The position numbers and the translations under genes are program-made. This document shows positions 1 through 43,971 of a stretch of DNA of 43,971 nucleotides, one piece after another. Below the pieces are notes generated by a model. That model saw nothing but the letters and a program-made list of their open reading frames with translations, did not search any database and had not been told where the DNA came from. Source of the DNA: Brasilonema sp. UFV-L1 (GTDB lineage Bacteria > Cyanobacteriota > Cyanobacteriia > Cyanobacteriales > Nostocaceae); contig NZ_QMEA01000309.1 of assembly GCF_012912105.1 (NCBI RefSeq), positions 1 to 43,971 of the forward strand, read 5' to 3'. How positions within the stretch are numbered: position 1 is the stretch's first letter; the number at the start of each line of letters is the position of its first letter.

Positions 1-726
1 GTACCTCATTTACCTGCAATCTGCTGTAAGTACATGAGTAGCCAAGGTGATATGAGAGCTTATAAGGCTTATCACGATAATCAGTGGAGCGAAACAAAGA
101 AAGAAATTAACCCCAAAGAATCGAAAAAAGTAGAGAACGCAGGACTCTTAGCAGCTACCGGAGGAGATTTGTCAGATCCTAATGTTAAGTCCAAGGGTAA
201 ACCCATCAGTCAAAATCAGATAGGCAGGATGATGGCGATCGCCAAGAAAGCAGGTTTTACAGACGACGGTTTAAATCGATTGGTCGCAGAGTATGGTTAC
301 ACATCCAAAAAAGACATTACCTTTACCTACGACGGCGGCGATTATGCAGCGATTTGTGAACGTCTAACTGAGGAACTTGCACCTAAATACAACGCGACGC
401 CAATTGCAGAACTTCCCCCAGGACTCAGACCACAAAACAGTACTGTTTTTGCTACCCTTATCAAAATCTTAGGATTTGAGCAAGCACGATTTGATTTTTA
501 CTTTAGCCGCGCATTTCCAGGGCTAAGCGCAGATATGTTAACTGCTGAGCAGACCAACCAAGCTATCAAAGCCGTCTGCAAAGCTTTTGCTCAGGATAAT
601 ACTGAGGCGAGCGCAGCAATCGACAATGCCATTATTGGCAAAGCTTCTCTTGGTGTTCCTCTCAAGGATTGCCTGACACAGTGGCAACAAAACTATGGAC
701 TTCCAGTATTGCAAGTCAGAAATTAA
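1..726 (+). CDS. C-terminal part of a possible phage recombination (ssDNA-annealing type) protein, 5'-truncated
   Basis: The frame is open from base 1, so the gene starts outside the window and the ATG at 34 is probably internal. What remains (about 240 aa) has a lysine-rich linker and then a helical module with ISQNQIGRMMAIAKKAGF and a following DIT...AICERL segment. Similar modules sit at the C-terminus of several phage ERF/Rad52/RecT-like annealing proteins and other phage DNA-metabolism proteins. The last 120 residues are not recognised. The next gene follows within 20 bases, so the two are probably co-transcribed. The family call rests on a short motif and position in an early region; the N-terminal catalytic or annealing core is not visible. 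Any other single-strand DNA metabolism protein with this tail is possible. Confidence 0.45.
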   Translation, partial: VPHLPAICCKYMSSQGDMRAYKAYHDNQWSETKKEINPKESKKVENAGLLAATGGDLSDPNVKSKGKPISQNQIGRMMAIAKKAGFTDDGLNRLVAEYGYTSKKDITFTYDGGDYAAICERLTEELAPKYNATPIAELPPGLRPQNSTVFATLIKILGFEQARFDFYFSRAFPGLSADMLTAEQTNQAIKAVCKAFAQDNTEASAAIDNAIIGKASLGVPLKDCLTQWQQNYGLPVLQVRN

Positions 727-741
727 TAGAGGATGAACTCA

Positions 742-1041
742 ATGCCACTGTACCCATTACGCAACATTCATCCAGCTTGCAAACATCGGTTTGTGACGCT
801 TGCAATACTACGACAATATTTAGTTATCGTCGAAAATCTTGAGAACGGAAACATAGAAGAAAGAATCATTAATGATGCACAACTAGAAAAATGCTTGTAT
901 AGACATTGGTTGCATCATTTACAGCCTAGTGAAGTCATATCTCAATGTCGTCCTAAGCCAGGTATTCGACTATCAGTGTGGAAATTAAGGCAAGTTCGAT
1001 TAACATCTGAAAGATTAAGCCGAATCCGAATTCATAATTGA
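742..1041 (+). CDS. small basic hypothetical protein
   Basis: A 99-aa basic protein of unknown function. The frame also has an ATG at 733, but an AGAGG Shine-Dalgarno at 728-732 touches that codon, whereas it lies 9 bases before the ATG at 742. The start at 742 is therefore preferred. No membrane segment or known motif is visible; the C-terminus is arginine-rich (RQVRLTSERLSRIRI), which would suit nucleic-acid binding, but that is only a guess. A strong terminator follows 20 bases after the stop, making this the last gene of the left-hand transcript. Confidence 0.55.
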   Translation: MPLYPLRNIHPACKHRFVTLAILRQYLVIVENLENGNIEERIINDAQLEKCLYRHWLHHLQPSEVISQCRPKPGIRLSVWKLRQVRLTSERLSRIRIHN

Positions 1042-1061
1042 TTGATGTTCCATGCAACATC

Positions 1062-1092
1062 AAGAACCGCCACAGATAGGCGGTTCTTTTTT
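1062..1092 (+). terminator. Rho-independent terminator
   Basis: AAGAACCGCC at 1062-1071 pairs perfectly with GGCGGTTCTT at 1079-1088 around a 7-base loop, and a T-run continues to 1092. It ends the transcript containing the 742-1041 gene. Confidence 0.9.
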
Positions 1093-1118
1093 AAGACTGC
1101 ATGTGTTCAAACACTCTT
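1092..1118 (+). repeat. dispersed interrupted palindrome, copy 1 (forward)
   Basis: Half-sites AAGACTGC and ACACTCTT flank an 11-base spacer. It lies directly after the terminator and belongs to a family found at many gene boundaries in this window (see findings). Confidence 0.6.
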
Positions 1119-1230
1119 CATCTATATATTTAATCATCGAATTCTACCTTATTTTTCCTCTATGTACATCAAAAAAACTGATGCTTCTACCCTTGTCACT
1201 TATTTTTTAGATAATGCATACTATAGAAAA

Positions 1231-1243
1231 AGCGACAAAATCA
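1231..1243 (+). promoter_or_regulatory. leader motif AGCGACAAAATCA, copy 1
   Basis: The motif ends one base before the ATG at 1245. A TACTAT -10-like box at 1219-1224 places the motif about where transcription would begin; the best -35 candidate (TTGTCA, 1193-1198) is 20 bases away, so the promoter is weak. The same 13-mer occurs before the genes at 3687, 6240 and 7936. Confidence 0.5.
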
Positions 1244-1244
1244 G

Positions 1245-1544
1245 ATGGACATGGACAGCAAAATTTACGTTAATTACAAAAAGCTTGAGTACGTTGTTAC
1301 TGAAGCGACAGAGGAGATTTACACTTTAGCTCCTGTAAGTAGAGAGACAGACCAGAGTTTTACTATTCCAACCGCGAAAGCTAAGCACATTGACTACAAA
1401 AGTAAGAGTGTTAAGCATGTTCGCAAGTTTGCAAGGAAGCTTTATACAAATGATGCGATCGCATCAGATTATGTAGAGCGTCTTGCACTTACCACGGGCG
1501 GGTATAGAGAGGCATACTGTTATCTCTTTACACAAATAGCGTAA
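1245..1544 (+). CDS. small hypothetical protein
   Basis: A 99-aa soluble protein, basic in its middle part (KSKSVKHVRKFARKLY). Function is not recognised. There is no Shine-Dalgarno; instead the repeated AGCGACAAAATCA motif abuts the start codon. The start at 1245 is followed by a second in-frame ATG at 1251. The methyltransferase gene follows after a 32-base gap that forms a perfect hairpin, so the two may be co-transcribed. It may be a small accessory or regulatory phage protein; nothing more specific can be supported. Confidence 0.6.
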   Translation: MDMDSKIYVNYKKLEYVVTEATEEIYTLAPVSRETDQSFTIPTAKAKHIDYKSKSVKHVRKFARKLYTNDAIASDYVERLALTTGGYREAYCYLFTQIA

Positions 1545-1550
1545 ATCACC

Positions 1551-1574
1551 GCTCCTACGTACTGCCGTAGGAGC
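1551..1574 (+). promoter_or_regulatory. hairpin enclosing the methyltransferase ribosome-binding site
   Basis: GCTCCTACG (1551-1559) pairs perfectly with CGTAGGAGC (1566-1574) around a 6-base loop. The AGGAG Shine-Dalgarno at 1569-1573 is inside the 3' arm and the ATG is at 1577, so folding would hide the ribosome-binding site. There is no T-run, so it is not a typical terminator. Confidence 0.6.
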
Positions 1575-1576
1575 GT

Positions 1577-2629
1577 ATGACTGAATCTCGAAAAAACAAT
1601 CACAATCACTATCCTAAGATGAATAAGCCCAAATTGTCAGACAATGCTCCTACATTGGTTGATTTGTGTAGTTGTGGTGGTGGTATAAAAACAGGAGCGA
1701 TTTTGGCAGGAGTAAGACCCCTGGTAGGTATTGAATACGACCCGAAAGAGCCAGGACTTTCTCAACATTACAAATTTGTGCAAAACGTCAACTTTGCAGA
1801 GTATGGTAGTACTTTGCAGCTGCAAACAGTTCAAGCAGCGGCAGCAAGCGATTTTGCAGGAGTACCGAGAAATCCTACTATTCTTCATGCATCGCCACCA
1901 TGTACGAACTACACAAAACTCAGAACACTCAACAAAACTACTGAAACTTTAGCAGATATAGAGATAGGTCAAGCTGTGAGTAGTGCGATCGCCACTCTTA
2001 CCCCTGAGTACTTCACCTTAGAATGTTCTCCTTCCTACGTCAAAGGCATGGCATATCTAGCAATTAAGAATGCATTGCAGGCTTGCTCCTATCATTTTAA
2101 AGCGTATGAATTAGACATGATGGATTACAACACACCACAAAGCCGTAGAAGGACATTTATTATGGGCTGGAGAAGTACCAACCGCCCTCTTAAACTTCCA
2201 CCCAAGACCAGGCGTATAGGTTGGTTAGAAGCGATTGGCTGGGAGGATAGGAAGATTGTACAACCAAGTAAAAAGCAGATGGATGCAATCATCGCATACT
2301 TTGAGAAAAATCACCCATCTCCAATTATGGTTGATAAAATAGGTGTCTCTAACAAATCTCTTGCTATCCGTCAGCAATATGAGCCAATGTGGACAATTAC
2401 CACGAGCTATTTTACTGACCAAAACTCATCACAACGTACTTCTAGCTTAACTTACTACCATGAGGAGAAAATGTATGCTTTGCGTATTCGCGATGTAGCA
2501 CGCCTTTGTGGTTTCCCTGACTGGTACGCGCCTAGCAATGTTTATTCTCTTGCTGGAAAAGTTTTAGGCAATGCCGTTTGTCCTAGTTTCTACTCTTATT
2601 TTCTGAAAAGTAATAATCTAGGTCTTTGA
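1577..2629 (+). CDS. DNA (cytosine-5-)-methyltransferase, phage orphan type
   Basis: A 350-aa protein with the C5-cytosine methyltransferase motifs in order: SAM-binding motif I (VDLCSCGGG, residues 28-36), catalytic SPPC motif IV with Cys109, motif VI with Glu149 (LECSPS in place of the usual ENV), QSRRR motif VIII (188-192) and GNAV motif X near 331. The family transfers a methyl group from SAM to C5 of cytosine. The stretch from 195 to about 325, between motifs VIII and X, would hold the target-recognition domain. No restriction endonuclease is adjacent, so it is probably an orphan enzyme that protects phage DNA from host restriction. The start at 1577 has AGGAG only 3 bases upstream, inside a hairpin; ATG 1619 is a fallback. 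Motifs I and VI are divergent but the key Cys and Glu are present. Confidence 0.9.
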   Translation: MTESRKNNHNHYPKMNKPKLSDNAPTLVDLCSCGGGIKTGAILAGVRPLVGIEYDPKEPGLSQHYKFVQNVNFAEYGSTLQLQTVQAAAASDFAGVPRNPTILHASPPCTNYTKLRTLNKTTETLADIEIGQAVSSAIATLTPEYFTLECSPSYVKGMAYLAIKNALQACSYHFKAYELDMMDYNTPQSRRRTFIMGWRSTNRPLKLPPKTRRIGWLEAIGWEDRKIVQPSKKQMDAIIAYFEKNHPSPIMVDKIGVSNKSLAIRQQYEPMWTITTSYFTDQNSSQRTSSLTYYHEEKMYALRIRDVARLCGFPDWYAPSNVYSLAGKVLGNAVCPSFYSYFLKSNNLGL

Positions 2630-2652
2630 GTGTTTGAGTTGTAACAGTCTTG
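2625..2652 (-). repeat. dispersed interrupted palindrome, copy 2 (reverse)
   Basis: TTGAGTGTT and AACAGTCTT half-sites overlap the methyltransferase stop codon at 2627-2629. Read on the minus strand it matches the forward copies (AAGACTGTT ... AACACTC). Confidence 0.55.
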
Positions 2653-2674
2653 TCTATATTTTAGGATGAAGGCT

Positions 2675-2722
2675 GAAAAGAGCGAGCGCAATCTTAATAT
2701 CAAGAAAGCGCTCGCTCTTTTC
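2675..2722. terminator. bidirectional terminator hairpin
   Basis: The 15-base arm at 2675-2689 (GAAAAGAGCGAGCGC) is the exact reverse complement of 2708-2722, with an 18-base loop. A/T-rich flanks let it work on both strands. It lies between two convergent genes, and its right arm overlaps the stop codon of the minus-strand gene. Confidence 0.75.
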
Positions 2723-3053
2723 ATTTCAATTCACGTAATCCAGGAATATCACCAGTTTCATCTATAAGTCCTTGCTCCCGATAAGCCGCTATCTCTTCAG
2801 GTGTTATCCTTTTAGCTTTCCCGGTTTGAATATCAAGCCACAATTGAGCGGTTGTAATTCCTCTTTTCCAGGCTAGGTATTTTATTTTACTGACTATGAG
2901 GGATTCTCTTTCTTGCAGTTTAGCTCCCAGCAAACTATCAGCTTGTTGAGCATCCGTGTTTCCTCTACAAAAGGCATCAGCTTTTAACAAGTCTCTATAA
3001 AACTCTCCTGGTTCTACTCTCATCCTTGGATCACTCGATCCCGCTTGCGTCAT
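2721..3053 (-). CDS. hypothetical protein
   Basis: A 110-aa protein starting at the ATG at 3053, which has AAGGAG 10 bases upstream. A longer frame reaches 3143 but lacks a ribosome-binding site. The protein is charged and helical, with a central basic helix (ESLIVSKIKYLAWKRG) and an acidic end. No family is recognised. It is the only minus-strand gene in the left half, convergent with the methyltransferase across a shared terminator, so it is a separate transcription unit. It could be a small regulator, but nothing in the sequence proves that. Confidence 0.65.
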   Translation of the reverse strand: MTQAGSSDPRMRVEPGEFYRDLLKADAFCRGNTDAQQADSLLGAKLQERESLIVSKIKYLAWKRGITTAQLWLDIQTGKAKRITPEEIAAYREQGLIDETGDIPGLRELK

Positions 3054-3254
3054 AAGCTTTTGCTCCTTTTTTGTATCAGGTTGAGCATTATCATAACACC
3101 TGCATATGTAAAGTTTTGATAATAATGGGCAGCATTGGGACAAAGGAGTTGACTAATTGCCCAATCCTGCCCTAGTATGATTTCAGGTGAGTGAAGCAAA
3201 GTTAAACCGAACTAAAGCGAAGCAAACTAAGAACCTCTGAAAACTTTATAAATC

Positions 3255-3653
3255 ATGGTTGCAACAAGCGAAGTCATTTATGACGTGACTCATCGAACTT
3301 TTGTTGATCAGCTTGAGGAAACTGTAAGTTTGGATAGAGTTGTAGAACTGACAGGGAAAAATCCACGAACTTTAATTGTATATCGCAAGATGGCTTATGA
3401 GCTTGTGGTTGATTACCGAGATAGTTGTACAGAAAGGTATCCTCGTTATCCTCTGGATTTAAAGGCAGTACAGATCAGAATAAACTTTGGGGAACGCCCA
3501 AAACCCATATATCCAGATCCACCGCCATTTACAAGGGTAGAGGCAAGAATTTTGGTTGGGATTTCAAAGATTTTTGACGACCTCAACGACAAAGGACTTG
3601 TTATCACTCGAATACAGCGCAATCCCTACTTTTGGGCAAAAATCAGAATCTGA
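3255..3653 (+). CDS. hypothetical protein
   Basis: A 132-aa protein of unknown function. Residues about 25-50 (LDRVVELTGKNPRTLIVYRK) could form a helix-turn-helix, followed by a proline-rich stretch (PKPIYPDPPPF) and a basic C-terminal domain. There is no strong Shine-Dalgarno before the ATG; the upstream 60 bases are A-rich. The gene is followed by two tandem copies of the AGCGACAAAATCA motif and the next start codon, so it probably leads a short operon. A DNA-binding role is only a suggestion from the possible helix-turn-helix. Confidence 0.55.
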   Translation: MVATSEVIYDVTHRTFVDQLEETVSLDRVVELTGKNPRTLIVYRKMAYELVVDYRDSCTERYPRYPLDLKAVQIRINFGERPKPIYPDPPPFTRVEARILVGISKIFDDLNDKGLVITRIQRNPYFWAKIRI

Positions 3654-3658
3654 ACATT

Positions 3659-3686
3659 AGCGACAAAATCAAAGCGACAAAATCAA
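3659..3686 (+). promoter_or_regulatory. leader motif AGCGACAAAATCA, tandem copies 2a and 2b
   Basis: Two perfect 14-base units (AGCGACAAAATCAA at 3659 and 3673) stand directly before the ATG at 3687. No good -10 box lies upstream, so the motif may act in the RNA rather than as part of a promoter. Confidence 0.55.
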
Positions 3687-4562
3687 ATGGAAAGCACAAT
3701 CACAGTTGAAGCTTTAGCGAAAAAAATGAAGCAGAAGCCGTCGCAGGTAGCGATCGCGCTTCTAACCTACGGAATCGAAGTCAAAGGTCCATCTGAACAA
3801 ATTCCCTTAGACATTGCAAATAAGCTTCAAGGGATAGATGCAGACATTAAATCATTGAAATCTGCTGACACAACAGCGTCAAATACAGCCGTACAAACAG
3901 GTAATCAAACTGAAGTTGAGGAACCAAAAGCGCTCACACTTGCAGATTGTCAGTTGATTGCAGAGGTACATGAAGTCAGCTTGCAGACTGTTCAGAATCT
4001 TGACACTATCTTGAGCAGTGAAGAGGACGCTTTAGCCCTAGCAAAGGGTGTGTATGATGCTGAGAGACGTGTTGCTCTCTACAATGCTGGTGAAATGCTT
4101 GTCTTGACTGAAGACTTTAACCGTAGACGCGATCGCAATTCTGCATTAAGAGAAAAAATCCTTAATCGTCGTCTAGACATCAACTCAACCCTTGCAGAGC
4201 AAGGAATCGATCTACAAGCAGTCGTAGAAGCACAAAAACTTTTGGAAATACAGCGACTAGAGAAAGAGCAAGCAATACTAGCAACCTCTTTTGACGAAGA
4301 GCAAACAAAGCAGGCGGTTGCAATTTTAGCGCCAATTGGAATAGATCTAGAATTAATTTTCAATGGAGAGATCCAAGAATCAGAGCTTGCATACACTAAA
4401 GCTGAGCTTGAGCTTAAGAAGCATGGTATTAGTCTGAAAACTTTGATTACAAGAACAAAGGTACATCGCTCCAAACCATCAAACATGGAGGGGAAGCACC
4501 CTTTAGGGCTGGAACGGCTAGTGAGTTTTTCCAAGGTTTCAACGAAGTACATCAAGAAGTAG
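3687..4562 (+). CDS. hypothetical protein with an IF2_N-like N-terminal domain
   Basis: A 291-aa protein. Residues 5-50 (VEALAKKMKQKPSQVAIALL, then YGIEV) resemble the small helical IF2_N domain at the N-terminus of bacterial initiation factor 2. A low-complexity linker follows, then a long charged helical region (110-270). It is far too short to be IF2 and has no GTPase domain. The last 40 residues look unlike the rest, while the -1 frame over the same bases encodes a convincing continuation with a membrane segment (see next entry). The gene may therefore be frameshifted, either by mutation or by programmed slippage. Function unknown. Confidence 0.6.
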   Translation: MESTITVEALAKKMKQKPSQVAIALLTYGIEVKGPSEQIPLDIANKLQGIDADIKSLKSADTTASNTAVQTGNQTEVEEPKALTLADCQLIAEVHEVSLQTVQNLDTILSSEEDALALAKGVYDAERRVALYNAGEMLVLTEDFNRRRDRNSALREKILNRRLDINSTLAEQGIDLQAVVEAQKLLEIQRLEKEQAILATSFDEEQTKQAVAILAPIGIDLELIFNGEIQESELAYTKAELELKKHGISLKTLITRTKVHRSKPSNMEGKHPLGLERLVSFSKVSTKYIKK

Positions 4563-4804
4563 AACAAATTAACGCTAAGCTCCATTGGGGCTTAGCCCTC
4601 ACCAGCCTGGAGTACATAGTTTTGCAGATTGTAATCAGGGATAGAAATATGCTAAGTATGCACGATTTCATTTACTGTTCTGGCGTTGCAACAATCGCCG
4701 CAGTTGGAGCCGCCGTAGTCGTTACCACCTTTTTAGTTTCTCCTCTCGCTGCTGGGATGTTTGCATTATCAGGTTTGACTTATGCCTTACAAAGAAAAGC
4801 ATGA
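4433..4804 (+). CDS. -1-frame continuation: helical plus membrane segment
   Basis: This frame is open from 4433 (after TAG at 4430) to the TGA ending at 4804 and crosses the stop of the preceding gene. It reads as helical protein (EFFQGFNEVHQEVEQINAKL) followed by a hydrophobic stretch, roughly VATIAAVGAAVVVTTFLVSP, that would cross the membrane. It contains no ATG or GTG before a TTG at 4622, so either it is reached by a -1 shift from the upstream gene or only a 60-aa membrane peptide from 4622 is made. A T-rich stretch at 4525-4530 is the best slip candidate but is not a perfect slippery heptamer. Confidence 0.4.
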   Translation, partial: SENFDYKNKGTSLQTIKHGGEAPFRAGTASEFFQGFNEVHQEVEQINAKLHWGLALTSLEYIVLQIVIRDRNMLSMHDFIYCSGVATIAAVGAAVVVTTFLVSPLAAGMFALSGLTYALQRKA

Positions 4805-4997
4805 ATTTGACAATTTGGTCAAAAGCTTAGAATCACTCTCGCGTCACTCTTACTCACCGCAACAACACTTATTAATAATCGCCCTTACCATTGGAATCTC
4901 ATTCGGTTCCTTAGCTCCTCTCTTGGTTTTAAGAGTGCTGCAACACCAACACTCTCAGGTAGGGACGCAGAAAATAGAATTTTACGCTCCAAAGTAA
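4782..4997 (+). CDS. small single-pass membrane protein
   Basis: A 71-aa protein with a charged N-terminus and one clear membrane helix (residues about 29-50, LLIIALTIGISFGSLAPLLV). It overlaps the end of the preceding frame by 23 bases, which suggests translational coupling. It has no assigned family. Small membrane proteins of this kind can be holins or inhibitors, but there is no adjacent endolysin gene to support a lysis role. Confidence 0.45.
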   Translation: MPYKEKHEFDNLVKSLESLSRHSYSPQQHLLIIALTIGISFGSLAPLLVLRVLQHQHSQVGTQKIEFYAPK

Positions 4998-5320
4998 GAT
5001 ACACCTGAAGACACCAAATACGTAGACTTAAGCAGAATAAGACTCATTCTTATTTTGTTCTATTTGGCAGTTCTAAAAGTCTTGCTTAGTTCGGTTCTAC
5101 GAAAATGGCTGAAACGACCAAAAAAGTTTGAACTTCGCGTCAAAAACCTAGTATTTGCAAGCCTTTAGAACTAGAAAAAGTCGTTTTGATCAGAATTTGG
5201 TTCTAAATTGCATAGATGAAGCGAAATTGAGTAGAGGGGAATTTCGGGATGCGCTCGCTACAAAGGGGGTTTCGCATACTTAGGGAAGTGTAGCGGTCAA
5301 CAAATCACAGGAGCAAATAA
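4998..5320. other. intergenic region, no gene seen
   Basis: No convincing open frame. It has scattered short inverted repeats around AACGAC/GTCGTTTT. A degenerate version of the leader motif (AGCGGTCAACAAATCA) stands at 5290-5305, followed by AGGAG and the ATG at 5321. Confidence 0.5.
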
Positions 5321-6001
5321 ATGGCGACTAAAAGACAACAAAGAGCAGCGCTCGTAGACGGAAATATTGACGTTAATCATGTTGGATTTCCTACTGCTGA
5401 ACCTATGGCTGAAAGTTCGGCTAATTCCTCTATTACGAGGCAAGGTGATAAACCAAGCTTTAATCTCGACAACATTTTAAGTACTGTCAATTTAGACGAG
5501 AAGCCAAGTGCTTCAAATCTTGAGATGTACTCAGGTGTTATGGACGTTGCGAGCGTCAATCCTGATAGCATCACGGTTGAAAGCCTGCTTGCTGACCAAT
5601 CTTTGCGGATGTCAGGTGCAGAGGCAGGAAAGCGGATTGCTGAACTGCAACAGGTGCAAAATGGACTCAACGTCAAGATTGAGGAAGTTAAGACACGCCG
5701 ACTAGGGGTGAAACTGCAAACTCAACAAGTTAAGCTCGCGGGTGATGCTTATGAGCTATCTAGTGCAATGTCAGACACTCGTCAAAAAGGTAATACCGCG
5801 AAGCACAAGAAATTTATGGCTGATGTTAAAGGAGTGAAGGAGAAATTTGAACGGATTGAGGCAGTTTCAGACGTGGTTATTACAGCCGGACGGGCGCAAA
5901 AACGTTTTGCAAAGGCACGTAACACTCTTTTAGAAGAAATGCCGGGGTTTGAAGAGGTGAGTGGTGTTAATGCTTTGGAGGGAGGAAAAACAGATGAATG
6001 A
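5321..6001 (+). CDS. hypothetical coiled-coil protein
   Basis: A 226-aa protein with a good ribosome-binding site (AGGAG, 8 bases before ATG). Residues 1-75 are polar and probably disordered; residues 95-215 form long charged helices, likely coiled coil. No known domain is recognised. Its last 8 bases overlap the start of the following small membrane protein (ATGAATGA), so the two are translationally coupled and may act together, possibly as a soluble and a membrane partner. It is not a convincing match to any phage structural family. Confidence 0.65.
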   Translation: MATKRQQRAALVDGNIDVNHVGFPTAEPMAESSANSSITRQGDKPSFNLDNILSTVNLDEKPSASNLEMYSGVMDVASVNPDSITVESLLADQSLRMSGAEAGKRIAELQQVQNGLNVKIEEVKTRRLGVKLQTQQVKLAGDAYELSSAMSDTRQKGNTAKHKKFMADVKGVKEKFERIEAVSDVVITAGRAQKRFAKARNTLLEEMPGFEEVSGVNALEGGKTDE

Positions 6002-6167
6002 GGATTATCGTTCATTCTGGGCAAGTGTAACGCTAACGGCAATTCTAGGGGTGTACCTGGGTGTTAAGGGTGCGATCGCCTTGTGGGCATTTTCCCCAGT
6101 TTTAGCTATAGGATTAATTGCAATCAGCTTTATTAGCGCTCAATACATTGTGACTTCAATTCGATAA
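5994..6167 (+). CDS. small two-helix membrane protein
   Basis: A 57-aa protein starting at ATG 5994 with GGAGG about 9 bases upstream. The open frame extends back to 5961 but without a ribosome-binding site. It is nearly all membrane: two hydrophobic helices (about residues 8-27 and 31-50) with a short turn. It overlaps the preceding gene by 8 bases and ends just before a strong terminator. A holin-like role is conceivable from size and topology, but no lysis enzyme is adjacent. Function unknown. Confidence 0.55.
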   Translation: MNEDYRSFWASVTLTAILGVYLGVKGAIALWAFSPVLAIGLIAISFISAQYIVTSIR

Positions 6168-6190
6168 GACTGCTGTAGTTGAAACACTCT
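6165..6190 (+). repeat. dispersed interrupted palindrome, copy 3 (forward)
   Basis: It begins exactly at the TAA stop codon of the 57-aa gene: half-sites AAGACTGC and ACACTCT with a 10-base spacer. It is followed directly by a terminator. Confidence 0.6.
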
Positions 6191-6216
6191 ATCCCCTCTT
6201 GTGAGGGGATTTTTTT
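6191..6216 (+). terminator. Rho-independent terminator
   Basis: ATCCCCTC (6191-6198) pairs with GAGGGGAT (6203-6210), loop TTGT, followed by six Ts. Confidence 0.9.
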
Positions 6217-6219
6217 AAA

Positions 6220-6232
6220 AGCGACAAAATCA
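6220..6232 (+). promoter_or_regulatory. leader motif AGCGACAAAATCA, copy 3
   Basis: It stands immediately after the terminator T-run and 7 bases before the GTG at 6240. The bases where a -10 box would lie are the terminator itself, so here the motif cannot simply be a transcription start element. Confidence 0.5.
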
Positions 6233-6239
6233 AGAAGCA

Positions 6240-7871
6240 GTGTACAGGAAGATGAAAGAATTATTTGTAGGTGCGCTCGCACTAGGTTTATTGTTTACCC
6301 CGTTGGATGATCGAATTAAGCTGATGGTAGCTGCTGTCGGTTTTGTACCGGGGGCGGTTGGAACTGCGCAAGGATTAAAGCGGTATAGTGATGCAAGGTC
6401 TAGGTATGAAGATTTGCTAGACAGTACTGAGCGGTTAACAAGGGCAAGTGTAAATGATATTTCTTCTGCTAAAGCGGAAGCCCAAAAAATTCTAGACGCA
6501 GCGAACAAGCAGAGTAGGGAGACAGCGAGAAAGGCGGAGGAAGAGCGATCGCAGTTACTTATCGATATTGCCGAACAAAAAGCGGAAATATCTAGGATTA
6601 AAACTGAATTGGAACAGGAAAAGGATAAGTTTAAAGCAGAGCGAGCAAAGCTATATCAGGATTTGGTGTCCCTCTCGGAGTTGCAAGCAGAGGTGCAATT
6701 TGAGCGAGAGAAGATTTTAGCCCAGGCGCGTGCTGAGGCGTCGGTAGTTCTTGCTCAGGAGAAAGCAAAGTTAACTGAGCAAACAAGTGCGATCGCCACA
6801 ATGGAAGCCGAGATAAAAGCGCAGATTGAACGGCTGAAGCTGGAATGGGAAGGACAAAAGCAAGCAGATCAGTTAAAGCTAGCTCAGGATAAGCAAAGAT
6901 GGGAATTAGAATTGCAGCAAGCGCGAGATGAATTTGAGCAAGAGTGTAGCGATCGCATCCAAGCAATTGATACTGAAGGCAGGAAAAAGCTAAAAGCTTT
7001 ACAAGAAAAGGCTTGGCAGGATTTTGAGAAAGAATCAGAGTCAGCAATAGAAGCTGAAGTTCAAGAGCGTTTAAAACCGTATATTCAGAAGATTAACCAG
7101 CTACAGAAATCTTTGGAAGTTGTACAGCAGCGTTTAGTTATGGCAAACGAACGTTATGAACGTACACAGCGCCCAAATGTCCCTAGAGGACATCACCCAC
7201 GTGAAAGCATGGCGCGGGATTTGTGTATGTTTTATTTTGAAAAAGCTGGGATTATTTTGGATGTGGTCACTTCCTACATTTTTCCTGACAATTCAGTGCG
7301 CGTTGTTTTGGCAGATAAAGACCCATCTCACCCAACAACCATAGAAGAGCTAAAAAAACATAAGAACAGCTTACAAATGCATTTGCAACTTGTAGAAGCG
7401 CCAGTCCCTACCGTCGCAGCTGAGGGGTATGAGTTCTTGCTAAGACCACAGGAGCGAATCTACTTAGGGATGCCAACAACTGTGCAAGATCCGGTTGCTA
7501 TATTCGCCTACAATCCTCCTGAAATTCGCCTAGAAAACTCTGAGACGATAGCAGAGTTTAACGCAGTTTCTGAGCTTCAGCAAGCAGAGAAAAAGCAAAG
7601 GATGCTTACTTATATTCCTCCTGAACATCCTCTTCCTACCCAAGGTGAAATTACCCAAGCAGAAATTGAGTATGTGGAATGGTTGTACAACTGGCGTTAT
7701 GAGGCAGAAGGAAAACCTAATGTCCGGAATCAAAACGACTTAATTGAAATGGTTTGGCACGTTAAACCAGGATATGGAAGCGATCGCAAGAGTGTTGCAG
7801 GTATGACTATCAGGAAGCGACTACACGCGATTTTTGATTTGTTAAGAATTGAATACACCAGCAAATCATAA
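6240..7871 (+). CDS. membrane-anchored coiled-coil protein with C-terminal globular domain
   Basis: A 543-aa protein. Residues 7-45 hold two short hydrophobic segments that would anchor the N-terminus in the membrane. Residues 55-305 are a very long charged coiled coil rich in Glu, Lys, Ala and Gln. After a break near NVPRGHHPRE (about 312) comes a globular region, and the last 80 residues (QNDLIEMVWHVKPG, then AGMTIRKRLHAI) look like a winged-helix DNA-binding fold. The start could be GTG 6240 or ATG 6252. No family is recognised. A membrane anchor, spacer and possible DNA-binding end would suit tethering DNA or replication complexes to the membrane, or plasmid-like segregation; that is inference only. 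Confidence 0.7.
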   Translation: MYRKMKELFVGALALGLLFTPLDDRIKLMVAAVGFVPGAVGTAQGLKRYSDARSRYEDLLDSTERLTRASVNDISSAKAEAQKILDAANKQSRETARKAEEERSQLLIDIAEQKAEISRIKTELEQEKDKFKAERAKLYQDLVSLSELQAEVQFEREKILAQARAEASVVLAQEKAKLTEQTSAIATMEAEIKAQIERLKLEWEGQKQADQLKLAQDKQRWELELQQARDEFEQECSDRIQAIDTEGRKKLKALQEKAWQDFEKESESAIEAEVQERLKPYIQKINQLQKSLEVVQQRLVMANERYERTQRPNVPRGHHPRESMARDLCMFYFEKAGIILDVVTSYIFPDNSVRVVLADKDPSHPTTIEELKKHKNSLQMHLQLVEAPVPTVAAEGYEFLLRPQERIYLGMPTTVQDPVAIFAYNPPEIRLENSETIAEFNAVSELQQAEKKQRMLTYIPPEHPLPTQGEITQAEIEYVEWLYNWRYEAEGKPNVRNQNDLIEMVWHVKPGYGSDRKSVAGMTIRKRLHAIFDLLRIEYTSKS

Positions 7872-7875
7872 GACA

Positions 7876-7905
7876 TTGACATAGTGAATAATGTAAAAGT
7901 AGAAT
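7876..7905 (+). promoter_or_regulatory. sigma70-type promoter
   Basis: TTGACA at 7876-7881 and TAGAAT at 7900-7905, spacer 18. The leader motif at 7912 begins about where transcription should start, upstream of the nuclease-helicase pair. Confidence 0.65.
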
Positions 7906-7911
7906 ACAAAC

Positions 7912-7924
7912 AGCGACAAAATCA
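7912..7924 (+). promoter_or_regulatory. leader motif AGCGACAAAATCA, copy 4
   Basis: It lies 7 bases after the -10 box and 11 bases before the ATG at 7936, so it would form the very 5' end of the mRNA. Confidence 0.55.
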
Positions 7925-7935
7925 CACGGTAGAGC

Positions 7936-8796
7936 ATGAATGCACACGACTTTTTGAAAGATGCAGGATTTCCCCCGGAGTGGAAAGAGTATCACTTGCA
8001 AGACTACTTAGCTGATTGGTATAGAAATCAAGGGTATGATGTCAGAACTGAGGTTAGTTGTATTGGAGGTCGAGTAGACATAATCGCAGATAAAAATGGG
8101 CAAGGGTTAATTATTGAAGTTAAGAAGTGGTTAGGTAGAAATGAGATTTTACAAGCTTACGGGCAAGCAAAACTGTACCAAGAACATTTAACTTTGGACG
8201 GCAGACCTTTATATGAAGGAGGCAAGGCAAGAAAAATTGTTGTTGCTGGACTTTTGACGAAGCGATCGCCTGATGAGATTGATTCAGCATGGAGTCAAGC
8301 AGATAGAGTCACGCATTCTGGTGGGTGCGTTGTTTTCGTAGATCAGTGTCCAGATTATTATCCATCTAGACCGTTTAAGCATTACTGCGAGGAAGAGCCA
8401 ACATACACTACATCTAGACCTGGTTTTAGATTGAGTGACTATGTGAACTGGGGGCAAGAAAGCCGTAAGGTAGCTCAAGGAGTTTGGTCAGGATTTAAGG
8501 TTTTATGGTGGTTGTGTCGGTTTATTGGGCGTTGGTTCACCTCTAAAAAATACTCCAGAAACTATTACAATCACCCTTCGGGTTCGCCACACTCCCAAAC
8601 TCCTGCGGAGACGCTACGCGAACGTGACGGAAACCGCCAAGACGGGAGGTGGACTCACAAAGCAAGGAAACGCCCTAACTTTTTATTCATTTATCTTGTG
8701 ATCGCCGTCTTAGCCGTCTGCTTTGATATGGGACAAAGATTAGTAACACACTTTACCCAAAATCAACCTCAACCACAAACAGTTATCTATAAGTAA
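7936..8796 (+). CDS. PD-(D/E)XK nuclease with C-terminal membrane segment
   Basis: A 286-aa protein. Residues 20-85 carry a restriction-endonuclease-like core: GGRVDII with Asp48, IIEVKK with Glu61 and Lys63, and a downstream ILQAYGQAKLY (Q-x3-Y type) helix as in RecB/Mrr-like nucleases. The family cuts DNA using metal ions bound by the Asp and Glu. Residues about 208-238 are encoded by an in-frame palindromic repeat. Residues about 252-272 are a hydrophobic helix, so the enzyme may be membrane-associated. The gene overlaps the helicase by one base (TAATG), which argues for a joint nuclease-helicase function in phage recombination, replication or exclusion. It has a recognisable promoter but only a poor Shine-Dalgarno. 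Confidence 0.7.
   Translation: MNAHDFLKDAGFPPEWKEYHLQDYLADWYRNQGYDVRTEVSCIGGRVDIIADKNGQGLIIEVKKWLGRNEILQAYGQAKLYQEHLTLDGRPLYEGGKARKIVVAGLLTKRSPDEIDSAWSQADRVTHSGGCVVFVDQCPDYYPSRPFKHYCEEEPTYTTSRPGFRLSDYVNWGQESRKVAQGVWSGFKVLWWLCRFIGRWFTSKKYSRNYYNHPSGSPHSQTPAETLRERDGNRQDGRWTHKARKRPNFLFIYLVIAVLAVCFDMGQRLVTHFTQNQPQPQTVIYK
8572..8647 (+). repeat. cyanobacterial palindromic repeat inserted in frame
   Basis: A run with CACCCTTCGGG, GCTACGCGAACG and GGAAACCGCCAAGAC, typical of interspersed palindromic repeats of filamentous cyanobacteria. It is translated without a frameshift. A related copy lies at 37981-38059 in the hub gene. Confidence 0.65.
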
Positions 8797-10298
8797 TGCT
8801 ACCTACCTTAAGAGACTATCAAAACAAAGTTGTTTCTGAGACTTACGCACATATACGTCAAGGGAAAAGACGTGTTTTAATAGTTGCTCCTACAGGTGCA
8901 GGTAAAACCCACACAGCTGCAAAAATTGTCAGAGATGCGGTCAACGTAGACCATCAAGTAATGTTTGTCGTCCACAGAGACGCGCTCATCAATCAAACTG
9001 TTAAATCCTTTGCTAGGTGGGGTTTAAGTTGTGGTGTTGTGTCGGGCAACCACAAGGAAAATAGGTTTCCTCCTGTACAAATATGCTCCTTTCAGTCTTT
9101 GGGACGCGAGCGCGATTTGTCTTGGTTAAAACCTGGCTTGGTAGTCAGTGATGAATGTCATGTAACTAGTTATACTTCAATCATGTTACAGAGACTTCCT
9201 AAGCTCTCCGAGGGAAGAAATAGCAATGAACCTGTGTACATTGGCTTAACTGCTACTCCTTGGAGATTGAAGCGTGATGAGTGCTTAGGTGATATTTTCC
9301 CGGTAATGGTGAAAGCCCCATCTTACGGGCAACTTATCAGGATGGGTAATCTTGTGCAGCCTGTGTATTACGAGGTTCCGAACTCGTATGGCAAGGATAT
9401 GGCTGCTGATATCCATTACATCATTGCTCAATGGAAGAAGTGGGCGCAGAATAGTCCAACTTTTGCCTTTACTGAGTCAATCCCGTTTGCTAAAGCACTA
9501 GCCAAGGCATTTAATGATGAGGGTATAAATTCTGTTGCGATACATGAGGGGATTTCATCTAAAAAACGCGATCGCTACTTTCATGACTTTGAAGCAGAAA
9601 ATATTAAAGTCCTGACAACTTGTGTAGCGCTTGTGGAGGGCGTTGATATTCCCAAAGCACGAGTAGCAATTCTTGCTCGCAACAGTGACTCACCCTCATT
9701 TTATTTTCAAGCAGTAGGGCGAGTCATGCGCCCTTACACATATCCAGATGGTGACATCAAAACTGATTGTCTTATCCTTGATCAAATGGGTATTGTTTCC
9801 AAATTCGGATTGATTGAAGACTTAGAAATCACTGAAGCAGACTTATTTAATTCTTCCAATACAAATAAAGAAGAAACTGGGGAGGAGAGAAAGCCAGTCA
9901 AAAAATGCCCTTGTTGTGAGCAGATGGTTTCTGCTCAGCAGCGAAAATGTAGATGTGGCTACGAGTTTGAGCGGCTTGAGTTGAGCGATCGCTTCCTCCC
10001 TTCCGGAGATATGCAAATTCTCTGGAAAGATGAGGCTCAAAAAGTCCACTATGCTCAGTACCAGAAGATGTTAAGAGTAGCTTGTGCTAAAAACTTGCCT
10101 TTTAGATGGGCTGATGAAAGTTTCTTGCATACCTACGGCTACTTTGCTCCTTCCGACTGGAGAAGAAACGCTGTTATTCCTCCTGGCAACCCCAAGATGA
10201 GGAAAGCATTTGAAGAATACTTACAGGCGATCGCTGCTGCTGAATCTAGAGATCCTGCATGGATTTCAAGACAACTCTCTCTTGAATTAGGTATGTAA
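8796..10298 (+). CDS. superfamily 2 DECH-box helicase with zinc ribbon
   Basis: A 500-aa protein with SF2 helicase motifs: an RDYQ Q-motif-like start, Walker A APTGAGKT (31-38), DECH (119-122), TATP motif III (152-155) and motif VI QAVGRVMRP near 312. After the helicase core comes a C4 zinc ribbon (CPCC...CRCG, about 370-390) and a 100-aa tail. Such phage helicases unwind or remodel DNA and often act in replication or recombination. The ATG overlaps the nuclease stop codon by one base, so the pair is translationally coupled. A type III-like Res subunit is unlikely because no methylase partner is adjacent. The gene ends at a reverse-oriented dispersed palindrome. Confidence 0.9.
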   Translation: MLPTLRDYQNKVVSETYAHIRQGKRRVLIVAPTGAGKTHTAAKIVRDAVNVDHQVMFVVHRDALINQTVKSFARWGLSCGVVSGNHKENRFPPVQICSFQSLGRERDLSWLKPGLVVSDECHVTSYTSIMLQRLPKLSEGRNSNEPVYIGLTATPWRLKRDECLGDIFPVMVKAPSYGQLIRMGNLVQPVYYEVPNSYGKDMAADIHYIIAQWKKWAQNSPTFAFTESIPFAKALAKAFNDEGINSVAIHEGISSKKRDRYFHDFEAENIKVLTTCVALVEGVDIPKARVAILARNSDSPSFYFQAVGRVMRPYTYPDGDIKTDCLILDQMGIVSKFGLIEDLEITEADLFNSSNTNKEETGEERKPVKKCPCCEQMVSAQQRKCRCGYEFERLELSDRFLPSGDMQILWKDEAQKVHYAQYQKMLRVACAKNLPFRWADESFLHTYGYFAPSDWRRNAVIPPGNPKMRKAFEEYLQAIAAAESRDPAWISRQLSLELGM

Positions 10299-10323
10299 GA
10301 GTGTTTCAAATCAAGCAGTCTTG
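10296..10323 (-). repeat. dispersed interrupted palindrome, copy 4 (reverse)
   Basis: It begins at the helicase TAA stop: TAAGAGTGT ... GCAGTCTTG. Its right half-site runs into the TTGACA -35 box of the next promoter. Confidence 0.6.
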
Positions 10324-10349
10324 ACATCATTATCGAGAAAGTGTACTAT
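10321..10349 (+). promoter_or_regulatory. strong sigma70-type promoter
   Basis: TTGACA at 10321-10326, a 17-base spacer, and TACTAT at 10344-10349. It drives the ParB-methyltransferase gene; AAGGAG follows at 10364-10369. The overlap with the dispersed palindrome suggests that element could act as an operator. A related but weaker arrangement precedes the gene at 12325. Confidence 0.8.
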
Positions 10350-10379
10350 TAAAGCAATTAATAAGGAGCAAGCGATCAA

Positions 10380-12212
10380 ATGGCTACAGCGACTGAGGCG
10401 AAAACAGAAAAGTTAACGCCTGTTTGGAACAAAGTACAAGGCGGCTATATTTTATCAATAGACAAGGTGGATGGGAAATTTTTTCCATCTCTTAAGAAAG
10501 GAGAGGAGTTCGAGTCTTTTGGGCTGTTTAACAATGAGAGTGATGCAAAAGCGGCAATCTTAGAGGCATATCATAGCAAAGTTCAAGACTTAGAGCCAGG
10601 ACAGTATATTGAGGTGGATGTTGATTTACTGTATGTGCATCCTAAGAACAAAGCGATTTATGTGAATGACACTTTTGAGGATTTGATCCGCTCATTAGAC
10701 GTTGCAGATCCTTACATTGCGCCATTAGAAATTACATCGACAGGAAGAATTGTTGCTGGCAACCGTCGTAAAAAGACGATTGACATTATTAACCAGAGGT
10801 ATCAAGCTGCTAACCTGTATAGAAAAATTCCTAGAGTTCCTGTGGTGGTTAAGGAATACTTAACAGAGGAAGAAGAGCTAAGTCAGCTTATTTTGAATAA
10901 TCAGTCTAGAAAGAAAACGCATTTTGTGAGGGCGCAGGAAGCTCTGTTGTTGCGGGATATTCAAGAAAGCAAAGCGCGTAAATTAAAAGCGATCGCACGT
11001 CGTGGAATTCAGACTGAAGAAGACGCGAAACTTGTTGCTGAGCGCGAAGAAATGAGAAAGCGCATCGGTAAGGATGGAGCCGTTAGATCCAGTGATGTTA
11101 TTGCTCAATTGACTGGTTTTGGTTCAGGTACAGCGGTAGATAACAGTATTAGTGGTTCTGAATATGTCAACTTCTTGCAGAAAGAAGGGCATGAGGAACT
11201 AGCTCAAGTTGCCAAAGAACTCATGGATAAATATGAGTCTTCTAGCTTTGATGCGGAATTGACAAAAGTTCCACTTCATCTACTTGGGGAGATAGGGCAA
11301 GAATTACTACAAAGCAGCAAAAAGCGGGTAAACCTTGGCAAGATTGTTGAACAAAAGCAAGCAGAAAAGATTAGACAAGAGGCAGAGAAGAAGGCAGATG
11401 CAAGTGATACGGTAGAGGCGAGAATAGAGCTTTCAATTTCTTTGAAGGACAAACCAGAAGACAACCGTTTTACACCTAAGATTTTGGTTGAAAGTGGCAT
11501 CAAGGTATTAGGTGAGATTGAGCTTGATCCTTGCGCTCCTTATGTAGATGAGGTGAAACCTATTCCTGCCAAGAACTTTTACACTATCAAAGATGATGCT
11601 TTAACTAAGGATTGGCACGGCAAAATATTTACCAATTTCCCTTTTAGCAAGCAGCCTAGATTCTTTCAAAAGCTGGATGAACAAATCAGCGCTGCTCATA
11701 CACTAGAAGGTATTGTTGTCTGTGAAGGTGGCGCTATTTTCGCCCAGAAAAGCCAAGAAGTTATGGCAAAGCACAAAATGGTTATGTGTCTCTACAGAGG
11801 GCGTGTAGAATTTGAAAAAGGTGCGTTCTATAAAGCGATTAAAGAAGCGAATAAGACGCAAGATGATCTGGATGCAAACAACAATCGCTCAACAACTGCG
11901 ATTATTTACTATGGCGCTCGCACTTCTGCTTTCATTGATGAGTTTTCTCAGTATGGAGATATTCGTCTAAGTTTTGAATCTGTTCTAGAAATTCAGTCTC
12001 AACAGCTAGGTTTGCCCACTTGGGAAAAAGGAAAGGGGGGTAGCTGGTATACCACTTTTAGAAACAATAAGCTTGAAGTCAAAAAAGAAGGTGACTTCTG
12101 GCATGTTCTTATAGACGGTGAGGTTGCAGAAAACACTGCTCATAGCGATAGGTTTGGCAAGGCATTGGCGCTCGCTTATTGTATTGACCCTAGCGCTAGA
12201 ACGCCGTTCTAG
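10380..12212 (+). CDS. ParB-like nuclease/N6-adenine DNA methyltransferase fusion
   Basis: A 610-aa protein. Residues 1-70 form a small unidentified domain. Residues 75-185 resemble the ParB/Spo0J N-terminal domain (TGRIVAGNRRKKTI, 121-134, matches the GxIxAGxRR signature). Residues 190-350 are helical and lysine-rich. Residues about 360-525 match phage Dam-like N6-adenine methyltransferases: NRFTP start, IELDPCAP, the catalytic NFPFS (about 418; NPPY/DPPY type) and YRGRVEF. The C-terminal 70 residues are an extra domain. The enzyme would methylate adenine, for example to protect phage DNA, with the ParB-like part giving binding or regulation. It has its own promoter and AAGGAG site. The catalytic tetrapeptide is NFPF, a tolerated variant, so activity is likely but unproven. 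Confidence 0.85.
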   Translation: MATATEAKTEKLTPVWNKVQGGYILSIDKVDGKFFPSLKKGEEFESFGLFNNESDAKAAILEAYHSKVQDLEPGQYIEVDVDLLYVHPKNKAIYVNDTFEDLIRSLDVADPYIAPLEITSTGRIVAGNRRKKTIDIINQRYQAANLYRKIPRVPVVVKEYLTEEEELSQLILNNQSRKKTHFVRAQEALLLRDIQESKARKLKAIARRGIQTEEDAKLVAEREEMRKRIGKDGAVRSSDVIAQLTGFGSGTAVDNSISGSEYVNFLQKEGHEELAQVAKELMDKYESSSFDAELTKVPLHLLGEIGQELLQSSKKRVNLGKIVEQKQAEKIRQEAEKKADASDTVEARIELSISLKDKPEDNRFTPKILVESGIKVLGEIELDPCAPYVDEVKPIPAKNFYTIKDDALTKDWHGKIFTNFPFSKQPRFFQKLDEQISAAHTLEGIVVCEGGAIFAQKSQEVMAKHKMVMCLYRGRVEFEKGAFYKAIKEANKTQDDLDANNNRSTTAIIYYGARTSAFIDEFSQYGDIRLSFESVLEIQSQQLGLPTWEKGKGGSWYTTFRNNKLEVKKEGDFWHVLIDGEVAENTAHSDRFGKALALAYCIDPSARTPF

Positions 12213-12227
12213 TTTTTGGATGACTTT

Positions 12228-12253
12228 AAGACTGCTGCAACTGTGGCAGTCTT
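12228..12253 (+). repeat. dispersed interrupted palindrome, copy 5 (perfect)
   Basis: AAGACTGC and GCAGTCTT are perfect complements around a 10-base spacer. There is no T-run after it, so a terminator role is uncertain. It lies between the methyltransferase and the 12325 gene. Confidence 0.65.
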
Positions 12254-12324
12254 GATATTTGCATATTTCTGATTGCTCTTTTTCGAGATCATGTATATTG
12301 TAAAATAAATTAAGGAGCAAGGCA

Positions 12325-13191
12325 ATGGTAACACGTAAAAAAGCTGCACCAGCTTCAACTGTGCCAGCAGAGAAAAAGACAACTAAGAGGACAAGGACTA
12401 CGGCAGCATCTAAGACCAAAGCTACTGAGTCTAAATTAGAACAAGCGATTAAGAGGTTTGCTGAAGTTGGAATAGATTTAAAGAAAGGAGAGGATGGTAA
12501 ATTCGTTGCTACAGTAGATAATGCTGAAGATAATACTTCTTGGAATGAAGTTTTTAAGACTCCTACTGAGGCGTTAAGGTGGTTAGAAGGATACAAGGGA
12601 TTTGTCGAGGCAGAGAAACTTTTTGCTGAACATGGGTTTGAGCTTTATAGGAAAGAGAAGTATCTAGCAATTAGCTTTGTTGACAAAGAGCAAATTTTTA
12701 AAACTCACTTAGAGGCAATTGATTGGCTTAACACAGAATGGCTACAACAAGTTGAAGAGAGTAATGATGTGTTGAGTGATGAGGATTATGATGAGGTGCT
12801 GAGGGCAGAGGGTATTGCCCTTACACAAAATGACTCCACACAAAATGACTCTACGGTAGCGCAGAAGGAACCACAAGAGATTCAGGAAGAAGTAGAAGAA
12901 GAGATTGTTGTTACTCCTATGATTCCTTTGGAAGAAGAAGACATGCAAGCGGTGTCTTCTGAAGAGATAAGTAAAGCGCGATCGCTCTTTTTGGAAGTAA
13001 CCATAGAGGAAGCCATGAAAGCGGATGTCAAACCTGTAGACACTAGTTTAGGTGAGGGATCTTATACATGGGAGGAAATAAGAGAACTGCTAGACAACCA
13101 AGCAACTAGTGTACATCAGTTGGCGATCGCTGCGGCACGTAAAGGATATGGTTTACATTTCGAGAATGGGAAATACACTTTAAAAGTTTAG
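12325..13191 (+). CDS. hypothetical protein with basic N-terminus and acidic middle
   Basis: A 288-aa protein preceded by AAGGAG. The first 35 residues are disordered and rich in Lys, Thr and Ala, as in proteins that touch nucleic acid. Residues 40-150 hold two weakly similar units of the type GxKFVAxV...EALRWLE/EAIDWLN. A duplicated TQNDS pair (tandem DNA repeat near 12827-12852) precedes an acidic stretch (about 175-215). The last 50 residues form a small domain ending in LHFENGKYTLKV. A similar small module may occur at the N-terminus of the ParB-methyltransferase. No known family. It lies between DNA-modification and packaging genes. Confidence 0.65.
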   Translation: MVTRKKAAPASTVPAEKKTTKRTRTTAASKTKATESKLEQAIKRFAEVGIDLKKGEDGKFVATVDNAEDNTSWNEVFKTPTEALRWLEGYKGFVEAEKLFAEHGFELYRKEKYLAISFVDKEQIFKTHLEAIDWLNTEWLQQVEESNDVLSDEDYDEVLRAEGIALTQNDSTQNDSTVAQKEPQEIQEEVEEEIVVTPMIPLEEEDMQAVSSEEISKARSLFLEVTIEEAMKADVKPVDTSLGEGSYTWEEIRELLDNQATSVHQLAIAAARKGYGLHFENGKYTLKV

Positions 13192-13211
13192 CCTTTGTTT
13201 ACATTATTATG

Positions 13212-13239
13212 AGACTGCTGCAACAACAGCAGTCTTTTT
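13212..13239 (+). terminator. Rho-independent terminator, also a dispersed-palindrome copy
   Basis: GACTGCTG (13213-13220) pairs with CAGCAGTC (13227-13234), loop CAACAA, then five Ts. It shows that some copies of the dispersed AAGACTGC palindrome act as terminators. The terminase start codon is only 4 bases further on. Confidence 0.8.
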
Positions 13240-13243
13240 ATGT

Positions 13244-13903
13244 ATGATGAATCTGGAGTCTGAAAAAGGTGAAGACGTGCCAAAAGGAGATAGACTCACA
13301 CCGAAGCAAGAAAAGTTTTGTCAAGAGTATTTCTTGTTAGGAAATGCCCAGAAAGCTTACATGAGAGCGGGTTATAGGACTCAAGGGAATGCAGCGTATA
13401 CTGAGGGTTATCGACTCCTCAAAAACCCCCTAATAAAAGCCAGAATCAAGGAACTGCAAGAGTCTGAGGCACTTCGCTATGCTGGAAGTCGTCTAAGATT
13501 GATGAGGGAGTTAGAGAGGATTGCTTATGCACAAATAACAGATGTTTGTGAGTTTAAGGGGACGAGTGTTGTTACTAAAAACTCTGAGGATTTGGATGAG
13601 GATGTGAGAGCGGCGATCGCGGAAGTGGTAGCAACAAAAACAGGTGTAGCTGTGAAGATGCATTCTAAGACGGATGCATTAGGTAAGCTAATGAAGATTT
13701 TGGGTTTGAGTGGGGATTTGAATCTGGCGATCGCTATTCTCAGGCGTTATGGTTTGAACTTGGTAATAGAAGATGGTAGATGGCGACTTCTTGACGAGCA
13801 GGCTCAACCAGAGCAACTGGAAGAATCAGCAGAAGATACTGAAGACGACGAACGAGCCGATGAGGAAGACTCTGACGAAGAAGCAGAGGAAGCAGAAGAA
13901 TAA
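13244..13903 (+). CDS. terS: terminase small subunit
   Basis: A 219-aa protein. Residues 14-60 show the Terminase_2 signature: LTPKQEKFCQEYF, then NAQKAYMRAGY, an N-terminal DNA-binding helix-turn-helix, followed by LLKNPLIKARIKEL and the central oligomerisation helices. In this family the small subunit recognises the phage packaging site and presents DNA to the large subunit. The C-terminal 50 residues are strongly acidic (DDERADEEDSDEEAEE), which may be disordered or contact the large subunit. The start follows a terminator by 4 bases and lacks a clear Shine-Dalgarno; GTG at 13277 is an alternative. The large subunit gene overlaps its 3' end by 44 bases. Confidence 0.9.
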   Translation: MMNLESEKGEDVPKGDRLTPKQEKFCQEYFLLGNAQKAYMRAGYRTQGNAAYTEGYRLLKNPLIKARIKELQESEALRYAGSRLRLMRELERIAYAQITDVCEFKGTSVVTKNSEDLDEDVRAAIAEVVATKTGVAVKMHSKTDALGKLMKILGLSGDLNLAIAILRRYGLNLVIEDGRWRLLDEQAQPEQLEESAEDTEDDERADEEDSDEEAEEAEE

Positions 13904-14657
13904 GTTTTACGATTTCTTTCTTGGTGCTTGGGAAGTATTACATCCATCAGAAGAATTGTTACGCAATTGGCACATTGAGTTTTTGTGTGAGGTTTTAGAA
14001 GGGCTAGCTGTTGGGAAGGTAGAGAAGAGAAACTTATTAATTAATATTCAGCCGCGATCGCTCAAAAGTGAGATAGTTTCAGTTTGTTTCCCGTGTTGGA
14101 GGTGGTTGCATAATCCAGAGGGGAAATGGTTATGCCTGAGTTATGCCTCAAGTTTGGCAAACTCTCACAACCAAATGAGACGAGATTTGATGCGATCGCC
14201 TTTCTACCGTGGCTTGTTTCCAGAACTGGAATTGAAAGATGACAAAAATAGAATATCTGAATTTGCCAATAACTACCGTGGTGAGATTATATCTCGTGGT
14301 TTCGATGGCTCAGTGACTGGCGTCGGTGCAAACGCCACGGGAGGTATAATTTGCCTTCCTTACCACCAAGTTATTAATACTGACTCTGGTCTATTGCCGA
14401 TAGGAGAAATTGTAGAGAAAAAGTTACCTATAAAAGTTGCAACTTTCAATCATGAAACTGAGTCTATAGAGTATGGGGATATAGAGCGATACGAAGAGAA
14501 TCCCGGCAGAGAATTGATTGAAATCGACTTAGGCGATCGCATCATTGAATGTACAGAGGATCACCCAGTATGGGTAAAAGACAAAGGCTATATCCCTGCT
14601 AGAGACATAGCCATCAATGATGTAGTACTAATTTATGACGAAACAGAGAACCTGTAA
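13860..14657 (+). CDS. terL: terminase large subunit, N-terminal half fused to N-intein
   Basis: A 265-aa product from the likely start ATG 13860, which overlaps the small subunit gene. Residues 1-164 are the N-terminal part of a packaging ATPase: KFYDFF entry, NWHIE motif, and Walker A-like PRSLKS within LLINIQPRSLKSEIVS. The sequence stops making terminase sense after GANATGGII and continues with Cys1 of an intein N-half (101 aa, listed separately), ending at TAA 14655-14657. In uninterrupted homologues GGII would be followed by the Walker B DDP, which is found instead at the start of the C-half gene after its intein. The half-protein should be inactive until joined by trans-splicing. Splicing itself is inference; the reading frames are seen directly. 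Confidence 0.9.
   Translation: MRKTLTKKQRKQKNKFYDFFLGAWEVLHPSEELLRNWHIEFLCEVLEGLAVGKVEKRNLLINIQPRSLKSEIVSVCFPCWRWLHNPEGKWLCLSYASSLANSHNQMRRDLMRSPFYRGLFPELELKDDKNRISEFANNYRGEIISRGFDGSVTGVGANATGGIICLPYHQVINTDSGLLPIGEIVEKKLPIKVATFNHETESIEYGDIERYEENPGRELIEIDLGDRIIECTEDHPVWVKDKGYIPARDIAINDVVLIYDETENL
14352..14654 (+). other. split intein, N-terminal half (101 aa)
   Basis: Starts with Cys1 (block A: CLPYHQVINTDSG) and contains block B with the T-x-x-H motif at residues 68-71 (CTEDHPVW), ending in the block N4-like DIAINDVVLIYDE. The length is close to known split N-inteins (about 100 aa). All expected N-terminal catalytic residues are present. The reading frame ends just after the splicing domain, so there is no contiguous endonuclease domain. 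Confidence 0.9.
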
Positions 14658-15654
14658 GTTCTGCAAATCAGAATTTTTTGTAAGCAAGCCATCAGAAAAG
14701 CAAACATTTTGTAGTAGAGAATGCTTTAACAATAATAAACGAGGTGGTCTTAGACCTAATCCGGTTCCGTGCTTAAATTGCGGTGATTTGATTACTAATC
14801 AAAAGAACTTAAATAGAGGGGTGAAATACTGTGGTCACGCTTGCTATTGGGAGCATGACAAAAAAAGTAGTTACTTCACTTGTGAGCAGTGTGGCAAGCA
14901 ATATTACAGAGCACCCGCACATCAAGCAAGGGGAGGCTTCAAGCATCATTTTTGCTCTAAATCATGTTTTGGACTTTTTGAGAGAGGCGATCGCAATGCA
15001 CAATACATCAATGGCAAGTACCGTAGATACAACAGAAGATGCAATAAGTGTCAAGGGAGTATACCGGGGGATGGGAAGCATGAAAGAAGGATATGCGATC
15101 GCTGTCGTCAGCAAAAGAAAGACCAGGAAGAATCAAGACGAGAGCAAAGACGACAAGAAAGGGAACTCCGTAAGCTGCAACAAGAGCAAGGATTACCAAA
15201 TAGATGTAAAACCCGATTTACAATTAATTGTTTTGAGTGTACAAAGCCTTTTGTAGTGACGATGGAGCGATTGAATAGACGCTATTGCTCCATAAAATGT
15301 AAAGATGTTGCACACAGCAGAAGAATGAGAGGTAAAAATAACGGTAGGTATGTACACGGTGATTGCAGAGGCAAATACTCTTATGATTTCAATCGAAGAG
15401 TTAAGTCTGTAATCCGTCACCGCGATCGCTATACCTGCCTCTTGTGTGGAATGACCGAACGAGAACACGGGTTAAAGTTACACGTTCATCATGTGGACTA
15501 CGACAAAACCAACTCTTCTGTTTATAATCTCATTACCCTTTGTAAGTACTGCCACGGTAAGATGCATGGTAGCATTGAACAAAGGGAAACATGGAAGAAA
15601 GAACTGTTAAGGCTATTAGGCGCAAGCATACGCCGCTCAAGACTTACAACATAG
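14635..15654 (+). CDS. free-standing zinc-finger HNH homing endonuclease
   Basis: A 339-aa protein in a different frame (+1) from both terminase halves. Residues 1-125 hold several CxxC...CxxxC zinc-binding units (CKFCKSEFF, CSRECF, CLNCGD, CGHACY, CEQCGK, CSKSCF), and two more pairs follow before residue 220. A basic Arg/Gln-rich helix (about 155-185) links to the C-terminal HNH nuclease: CLLCGM, HVHHVDYDKTN, NLITLCKYCHG. HNH enzymes of this type nick or cut DNA and spread the element that carries them. The ATG overlaps the N-half gene by 23 bases, and the 3' end overlaps the C-half gene by 64 bases. The target should be an intein-less terminase gene; this is inferred from position. Confidence 0.85.
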   Translation: MTKQRTCKFCKSEFFVSKPSEKQTFCSRECFNNNKRGGLRPNPVPCLNCGDLITNQKNLNRGVKYCGHACYWEHDKKSSYFTCEQCGKQYYRAPAHQARGGFKHHFCSKSCFGLFERGDRNAQYINGKYRRYNRRCNKCQGSIPGDGKHERRICDRCRQQKKDQEESRREQRRQERELRKLQQEQGLPNRCKTRFTINCFECTKPFVVTMERLNRRYCSIKCKDVAHSRRMRGKNNGRYVHGDCRGKYSYDFNRRVKSVIRHRDRYTCLLCGMTEREHGLKLHVHHVDYDKTNSSVYNLITLCKYCHGKMHGSIEQRETWKKELLRLLGASIRRSRLTT

Positions 15655-15701
15655 CAACAGCTAATCATAATTATTTTGCAGATGGGGTTCTCGTTCATAA
15701 T
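15591..15701 (+). other. split intein, C-terminal half (37 aa)
   Basis: Contains block F (TYNIATANHNYFADG) and block G (VLVHN followed by Cys+1). The terminal His-Asn and the Cys nucleophile are all present. The length is nearly the same as that of well-known split C-inteins (about 36 aa). Confidence 0.9.
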
Positions 15702-16679
15702 TGCGATGACCCCAACAACGTAGTAAAGGCTGAAAGCGATCGCATTCGAGAAGAAGAGCTAAGGAAATTCAAAGATTACTCGATTGGACGAAAGTCTGAT
15801 CCTAAGAAAACTTCTGTTGTGGTCATACAGCAGCGTACTCATATATCAGACATTAGTGGTTACATCTTGAGCGACCAGGCGGACAAGTACAAATACATCA
15901 AGATACCGACAAGGGCAAAAGAACCAGAAGAGTGGCGATCGCCTATCACAGATAAAATTATCGCCACTCGTCAACCTGGGGAATTACTGCATCCTGAGAG
16001 ATTTGGTGAAGAAGAGGACGCAGACGCCCTTAGAACGCTTGGAGCGTATATGTACGCTTCAAGACACGCTCAAGAGCCTTACCCTGCTTCTGGAGGCATT
16101 TTCAGCCCGGATTGGTGGCGATATTACGACGAGCTACCTAAGCGTTTTATAGCTGCGATAACGGTAGATTGTTCCTTTGGTTCTGAATCCGAGACAGCTA
16201 GTTATGTTGTCATCCAGTTGTGGTTGATTTCTCGTCCTTACTTTTACGTACATGATCAACTGCGTCAAAGGCTAACATTCCCCAAGACTAAGGCAGCTTT
16301 GTCCAAATTGCACAAACAATGGCAGGAAGACTTAGGGGTTGCGATCGGTCCTACTCTGGTTGAAGGTAAAGCCAACGGCAAAGCAATAATTCAGTCTTTG
16401 CAAACTAGTATTCCCATGATTATAGAAATCAATCCCAAGGAATCCAAGAAAGCCAGAGCGCAGGCAGTAGCGCCTATGTATGAATCAGGAAACGTTTTGC
16501 TCCTCAGGAGTGCTTCCTGGCTCCAAGAGTACAAGATTGAGTTTGAAGCTTTCCCTAATTATTCTTCTGACGATTGTGTAGACGCGGGATCGCAAATCAT
16601 CCAGTATTACCTTAATCGTTGGCGCTTGCAAGACTTGGATTCTGAGGAAGGGATGACAGGGCGAATCAAGGTTTACTAA
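15591..16679 (+). CDS. terL: C-intein fused to terminase large subunit, C-terminal half
   Basis: A 362-aa product. Residues 1-37 are the C-terminal intein half. The C-extein begins with Cys+1 and continues DDPNNVVKAESD, so joining to the N-half restores GGIICDDP, the Walker B region. Further terminase features are QQRTH, a nuclease-type VDCSFG with a candidate metal-binding Asp, LVEGKANGKAIIQ and the final DDCVDAGSQII. The spliced protein would have 164 + 325 = 489 aa, a normal length for large terminases. The start ATG 15591 is inside the endonuclease gene and has AAAGGGA just upstream, so it has its own translation start. The stop codon TAA is the first base triplet of the left inverted repeat. 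Confidence 0.9.
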   Translation: MEERTVKAIRRKHTPLKTYNIATANHNYFADGVLVHNCDDPNNVVKAESDRIREEELRKFKDYSIGRKSDPKKTSVVVIQQRTHISDISGYILSDQADKYKYIKIPTRAKEPEEWRSPITDKIIATRQPGELLHPERFGEEEDADALRTLGAYMYASRHAQEPYPASGGIFSPDWWRYYDELPKRFIAAITVDCSFGSESETASYVVIQLWLISRPYFYVHDQLRQRLTFPKTKAALSKLHKQWQEDLGVAIGPTLVEGKANGKAIIQSLQTSIPMIIEINPKESKKARAQAVAPMYESGNVLLLRSASWLQEYKIEFEAFPNYSSDDCVDAGSQIIQYYLNRWRLQDLDSEEGMTGRIKVY

Positions 16680-16714
16680 GACTGCTGCTACTTAAACAAA
16701 CTTTTTTAGAAAAA
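16677..16714 (+). repeat. left inverted repeat of the 7.9 kb portal segment
   Basis: 38 bases beginning TAAGACTGCTGC and ending ACTTTTTTAGAAAAA. It matches the reverse complement of 24524-24561 at 33 of 38 positions without gaps. The first half is also a copy of the dispersed palindrome family. Confidence 0.8.
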
Positions 16715-17158
16715 CTTTCGGTGAACCTTGACCGAAACAGTGACCAGTTACCAGGTAACAGAGAGACTTTTCACTGTTCACTGTTAGGGTACAAGCCCCC
16801 AAATTCATTTGTGGAAAGAAAAGAAAAGTTATTCCTTGCCAAAATCCACAGCGAGTTTATTCATGGGGATTAACTGGTAACTGATAACTGTTAAGCTTTT
16901 TTAAGTATCGTAATATTTTAGCTCATACCGTCTGTTTTTTGGCTTAATCGCCACAATTGTGACCCTCTTCAGTTCGACGAACTTGTTAGGGAACATTAAG
17001 TCGCACATTGCGTCAACTATAGATAAAATTATAGCCATTAGGCTACACAAACGGCTTTCATCCCTTGTCTAAAGCACGAAAAATGCAACTACGTTGCTGT
17101 CTTTCAAGGGTTTTCAGCCAGCCATTCTTATAAATCAGTGTTCAGGACTAATCTCTAT
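16715..17158. other. intergenic region with CAGTTAC-type short repeats
   Basis: No supported gene. It contains clustered short repeats (ACCAGTTACCAGGTAACAG near 16743, CACTGTTCACTGTTA near 16772, TAACTGGTAACTGATAACTG near 16871) like those scattered through heterocystous cyanobacterial chromosomes. This suggests host rather than phage DNA. Confidence 0.5.
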
Positions 17159-17716
17159 ATGCAACATAAATTACGCGGATTAATAGCTACCTTTGTCTTA
17201 ATCACAACAGTATCTATTCCTCGGATTGCCTTTGCTGGCGATCGTCAACCGCAAACAAGCCCACAATTATCTGATAAACCTTTTATTATAAAAAAGAATC
17301 GTCTAAATGACGAAGAACGGCAGAAGATAATAGAGAACATACAAGAATTAGAGCTTCAGTACTGTCCTGATGTGCAAATCCAAAGGCTTTCAGGCAAGGA
17401 TGACTTCTGTTCTGATGCGCCCCAACCGTCTTTAAAAGTTGCGGCGCCTCCTTTTGAGTCAAAAGGTAGCTCCATAAGCATGACAGAATTGGCTGTCCGC
17501 ATCATAAAACCGAATATCGACAACTTCATAGGATTCTTCTTCAAAACAATACCCAGCAATATAAATATCAAGTCTGCAGAGAAAGAACTTTCAATAATGA
17601 TCAAGTCTGCAGAGAAAGAACTTCCAATAATGCTCAAGTCTGCAGAGAAAGAACTTCCAATAATGATCAAGTCTGCAGAGAAAGGACTTTCAAAGGTCAG
17701 GGTTAGGGTCAGATAA
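17159..17716 (+). CDS. secreted hypothetical protein with C-terminal tandem repeats
   Basis: A 185-aa protein from ATG 17159; the frame extends to a GTG at 17138, but the signal peptide fits better from 17159. Residues 1-26 form a signal peptide (basic start, hydrophobic core, AFA then GD as likely cleavage site). The mature protein has two Cys residues that could pair. Its C-terminus is built from nearly four copies of an 11-residue helical unit (KSAEKELPIMI type), ending in an arginine-rich tail. No family recognised. It is followed by an AT-rich terminator and flanked by long gene-poor DNA, and is probably host-derived cargo in the inverted segment. Confidence 0.55.
   Translation: MQHKLRGLIATFVLITTVSIPRIAFAGDRQPQTSPQLSDKPFIIKKNRLNDEERQKIIENIQELELQYCPDVQIQRLSGKDDFCSDAPQPSLKVAAPPFESKGSSISMTELAVRIIKPNIDNFIGFFFKTIPSNINIKSAEKELSIMIKSAEKELPIMLKSAEKELPIMIKSAEKGLSKVRVRVR
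17568..17693 (+). repeat. 33-bp tandem repeat, 3.8 copies
   Basis: Units start at 17568, 17601, 17634 and 17667 with TCAAGTCTGCAGAGAAAG and differ at only one or two bases. They encode the 11-residue repeats of the secreted protein. The near identity indicates recent slippage expansion. Confidence 0.9.
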
Positions 17717-17743
17717 TTTTTAATTTTGTCAATTAAAAATTAT
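17713..17743 (+). terminator. AT-rich hairpin terminator
   Basis: ATAATTTTTAATT (17713-17725) is the exact reverse complement of 17731-17743, loop TTGTC, overlapping the stop codon of the secreted protein gene. Confidence 0.6.
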
Positions 17744-18255
17744 GCTGAAATTTTGGAAAAACCAGAGGTATTAATTTAACTTTTGTACTGATTTTTATTT
17801 TCTTTTTTGTTTAAGTCCCACTAGGCGTTTTTCTGACTCTGGCTACAGGCAGAGAATCTACGACAGCAATGGACTAAAACAAGATGTTACCTGCAATCAA
17901 GCCCGTCCATCTTTTGTTTTTGTTTTATCTTGTGCATCTGTTAACCATTCCTTAGTTGCTGAGGTACTGTATTTTCCTTTTTTCCCAATAGCTGTGCTAA
18001 AAACACCGAAACTGTTGTCAGCCCACGCTTGTTAGCTCATGACTATCCCAAAACTCCACATTGCTAGTACCACTGCTTGTGTCTTGGTCAGATGCAGCAT
18101 CTTTTCTATGATTATCCTTGTCTATTGTCTTAATTCTTCACTTTTTTCTATTGGCATTCTCCCTCTCACACCTAAAGTTGCATCTGCCTTGCGTATTTTT
18201 GCAGTCTGACTTCAGTTGTCTATTTTACTGGCTAAATCGCCCTTTTCTTAAATCC
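17744..18255. other. intergenic region, no firm gene
   Basis: No convincing coding region. A 56-codon frame from ATG 18040 has a hydrophobic start resembling a signal peptide, but it lacks a ribosome-binding site and similarity cannot be judged. GC content and style look chromosomal. Confidence 0.4.
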
Positions 18256-20124
18256 CTACCCTTGAAAGGGATGTTCTTCTCCCAGCACCTTTGCTGTTAT
18301 AGCCAGGGCTTTTTGATACAATGGTTCAGCTTCTGGATAGCGCCCTTGGGAGGTGTAGAGATCTGCTAAGTTCTTCAGGCTAGTGGCATAGTCGGGATGT
18401 TCTTCTCCCAGCACCTTTGCTGTTATAGCCAGGGCTTTTTGATACAATGGTTCAGCTTCTGGATAGCACTTTTGGAAGTAGTAAACCTTGCCTAAGTTGT
18501 TCAAGTAAGTGGCATAGTCGGGATGTTTTTCTCCTCGTATGTCTCGTATGTCTTCTGTTAGTTCCACGGCGTACTTATACAATGGTTCAGCTTCTTGATA
18601 GCGCCCTTGGGAGGTGTAGATATTTCCTAAGTTGTTCAGGCTAGTGGCATAGTCGAGGCTAGTAGCATAGTCGGGATGTTTTTCTCTCAGCACCCTTGCT
18701 CTTATCGCCAGGGCTTCCTTATACAAGGGTTCAGCTTTTTTATAGCACTTTTGGAAGTAGTAGATATTTCCTAAGTTGTTCAGGCTAGTGGCATAGTAGG
18801 GATGTTTTTTTTCAAAACTGCGTCTTACTACTGATACACATTGCTCACCCCAAGGTTGAGCAAGCTCATACAATCCCTGTCCAGAATAAAATCTACCCAA
18901 GCCAGTAAAAACCCAAATTAAATTTTCATCACTGACTGCATCAGTCAGATTTTGTGCCACCTCTGCTAAATGTGGAATAGCATCTTTGACGGATTCAATA
19001 TCACGACGGGTTGGCGAATAGGGAATTTCTTGAGCAATTGCGATAAAAGTTTCTGCAAAAGCGCGTTTCAATTCATCGGCTTGTTCTGATGCTGCTTGCT
19101 TGAGTTTCAAAAACTCCCGAATTAAGGGATGAATTTTGTAGTAATCATCTCTTCTATCTCCAGTTTTATTTTCCACCCATTGAATCAAATGGCGTTCGTA
19201 AAGTTGCTCAACAGCTGTTTCAACTTCACTTGCATCCCAATTCAGCCTCCCAGTTGCAGACTCTACCCGTTCCCAAGCAAAGATATCCGGTGCGAATAAA
19301 CTTAATAGCTCACCCACACCCTGTGTCGTAGAAGCGAGTTCCCGCCAACTTAGTTCAAATGCATCCAAAACTCCAAGCTGTGCTGTACTCAAGGTTTGTT
19401 GCAATTGTTGCTGATGGCGGTTTATCGCTTCATCTTGAAGTCGCTGCTGTTTCAGCCGCTCCAACATCTTTGCTAAAGTCCAATGGGGAGGTTTTTTAGC
19501 TAAATACCGCCCCACCAATTCCAAACCCAAAGGTAGATACCCCAGCCATTCACACAACAGTTTCGCTGTTTCCTCTTCCTTTTGCACTCGTCTTTCACCC
19601 ACTAGCCCCCTCAACAATTGCAAAGCTTCTTCTGGTGACAACACATTCAGAAATATCAGAGATTTCTCATCGGAGTTGAGTGTTAGCAACCGCGTTGTCA
19701 TCAACACATGGAAGCGGTTACCTTTTGGTCTAAGTTGTTGATAATTAGCCAAATCGGTGATACCATCGAACACTACCAACGCCAGTCCTTCTGATGGTTG
19801 CCACTGCTGCCAACACCAGTTTACCTGTTTGGTAAGACTCCACGGCTCTCCGAGGGAATTCTTTTGTGGGACTGCCAGATTCATGTGAAGTTGGGCAAAC
19901 TGCACTATTTCTGCTGCAAAATTCGACGTTCTGGCATCTAACCAGCAAATCCCACCAGGATAATCCGCTTCATATTGACGTGCATATTGCGTTGCGAGTT
20001 CAGTTTTGCCAACACCACCCATACCAGAAACAAAAATTGCGACTGCGTTTGGTTGCTGCAACTTTTCTCGCAGTAGGGAAAGTTCATTCTGTCTGCCAAC
20101 AAAGTTAGCAGAACCTTGAAACAC
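18256..20124 (-). CDS. NB-ARC (STAND) ATPase with TPR repeats, C-terminal part of an interrupted gene
   Basis: 622 aa from GTG 20124. FVGR entry, Walker A GMGGVGKT (34-41), Walker B LVVFD (116-120), sensor MTTR and GYLPLGLELVG (about 205-215) define an NB-ARC switch. Residues about 385-622 are kinesin-light-chain-type TPR units (ATSLNNLGNIY, then AEPLYQKALAI), the sensor part of such STAND proteins, many of which serve in defence or signalling. The frame is continuous with the upstream 147-aa gene except for one TGA at 20176-20178, with 17 codons between that stop and the GTG. The TPR array ends abruptly in GEEHPFQG, where a further repeat would begin, so the 3' end is probably truncated. It could be a decaying gene or be expressed from the internal GTG. 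Confidence 0.8.
   Translation of the reverse strand: MFQGSANFVGRQNELSLLREKLQQPNAVAIFVSGMGGVGKTELATQYARQYEADYPGGICWLDARTSNFAAEIVQFAQLHMNLAVPQKNSLGEPWSLTKQVNWCWQQWQPSEGLALVVFDGITDLANYQQLRPKGNRFHVLMTTRLLTLNSDEKSLIFLNVLSPEEALQLLRGLVGERRVQKEEETAKLLCEWLGYLPLGLELVGRYLAKKPPHWTLAKMLERLKQQRLQDEAINRHQQQLQQTLSTAQLGVLDAFELSWRELASTTQGVGELLSLFAPDIFAWERVESATGRLNWDASEVETAVEQLYERHLIQWVENKTGDRRDDYYKIHPLIREFLKLKQAASEQADELKRAFAETFIAIAQEIPYSPTRRDIESVKDAIPHLAEVAQNLTDAVSDENLIWVFTGLGRFYSGQGLYELAQPWGEQCVSVVRRSFEKKHPYYATSLNNLGNIYYFQKCYKKAEPLYKEALAIRARVLREKHPDYATSLDYATSLNNLGNIYTSQGRYQEAEPLYKYAVELTEDIRDIRGEKHPDYATYLNNLGKVYYFQKCYPEAEPLYQKALAITAKVLGEEHPDYATSLKNLADLYTSQGRYPEAEPLYQKALAITAKVLGEEHPFQG
18268..18790 (-). repeat. 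TPR-encoding tandem DNA repeats, period 126 bp
   Basis: The GGGATGTTCTTCTCCCAGCA unit at 18268 recurs at 18394 with nearly identical DNA for about 90 bases, then in more diverged copies further right. An 18-bp duplication (ATAGTCGAGGCTAGTAGC) near 18648-18672 adds an extra DYATSL. The pattern indicates recent unequal crossing-over or slippage. Confidence 0.75.
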
Positions 20125-20175
20125 AACATTATTTGGGGGATTTAACTTTGCCCGTTCCCGTTCGGGCGACTTTTC

Positions 20176-20619
20176 TCAAGTAATATTGAAAGTACTACCT
20201 CTTTGGTCAATAGTTTGCGTTTGAGCCGCATTAATAGCTTTTTCGATGTTTTGGATAAAAGTTGAAGGATATGATTTTTGAGATTGCTCCACAGCTTCTT
20301 TTATCTCCCTCAGAATTTCAGCCAAGTTTGACGGTGGATTAGTTTCGGCTGCTGTTGCCAATTCCTGTGCAGCTTGAGCCACTTCAGGATTAGCCTTAGC
20401 CGCAGATTCTACTTCCAGTACAGCTTTGCCATAATCGAGTGGTTGTTCTGGTGCTTTCTCAATAGCAACTACAGTATTGGGAGAGTGTTTTTTAAGGGTA
20501 ACTAAGAACTTACCAGCTTTATTCAATAAAATTTCTGTTCCCTTTTCGGTTGTTTTTTCTAAGACTTTAGTGGCAACTATAGTACCAACAGCGATCGCAC
20601 CAGCAGTCAATGGCTCCAT
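20176..20619 (-). CDS. N-terminal domain of the NB-ARC gene, ended by an in-frame stop
   Basis: A 147-aa protein starting MEPLTAGAIAVGTIVATKVL. It has a hydrophobic, alanine-rich N-terminal helix, then charged helices ending in QRGSTFNIT. This pattern is familiar as the N-terminal region preceding NB-ARC/TPR in filamentous cyanobacterial STAND proteins. The downstream NB-ARC frame is the same frame, separated only by TGA, so the two were probably one protein of about 786 aa. The stop may be a nonsense mutation, or the two parts may now be made separately, with the second started at GTG 20124. It lies 157 bases from the portal gene end. Confidence 0.65.
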   Translation of the reverse strand: MEPLTAGAIAVGTIVATKVLEKTTEKGTEILLNKAGKFLVTLKKHSPNTVVAIEKAPEQPLDYGKAVLEVESAAKANPEVAQAAQELATAAETNPPSNLAEILREIKEAVEQSQKSYPSTFIQNIEKAINAAQTQTIDQRGSTFNIT

Positions 20620-20776
20620 ATACTACCTCGTAAGCACGGTATCTTATTTATTAATATATGTTTCTGTCCTAAATTCCGCAACCTCCGCAATCAAAGTAAA
20701 AAACTTATAGTTTACCGTCGCTGGTTAGATAAAATTGATGTAAGCAAAATTGAGATTGTATCCCAAACCTTTAAAA

Positions 20777-22156
20777 TTAAGCATTATTACTGTTAGATTC
20801 AAGTCTAATTTTTTCTAATTCTGCTATTGGGGAATCGGTGTAAGCAAGAAGAGCGATCGCTGTTTCTTTACTCAACAATCCTGCTTGATAAGTTGATATG
20901 ATCTGTTGTCTTTCTTCTGGTAAGAGTTGACCAGGGTTAGCATTGACAATAAAATTTAGAACAAGTTTGCTATGCTCTGTATTGTCTTGTCCTTGGTAGT
21001 AGCGGTCTAACAGATAAGCACCAAAGAAAGCATTACTGTAAAAGTCCTGAAGTCGTTTAGAGTCTTTCAGGAGTGCGATAACAAAATCATTGCGTAATTC
21101 TTGACGCGATCGCCCAGATAAAGTAAGGTCACTTGCTAATAAATGAGATTGATTAGCCTGTGAGTAGATAGTTCCTAGACTAAAGGTAGCAGCATCAACA
21201 AATGTCTTAATCTCTATTGGTTGTTCTGTGTGAACGGTTGGTGAGGTATACCCTCTAGTCAAGCCTTGCTCATCTTTAATAGCAACTCCAGAGATAAAAT
21301 TAAGCATTCCTGGAGCGATGACAATTGCTTCTGGATCTTTAATAAATACCCGTTTACCTGTTCTTTCATCAGTCTGGAATTCTCCGGGTAATTTTGCATT
21401 TAGGAAGATACGAGAGACAAAACCGGAGATTTGGTTATTTCTGGGGATCAAGGTGGCAGCATGATTAATGGCATTCTGTGCTGTTTTCATGGAGGTCGTT
21501 ATAAAAGGTCGTCGCTTGCCTTCGGTAATTGTTAAGCGTCCTCCTAAATTAATAGAAAAAGTATAGTATGGGTTCTGTTCCCCTAATTCGTAATATTCAA
21601 AAACTGTTTGTCTTGTTTCGTTAAGGTATTGAGTTTCTATTAACTTTTTATCTTCTTCTACGTAATAGTATTCTATTTTTCGTGGGCGTCCAATCGCATC
21701 TCTTGTAACTACTTTGACGCTTTCTACAGGTGGACAATGCAAATAAACAGTACCATCTACTGTAGTTGCCCTCAGATAAGAAACACCACCGACAAGCAGA
21801 TTTAAAAGTGATTCATAGATTGGATCTGGGAAATCAAAATTTCCCACGGGTGTGCCTAAAGTTCTTGCTAAGTAATCAGCGATCGCGATATTAGCTGACT
21901 GTAACTCTGATTCATTTAAATTACTATTGCCCACATTAAAAGATGCAGTAGGATCTCGTCCTAAAAGTGCATCAGCGTGACGTGTAACCACCTCAGAGAT
22001 GACATTTATCTCTTGAAACATTCGATAAATGTCATCAGCAAGAGCTTGCCCTTCTTCTGTCTGGGTGTCTGGTTTTATCCCAATCCAGAAATCAAAAAGA
22101 TTGCCATTGTAATAATGCCAATTTTCCTCAATTAGGTGCAAATCTACAGTACTCAT
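20777..22156 (-). CDS. phage portal protein, inverted relative to the other head genes
   Basis: A 459-aa protein. An N-terminal helical region (ISEVVTRHADALLGRDP, about 52-68), a central mixed region with YLRATTVDG and HCPPVESVKVV, a long crown-like helix segment and an acidic C-terminus fit phage portal proteins, the dodecameric DNA channel that docks terminase and the head-tail connector. It is of normal length and shows no frameshift. In dsDNA phages the portal gene normally lies directly between the large terminase and scaffold or capsid genes on the same strand. Here the position is right but the strand is reversed, within a segment bounded by inverted repeats. A dispersed palindrome stands directly before its start codon. 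No clear Shine-Dalgarno is seen. Confidence 0.8.
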   Translation of the reverse strand: MSTVDLHLIEENWHYYNGNLFDFWIGIKPDTQTEEGQALADDIYRMFQEINVISEVVTRHADALLGRDPTASFNVGNSNLNESELQSANIAIADYLARTLGTPVGNFDFPDPIYESLLNLLVGGVSYLRATTVDGTVYLHCPPVESVKVVTRDAIGRPRKIEYYYVEEDKKLIETQYLNETRQTVFEYYELGEQNPYYTFSINLGGRLTITEGKRRPFITTSMKTAQNAINHAATLIPRNNQISGFVSRIFLNAKLPGEFQTDERTGKRVFIKDPEAIVIAPGMLNFISGVAIKDEQGLTRGYTSPTVHTEQPIEIKTFVDAATFSLGTIYSQANQSHLLASDLTLSGRSRQELRNDFVIALLKDSKRLQDFYSNAFFGAYLLDRYYQGQDNTEHSKLVLNFIVNANPGQLLPEERQQIISTYQAGLLSKETAIALLAYTDSPIAELEKIRLESNSNNA

Positions 22157-22182
22157 AAGAGTGCAGAGGGTACAACTGTCTT
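22157..22182 (-). repeat. dispersed interrupted palindrome, copy at the portal start
   Basis: Read on the minus strand: AAGACAGT, a 10-base spacer, GCACTCTT, ending directly at the portal ATG. This is the same arrangement as at the tape-measure gene start (31764-31790). Confidence 0.55.
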
Positions 22183-22368
22183 GAGGGTATCATGACTCAG
22201 CCGACCATTCTTGCCCCAGAGGTTTTTCTGTTAACGAACATTTACACAAGCGCTCGGCTTTTCGCTGTTCACGGATTTTCACTCACTATTTAATGAAGTT
22301 ATTGCGTTGAGGTATTGCACCGTAAGCTTGATAATTGAAACACCAGTACTATAAACTCAAGCTAATTC

Positions 22369-23331
22369 ATGACCTCTGAACGCGAAAGAGCCGATAATGA
22401 TTCACCGTGGAAAGAAATCTTAGAAGCCTACTTTCCCCAAGCAATGGAATTCTTCTTTCCTCAAACTGCTGCATTAATTAATTGGGAACGTCCCCACCAA
22501 TTTCTTGATAAGGAATTTCAACAAATAGCCCGTAATGCCGAACAAGGAAGAAGATACGCAGACAAATTGGTCAAAGTTTGGCAAATTCAAGGAGAAGAAA
22601 TTTGGTTATTAATCCATGTCGAAATCCAGGCTAAACCGGAAGATGACTTTGCAGAAAGAATGTTTTCTTACAACCTACGAATTTTTGACAGATTTGCGAA
22701 ACCTGCCATTAGTTTAGCGATTTTGTGTGATACAGACCCGACATGGCGACCAAATCAATACAGTTATAATTATCCTGATAGTAGTCTGCATTTTAAATTT
22801 GGCATCGTCAAGCTTCTCGATTATCAAAACCGTTGGACGGAATTAGAGAAGAGCGATAATCCTTTTGCAACGGTTGTAATGGCACATCTGAAAACACAGC
22901 AGACTAGTAAAAAGCCAGCTGAACGCAAAACTTGGAAATTTAGCTTAATTCGCCGATTGTACGAACTAGGTTTAGCAGAAAAAGATATTCGTAACCTTTA
23001 CCGCTTTGTGGATTGGGTTATGATTTTACCAAAAGCATTAGAAGCAGAGTTTTGGCAAGATTTTAAGGAGTTTGAGCAGGAGCGTGCAATGAGCTATATT
23101 ACTACAGGCGAGCGTATTGGCTACGAGCGTGGAAAACTTGAAGTTGGACAGACTATAATTGTGCGGCTACTACAAAAACGGGTAGGAGAGTTACCTCAAG
23201 AGGTTAAAAAGCAAGTACAGGCTCTTTCACTGGAAGAGTTAGAAGCACTTGGCGAAGCTTTATTAGATTTTACAGCAATGGGTGACTTGCTAAATTGGTT
23301 ACAAGCACATCTCAATGAAACTAAAAATTAG
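22369..23331 (+). CDS. PD-(D/E)XK nuclease-like protein with DUF4351-type C-terminus
   Basis: A 320-aa protein. Residues 30-110 match the Rpn/DUF4351-type cyanobacterial family: FLDKEFQQIA, ADKLVKVW, then LIHVEIQAKPE, where the E-x-Q pattern replaces the usual E-x-K. The C-terminal 60 residues (LPQEVKKQVQALSLEELEAL, ALLDFTAMGDLLNWL) form the DUF4351 module. These genes are numerous and mobile in filamentous cyanobacteria and are thought to be nuclease-like selfish or recombination-promoting genes. It stands alone, divergent from the portal and convergent with the recombinase. It is probably a chromosomal insertion and not a phage function. Confidence 0.85.
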   Translation: MTSERERADNDSPWKEILEAYFPQAMEFFFPQTAALINWERPHQFLDKEFQQIARNAEQGRRYADKLVKVWQIQGEEIWLLIHVEIQAKPEDDFAERMFSYNLRIFDRFAKPAISLAILCDTDPTWRPNQYSYNYPDSSLHFKFGIVKLLDYQNRWTELEKSDNPFATVVMAHLKTQQTSKKPAERKTWKFSLIRRLYELGLAEKDIRNLYRFVDWVMILPKALEAEFWQDFKEFEQERAMSYITTGERIGYERGKLEVGQTIIVRLLQKRVGELPQEVKKQVQALSLEELEALGEALLDFTAMGDLLNWLQAHLNETKN

Positions 23332-23379
23332 CGTTTATTTTCGTTCCAGAAGCAAGTGGATTTCGTTCGATTTTTGATA

Positions 23380-24369
23380 TTAAGATTTCCGCTTTTTCCC
23401 AACACGAGCTGCTAATTTATTAGTTAACTCCAATTGGTATTGATTCTTGTTGTCTTCATAAACTAGAATCGTCCTGGGGTCAGCATGACGGCTCAAATGC
23501 TGCACCTTCCGGTAATCACCTTCTGCCAAATCAAGAGCATCGGTAATCCCCGAATGCCTAATCTTATGGGGAGTCATCCGCTTGGTTATCCCAGCCCGTT
23601 CGCAAGTCTTACGCACAATTGCATAGATACCATCCCCGGTGAGTTGGTGTCCATAATTGTGGAAGTCCAAAGCAATAAATAGGGGATGACTGGGTTTAAG
23701 ATTTGTCCTCATACCCAACCAATCAGATATCGCCTCCGCCACAAGAGGATTTAAATCAATCCTAGTTTCATCATTCCCCTTCCCCTTACCATAAACAGTT
23801 AACGTATTTTCGTGGTAATCAAAGTCCCCCACCGTTAACTTTGCCACCTCTCCTCGACGCAGGACATTAGACCAAAGCAGCAGAAATAAGGCATAATCCC
23901 GCTTCCCCTTAACGCAGGTAGTATCAATCACATCAAACACCTTATTGTACTCATCCACTCCCACGCCTCTGGTGTCGCGATACTTAGTCACTTTCAAAGA
24001 CTCGATGCGATCGCTATCAAAGTGATATCGACAGCGCTTGAGATTCCGCCCCACCTTAATTAAATACTTAATCGCAGCCAAATAACGGTTAATCGTTGCC
24101 GCCTTCCTACCTTCTGCCACCAAATGATTTTTAAACTTGAGAATTAACCCATTAGCCACCTGGTCGTCCAACGCCCAAAACTCCGAAATATCCCGCCCTG
24201 TGGGTTCCCTTTGTAAAAAATACTCAAAAAATACCCGTATATTGCCAGTATACCCCCGCTGGGTAGTCGTCGCCTTCTGCTGCAACTCCGCCAAAAAATC
24301 GTTGCTGGTTTGTAATTGACTGGCGATTTGAGTAATAGAAGTTTCAGTAGTTGTACTTACAATATCCAT
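23380..24369 (-). CDS. tyrosine recombinase/integrase
   Basis: A 329-aa protein with an N-terminal SAM-like core-binding domain (residues 25-115) and a catalytic domain carrying all expected residues: Arg171/172 (LRRGE), Lys in GKGKG (195-197), H268-K-I-R271, His295 and the nucleophile Tyr304 (ILVYED). Such enzymes integrate, excise or invert DNA between short sites. It lies 155 bases inside the right inverted repeat of the portal segment and reads away from it. It could be the prophage integrase, the integrase of a smaller island, or the enzyme that inverts this segment. Direct repeats in its own promoter region (24377-24407) are candidate binding sites. Which site it uses cannot be told from sequence. 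Confidence 0.92.
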   Translation of the reverse strand: MDIVSTTTETSITQIASQLQTSNDFLAELQQKATTTQRGYTGNIRVFFEYFLQREPTGRDISEFWALDDQVANGLILKFKNHLVAEGRKAATINRYLAAIKYLIKVGRNLKRCRYHFDSDRIESLKVTKYRDTRGVGVDEYNKVFDVIDTTCVKGKRDYALFLLLWSNVLRRGEVAKLTVGDFDYHENTLTVYGKGKGNDETRIDLNPLVAEAISDWLGMRTNLKPSHPLFIALDFHNYGHQLTGDGIYAIVRKTCERAGITKRMTPHKIRHSGITDALDLAEGDYRKVQHLSRHADPRTILVYEDNKNQYQLELTNKLAARVGKKRKS

Positions 24370-24375
24370 TTACAG

Positions 24376-24432
24376 ACGTTAACGACAATGCAGCTTTTCG
24401 TTAACGATTATCGCACTACACTACCGCATTGT
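24376..24432. repeat. candidate recombinase-binding repeats
   Basis: CGTTAACGA occurs at 24377-24385 and 24399-24407 (period 22) and is itself nearly palindromic. ACAATGC (24385-24391) and GCATTGT (24426-24432) form an inverted pair. All lie just upstream of the recombinase start, where an autoregulatory or attachment site is common. Confidence 0.45.
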
Positions 24433-24523
24433 AAATTTTAAGATCTACAACTACCGTGATTGCCCTAACACCATCCCTATCTAGAGTATGTGTTTTGTAG
24501 AAAATTATAAGGAGTCGGAAAAA

Positions 24524-24561
24524 TTTTTCTAAAAAAGTGTGTCGTAGTTGCAGCAGTCTTA
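24524..24561 (-). repeat. right inverted repeat of the 7.9 kb portal segment
   Basis: Reverse complement of the 16677-16714 repeat with 33 of 38 identities and no gaps. It lies 35 bases before the scaffold gene. Confidence 0.8.
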
Positions 24562-24596
24562 ATCTCACCATGATATCTTAGTGTTGCAAGTACCGA

Positions 24597-25259
24597 ATGA
24601 TAGATATGGAATATGCAGTTGCATTAGACAGGATCAAAGAGGGCTTGGGTGAGAAAGCTGCTGATGTGTTAGCGGCGATCGCTGATAAGGTAAGCACTCT
24701 TGAGAGTGATGTGAATCTCTGGAAGCGGAGGCATACGACCTTAGAAGGTCAGTTAAATGGACTGAAGGAACAAACAGACGGCAAAGAACCTTCATATGCG
24801 CTCACAACTTTAAAGAGTGAGAATGAGACGTTGAAAGAGAAAGTGACGACTTTGGAGAAAGAGTTGGGGGAGGCGATCGCCAAAGTTGAAGAGTATGAAA
24901 AAAATAATTTGTATGCAGATATTGCAAGTAAAGCAAAACTTAACAAAGATGCGCTAATCAATTTCATAAAGACTGGGATCTTACCTAACGACATCAAATT
25001 AGAAGGTGATACGGTAACAGTAGGAGGTAAGAAGATAGATGAGTACTTAGCGGAAGGAGGAAGAGAGTGGATCAAGAATGCTTTAATGACTGGATCTGAG
25101 TCTTACAACAACAAGTCAGAGACAGGACAAGGAAATAATAAACCACCAGTACCACAGGGAGGGACAAGTGGGAGCGGTTCACCAGAGGGAGATCCTATTG
25201 GTAGTGTGATTAAAAGTATGGGTTTTAAATTACCTGCAATAATCCAAGGGAATAAATAA
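24597..25259 (+). CDS. capsid scaffold protein
   Basis: A 220-aa protein, 35 bases after the right inverted repeat and directly before the decoration and capsid genes. Residues 20-105 are a long coiled coil (ESDVNLWKRRHTTLEGQL and similar heptads), followed by an INFIKTGI helix and a Gly/Pro/Ser-rich flexible linker (about 175-200). The C-terminus is short and hydrophobic (SVIKSMGFKLPAII). A coiled-coil rod with a C-terminal capsid-binding helix is the usual design of head scaffolds in siphoviruses and myoviruses, which guide capsid assembly and then leave or are cut. Start ATG 24597 or 24606; neither has a clear Shine-Dalgarno. Confidence 0.75.
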   Translation: MIDMEYAVALDRIKEGLGEKAADVLAAIADKVSTLESDVNLWKRRHTTLEGQLNGLKEQTDGKEPSYALTTLKSENETLKEKVTTLEKELGEAIAKVEEYEKNNLYADIASKAKLNKDALINFIKTGILPNDIKLEGDTVTVGGKKIDEYLAEGGREWIKNALMTGSESYNNKSETGQGNNKPPVPQGGTSGSGSPEGDPIGSVIKSMGFKLPAIIQGNK

Positions 25260-25261
25260 CT

Positions 25262-25699
25262 ATGGCTCCAAAAGTAGAATTTACACCATTACAAGGTTTA
25301 GCGCCTGAGTGGTTGGGAACTCCACTTATTCATGGAAAAGTCACGATTCCTGGGGGCGGAACACTTGACACAACAGGATTGACCCCGCAATCAGATGGGA
25401 GATTGTTTATCCCCAGTGGTACAGTTTGGGGAAGAACAGATGCAGACCAGATATCTGCTGCGCCTTGGAAGTTAGCAGCTGATACTCACACGTTTTTTAC
25501 CCTAAACTTGCATGATATTTGGGATGCCAGAAATAATGACAACACTTTGATAGATTTGTTGCAACCTCATGCAGGTAACGTTGTCTACTGGAATTACTTA
25601 CCAGGATGGGTTGCTGCTTCCCCGATAGGAATTACTCTTACAGCCGTCGTAAAGGCTGGGCTTGCAAAAAACTTTTATTTAACGAAGGCAAGACCGTAA
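25262..25699 (+). CDS. head decoration (capsid-stabilising) protein
   Basis: A 145-aa protein rich in Gly, Thr and beta strands, placed between scaffold and major capsid genes and separated from each by two or fewer bases. VTIPGGGTLD, RLFIPSGTVWGR and the C-terminal VVKAGLAKNFYL suggest a small beta-structured protein of the lambda gpD type, which trims or clamps the capsid lattice. The assignment rests mostly on position and size. It could also be another minor head protein. Confidence 0.6.
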   Translation: MAPKVEFTPLQGLAPEWLGTPLIHGKVTIPGGGTLDTTGLTPQSDGRLFIPSGTVWGRTDADQISAAPWKLAADTHTFFTLNLHDIWDARNNDNTLIDLLQPHAGNVVYWNYLPGWVAASPIGITLTAVVKAGLAKNFYLTKARP

Positions 25700-25700
25700 T

Positions 25701-26879
25701 ATGCCACCTACCGCAGATATAGGATCAATTGCTGCTTTTATTATATCGGTCTTTACTGATCCTTTCTTAAAGCAGATTGCAAGAAACCCCATATTACAAT
25801 TCGGAACCGAAACTCAACCTTTTATTCTTGCTCAGTATCTTCCAGTTGTTCAAAGAGATACAAATGAGATATATGAGGAAATTACCAAGATAGGAACGTT
25901 CATTGCGGACGATGGCGCTCCTTTGTCTCCTCCGCAGATGAAGCAGACGGGTCAAGGAATGGCATTTAGAGGAAGACTTGGGCACATTGATATTTCTGCT
26001 CAGATGGATGCTCAGGACTTGAGAACACTGGGTAGATTATTGAATCAAGGGCGCGAGCGCTCGCTAGCAATAGAATTTGTCACTCAATGGCTGATTCGTA
26101 CTATTCGATTAGCCATTGAACTTAAGGCAGAAAAGCAAAGAGCAGAAGCCTTGTGCAATGCCATTGTGACTGTAACTCCAATGGATGCGCCGTCTTACAC
26201 AATTACATTCCCGAACCCAGCAGGACATCGTATAACTGTTCCTTCAGGGACGACAGCAGCACCAACAGGATTTTACAGCCTAACCTTTGACCCAATCCAA
26301 AATACTCTTGTTCCTTTGCGAATATTGCTGCAAAACAAGGGTTATGAACCGATTGCAATTATTACATCTTCCAGAATTGCAGGTGCTTTACAAGTCAATC
26401 CGAATGTTGCTAGGTACGGTGCTGGACTGATTGCGCTACCGACTGCGACAGGTGATCTGACGTTTGAGAATAGACCACTATCAGCTAACGACGCGGTACT
26501 CAATGGCATCCTTCAGGCAAATGGATTGCCACCCATCATCAGATATGACCGATTCTATCCACTGCAAGGTGGTGGACAAGCGCGGTTATTCCCAGATGAT
26601 AAGCTTTTAATTATCGGGGCTTCTGGACGAGCACAACCTTTAGAAATTCCGGATGACCAAGGACGCATCGTACGCCGTGAGCTTATCAATAACACTTTAG
26701 GTTACTACGGTGAAGGAATCAGCTTAGGTGAAGTTGAACCAGGCTTAGTCATTACCGTCAAAGCAAGCGACCTCAAGCCACGCAGTGTGTATGCTGAAGG
26801 TTATAGAGAAGGGTTCCCAGTCTTCCTAGATCATGAGGCAGTGGCAGTTGTAACAGTTCCAGAATTGGTAGCAGCATAA
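25701..26879 (+). CDS. major capsid protein (HK97 fold, gpE-like)
   Basis: A 392-aa protein in the canonical place after scaffold and decoration genes. Features fitting lambda gpE-type capsid proteins are an N-terminal arm, a long spine helix around RSLAIEFVTQWLIRTIRLAI and ELKAEKQRAEAL, and a P-domain with GAGLIALPTATG, NRPLSANDAVL and IIRYDRFYPLQGG, ending in a beta strand (VVTVPELV). It would form the head shell. The length is typical. The frame is intact, the stop is followed by one base and a reverse dispersed palindrome. Confidence 0.85.
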   Translation: MPPTADIGSIAAFIISVFTDPFLKQIARNPILQFGTETQPFILAQYLPVVQRDTNEIYEEITKIGTFIADDGAPLSPPQMKQTGQGMAFRGRLGHIDISAQMDAQDLRTLGRLLNQGRERSLAIEFVTQWLIRTIRLAIELKAEKQRAEALCNAIVTVTPMDAPSYTITFPNPAGHRITVPSGTTAAPTGFYSLTFDPIQNTLVPLRILLQNKGYEPIAIITSSRIAGALQVNPNVARYGAGLIALPTATGDLTFENRPLSANDAVLNGILQANGLPPIIRYDRFYPLQGGGQARLFPDDKLLIIGASGRAQPLEIPDDQGRIVRRELINNTLGYYGEGISLGEVEPGLVITVKASDLKPRSVYAEGYREGFPVFLDHEAVAVVTVPELVAA

Positions 26880-26880
26880 C

Positions 26881-26906
26881 AAGAGTGTACTAATAATGAC
26901 AGTCTT
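26881..26906 (-). repeat. dispersed interrupted palindrome (reverse), after the capsid gene
   Basis: AAGAGTGT and ACAGTCTT separated by 10 bases; the half-sites are complementary except at one central position. It follows the capsid stop codon by one base. Confidence 0.6.
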
Positions 26907-26950
26907 AGTACCATACGGAAACGGGTATAAGCGATAACGGAGAATTTGTA

Positions 26951-27334
26951 ATGATTACGACAATAGAGGAGGCGATCGCTCAATTTATAAAAATTCCAGC
27001 AATAGCATCGTTCTGGAAGCAGTCTTTTACTGAAGATACGATAAATCTTTTGGAACTTACAAAAGGGAAAGTGATTTCTTCTGGGCAGGAGGTTTACCGG
27101 ATTTATGCAGCCGCAGCAATGATGCTAGAGCAGACACCTGACCTCTGGCTGATTAAAAGGCACGATAGGACAGAACTGAATCCACCACAAAACATCATAG
27201 ATGCTTTGTATCGTAGGCAAAATTTAGAAGATGAGCGTAATGGGGTATTTATTCCAGGTGATGGAGGAGAAGAAGGAGAGCATAGCTCTAGTAGTACTGG
27301 AGTCGTAAGTTACTTACCTCGTGTCATAGGATAA
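26951..27334 (+). CDS. probable head-tail connector protein
   Basis: A 127-aa protein with a CGGAG Shine-Dalgarno. The first 95 residues are helical (TIEEAIAQFIKIPAI, IYAAAAMMLEQTPD), the pattern of head-completion or connector proteins (gp6/gpFI type). The tail is acidic and Gly/Ser-rich. The position immediately after the capsid gene and before the neck genes supports a head-tail joining role; the family itself is not certain. Four bases separate it from the next gene. Confidence 0.55.
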   Translation: MITTIEEAIAQFIKIPAIASFWKQSFTEDTINLLELTKGKVISSGQEVYRIYAAAAMMLEQTPDLWLIKRHDRTELNPPQNIIDALYRRQNLEDERNGVFIPGDGGEEGEHSSSSTGVVSYLPRVIG

Positions 27335-27338
27335 CTAG

Positions 27339-27734
27339 ATGAGTATTTACAACTTGTCAATCTTTGAGAAGTCAACTTTAAGATTTACTCGACCAGACGG
27401 TGGGGAATGGGAGATAGTAGCAGTTCTTGATCCAGTGCAGTTTAGGCAGAATGAGACAATCAATTATGACCGTTCAGAATTCATCAGAATATATGAAGGT
27501 CATATTGTCTCAATAACTCCCCAGGATGTGCAGGGATTAGAAGAAGGGGTATTTGGTACAGGAGAAATACACGAAACAGGAGGGAAGGTAACATCTGGAC
27601 AGGTCAAACTACTTGACATCGTATCTTCCAGTCTACCGTTAGCAAATGGAGTGTTTGGGCAACGTATAGAAGTAGGTTATGTTCAAAGGATGGGTTACAT
27701 AGATGCAAATTCAAATATTAGTCAACAGTTCTGA
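27339..27734 (+). CDS. probable neck/head-closure protein
   Basis: A 131-aa, mostly beta-strand protein (STLRFTRPDGGEWEIVAVL). It overlaps the next gene by 32 bases in another frame, showing tight packing of the morphogenesis operon. No clear family motif is visible; position suggests a head-closure or adaptor role. Its C-terminus (DANSNISQQF) lies within the overlap. Confidence 0.5.
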   Translation: MSIYNLSIFEKSTLRFTRPDGGEWEIVAVLDPVQFRQNETINYDRSEFIRIYEGHIVSITPQDVQGLEEGVFGTGEIHETGGKVTSGQVKLLDIVSSSLPLANGVFGQRIEVGYVQRMGYIDANSNISQQF

Positions 27735-28128
27735 TCTTGAAGCAGCGAGCGCTCGTGGGCTATTAAGTGATTTGAGCGTACCATTGAGTAGATCAGGAGA
27801 CTATCAGCTTTCTGCAACTTTAAGAAACTTTGACAATGAAAGTGATCCTGACGGTAGACCGTGGGCAGATTTAGCACTTAGTACCTGGTTATACAAGAGA
27901 ACGAAATCCATATTGCAAGAAACAAGACGGATGATAAACGCAACTCAGATGAGTGTTGCGGGTAACGTTCTTAGAGTGTTCAATCTGACACCTTACGCAG
28001 GAATACATAACGATGGGACATCAAGAATTGCTCAAAGGAGATTTTTAGGCTTCTCCGACGAAGATTTAAGGGCAATTGTAGGTTTTTTTGAAGATTACCT
28101 ACAAAGCTTATTTATGAGGTTGAGGTGA
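27703..28128 (+). CDS. virion morphogenesis/tail completion protein (Mu gpG/P2 gpS-like)
   Basis: A 141-aa protein with helical N-terminus, central KRTKSILQETRRMI and the conserved HNDGTSRIAQRRFLGFSDED, followed by an amphipathic helix (IVGFFEDYLQ). The histidine-x-DG ... I..R.FLG pattern is the signature of the virion morphogenesis (tail completion S) family. These proteins cap or complete the tail so it can join the head. It overlaps the next gene by 4 bases (ATGA). Confidence 0.8.
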   Translation: MQIQILVNSSDLEAASARGLLSDLSVPLSRSGDYQLSATLRNFDNESDPDGRPWADLALSTWLYKRTKSILQETRRMINATQMSVAGNVLRVFNLTPYAGIHNDGTSRIAQRRFLGFSDEDLRAIVGFFEDYLQSLFMRLR

Positions 28129-28673
28129 TGCTAGGAACAAGAGAGATAAGTATTAACGTTGTTAATAAACTAAAGCCTGTTTCTGATGCCTTGACAGCAT
28201 ATGGTGTCAAGGTAAGATCATTACCTAAAAAACCTAGACAAAGAGGAACACAAGAGGCGGAGTACATAAGAGTATTAGCCCCTCAAGCAAAAGGAGTACA
28301 GCGCAATCAAGAAGGAGTGCAAGAAGCAAATATTTTGGTAGTTATTAGAGTTTCGCTAGGAAAACTTTTTGCAGAGGAAAGTGATGAAAAAGATGTTTTG
28401 GATTGGACGATAGACGCAATTATTAGTAATTTGCTTGGGTTTATCCCGTTCAGTGACAAAACTGTTTCTAGGCGATCGCTATGGTTTGAAGGATACGACC
28501 TTCTGCAACCAACTAACGGTACTTGGGAAGCTGAATTAAGATTCCAATGTACCAAACTGCTTGAGTATGAGGTAGAGACATTTGATGAAGATGACAGAGT
28601 AGAAAGCGTAGAACTTTACGCTTCAGAAACATTGTCAGAACTAGACGCCATTCTATTTGCTAAAGTACCATGA
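28125..28673 (+). CDS. probable tail terminator protein
   Basis: A 182-aa protein overlapping its neighbours on both sides by 4 bases. An alpha/beta layout, with N-terminal helix, strands around ILVVIRVSLGK and LRFQCTKLLEYEVE and a middle helix VLDWTIDAII, fits the gpU/Gp37-like fold of tail terminators, which form the hexameric ring at the head-proximal tail end. The gene directly precedes the sheath, the usual place. Family assignment is by layout, not a decisive motif. Confidence 0.6.
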   Translation: MMLGTREISINVVNKLKPVSDALTAYGVKVRSLPKKPRQRGTQEAEYIRVLAPQAKGVQRNQEGVQEANILVVIRVSLGKLFAEESDEKDVLDWTIDAIISNLLGFIPFSDKTVSRRSLWFEGYDLLQPTNGTWEAELRFQCTKLLEYEVETFDEDDRVESVELYASETLSELDAILFAKVP

Positions 28674-29920
28674 TACAAACTATACCCGGACTTTCTATTG
28701 TTGAAAGAGGCGAGCCAAGAGTTACAAGTACGCCCACAAGTATTAGTCGATTATGCTTGTTAACAAGTGCAATGCCAGCAGATGTTGCTAATTATAACAA
28801 GCTCATAGCGATCTCAGACCTAGCAGATTTTCAGCTTAAATACACTTCCAACGTTACAGATACAACGCTTGCTTCAGTTCGTCTGATTTTTCGCAATTAC
28901 CCTCAAGCAAGAGTATCTATCTTTGCTGGTCATGATACTGCGATTACAGCCCCAAATGACAAAGGACACTTGATATTTGGTGCAAAAGAGTTAGCGAAAA
29001 AAACCAACTTGGATTTGCATATTTTGGTTTGTCCAGAAGCACCAGATATAACCGTTCAAGCAGACAGGACAGCTTTATTTACAGAGTTAGAAAATGTTGC
29101 CTTGCGCTTAGGATGGATTCACTACTTCAATACAGCAAAAGGTGTAGACACAAAAGCTGAAGCTGAGACAGAAGCAGCTTTGTGCTCATCACCTTTTGGT
29201 AAGTCTTCTTTGTACTATGACTTTGGGATTGACTTGGAGGGCAAACAGGTTCCAAGTAGTGCGATCGCTTCAGTCATATCATTGTTGCGATTCCGTGACA
29301 ATGCTTACAATCCTCCTGCGGGTGTACGTTACCCTATCAAAGGTATTACTGACATGGTGGGATACATAGAACCCATTCAAGACTACGAGGACTTACTTAA
29401 TAAGGGAGTAAATACAATTCGAGATATTCCAAGTTACGGGTGGTGTGTTTGGGGGACAAGAACTCTTGCAAGTGACCCTAACTTCCAAAATATTAACACC
29501 GTTGTAGCGATGAATATTATCTCTAGACAATTGTTATTATCTTTACTACCTGAGTTGTTTGAGCCTTCAGACCCTAGAGGATATACAAGAGGGCAAGTTA
29601 TAAGATTGATTGTAGAAGTTTTAGACAGAGCTTATACAGATGGTGCGCTTTCAGGTGAGACACCTCAAGAATCCTATAGAATTGTTGAGCGAGAAGTACC
29701 AGTGACAGATAAAACAAATTCTGTGACAACCGGGGGAGATAATACCGATAAACCGCCAACATCAGGAGAAGATACAACTCAAACAACAACGCCAACCCCA
29801 ACTGTAAGGCGCAACCTCAGAAGAATCAAGATTAGCGCTTACTGCAAATTTGTTCAAGCTTTAGAAATGATAGAAATAGACCTGATTAATGTAGATGTTG
29901 TCCCAACAGGCGCAGTATAG
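28670..29920 (+). CDS. contractile tail sheath protein
   Basis: A 416-aa protein. PGLSIVERGEPR at the start, NYPQARVSIFAG, VSLLRFRDNAYNPPAGVRYP, GVNTIRDIPSYGWCVWGTRT and the following NTVVAMNIISRQL are all typical of the phage tail sheath family. The sheath wraps the tube and contracts on infection. A Thr/Gly/Pro-rich insertion near 352-385 (TTTPTPTVRR) separates the last strand that links sheath subunits. Its start overlaps the terminator gene by 4 bases. This protein shows the phage is a myovirus. Confidence 0.95.
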   Translation: MIQTIPGLSIVERGEPRVTSTPTSISRLCLLTSAMPADVANYNKLIAISDLADFQLKYTSNVTDTTLASVRLIFRNYPQARVSIFAGHDTAITAPNDKGHLIFGAKELAKKTNLDLHILVCPEAPDITVQADRTALFTELENVALRLGWIHYFNTAKGVDTKAEAETEAALCSSPFGKSSLYYDFGIDLEGKQVPSSAIASVISLLRFRDNAYNPPAGVRYPIKGITDMVGYIEPIQDYEDLLNKGVNTIRDIPSYGWCVWGTRTLASDPNFQNINTVVAMNIISRQLLLSLLPELFEPSDPRGYTRGQVIRLIVEVLDRAYTDGALSGETPQESYRIVEREVPVTDKTNSVTTGGDNTDKPPTSGEDTTQTTTPTPTVRRNLRRIKISAYCKFVQALEMIEIDLINVDVVPTGAV

Positions 29921-29937
29921 CAGGAGACGCTTGAGTT

Positions 29938-30393
29938 ATGGCTGACAAGTATGTAGCTGTTGCTAAATCTAAAGGCAAAGTTGAAATTCAAGGCTTGGTT
30001 TACGTTTTTTCAACAGGAAGCGCCATTATAGAAGCACCTGTTGTGGGTGACAAGTACTATGACCCCAATACTGACCGTATAACCTCGTTAATAGGTCAAA
30101 CTGAGTATGAAAACATTACTCTGACAGGGTTGATGAGTAAGCCTCAGTTTGTCAAACTCAGGGCTTTGTACGTTTCAGACAAAGCAAAAGATGGTACACT
30201 AACCGCAACTCATCAAATAGGTGATTTGGTCACACCCTTAACAGGTGTACGTTTGCTGCGCCTTGAATATGGTGATTTTGACAAGCTAAGTAATTCAGCA
30301 GCTGAGATTAAGCTTGAAATCTCATTCTCAGGTATTCCAGCATTGCAAAGTGTACAAGATGCTCAAACCGCAGACAATATAGTCACTGCATAA
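29938..30393 (+). CDS. tail tube protein
   Basis: A 151-aa protein, 17 bases after the sheath gene. It is beta-rich (KVEIQGLVYVFSTG, ITLTGLMSKPQFVKL, AEIKLEISFSGIP), as expected for the inner tube protein, which stacks in hexameric rings to form the DNA channel. Size and position directly behind the sheath gene are standard for contractile tails. A GGAG-like site precedes the ATG. Confidence 0.85.
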   Translation: MADKYVAVAKSKGKVEIQGLVYVFSTGSAIIEAPVVGDKYYDPNTDRITSLIGQTEYENITLTGLMSKPQFVKLRALYVSDKAKDGTLTATHQIGDLVTPLTGVRLLRLEYGDFDKLSNSAAEIKLEISFSGIPALQSVQDAQTADNIVTA

Positions 30394-30405
30394 GGAGTAA
30401 TATTT

Positions 30406-30732
30406 ATGCCATCAAATCAAACCGAAATTACTTATACTTACATCGAAGAAGAAGAAAAGCTCATCATTTATAACGTTCCTGATGGGGATGGCAACTATAT
30501 AGAAATACATATGAGGGCTTTGACTAGACGCGATCGCTCATTCTTGCGAGAAATCGAAAATGACCCCAACCAGTTAGAAAAGATACTTTCTAAAATCATC
30601 ACCAAATGGGGAGAACAAGAAAGTATTACATCTCTTGACTTGTTACAACCGAAACGCGATCGCGCAATTAAGATACTCAACAAGGCTTACGAAAAGTTCT
30701 TCAGTGACAACTTTCTCTTTACTGAACGTTGA
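30406..30732 (+). CDS. tail assembly chaperone, short form
   Basis: A 108-aa acidic protein (EEEEKLIIYNVPD, RRDRSFLREIENDPNQL) located after the tube gene, where tail assembly chaperones are normally encoded as a short product and a frameshifted longer product. Its frame ends in CGT TGA C at 30727-30733, and the +1 frame continues as convincing protein for another 57 codons (next entry). These chaperones bind the tape-measure protein during tail assembly and are not part of the virion. It has a good AAGGAG site. Confidence 0.7.
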   Translation: MPSNQTEITYTYIEEEEKLIIYNVPDGDGNYIEIHMRALTRRDRSFLREIENDPNQLEKILSKIITKWGEQESITSLDLLQPKRDRAIKILNKAYEKFFSDNFLFTER

Positions 30733-30904
30733 CTCACATCACTGGTTGAGAATTGTCTACGGATTAAACAACAGAAGTTTTGCAGAGTACGACAAATGGT
30801 TAGACATGCCAATTCCAGTCATTCAAAGGATGATTGATTGTATTAACGCTATTCATGAAGAGATTTCGGAGCAACAAAACGAGAATAGTCGAGGAAAGCT
30901 ATGA
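30635..30904 (+). CDS. +1-frame extension of the tail assembly chaperone
   Basis: An open frame overlapping the end of the short chaperone by about 98 bases. The part after 30732 reads DSHHWLRIVYGLNNRSFAEY and PIPVIQRMIDCINAI, which is typical of the long-form extension of tail chaperones. It has no ATG and no ribosome-binding site, so it is probably reached by +1 (or -2) ribosomal frameshifting. The stop context CGT TGA C resembles the +1 shift site in prfB (TGA followed by C), but the P-site codon is different, so the exact slip point is unknown. The stop at 30902-30904 overlaps the 3' end of the inverted gp25 gene by six bases. Confidence 0.6.
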   Translation: MTCYNRNAIAQLRYSTRLTKSSSVTTFSLLNVDSHHWLRIVYGLNNRSFAEYDKWLDMPIPVIQRMIDCINAIHEEISEQQNENSRGKL

Positions 30905-31234
30905 TAGAGCGCTGAAATCAAATATAACTTCTTGTTCCTGTTGTTCTCCCAATGTAACAGTAACAACTATTCCTTTGCCGTTGGGAGATTTTGTAGTCAC
31001 ACTAAAAGGGATTGGAATATAAGGCAATAGTGCTAATCTAACTCTCTCACTGACAAGCTCAGGTAAGGGCAATTGAAAAAGTAAATCAACTGGAAAACCA
31101 AGTGTTGGAAAAAGTCTTCTTTCTCTGACAATAGTGGACAAAATGTGCTTTACCTGAGAGGTGTATTTTTCTGGTTCATCCACAAGAGCAATACTACCAA
31201 ATGAGGTGTAGGTAAGAGGAAACTTAACATCCAT
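30899..31234 (-). CDS. baseplate wedge protein gp25/gpW-like, on the opposite strand
   Basis: A 111-aa protein from ATG 31234; a TTG at 31243 is an alternative. MDVKFPLTYTSFG, QVKHILSTIVRERRLFPTLG and VDLLFQLPLPELVSERVRLAL are the hallmarks of the T4 gp25/P2 gpW family, essential wedge proteins that join sheath and baseplate. It is the only structural gene besides the portal on the minus strand. Its start codon interlocks with that of the plus-strand gpI-like gene (shared CATG at 31232-31235), and its stop overlaps the chaperone extension by six bases. No obvious promoter or strong Shine-Dalgarno is present. Confidence 0.85.
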   Translation of the reverse strand: MDVKFPLTYTSFGSIALVDEPEKYTSQVKHILSTIVRERRLFPTLGFPVDLLFQLPLPELVSERVRLALLPYIPIPFSVTTKSPNGKGIVVTVTLGEQQEQEVIFDFSALS

Positions 31235-31766
31235 GATGTCCAATAAGATACTTTATCTACTCCCTAATTGTTACCGCGACGGTGGCGAAATGCAAGAGAT
31301 TGCCGACGCTTTAACACGCGGTATTGCTGAAGTCTGTACGGAACTAGAGGGGTATTTAGAGAATTATGAGCGCGATCGCTTAATCGCTGAAACTTGTTTT
31401 CCCCAGTGGCTTGATACTCTCGCTCGTTGGGCTGGTTGGGGGGAATTATGGGATCAGAGATGGTCTATTGATGTTAAACGTCAATTGCTGCTCAACACAA
31501 ATTATATTTGGGAGAACAGAGGCAACCGTGAAATTCTACCTTACCTATTCGCTATTTTTAACCTTAATGTCACTCTAGCCCCAGCAACAGGGCTTATTCT
31601 TGGTCAAACGCCTTTTCCTGCTCCTTTAGGTTCTGATCCTTTCTCCTACATCATCTACGTTCCCAGTAACTTTACACCAAACACAGACGAGCGATCGCTT
31701 GTTGAGAAACTAGCCCAAAACTTCTTGCCTTGCTGGTGTTTGCTCTCCATTCAATACAAACCTTAA
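31233..31766 (+). CDS. phage tail protein I-like baseplate protein
   Basis: A 177-aa protein. LYLLPNCYRDGGEMQEIADA, FPQWLDTLARWAGWGELWDQ and KRQLLLNTNYIWENRGNR are typical of the P2 gpI/tail protein I family, which forms the baseplate wedge with gpJ. ATG 31233 or 31236 may start translation; AGAGGA lies 12-15 bases upstream, inside the divergent gp25 gene. It ends with TAA at the start of a dispersed palindrome, 25 bases before the tape-measure gene. In most phages gpI follows gpJ, whereas here gpJ is about 8 kb downstream. Confidence 0.8.
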   Translation: MMSNKILYLLPNCYRDGGEMQEIADALTRGIAEVCTELEGYLENYERDRLIAETCFPQWLDTLARWAGWGELWDQRWSIDVKRQLLLNTNYIWENRGNREILPYLFAIFNLNVTLAPATGLILGQTPFPAPLGSDPFSYIIYVPSNFTPNTDERSLVEKLAQNFLPCWCLLSIQYKP

Positions 31767-31790
31767 GACTGCTCTAACTGCTACACTCAT
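31764..31790 (+). repeat. dispersed interrupted palindrome (forward), before tape measure
   Basis: It begins at the gpI TAA stop (TAAGACTGCT) and ends in ACACTCAT one base before the ATG at 31792; the start codon of the tape-measure gene directly abuts it. Confidence 0.55.
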
Positions 31791-31791
31791 T

Positions 31792-33726
31792 ATGTCTTCT
31801 ACAGCAGAAATCATCCTAATTGCCAGGGACTTAACCGGAGCCGTTTTCCGGGGAGTGCAAAGTAACATTTTGGGGTTAAATCAAGCTGCTAGTACTGTTA
31901 ATGGGAACTTTAACCGTATGGGTACTGCGGTGGGTACTATGGCGGGATATGCAGGGAATGCGATGGCAGGATTGAATGTAGAAATGCTTGCCTTAAATGC
32001 AGCAATAGGAGTGGTCACAAGAGGTGTTGATAGTCTAAATAATGCATTTCGAGATGGAGTAGAAAGACAAGGAGAAATCTTAAACAGTGAAATTACAGCA
32101 ACCAAAACTTTAGGGTTAAGTTATGACCAGGCGGCGAAATATGTCCAGAAATTTAATGAGCAAGTAGGGATATTAGGACGAGATTTACCGACCTCAGCCG
32201 AGGCGATCGCCTCAGTCTCGCGTACCATTCAAGATGACTTTGCTCTTGCTTTAAGATCTGTTGGAAGAACACCTGATGAAGTATCCAAGTCTTTACTAGA
32301 AGCAAGTTCTAAGATTGCCCTATTGGGTGAGTTATCTAACACAACTGTCAAAGATACTCGTGCTGCTATCAGTGGTTATATTTCAGGTAGCGTTGGTCCC
32401 GGCGGTTTGGATAGATATAAGTTCTTCGCTGATAACACTTTACTCAGAAATGCTTTAATTGAAAATCTCAGAGCTATCAACCCAAATGCTAGAAGCTTTG
32501 GTACGATTTCCTTGGGCGAGCGCGTTGATATTCTTGTCAAAGCGTTAAACTCCTCAATTAGTGACCAAGACATTGATAAGTTAAAAGGATTATCAAAATC
32601 AAAGTTATCTCAATTCTTTGATACTCTCTTTGATCCCACAACAGGATTATTGTCATTTCAAAGAGACTTAGAACCAAATATAGATGGTTATCAGTCAGTA
32701 TTTACTAGTTTTACTGAAACGATAGACCTAGTATTAGGAGAAGGAGGTTTATTCTGGGAAGTTGCCAGGGTATTGGGTTTCAGTGGCGATATTATGAAGT
32801 CTGTCAAAGGGTTTGTAGACGATTTCAACAATATTCTTAGAGGATTAATTAGTAATGTTGAAGGTATAAATACAGGTGATACAGCAGCGCTAGGAACAGC
32901 TTTTGGGAAGTTTGTAGCTGATGTGATTACCTTCGTTTTAGGTAAACTTATAGGAATCATCTTTGCCAACGCAGGAAATTATTTTGGTTTTATTGGTGGT
33001 TTTGCTAGAAGTCTTGTGATTAATCTTGTCAAGAACATCCTTGGTTTAGCCTTTAAGGTAGTAGGTATGGTTCCAGGGATGATTGTCAGTGCTATCTTCT
33101 CACCACTTGGTAAAATTATTGCTGCGCTCGCTCGTCCTATCATAGACGCTGCAAAATCAGTATTTTCCTTCTTTGGTAGCTTTTTTGAAATCATCAAAAA
33201 CGCCATATCTAACGCTATAGGGACAGTCATTAATACAATCCGCTCTCTTATCGATGCTGTTGTTAAACCTATCAAAAGCTTTATTGGTTCAGTTGGTTCT
33301 GTAGGGGCAAATGTTCTTGGAGGAGCAGGATCTATTGTTAGTGGTGCAGCAAGTGGTGTTGGTGGGTTCTTTTCCAGCGTAGCAAGTGGGATAGGTGGCT
33401 TTTTCTCTTCTCTGTTGCCAAAGTATCAAGGCAATATACCTACAGCTGCAAATGGATACTTTGGGGCATTGGAGACAGAAAGGAGAAATGCTCCAAGAGG
33501 AGCTAATTTAGTTGTGGCAAACGATTCAGAGTATATATTAACACCCAGACAAATGGGTAACTTGGTAAACGGTCTTACCAACGGGGGGAAGACTGTCAAT
33601 ATTACTTTTGGCGCGGGTTCTATAGTTCTCAATTTACCTAGTGGAACGGCTGAGGAAGTCGCTTTAAAAGCGATCGCCATCATTGAACAAACCTTAAGAA
33701 ACGAGTTGGAGGCACGATTAGCATGA
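31792..33726 (+). CDS. tail tape-measure protein
   Basis: A 644-aa protein. Its N-terminus has the tape-measure pattern (LIARDLTGAVFRGVQSNI, then helices with Ala/Gly), followed by a long helical body. Residues about 370-495 contain several hydrophobic helices (FARSLVINLVKNILGLAFKV, GMIVSAIFSPLGKIIAALA) that could enter the host membrane during DNA ejection. A Gly/Ser-rich region (about 500-545) and a C-terminal domain (DSEYILTPRQMGNLVNGL) complete it. The protein sets tail length; 644 aa predicts a fairly short tail. The stop overlaps the next start by 4 bases (ATGA). Confidence 0.9.
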   Translation: MSSTAEIILIARDLTGAVFRGVQSNILGLNQAASTVNGNFNRMGTAVGTMAGYAGNAMAGLNVEMLALNAAIGVVTRGVDSLNNAFRDGVERQGEILNSEITATKTLGLSYDQAAKYVQKFNEQVGILGRDLPTSAEAIASVSRTIQDDFALALRSVGRTPDEVSKSLLEASSKIALLGELSNTTVKDTRAAISGYISGSVGPGGLDRYKFFADNTLLRNALIENLRAINPNARSFGTISLGERVDILVKALNSSISDQDIDKLKGLSKSKLSQFFDTLFDPTTGLLSFQRDLEPNIDGYQSVFTSFTETIDLVLGEGGLFWEVARVLGFSGDIMKSVKGFVDDFNNILRGLISNVEGINTGDTAALGTAFGKFVADVITFVLGKLIGIIFANAGNYFGFIGGFARSLVINLVKNILGLAFKVVGMVPGMIVSAIFSPLGKIIAALARPIIDAAKSVFSFFGSFFEIIKNAISNAIGTVINTIRSLIDAVVKPIKSFIGSVGSVGANVLGGAGSIVSGAASGVGGFFSSVASGIGGFFSSLLPKYQGNIPTAANGYFGALETERRNAPRGANLVVANDSEYILTPRQMGNLVNGLTNGGKTVNITFGAGSIVLNLPSGTAEEVALKAIAIIEQTLRNELEARLA

Positions 33727-34208
33727 ATCCTGAAGTCCTAAAAGAACTCCCTCAAGTAGATCGTCCAAGAGCGACTTATGCAAATATCTCAAGACTGGAT
33801 GGCAAGGGAACCTGGAAATTCTTACTGATGCCAACTGAGATTACCTACGATTCTTCTGCTAACTACACCCCTTCTAATTCAGTTGGTATTAGTTCCCCCA
33901 CACTGCAATGGACGACAACAGACAATATTTCTCTATCAATCGGAAATTTACCTATATCAGGGCGATCGCAAAGGCGAGTCATAACCAAGTACGTTAATGA
34001 TTTGATGGCGCTTATCCAACCGATTGAAAAAGGAAAACCCCCAGCGGTGTTGTCATTCGTTTGGGGTCAAACCTCGCATTCACCGTGTGTTATGACTAGG
34101 TTTTCCAAGGTCGAGCGATCTTGGTATCCAAATGGTGATCTTGCTGAATGTTCAGTTAGTTTTACTTTGGTCAAAATTCCAACTGAGTTATTAGTTGATA
34201 CATTATGA
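33723..34208 (+). CDS. baseplate hub/tube-initiator protein (LysM-gp53/Pvc7-like)
   Basis: A 161-aa protein, ATGA overlap with the tape-measure gene. WKFLLMPTEITYDSSANYTP and SLSIGNLPISGRSQRRV are typical of the small baseplate proteins that follow tape-measure genes in contractile systems and fix the tube to the hub. A C-terminal LysM domain, present in many relatives, is not obvious here. The short tail and the following 40-codon frame suggest that the gene or its neighbour was cut by the insertion downstream. Confidence 0.65.
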   Translation: MNPEVLKELPQVDRPRATYANISRLDGKGTWKFLLMPTEITYDSSANYTPSNSVGISSPTLQWTTTDNISLSIGNLPISGRSQRRVITKYVNDLMALIQPIEKGKPPAVLSFVWGQTSHSPCVMTRFSKVERSWYPNGDLAECSVSFTLVKIPTELLVDTL

Positions 34209-34327
34209 GATACCAAGATTGTGATAGTTATGACAGTCTTGTACAGTACTTTCAGAACTATGTAAATGGTTTGTCCACAAGTGGGCGAACTGTAAATGTC
34301 AATTCTTCAGCAGAGGCGATCGCTTAA
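34205..34327 (+). CDS. possible small tail gene or 5' remnant
   Basis: A 40-codon frame whose ATG overlaps the preceding stop (ATGA), exactly as in the other tail genes. It encodes MRYQDCDSYDSLVQYFQNYV and a polar tail ending at a GCGATCGC site. It could be a real small protein, the 5' remnant of a tail gene split by the ParM/TerB insertion, or chance. The dispersed palindrome at 34214-34241 lies inside it. Confidence 0.3.
   Translation: MRYQDCDSYDSLVQYFQNYVNGLSTSGRTVNVNSSAEAIA
34214..34241 (-). repeat. dispersed interrupted palindrome (reverse)
   Basis: CAAGATTGT and ACAGTCTTG are near-complementary half-sites with a 10-base spacer, just after the 33723-34208 gene. Confidence 0.55.
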
Positions 34328-34535
34328 AGCTACGCTAGTGGTATTGGCTAGAATACCTACTAAAAGGTCGTCGTTCTGTCGTATGTGTATATAATCGTGA
34401 AATATTTACTTAGCAAGGCTTCTAAAAAACTTCTTGGTTTACTGAGACTTATTTTCTATTGGCGATCTATTTGACTATCACTTGATGTGATAATGACATT
34501 GAAAAACTTCCTTAATCTGTTTATCAAGGGTAAGC
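34328..34535. other. intergenic, left edge of inserted DNA
   Basis: No gene seen. The phage-like tail operon style ends near 34327 and resumes only at 36984, so an insertion boundary probably lies here. There is no recognised IS end. Confidence 0.35.
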
Positions 34536-35015
34536 ATGACTACTAGAAATGAGGGTTTATTGTGGTTATTTAGAGAAAAATATACCTTTGGCAAACTTCC
34601 AAGTCCTGAAGCTTATAATGGTTACTCGAAATCGATTCTCGTTTGTGCTAATGGAGACGGTACATTAACCCCTGAAGAAAGAGATTGGGTCGTTGGGCTT
34701 GCTTCTGCTTTTGGCGCATCAGACTCATTAGTGGAGGAACTCAAATCTTATAAAGCTGACGAAGATATCGAGAAGGTGATTGGTGATGCTCCAGAGGCAA
34801 CTGGTTCACGGCGTTATCTTGTTTACGATGCGATTAAAGCTTGCAGTGCTGATGGAGAATATAGTGACAAGGAAAGGGCAACTGTAACTAAAATGGCAGC
34901 TAAACTGGGCATTTCTCAAGATTTGGTCAAACAAATTGAAGAAATCTGTATCGAAGAAGCCAAACTACGGGAGAAAAGAGTGAAACTGATGTATCCGGAG
35001 GGAGCACCTATTTAG
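34536..35015 (+). CDS. TerB-like protein
   Basis: A 159-aa helical protein. Two similar halves each contain an acidic loop (NGDGTLTPEERDWV and SADGEYSDKERATV) like the metal-binding loops of TerB/DnaJ-associated domains. TerB-type proteins are small, all-helical, and associated with tellurite resistance clusters and metal or stress responses. No other ter genes are adjacent. It lies inside the tail gene region between the hub genes and is more like host cargo than a virion part. The start at 34536 lacks a strong Shine-Dalgarno (AAGGG, 12 bases). Confidence 0.6.
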   Translation: MTTRNEGLLWLFREKYTFGKLPSPEAYNGYSKSILVCANGDGTLTPEERDWVVGLASAFGASDSLVEELKSYKADEDIEKVIGDAPEATGSRRYLVYDAIKACSADGEYSDKERATVTKMAAKLGISQDLVKQIEEICIEEAKLREKRVKLMYPEGAPI

Positions 35016-35130
35016 TCACTTTTTATACTAGAAACGACACAGGGGGGCGGTCTAAAGACTAGATAACCTAAGTTGCTAGTTACCTCCCTGCGCTACGCGC
35101 AGGGGTATCGCGCATGGTCACTTAAGCAAT

Positions 35131-35151
35131 AAAATCCCCTTTTGGAGGGGA
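35131..35151 (-). terminator. Rho-independent terminator of the parM-parR operon
   Basis: On the minus strand, CCCCT and AGGGG form the stem of a hairpin followed by ATTTTATT. It lies about 70 bases beyond the parR-like stop codon. A second stem (CCCTGCG/CGCAGGG) at 35084-35104 is a palindromic-repeat fragment. Confidence 0.65.
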
Positions 35152-35220
35152 CAAGTGCGTCAGCATACGTGAAAAGCAATGAGGGTCTAACACGTAAAAA
35201 ATTTGGGCAGGTATTTTGCT

Positions 35221-35487
35221 TTAAAGCTCTATTCCACCGTCAAATTCTTCTGGGTCATCCGTTTCTATCGCTACTCGCTTAATGGATGGCAGTTCTTGAT
35301 AACCATTCAAACTTTCAGTCGTAGCAACTGGTAGAGTGGGTGTAACTGGATGCTTTCCTTCTAAATACCGCAGATAAAACCCTATCGCGTCCTCAACAAA
35401 CCGACTCTCACTAATTAAGAGCGCTTCACACCATTGCTGTACTTTGGGCTTCTGGTACTTCTTAATCCTAATTTTATCAGCTGTCAT
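35221..35487 (-). CDS. ParR-like DNA-binding protein
   Basis: An 88-aa protein whose start overlaps the last base of the parM-like gene (stop/start coupling). A basic N-terminal strand and helix (KIRIKKYQKPKVQQWCEALL, then RFVEDAIGFYLRYLEG) has the layout of ribbon-helix-helix proteins, as in ParR adaptors that bind the centromere and the ParM filament end. The C-terminus is acidic (DDPEEFDGGIEL), like filament-capping tails. The function is inferred mainly from pairing with the actin-like gene. Confidence 0.6.
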   Translation of the reverse strand: MTADKIRIKKYQKPKVQQWCEALLISESRFVEDAIGFYLRYLEGKHPVTPTLPVATTESLNGYQELPSIKRVAIETDDPEEFDGGIEL

Positions 35488-36569
35488 TACCCAATCTCCG
35501 CTATGAGTCCCATGAGGTTATCGAAAGCACCATTGGCAGAAATCAAGAATCCTTTCTTTTTTAGTGCAGCATTCAGCAGCGGTAGCTTAGAACCACCTCC
35601 GATTATCAGGATTTGGTCACCACTAAGTTTGTACTGCTCAAGTTGTTTGATAACTTCCCTGAGTCTGCAATTGATGAAGTCCTGTAGCTCAAATTCATAG
35701 ACTTTGTAGAAGTTCAGGTCTGATTCACCATAAGCTAGAAACGGGATTTTTTCACCTGACTCTGATTTTTTGAACTTCACTCCTACCTCAATGCTGCGGT
35801 TGATGACATCCTTACTAGGTGGTTGTTTAATCAATGCTTTTAGGTCAGAATTACAGCTAATTCGCTCAATCAAGTATTCAGCGCCAAAGTCCTTAACTGC
35901 AACCTCACCTACTGGTTCCGAGTTGAAGAATCGACTGATGGAAGTGTTACCGCCACCGATATCGCAGATAGTTACTGCTCCATCTAAATTTTGACTCTTG
36001 AGCGCTGCAAAACCCTCTGGTAGTATCGCCTTAACAGATAAATGAATAGCACACGGGACGCCACACAATTCTACCGAGTGCGTCCCTTCATTCTTCTTGA
36101 TAATTCCTGAGTGACGTTTAACATCATTGGTAGTTACCGTAACTTCTAGATTCATTTCTGGGTTAATCTGTGGTAAATGAGCTAAAGTTCCAAGGAAGTA
36201 CTCAAGCCACAGAGATGACTTACCCATATAATCTTCCACCAATCTCATCAGGTCACTGCTACCACTGCGGACAGCTTGATTGCCAATTAGCCAGCAACTG
36301 TTAATTAGGTCAGTCCTCACACCATTGACATAACGGACGTGACCAGGTAGCTTACTAGAGGTATTGGATAAGCAGCGAGCATACCAGCTTGGTTCTCTTA
36401 GAAGTTCGTAGCCTTCCACGTAAGCTTTAATCCAATGATTACCCAAGTCAGTCACCGACTTAAACTGCTTCTTATTTTTCGCTGGTATTTTAGGTGTTTT
36501 TACTCCCTCTATTTTCTGGGTACTTTTGGGTACATTTGCGGTTGTATCAGTGGTCTTAGAATTCGTCAT
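35487..36569 (-). CDS. ParM-like actin-family ATPase (plasmid segregation)
   Basis: A 360-aa protein. After a Lys/Thr-rich N-terminal extension of about 35 residues come the actin-fold motifs: VTDLGNHWIKAYV (phosphate 1), TICDIGGGNTSIS (phosphate 2, about 204-216) and ILIIGGGSKLPLLN (adenosine motif, about 322-335). Type II partition systems use such proteins as polymerising filaments that push DNA copies apart. It forms a two-gene operon with a ParR-like gene and is flanked upstream by inverted GTACCC repeats, so this is a complete-looking segregation cassette. Some phages use actin-like proteins for DNA positioning instead. A virion role is unlikely, even though it lies between tail genes. 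Confidence 0.8.
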   Translation of the reverse strand: MTNSKTTDTTANVPKSTQKIEGVKTPKIPAKNKKQFKSVTDLGNHWIKAYVEGYELLREPSWYARCLSNTSSKLPGHVRYVNGVRTDLINSCWLIGNQAVRSGSSDLMRLVEDYMGKSSLWLEYFLGTLAHLPQINPEMNLEVTVTTNDVKRHSGIIKKNEGTHSVELCGVPCAIHLSVKAILPEGFAALKSQNLDGAVTICDIGGGNTSISRFFNSEPVGEVAVKDFGAEYLIERISCNSDLKALIKQPPSKDVINRSIEVGVKFKKSESGEKIPFLAYGESDLNFYKVYEFELQDFINCRLREVIKQLEQYKLSGDQILIIGGGSKLPLLNAALKKKGFLISANGAFDNLMGLIAEIG

Positions 36570-36656
36570 AAGTCATACTATATCTAGGTGACAGGTGATT
36601 TTTAGGTCGGATAACAGTAGGTTAGCAGAGATTTGTACCCAAATGTACCCAAAACC
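36518..36656 (-). promoter_or_regulatory. GTACCC inverted repeats: candidate centromere/operator of parM
   Basis: TTTTGGGTACATTT (36524-36537, inside the first codons of parM) is the exact reverse complement of AAATGTACCCAAAA (36641-36654, upstream). Each side carries a second GTACCC unit (36518-36523 and 36635-36640). The start codon at 36569 lies between them. Iterated sites around a par promoter are usual for parC-type centromeres bound by ParR. Confidence 0.6.
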
Positions 36657-36983
36657 AAGTGTTATTTTACTTTGAGTCAAAGAGTACTGTCTAAACTATT
36701 GTTAGGATAAATGAAGTGTTTCAACTACTATGATTGAAATAAGACACGGCTATTTTTTCTTAGTTACTATTAGTTGATTAAATTTTATTTATTGATACTG
36801 TCTATGATCCCAGTCTTTTTGGGTTGTGTACGACCATTGTCCTTAACATTTTTAGAACCGCAGTAGTCTTGGTTATTTTAGACTTCAAAACTTCATTAGA
36901 TGCTTAATCTCAGTCCGTTCTAAATTGTTAGGAAATAAGAAAAAATGAGTATTTGTGCTTAATCGGAATTGTGAGCTAGGGGA
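36657..36983. other. intergenic region upstream of the hub gene
   Basis: AT-rich, no supported gene. Fragments of the dispersed palindrome family occur (GTGTTTCAACTACTATG near 36717, CAGTAGTCTTGG at 36861-36872), which suggests the right insertion boundary is in this region. Confidence 0.4.
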
Positions 36984-39617
36984 GTGCAACCTTTCCCTTC
37001 GCCTCAACAAAATAAAGAGTGTGATACTGTAAGGGAATCACAACTCTCTTATTTATTGGCGCAGTGCGTACAGAGAAGTTTCTATATGTACTTGAGAAGC
37101 GCGTTTTGTAAAGTGCAAATAGGGCAGAGATTTCTGTTCGAGACGGGGGATGGCTTCCTGATTAGCGCTGACACAATCATATCGGAGCAAGAACGCGCAT
37201 CAAGTTGCAACTTCTCAATATTTGATCCGCAATTACGCATTCTTAATATCTTCCTCACTGAATTCCAAGCCCGTGGCGGAATCTTGATTCCAGCGAACTT
37301 ATTAGAAGATCCAGCAGCAGCCCAGACGACAGCGACAGCAGGAAGTGGTTTTACAGGAGATGGTGCAGCAGCGTTGGGGAGCAATTATCTCAAGACCCTT
37401 GAGGCGAAGTATGGAGCTTCTGACCTTTCTGGGCTAACCGCGCTAGGACAAAAAGCGTTGGCGGCGCTGGCAAGTGCAAATGTGCAAGCGTTCTTAAAAG
37501 CGATCGCAATTGCTGAGTTAGGAGAAGAAGCAGAGGCTAAAGGTGGATACGGGTACTTGTATGGTGATATTAATGGCAAAGAAAGTTTTGACCCAAGAAC
37601 GCTAACCACGCATCCTAAAAAGCGCGTCACCTCTGGCGGATATACTTCCTCAGCTACCGGAAAATTCCAAACAATGGACTTTGTGTGGGATGAGGAAGCA
37701 CCCCGTCTCGGGCTAAAAGATTTCAAGCCCATCTCACAAGAAATACTTGCAGTAGGTCGTCTTATCTATCGAAAAATTCTTGATTACGTGCTCAATGGGC
37801 AATTTGAGCAAGCAATTGTAGGAAATGGGGTATACAGCGCTCGTTATGAATGGGCATCTCTTGAAGGTAATCCCTACGGGCAAGGCACTTCAGGAGGTAA
37901 GCGTTCTACCTTCCTTGCAAATATCAGCAAGTTCCGTCAAGCAGCTTTAACCTCAGCTGCGCCAGTTGCTTCAACCGCGACACCCTTCGGGGAAGACCTC
38001 CGGTCTCGCTACGCTAACGGCAGTTCGGACTCGACGGGAACCGCCAAGACTCCGACTGCCTCACCTGTGAGTACTTCTACAACATCTCAATCATCCACAT
38101 CAACAACCACACCACAACCAAGTGGAGGAACAACCACAACGACCACGACAACCCCAAAACCAACAGAAAACGCGCAAGCACCCGCAGCGACACCAACATC
38201 AATAGACATCAAAGACGGAATTATTATCTCGATAGAAATGGGGTTCAGCGGTGGTGCAGAGTCTATCACTTCACAATTTCTGTTAACCGAGGTCAGAGGT
38301 TCCAATGATTATCCACATACTACCAGGATCGCAGGAAGACAATTAAGATATGTCATTGCTAAAGGTTCTAAACTTTCTAGTAGTAGCAAGACGTATAAAG
38401 TTAGACAAAACACGACAGTACGTCAAGTTGCAACTGAACTTGTAGAGAAGGTGGGCGGGACGCTTGGAGATGTGGCGGAAGGAGCAAATACAATCATTGA
38501 GAGTTCGTATCAAACAGAATCTGATTATGAGTATTTACTTAAGATTGCTAAGTCTCAAGGATTGTTTTTACGTTCTGATGCGGCAAAACTGGAGATTAAG
38601 GCACTAGAGCCATCGGATAAGACGATTACCATTAAGGCGATCGCACTTGCAACGGGTTCATCATGGGGGGATAGAGCATCAAGCGATCGCGTTCTTGATC
38701 CTCAAGACTCAGGAATCATCGCTCAGTTAACTCAACCTGTGCAGTTAGAAAAAGCAATCCCAGTCAATCAACCAACAAGTACAACAACAACCCCAACACC
38801 AGCAACAAATCTTAATACTAGTAGCACAACCGCAAATATAGCCACAGGTGGAGGAATTCAAGACCTCAAACAAAAGGCAGACGATTCCAAAGAGATTGGT
38901 AAGGGGTTTGAATCTACACTTAACATTAACTCTGTACTGATGCCTGAGATATTGCAGGCGCAGCCAGGACAAATTGTAAAGTTAGATAAAGACACAGGTT
39001 TAGGAGAGTCATTGACTCGTACTTATAGAGTGGGTGAAGTGCGACACTCTTATGTAGCAGGTGCAATCACATCTGTCCTCAATACATATTTACCCGTGAA
39101 AATAAAAGCGCGTCCCGTGGCTTCTGCACCATCTACAGGCACGGGTGGGGCTGTTAACACGTCAAACGTTTCTTTTAGTGGAAATTTCAGTGATAGCCCT
39201 AAAAAGGGTGATAGTATTGGCAATTTTCAAGTGACATCGCCTTATGGCTACAGGAGTGCTCCCACAGCAGGCGCATCTAGTTTCCATCAAGGTGTAGATG
39301 TGAGCATGGCAGAGGGAACACCTCTTTACGCTATCTGTAAGCCAGGTGAGACAATAAATGTACAGTACAAGCCTAATACTGGCGCGGGTGGCAATATAGT
39401 TGAATTTTCTTATGGAGGATGGATATTTCAATACATGCACTTAAGTAGTGGTTCAACAGGAACCTTTAAAGCAGGTGATATCATTGCTCACTCTGGAAAC
39501 ACAGGTGTTTCTACAGGCGCTCACTTGCATTTTGCTCAAAGAAAACCAGACCGTGAAACCATCCCACCACAAAGGGGCTTCATCTATTGGGCTATTACCG
39601 GGAAGCAACCGACATGA
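36984..39617 (+). CDS. baseplate hub protein with embedded muramidase and C-terminal M23 peptidase
   Basis: An 877-aa protein. Residues about 30-115 form the first hub domain (CKVQIGQRFLFETGDGFLIS). Residues about 165-300 are a lambda R/lysozyme-like glycan-cleaving domain: AIAELGEE with a candidate catalytic Glu, HPKKR, ATGKFQTMDFVW and a YGQG end. A Thr/Pro/Ser-rich linker (330-410) follows and contains an in-frame palindromic repeat. Residues about 410-660 are the late-control D-type hub (TTRIAGRQLRYVI, TVRQVATELVEKVGG, SDYEYLLKIAKSQGL). The C-terminus (about 750-877) is an M23 zinc endopeptidase with FHQGVD, YMHLSSG and HLHF. It would pierce the cell envelope and digest peptidoglycan during infection. 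The start is GTG with AGGGGA directly upstream; an ATG at 37086 is the alternative. Confidence 0.85.
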   Translation: MQPFPSPQQNKECDTVRESQLSYLLAQCVQRSFYMYLRSAFCKVQIGQRFLFETGDGFLISADTIISEQERASSCNFSIFDPQLRILNIFLTEFQARGGILIPANLLEDPAAAQTTATAGSGFTGDGAAALGSNYLKTLEAKYGASDLSGLTALGQKALAALASANVQAFLKAIAIAELGEEAEAKGGYGYLYGDINGKESFDPRTLTTHPKKRVTSGGYTSSATGKFQTMDFVWDEEAPRLGLKDFKPISQEILAVGRLIYRKILDYVLNGQFEQAIVGNGVYSARYEWASLEGNPYGQGTSGGKRSTFLANISKFRQAALTSAAPVASTATPFGEDLRSRYANGSSDSTGTAKTPTASPVSTSTTSQSSTSTTTPQPSGGTTTTTTTTPKPTENAQAPAATPTSIDIKDGIIISIEMGFSGGAESITSQFLLTEVRGSNDYPHTTRIAGRQLRYVIAKGSKLSSSSKTYKVRQNTTVRQVATELVEKVGGTLGDVAEGANTIIESSYQTESDYEYLLKIAKSQGLFLRSDAAKLEIKALEPSDKTITIKAIALATGSSWGDRASSDRVLDPQDSGIIAQLTQPVQLEKAIPVNQPTSTTTTPTPATNLNTSSTTANIATGGGIQDLKQKADDSKEIGKGFESTLNINSVLMPEILQAQPGQIVKLDKDTGLGESLTRTYRVGEVRHSYVAGAITSVLNTYLPVKIKARPVASAPSTGTGGAVNTSNVSFSGNFSDSPKKGDSIGNFQVTSPYGYRSAPTAGASSFHQGVDVSMAEGTPLYAICKPGETINVQYKPNTGAGGNIVEFSYGGWIFQYMHLSSGSTGTFKAGDIIAHSGNTGVSTGAHLHFAQRKPDRETIPPQRGFIYWAITGKQPT
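37981..38059 (+). repeat. in-frame palindromic repeat in the hub linker
   Basis: CACCCTTCGGG, GCTACGCTAACGG and GGGAACCGCCAAGAC match the repeat at 8572-8647 in order. It is translated as part of the flexible linker without changing frame. Confidence 0.6.
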
Positions 39618-40747
39618 CGGACATTCCACCCATCGACACTAAAACCACTTCAGATCTTGTCACCCTTGGACAAGAAAGGGCGCTTGCTGTAAGTGCAGGT
39701 AGATTAAATGATTTCAGCCCAGGCTCGCCCGTTCTCGCCATCCTAGAGGCAGTAGCAGTAGAGGGGACACAAATCATTACAACTGTCAACTCTCTAGGGA
39801 ACACTTTAGAAAGAAACCGTCTTTCTTTGTTCGGACTGGAAAGAAAACAAGGTAGCAATGCAGTTGGGACGATTGGAGTTAGGTTGGATGCCGTCTACGC
39901 CGATCCTTTTGTTCTTCCCCGTGGTTTTAGAGTTGTCATTAATGGCATCCAGTTTGAGACAACTGCTGATTTGGGAATTCCTGCTTATACTGACTATGGA
40001 ACTGTAGCGATAATATCTCTTACTTCAGGCTCACGTGGGAATATTTCACAACTGACTCCGGTGTCTTTTCCTAGTGTGAAGAGATTGGGGGCGATCGCTC
40101 TCACCGAAGCAACTAAAAACGGGCAAGACGCAGAAACAGAAGCCGAGTTTCAGCAACGTATTTATGGATTGCTTCGTCGCCGTGAAACCCTTATTAGCGA
40201 GGATGATTTTGAAGCAGCAGTAGTTGATTTTTTAGGAGTTGGTTCTACAGCGCTGGCAATTGGAAGATTGAAACCAGATAAGATTACTTATCAAAATGGG
40301 TATGTAGGAGTGTTTGGACTTAATGCAGACGGTAGCGCTTTAAGTACTGGACAACTTTCTGCACTGAGTGATGAGCTTAACCGTAAAGCTGCAATGGCAA
40401 CTATCACCGTCTGGACAATTGAAACTTTTACGGTTAATGTTGATGTGGTTGTTGGTATTCAATCAGGTGTGTTACCTGATGCGATCGCTTTATCTATTCA
40501 ACAAAATGTTAGAGACTTTCTTTTTCCTGGCAAGTTACCAGCAGGTGAGAGTGTTTATCCTAAAGCTCTAGAAGCGCGAATACAAGCAATTCCTGGGGTT
40601 GTTTTAGGGGTGATTGATGTTAAGCTCAATGGTTTTGCTATGCCTCAACCTATGCCGCATCTTTGGACGGTAGGTGTTTTAGGAATGTTGAAAGTTACAG
40701 TTGCTCTTAATGGTGGAAAGGGGCTATCTGTCAGTTTTAACTATTAA
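39614..40747 (+). CDS. baseplate J-like protein
   Basis: A 377-aa protein from ATG 39614 (ATGA overlap with the hub gene; a TTG at 39587 extends the frame but is less likely). LGQERALAVSAGRLNDFSPG, the beta-rich YADPFVLPRGFRVVI, TEAEFQQRIYGLLRRRETL and DDFEAAVVDFLGVGSTALA are characteristic of the gpJ family, a wedge protein of contractile baseplates. It is the last recognisable phage gene on this side; no tail fibre gene follows. The end of the phage region probably lies in the 46 bases before the patatin gene. Confidence 0.9.
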   Translation: MTDIPPIDTKTTSDLVTLGQERALAVSAGRLNDFSPGSPVLAILEAVAVEGTQIITTVNSLGNTLERNRLSLFGLERKQGSNAVGTIGVRLDAVYADPFVLPRGFRVVINGIQFETTADLGIPAYTDYGTVAIISLTSGSRGNISQLTPVSFPSVKRLGAIALTEATKNGQDAETEAEFQQRIYGLLRRRETLISEDDFEAAVVDFLGVGSTALAIGRLKPDKITYQNGYVGVFGLNADGSALSTGQLSALSDELNRKAAMATITVWTIETFTVNVDVVVGIQSGVLPDAIALSIQQNVRDFLFPGKLPAGESVYPKALEARIQAIPGVVLGVIDVKLNGFAMPQPMPHLWTVGVLGMLKVTVALNGGKGLSVSFNY

Positions 40748-40793
40748 GTATCAATAAATTTTTGCAACATAACTATCGCAATACTTATTAAAC

Positions 40794-41846
40794 TTAGTCA
40801 ATATGGAAATCATCATTATCTAATTCATCTATTACCTCATCTCGTTGCTTTCTAGCTTGATTTGCTATTTCATGAATATGGAGAGCACGAGCAACGCTTT
40901 CACAACAACGTTGAGTATCTTCATAACCTTGTTCAATCCAAGATTGAATATTATTAGCATCAAAGCCTATTAAGTCTTTTGCTAGACCTTGACGTTTTAT
41001 AAATCTTCCTGGACGAATTTCTAAAAGAGTGGTGTTTGGAAAAGCTTTTGAAAAAGCATTACGATCCCATAGACTGCCATCACTTAGATGATTGACAATA
41101 ACATGAGTACAATTTGCTAATTCAAGCAATGGAGTGATGGGAGTATTGCCTTGAACATTTTTTATACCTCCTTGACCACCATCCGAATAGAAATAGTTAG
41201 TTTCATTAACCTCAATCTGTTTAGCCTTAAATAGCAGGGGAATAGCAGCTGAAGCAAGGATGGCTACGCGTTGTTGAGTTCGCTCTAGGGATTGAATATG
41301 TAAAAATTCAGAATGTTGAGTATTAATTAAATTTACTGAAGCAAGAATTGCAGAAAATAAGTCATTCAAGCTACCTTGACTTCGATATACGGAAACGTAT
41401 AAAGGTAAACCTTTCTGAAGTTTTTCTAAGTCTAAATACCTGTCTAACAACTTATGGATAGGACTTTCGTCTCCCAAACCTACGTTTTCTGAAAATAGAG
41501 TCTGAAGATTGGCTACAGTTGATAATGCATCACTTGTTCCAGTTATTAGTGGAGCAATTTGACCAAGCAATATCCGACCAATGTAGTTAATTGTTTCTGT
41601 ACTATTAATCTTGATAGGACTATTAGCAGCAAGTGAGTTCCAAATTTCTTGTAAACGTGTTGACGCTATCTTGAGATTTGGTTCTGCTGCTACAACTGCA
41701 CCATTTAAAGCACCAATACTAGAACCAGCGACAGCATCAATTGAAATGTTCATATCAGCTAGGTATTTAATCACACCTACATGATATGCACCTCTAGCAC
41801 CACCGCCAGATAAAACCAAGCCTACTCGATAAGGTTTAGTAGTCAT
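40794..41846 (-). CDS. patatin-like phospholipase
   Basis: A 350-aa protein with the full catalytic set: oxyanion loop GGGARGAY (14-21), nucleophile elbow GSSIG (41-45, Ser43) and catalytic Asp in DGG (about residue 218). Patatin-like enzymes hydrolyse membrane phospholipids by a Ser-Asp dyad; bacterial members act in lipid turnover, virulence or as defence effectors. No signal peptide, so it should be cytoplasmic. It is convergent with the baseplate gene and lies beside an RdcB-like and a dynamin-like gene on the same strand, 400 bases away. No cyclic-nucleotide synthase is adjacent. Confidence 0.9.
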   Translation of the reverse strand: MTTKPYRVGLVLSGGGARGAYHVGVIKYLADMNISIDAVAGSSIGALNGAVVAAEPNLKIASTRLQEIWNSLAANSPIKINSTETINYIGRILLGQIAPLITGTSDALSTVANLQTLFSENVGLGDESPIHKLLDRYLDLEKLQKGLPLYVSVYRSQGSLNDLFSAILASVNLINTQHSEFLHIQSLERTQQRVAILASAAIPLLFKAKQIEVNETNYFYSDGGQGGIKNVQGNTPITPLLELANCTHVIVNHLSDGSLWDRNAFSKAFPNTTLLEIRPGRFIKRQGLAKDLIGFDANNIQSWIEQGYEDTQRCCESVARALHIHEIANQARKQRDEVIDELDNDDFHID

Positions 41847-41974
41847 TAGACCTCTTGGAAAAAAAATTATGGTATGCTCACTTGTCTGTGAAATTTTTAG
41901 ATAAGTTGGAAAGCTTGTTTATGCGGCTTTGTGGACTTCATAGTTATAAAGCCCAACAATCGTCTACTTTACAG

Positions 41975-42106
41975 CTAAGTAAGTTGGCACGATAAAACCA
42001 ATCTATGTTTAGTTTTGTAAAAACTATGGAATGACGTATTTTTAAGGTATTCCGGGGCTTTACATTTCGTTATATAGGTTGATTTTTTAACGCCGACTTA
42101 CTTAGC
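41975..42106. mobile_element. 132-bp MITE-like element
   Basis: Terminal inverted repeats of 15 bases, GCTAAGTAAGTTGGC at 41975-41989 and GCCGACTTACTTAGC at 42092-42106, differ at one position. The interior is AT-rich and non-coding. The right end lies exactly where the transposase fragment stops. Confidence 0.5.
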
Positions 42107-42220
42107 AGCATCTTGCAATACCTTGACCATTTCATCAAAAGTACGTCGTTGCACTCCAAACAAATGCTTTAACTCTCGATTCGACAGCCGTTTTGTTTGT
42201 TCATATTGTATAAGTATATT
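42098..42220 (-). pseudogene. N-terminal fragment of an IS5-type transposase
   Basis: The minus strand encodes RLSNRELKHLFGVQRRTF and then DEMVKVLQDAAK before TAA at 42098-42100. This is the helix-turn-helix start found in many cyanobacterial IS5-family transposases; the catalytic DDE part is missing. No ATG is visible upstream. It is a dead remnant. Confidence 0.55.
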
Positions 42221-42238
42221 GAATCAAGGTAGAAAGCC

Positions 42239-43228
42239 TTATTTTATACCATAAACTAATTTTGCAAGAGGTTTATTGTTGAACTGAATTCGTCTTTTGT
42301 TTTCAAACATTAAATGATTAATTGCGTGTTCTCCTGAAAAAACGCGAGGAAAATCATCAGGAAGTCCAGATTCAAGTAAGGCAGCATTTCTAATCGCCCA
42401 AGTAATAGGAGCAGTTTGTGGATCTGCCCAATTACTCAAATAGCTCAGTACTTCACGCGATTCTTCAGGTAAATTCTGAATGGGAGATAACCAATCTTGT
42501 GGAAGCATTAACTGAGAAACATCACCTCCTAAATCCTGTTTCATCTGAATCAAGGCTTTATTAACTAACTGCTCCATCAGTTGATGCACTTCGCTTGTTC
42601 CAAATTGGCTACGGCAGTAAGTTCCAAAGTAACCCCAGTAAAGTTCATCTATCACTATATAGAGTCGTACTAGAGGTGGATAGTTATTTAAGCGTTCTGC
42701 CTGCCATTTGTCAAACACTTGTGTTAAATGAGCGCTAGCTAATCTTCCAGCATTGACCTGTCGAATTTGAGATTCTAATTCAATCCGATGCTCACGAACC
42801 TGACTCTGCAATTGATAAACGTCTTGAGCAATCGCTTGCACATTTTTTGCTAGCTCGTTGTGTCGCTCTTGTAAGCGCATCACACCTGTACGGGTTTCTA
42901 CTAATTTACCTGCCAAGCGAGCAACAGCAATGTCACTTTCACCTTGATGGAGTTGAATATCCTGTAGCCAAACAGAAACTGTGTTGAGGCTAGTAGTTAT
43001 ATTACGGTCAATGATTTGTTGACGTTGTGCTGTCCTACCAGTGATGGAATCCCAGATTCTTGTGAAGAACTTATTGTTAGTTTGGTCACGGAATCGCAAA
43101 TGATCATCAAGAACCTCAAGACCGTTGACATAATCGACTATTGCTTTTTCTGTTAACTGAGGATGTAGCGTTCGCAGTTTATCCAGTGTAGTTGGGTTGT
43201 CTCCGTCATTCTGGTTAAATTCTCTCAT
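42239..43228 (-). CDS. RdcB/YjcZ-like family protein
   Basis: A 329-aa mostly helical protein (LDKLRTLHPQLTEKAIVDYV, then a coiled coil at about 95-160, and WGYFGTYCRSQFGTSEVH near 210). The pattern resembles proteins annotated as diguanylate cyclase regulator RdcB, the YjcZ-like family, which in enterobacteria lies beside the dynamin-like crfC gene. Here too it lies one base from a dynamin-like gene. This suggests a shared membrane or division-related role. The assignment is from memory of the family layout and the neighbour gene, not from a diagnostic catalytic motif. Confidence 0.65.
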   Translation of the reverse strand: MREFNQNDGDNPTTLDKLRTLHPQLTEKAIVDYVNGLEVLDDHLRFRDQTNNKFFTRIWDSITGRTAQRQQIIDRNITTSLNTVSVWLQDIQLHQGESDIAVARLAGKLVETRTGVMRLQERHNELAKNVQAIAQDVYQLQSQVREHRIELESQIRQVNAGRLASAHLTQVFDKWQAERLNNYPPLVRLYIVIDELYWGYFGTYCRSQFGTSEVHQLMEQLVNKALIQMKQDLGGDVSQLMLPQDWLSPIQNLPEESREVLSYLSNWADPQTAPITWAIRNAALLESGLPDDFPRVFSGEHAINHLMFENKRRIQFNNKPLAKLVYGIK

Positions 43229-43229
43229 A

Positions 43230-43971
43230 TCATTTCAAATTCTGCTTGATGGATTGAACATCCTGTCTGTGCAACTCTGCCCGTTCTTTCAATTCAATAA
43301 TTTGTTGCTTTAGCTCTTCCTTTTTTCCGGCACTCAGTTTATGATTGTCAATACTATCTTTCAAGTCTCCTCGGAATTTTTCAAGATAATCTTTTAAATC
43401 ATTGAAATAGTCGTCTAATAGAGGCTTGAGTTTTTTATTAAGTAAAACTTGGTTGTTTGTGCTTAGCTCTTGAATATTACTATCCAAACTTGTCAGCACC
43501 TTTTTACCGATACCTACCATATCAACAACGTAGTAACGTACCTCTTTTCGTTCTTTATAAGACTCGTATCCCCAATCATACTGACTGAAAAGACCACCAA
43601 AAAATCGCGATACACGACCCTGCCAAAAACCTTGGACTTTTCTAGATTTAGTTCTTGATATTGTTTCACTAGAGTTTTCTACGCTCGATAGCAAAAGTTC
43701 AGCAAAATCAATATCATTACCCTCAATATCTAACTCTGGGACATTAAATTGCAGTGAAAAACCTTTATCTTTTAACCGAATTTTCGCATTTTCTAGTATT
43801 TCTCCCACTCCATCTGTAATTGTTTGAGGAATTGTTTTTTCAAGGCTCTGTGATAAAGATTTTATTACTGATTCTAACTTTTTCATAGAATCATTGATAA
43901 TAGAACTAATCGTTTCATTATTGGACTTTGGACAAAAAAGGTTAGTTCGCGTATTATATTCGCGAACTAAA
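43230..43971 (-). CDS. C-terminal part of a dynamin-like GTPase, cut by the window edge
   Basis: The frame has no stop up to the window edge; ATG 43886 is internal and the segment before it (YNTRTNLFCPKSNNETISSI) reads as coding. About 247 residues are visible. The conserved block GFWQGRVSRFFGGLFSQYDW and long helices (LDDYFNDLKDYLEKFRGDL) fit the stalk or effector region of bacterial dynamin-like proteins of the CrfC type. The GTPase domain would lie outside the window. It is adjacent to the RdcB-like gene. Dynamin-like proteins bind and remodel membranes and some protect cells from phage. Confidence 0.6.
   Translation of the reverse strand, partial: LVREYNTRTNLFCPKSNNETISSIINDSMKKLESVIKSLSQSLEKTIPQTITDGVGEILENAKIRLKDKGFSLQFNVPELDIEGNDIDFAELLLSSVENSSETISRTKSRKVQGFWQGRVSRFFGGLFSQYDWGYESYKERKEVRYYVVDMVGIGKKVLTSLDSNIQELSTNNQVLLNKKLKPLLDDYFNDLKDYLEKFRGDLKDSIDNHKLSAGKKEELKQQIIELKERAELHRQDVQSIKQNLK

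Follow-up and report, generated by a model that had tools for sequence, protein, structure and literature searches.

A split intein and an overlapping HNH endonuclease gene at the Walker B site of a cyanobacterial prophage terminase

The large terminase subunit (TerL) of a cyanobacterial prophage is encoded in two parts, each fused to one half of an intein, and an HNH endonuclease gene in another frame overlaps both halves. The whole locus occupies positions 13860-16679 of the window, i.e., the entire 43,971-nt stretch of DNA analyzed here. We regard it as very likely a mobile split-intein cassette set in the Walker B site of TerL, with three cistrons, trans-splicing of the terminase, and homing by the HNH nuclease. 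The cistrons (TerL-N-IntN, HNH, and IntC-TerL-C) are probably carried on one message. Once associated, IntN and IntC would join the exteins to a TerL of 489 aa and thereby restore the Walker B strand with its aspartates. The HNH protein is predicted to cut, at the same site, terminase alleles that lack the intein, after which repair would copy IntN-HNH-IntC as one block.

Anatomy of the fractured terminase locus

The features of the locus, all on the + strand, are the following:
13244..13903, +, small terminase subunit, overlapping the TerL start (Pfam Terminase_2, 4.9e-29; PHROG_51, 2.7e-31)
13860..14351, +, TerL N-extein, 164 aa, last residues GGII (PHROG_4758, 4.8e-29; PHROG_38, 9e-27; alignment to intein-free L018 and L024)
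14352..14657, +, IntN, 101 aa and a stop, with Cys1 and block-B TEDH (TIGR01445 above cut-off)
14635..15654, +, HNH endonuclease gene, 339 aa, with CxxC zinc knuckles (PF01844, 2.2e-4; PHROG_1271, 2.9e-25; alignment A1)
14635..14657, +, overlap of the IntN end and the HNH start, 23 nt (ORF coordinates)
15591..15654, +, dual-coding overlap of the HNH 3' end and the IntC 5' end, 64 nt (ORF coordinates)
15591..15701, +, IntC, 37 aa, ending VLVHN, with its own ATG after AAAGGGA (TIGR01443 above cut-off)
15702..16679, +, TerL C-extein, 325 aa, starting Cys+1-DDPNN, with an RNase-H-like nuclease domain (Terminase_6C, 1.8e-13; PHROG_38, 5.8e-51)

Both intein halves have the make-up given in the preliminary description. 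The first ORF (13860-14657) holds the N-extein and an IntN that begins CLPYHQ and scores 29.4 bits against TIGR01445 intein_Nterm (cut-off 24.5). The last one (15591-16679) holds the 37-aa IntC, which scores 23.7 against TIGR01443 intein_Cterm (cut-off 15.6), followed by CDDPNN. Cys1, the block-B TxxH, the terminal His-Asn, and the +1 nucleophile that characterize inteins are all present. In the alignment, the window IntN shares 40-63% identity with nine further IntN sequences, and the splice residues are invariant: C1, T68, and H71 in 10 of 10 aligned IntN rows, and H36, N37, and C38 in 11 of 11 IntC rows.

The claim that a terminase of 489 aa is split at its Walker B site also stands. The exteins sum to this length and share one terminase profile, PHROG_38: the N part matches its positions 259-404, and the C part its positions 409-705. 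The insertion point is the Walker B site, as judged by alignment with two intein-free relatives, which read LIL|VDDPNN and YLL|FDDPNN at this place (L018 and L024). These sequence features make it probable that TerL is produced by trans-splicing of two proteins.

IntN and IntC share a frame, and the HNH ORF lies in the +1 frame relative to it. Between the halves, the intein frame contains 37 stops (37.0 expected by chance), which means a true interruption of the intein rather than a mere frameshift. We call an intein fractured when each half has its own ORF and a separate endonuclease ORF lies between the two, and nested when its frame stays open across the nuclease gene; given the 37 stops, the window is fractured. 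The HNH gene had been described as free-standing and located between the halves. It is indeed a separate ORF, but since it overlaps the end of IntN by 23 nt and the start of IntC by 64 nt, it is better said to overlap both, and "free-standing" is only partly apt, all the more so because 27 of the 32 contiguous relatives with long linkers in our census are nested. No Shine-Dalgarno-like motif was found at the HNH start, and the 23-nt overlap probably couples HNH translation to the IntN stop, whereas IntC-TerL-C would be translated from its own ATG behind the Shine-Dalgarno-like AAAGGGA.

The assignment of the middle ORF to the HNH endonucleases, already proposed from the sequence, rests on PHROG_1271, on a PF01844 score just over the cut-off (21.8 bits against 21.4), and on the HNH motif and zinc-binding cysteines: the conserved cysteines, H285 and H286, N293/N298, and H307/H311 are found in 5 of 5 rows of alignment A1. 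The structure model (mean pLDDT 71.6) gave weak HNH matches in a structure search, none at E ≤ 0.001, the best being McrA (4.4e-3).

Recurrence, selection, and alternative explanations

The same layout was found in prophages of the same genus, in other assemblies, and in IMG/VR viral contigs. Fractured inteins with an HNH-type ORF make up 14 of the 60 intein rows, including the window, L017, and L020. Same-genus genomes G061 and G143 have fractured copies, and the genome of the window (G000) apparently has a second one, with its halves on different contigs (C331 and C36). The 64-nt HNH/IntC overlap also occurs in L017, L020, and L036, and is of 67 nt in L038, L039, and L052. The C-half matched in 12 of 192 genomes of the family, own genome included. 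In the phylum sample, 16 of 386 genomes matched at E ≤ 1e-40, in 18 places, and only the two places of the window's genome begin inside the intein. The IntN search matched 264 of 388 genomes of the order; among the matches listed, these are mostly open frames of DnaE size.

The distribution of the intein is patchy among close relatives. Intein-free L024 and fractured L020 are 95.2% identical in DNA over 994 nt downstream of the site and 91.6% identical over 6143 nt upstream. The viral copies L038, L039, and L040 are 40-54% identical to the window in IntN, 34-37% in the N-extein, and only 25-26% in the C-extein. That IntN is closer than the exteins is expected if the cassette moves between terminases.

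Both halves are under purifying selection in fractured relatives. Between L020 and the C331/C36 copy, dN/dS is 0.03 in the N-extein, 0.04 in IntN, and 0.03 in the C-extein (with few nonsynonymous changes, respectively 1, 1, and 5), and IntC does not differ at any of its 111 nt. These low values make it improbable that the intein and the terminase are dead remnants of a defective prophage, as do the three open ORFs of the window and its retention of Cys1, the block-B Thr and His, the terminal His-Asn, and Cys+1. Some observations do fit decay: a weak portal match and an integrase, on the opposite strand, lie between the window TerL and the head genes, and the HNH gene has decayed in two relatives, with a frameshift in L017 and only the last 48 residues left in L020. 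Homing is thus not active in every relative. It is a fair reading of the sequence that packaging would depend on splicing, but the genome appears to carry a second TerL copy, which weakens the claim that packaging needs the one in the window.

The shared frame of IntN and IntC, and the overlap of HNH with both, might instead reflect programmed frameshifting: ribosomes would slip by +1 where HNH overlaps IntN and return where it overlaps IntC, and the product would be a single ordinary intein that contains an HNH domain. We find this less probable still: two shifts would be required, the IntN-HNH offset is +2 rather than +1 in L036, L040, L065, L068, and L131, and the halves of L020 are 5.8 kb apart with other genes between them. 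Moreover, 12 of the 14 fractured rows have an ATG at IntC position 1, and none of 37 rows has an HNH-type ORF in the intein frame. Although the assembly is a draft in 337 contigs, it is hardly credible that sequencing or assembly errors split an ordinary intein, an outcome the preliminary description had allowed for, since stops at chance level imply more than one or two errors and the layout is repeated in other assemblies and IMG/VR contigs. Group I introns commonly carry HNH genes, but an RNA-level intron is just as implausible: intein profiles match at both ends, and the locus lacks the catalytic RNA core of group I or II introns, with no Rfam intron match at E ≤ 0.1 in 12800-17200, where the sole match is to an sRNA, below threshold and on the opposite strand.

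Nested, fractured, and mini-intein states

The split-intein cassette has kin in other states. In our census, the 27 nested relatives mentioned above carry an out-of-frame nuclease-like ORF while their intein frame is free of stops. The nested relative L051 has a confident structure model for residues 1-104 and 341-381, with Foldseek matches to the DnaX, RecA, and DnaB mini-inteins (1.6e-6 to 2e-5); in the window, the two halves sit on two chains. Fractured, nested, and mini-inteins intergrade in the IntN+IntC tree, which indicates repeated state changes and does not give their direction. Three mini-inteins retain nuclease remnants. Near-identical nested pairs differ by 0-2 nt, too few for a selection test.

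We give about an even chance to the proposal that overprinted (nested) inteins broke down into the fractured split inteins of phages, in the order nested, fractured, mini. Ancestrally, a homing endonuclease gene in the +1 frame would have resided in a contiguous intein, the frame of which was kept stop-free as a disordered loop. Stops would then have entered the intein frame, mostly in AT-rich phages, and split the intein into two proteins. These would still be able to trans-splice, since the start of IntC lies within the nuclease gene's 3' end. Deletion of the nuclease would finally re-fuse the halves as a mini-intein, its linker made of the first nuclease codons. The +1/0 registration of IntN, HNH, and IntC in the window was considered as an argument for a nested origin and dropped, since HNH begins at +2 in the sister copies L017 and L036.

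As related phages show contiguous inteins with a hidden gene, fractured ones, and re-fused ones, partly at one same site, the steps of split-intein origin become testable with real alleles. Nuclease genes hidden in phage terminases and helicases can also escape annotation; for Gordonia phage Clown and Synechococcus phage S-EIVl, the annotation gives only a terminase at this place. Newly found split inteins in which the split is canonical are useful tools as well.

Comparison with known systems

To the preliminary description, an example in a cyanobacterial prophage terminase with the active site itself split looked new, and as stated this is not supported. Dassa and colleagues reportedly described, in 2009, phage-like DNA in which an independent endonuclease ORF stands between split intein halves. 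These "fractured genes" share the plan of the window, but their endonuclease is said to be Vsr-like, whereas here an HNH gene overlaps both halves in a cyanobacterial prophage TerL. The cyanobacterial DnaE intein is also naturally split, but it lies in a cellular replication gene and, to our knowledge, has no endonuclease between its halves. A DnaE-like IntN, 35% identical, is found on contig C116 of the same genome; its open-frame size and a match to NCBIfam NF007079 suggest that it is DnaE.

Naturally split TerL inteins are also known: AceL-TerL, GOS-TerL, and Cat-TerL are split near the N end with an IntN of 25-37 aa (PMC11766414), compared with 101 + 37 aa in the window. In phage MIJ3 PolB, the HNH gene orf154 lies between two genes bearing intein halves (PMC6892783); the host gene differs, and the available portions of that article do not discuss overlap or out-of-frame relatives. 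A brucellaphage TerL has an HNH gene out of frame within an intein, the same nested state as in many phage contigs here; the part of the account at hand describes it for one phage group and draws no link to split inteins. The ShiLan domain is a hidden out-of-frame HNH in phage methylases, similar to nested inteins in that the HNH lies in another frame of a stop-free host gene (PMC11855218, as excerpted). Its authors find no intein, which means that the insert in the host frame stays in the protein. The Applejack methylase is, from the accessible text, a similar case (PMC12613952). The usual account of split-intein origin, in the accessible part of a review, is the fragmentation of contiguous inteins by an invading endonuclease. 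Hence, a split intein with a separate endonuclease is a known kind of element, and its out-of-frame kin are the less expected part.

The terminase locus of the window and its prophage

The large terminase (TerL) gene of the window, which lies in a cyanobacterial draft genome of 8.3 Mb in 337 contigs, is split in two pieces (13860-16679). The HNH ORF overlaps the N-terminal intein half (IntN) by 23 nt and the C-terminal half (IntC) by 64 nt.

Features of the terminase locus and the prophage
13860 (start): first TerL ORF, 164-aa N-extein and 101-aa IntN
14635-15654: HNH ORF, 339 aa, +1 frame
15591-16679: second TerL ORF, 37-aa IntC and 325-aa C-extein
Prophage: small terminase gene
Prophage: major head, sheath, tape measure and endolysin-like genes
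Prophage: baseplate J gene
Prophage: integrase gene

The preliminary description gave an N-half of 101 aa, a C-half of 37 aa and a joined terminase of 489 aa, which is borne out by the lengths of the ORFs and by exteins totalling 489 aa. Both intein halves pass the NCBIfam cut-offs, and the two terminase parts cover PHROG_38 at 259-404 and 409-705. The proposed insertion site was checked by alignment to intein-free terminases of the genus (L018) and of the family (L024), which places the intein before DDPNN: the window has GGII/CDDPNN, against LIL/VDDPNN in L018 (58% identity, 483 columns) and YLL/FDDPNN in L024 (45% identity, 476 columns). This site is Walker B, as established for the terminase family.

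The surroundings are those of a contractile-tailed prophage. Between TerL and the head genes (17138-24369) are minus-strand genes, an unusual orientation within a packaging-head block, with a weak portal match, an integrase and a 622-aa TPR-like protein. Upstream of the packaging genes (10380-12212) is encoded a 610-aa protein with a weak ParB-like N part and a Dam-type methyltransferase C part.

Relatives in the genus and family

Relatives of the C-half occur in 12 of the 192 genomes of the family sample, the window's own genome counted. Within the genus, L017 (G061:C15) and L020 (G143:C25) are fractured, with intein halves on separate ORFs, L019 (G092:C351) is a contiguous mini-intein and L018 (G061:C3) is intein-free, as is L024 (G058:C3) in the same family. 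Contig G143:C25 belongs to Scytonema sp. RU_4_4 and is that of L001, whose first 6000 bases it contains. The preliminary description had raised sequencing errors as a possible cause of the frame changes; we reject them as the source of the window's split, since the fractured layout recurs in the same-genus loci L017 and L020.

In the Scytonema prophage, the L020 TerL halves are both intact and 5.8 kb apart (interval 6168-11968), and between them lie a 1247-aa protein bearing WD40-like repeats (seen by eye) and a 343-aa ORF; only the last 48 residues of its HNH are recognisable. The window's own genome has an apparent second fractured TerL, with an N part at G000:C331:20164-20889 (L034) and a C part at G000:C36:13245-14333 (L021), whose likeness to L020 suggests that they belong together. 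ORFs on both strands follow the N part of this copy, and its C part is preceded by two ORFs, one of 601 aa and one WD40-repeat-like. Between L020 and the second copy, dN/dS is 0.03 for the N-extein, 0.04 for IntN (6 synonymous changes and 1 nonsynonymous) and 0.03 for the C-extein, and IntC is identical. Although all these counts are small, no other result of the analysis speaks as strongly for continued function of the halves after their separation.

Another, probable C-half (L022, 8002-9348) reads HN/CLLWDDP, its site lying three residues upstream of that in the window, and is overlapped by a short HNH ORF in another frame; the window queries detected no N half within the 19 kb searched. In the TerL of G160 (L023, 8677-11256), a contiguous intein sits in the Walker A loop, not Walker B, and apparently lacks Cys at position 1 (both by eye).

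Nuclease frames hidden in nested inteins

From IMG/VR we kept 6 loci for IntC-C-extein, 80 of 88 for IntN and 80 of at least 408 for HNH, and scanned them, with three phage records and six genus loci, using four HMMs from our own alignments. Once duplicates had been removed, together with every locus that lacked the IntC end or a near-complete IntN, 60 intein rows remained: 23 nested (a single open frame spans IntN and IntC, and the nuclease is encoded by the same DNA in a different frame; L088 is a near copy of L080, and L136 of L135), 14 fractured that carry an HNH-type ORF, 15 mini, and 4 split and 4 contiguous that have no HNH match. In none of 37 rows does the HNH-type ORF share the frame of the intein. 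In some nested rows (L092, L105; Pfam) the nuclease domain is DUF559 rather than HNH, matched by the HNH HMM because of similar zinc fingers. Nine nested rows share the window's exact site, Cys+1 then Asp-Asp.

Nested rows at the window's site
L051, L059, L060, L063, L067, L103, L127, L128, L129

Other layouts also occur. The split TerL inteins L046 (426-1436) and L071 (4282-5178) have GIY-YIG-type nucleases between their halves (PHROGs), and L113 (3065-4366) has three splicing-domain-like modules in series in one open frame. L058 and L096 are split TerL inteins with 112 and 17 nt, and no nuclease, between the HMM-matched halves; these splits may be either deletion products or sequence errors.

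At the 35 loci with IntN, an HNH-type ORF and IntC, synonymous codons of the nuclease ORF were shuffled 300 times and intein-frame stops counted. All 21 nested loci have 0 stops, and for 18 of them no shuffle was that low (the other three: L086, p 0.007; L130, 0.05; L080, 0.077). At the 14 fractured loci, IntN-frame stops are near expectation (window, 37 vs 37.0; lowest, L039, 37 vs 42.6, p 0.037), and the deficit of L065 is confined to the third frame (26 vs 34.9).

A census independent of the nuclease, from 80 IntN loci (of 88 matches), gave 66 distinct inteins whose C side could be recognised: 32 contiguous with a linker of at least 250 nt, 19 mini and 15 split. Among the 32, the linker is open in +1 in 25, wholly or nearly (nearly: L085, L092), in +2 in 2 (L119, L121) and in neither in 5 (L055, L056, L064, L106, L111). 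When the intein frame was shuffled in place of the nuclease ORF (500 times), p was 0-0.054 for the 25, and 0.004 and 0.012 for L119 and L121. The open frames were identified as nucleases by HMM matches, by Pfam DUF559 (L072, L081, L089, L092 and L105) or by eye alone (L095, L099, L100, L101, L102, L119, L121). L072, L081 and L089, from genomes of GC 0.27-0.36, have 0 stops vs 12.2, 10.7 and 11.8 expected (0/1000). L106 and L111 carry an in-frame LAGLIDADG (Pfam), and therefore the canonical layout coexists with the nested one. Judged from these sequences, the hidden nuclease gene of nested inteins appears to be real in both frames.

Across 97 nested pairs, amino acid identity averages 0.385 for the HNH frame, a figure raised by the pair filter (HNH-frame identity of at least 28% over 150 codons), 0.205 for the third frame and 0.195 for the intein frame, which is conserved no better than the third. 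The loop is therefore maintained open, without being conserved as protein. A predicted model of the L051 nested intein (7 sequences) matches mini-inteins, with residues 1-104 and 341-381 confident and pLDDT below 50 at 105-340. Among 22 nested rows scanned for hidden-HNH starts, the stretch had no ATG candidate in 7, and most candidates lacked a Shine-Dalgarno-like motif.

Conversion between states and known systems

The flanks of fractured L017 and mini-intein L019 are 94.8-96.5% identical. In L019, TCA replaces the IntN stop TGA of L017, the frame reads through into the IntC start, and the first HNH codons are retained (MPVTVNGAHCR vs MPVTINCAHCK), so that L019 appears to be a fractured intein minus a deleted nuclease body. 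Five further mini-inteins were compared, each with a partner: linker nuclease remnants are present in L041 and L077 and were not seen in L079, L050 and L083.

States are mixed in a 58-row tree, whose starred branches require no fewer than 7 changes for the nested state and 5 for the fractured one; one starred clade unites the window with L017, L019, L020 and L036. Fractured rows have a GC of 0.31-0.43 and nested rows of 0.28-0.66 (Mann-Whitney p 1.2e-4, kinship ignored), but the split inteins without HNH match L071 (0.69), L058 (0.58) and L096 (0.53) run contrary to this trend. Nested-to-fractured is the most economical order, because one stop suffices, whereas the reverse removes 5 to 43 stops; L020 has 56 over its 5.8 kb. 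We give this order roughly even chances. Of the 14 fractured rows, 13 have an HNH/IntC overlap of 29-67 nt and L068 one of 1 nt; such an overlap is common to fractured and nested rows. Against this order, the tree has no direction and the IntN-HNH offset varies among fractured copies.

The 919-aa TerL of Gordonia phage Clown, annotated as terminase only, contains an HMM-recognised intein with an HNH ORF inside in +1, and the TerL frame has 0 stops vs 3.3 expected (P 0.024). In Synechococcus phage S-EIVl (TerL of 846 aa), the +1 HNH ORF (PF01844, 2.4e-5) sits within an intein-like insert that failed the HMM filter, was recognised by eye alone and ends in VLN, without the usual His; the TerL frame has 0 stops vs 12.0 expected (0/1000). 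In the TerL of Escherichia phage BUCT618 the intein is contiguous and gave no HNH match.

A literature search in which subscription papers were mostly out of reach found no link of out-of-frame nucleases to split inteins; on that link it covered parts of PMC11855218, PMC12613952, PMC4422536 and PMC8529194. TerL is the commonest intein host of mycobacteriophages (PMC5050341), split TerL inteins and an HNH between the PolB intein halves of phage MIJ3 are already in print, methylases have a hidden HNH without an intein (PMC11855218), and the TerL intein of brucellaphages has an out-of-frame HNH (PMC4422536).
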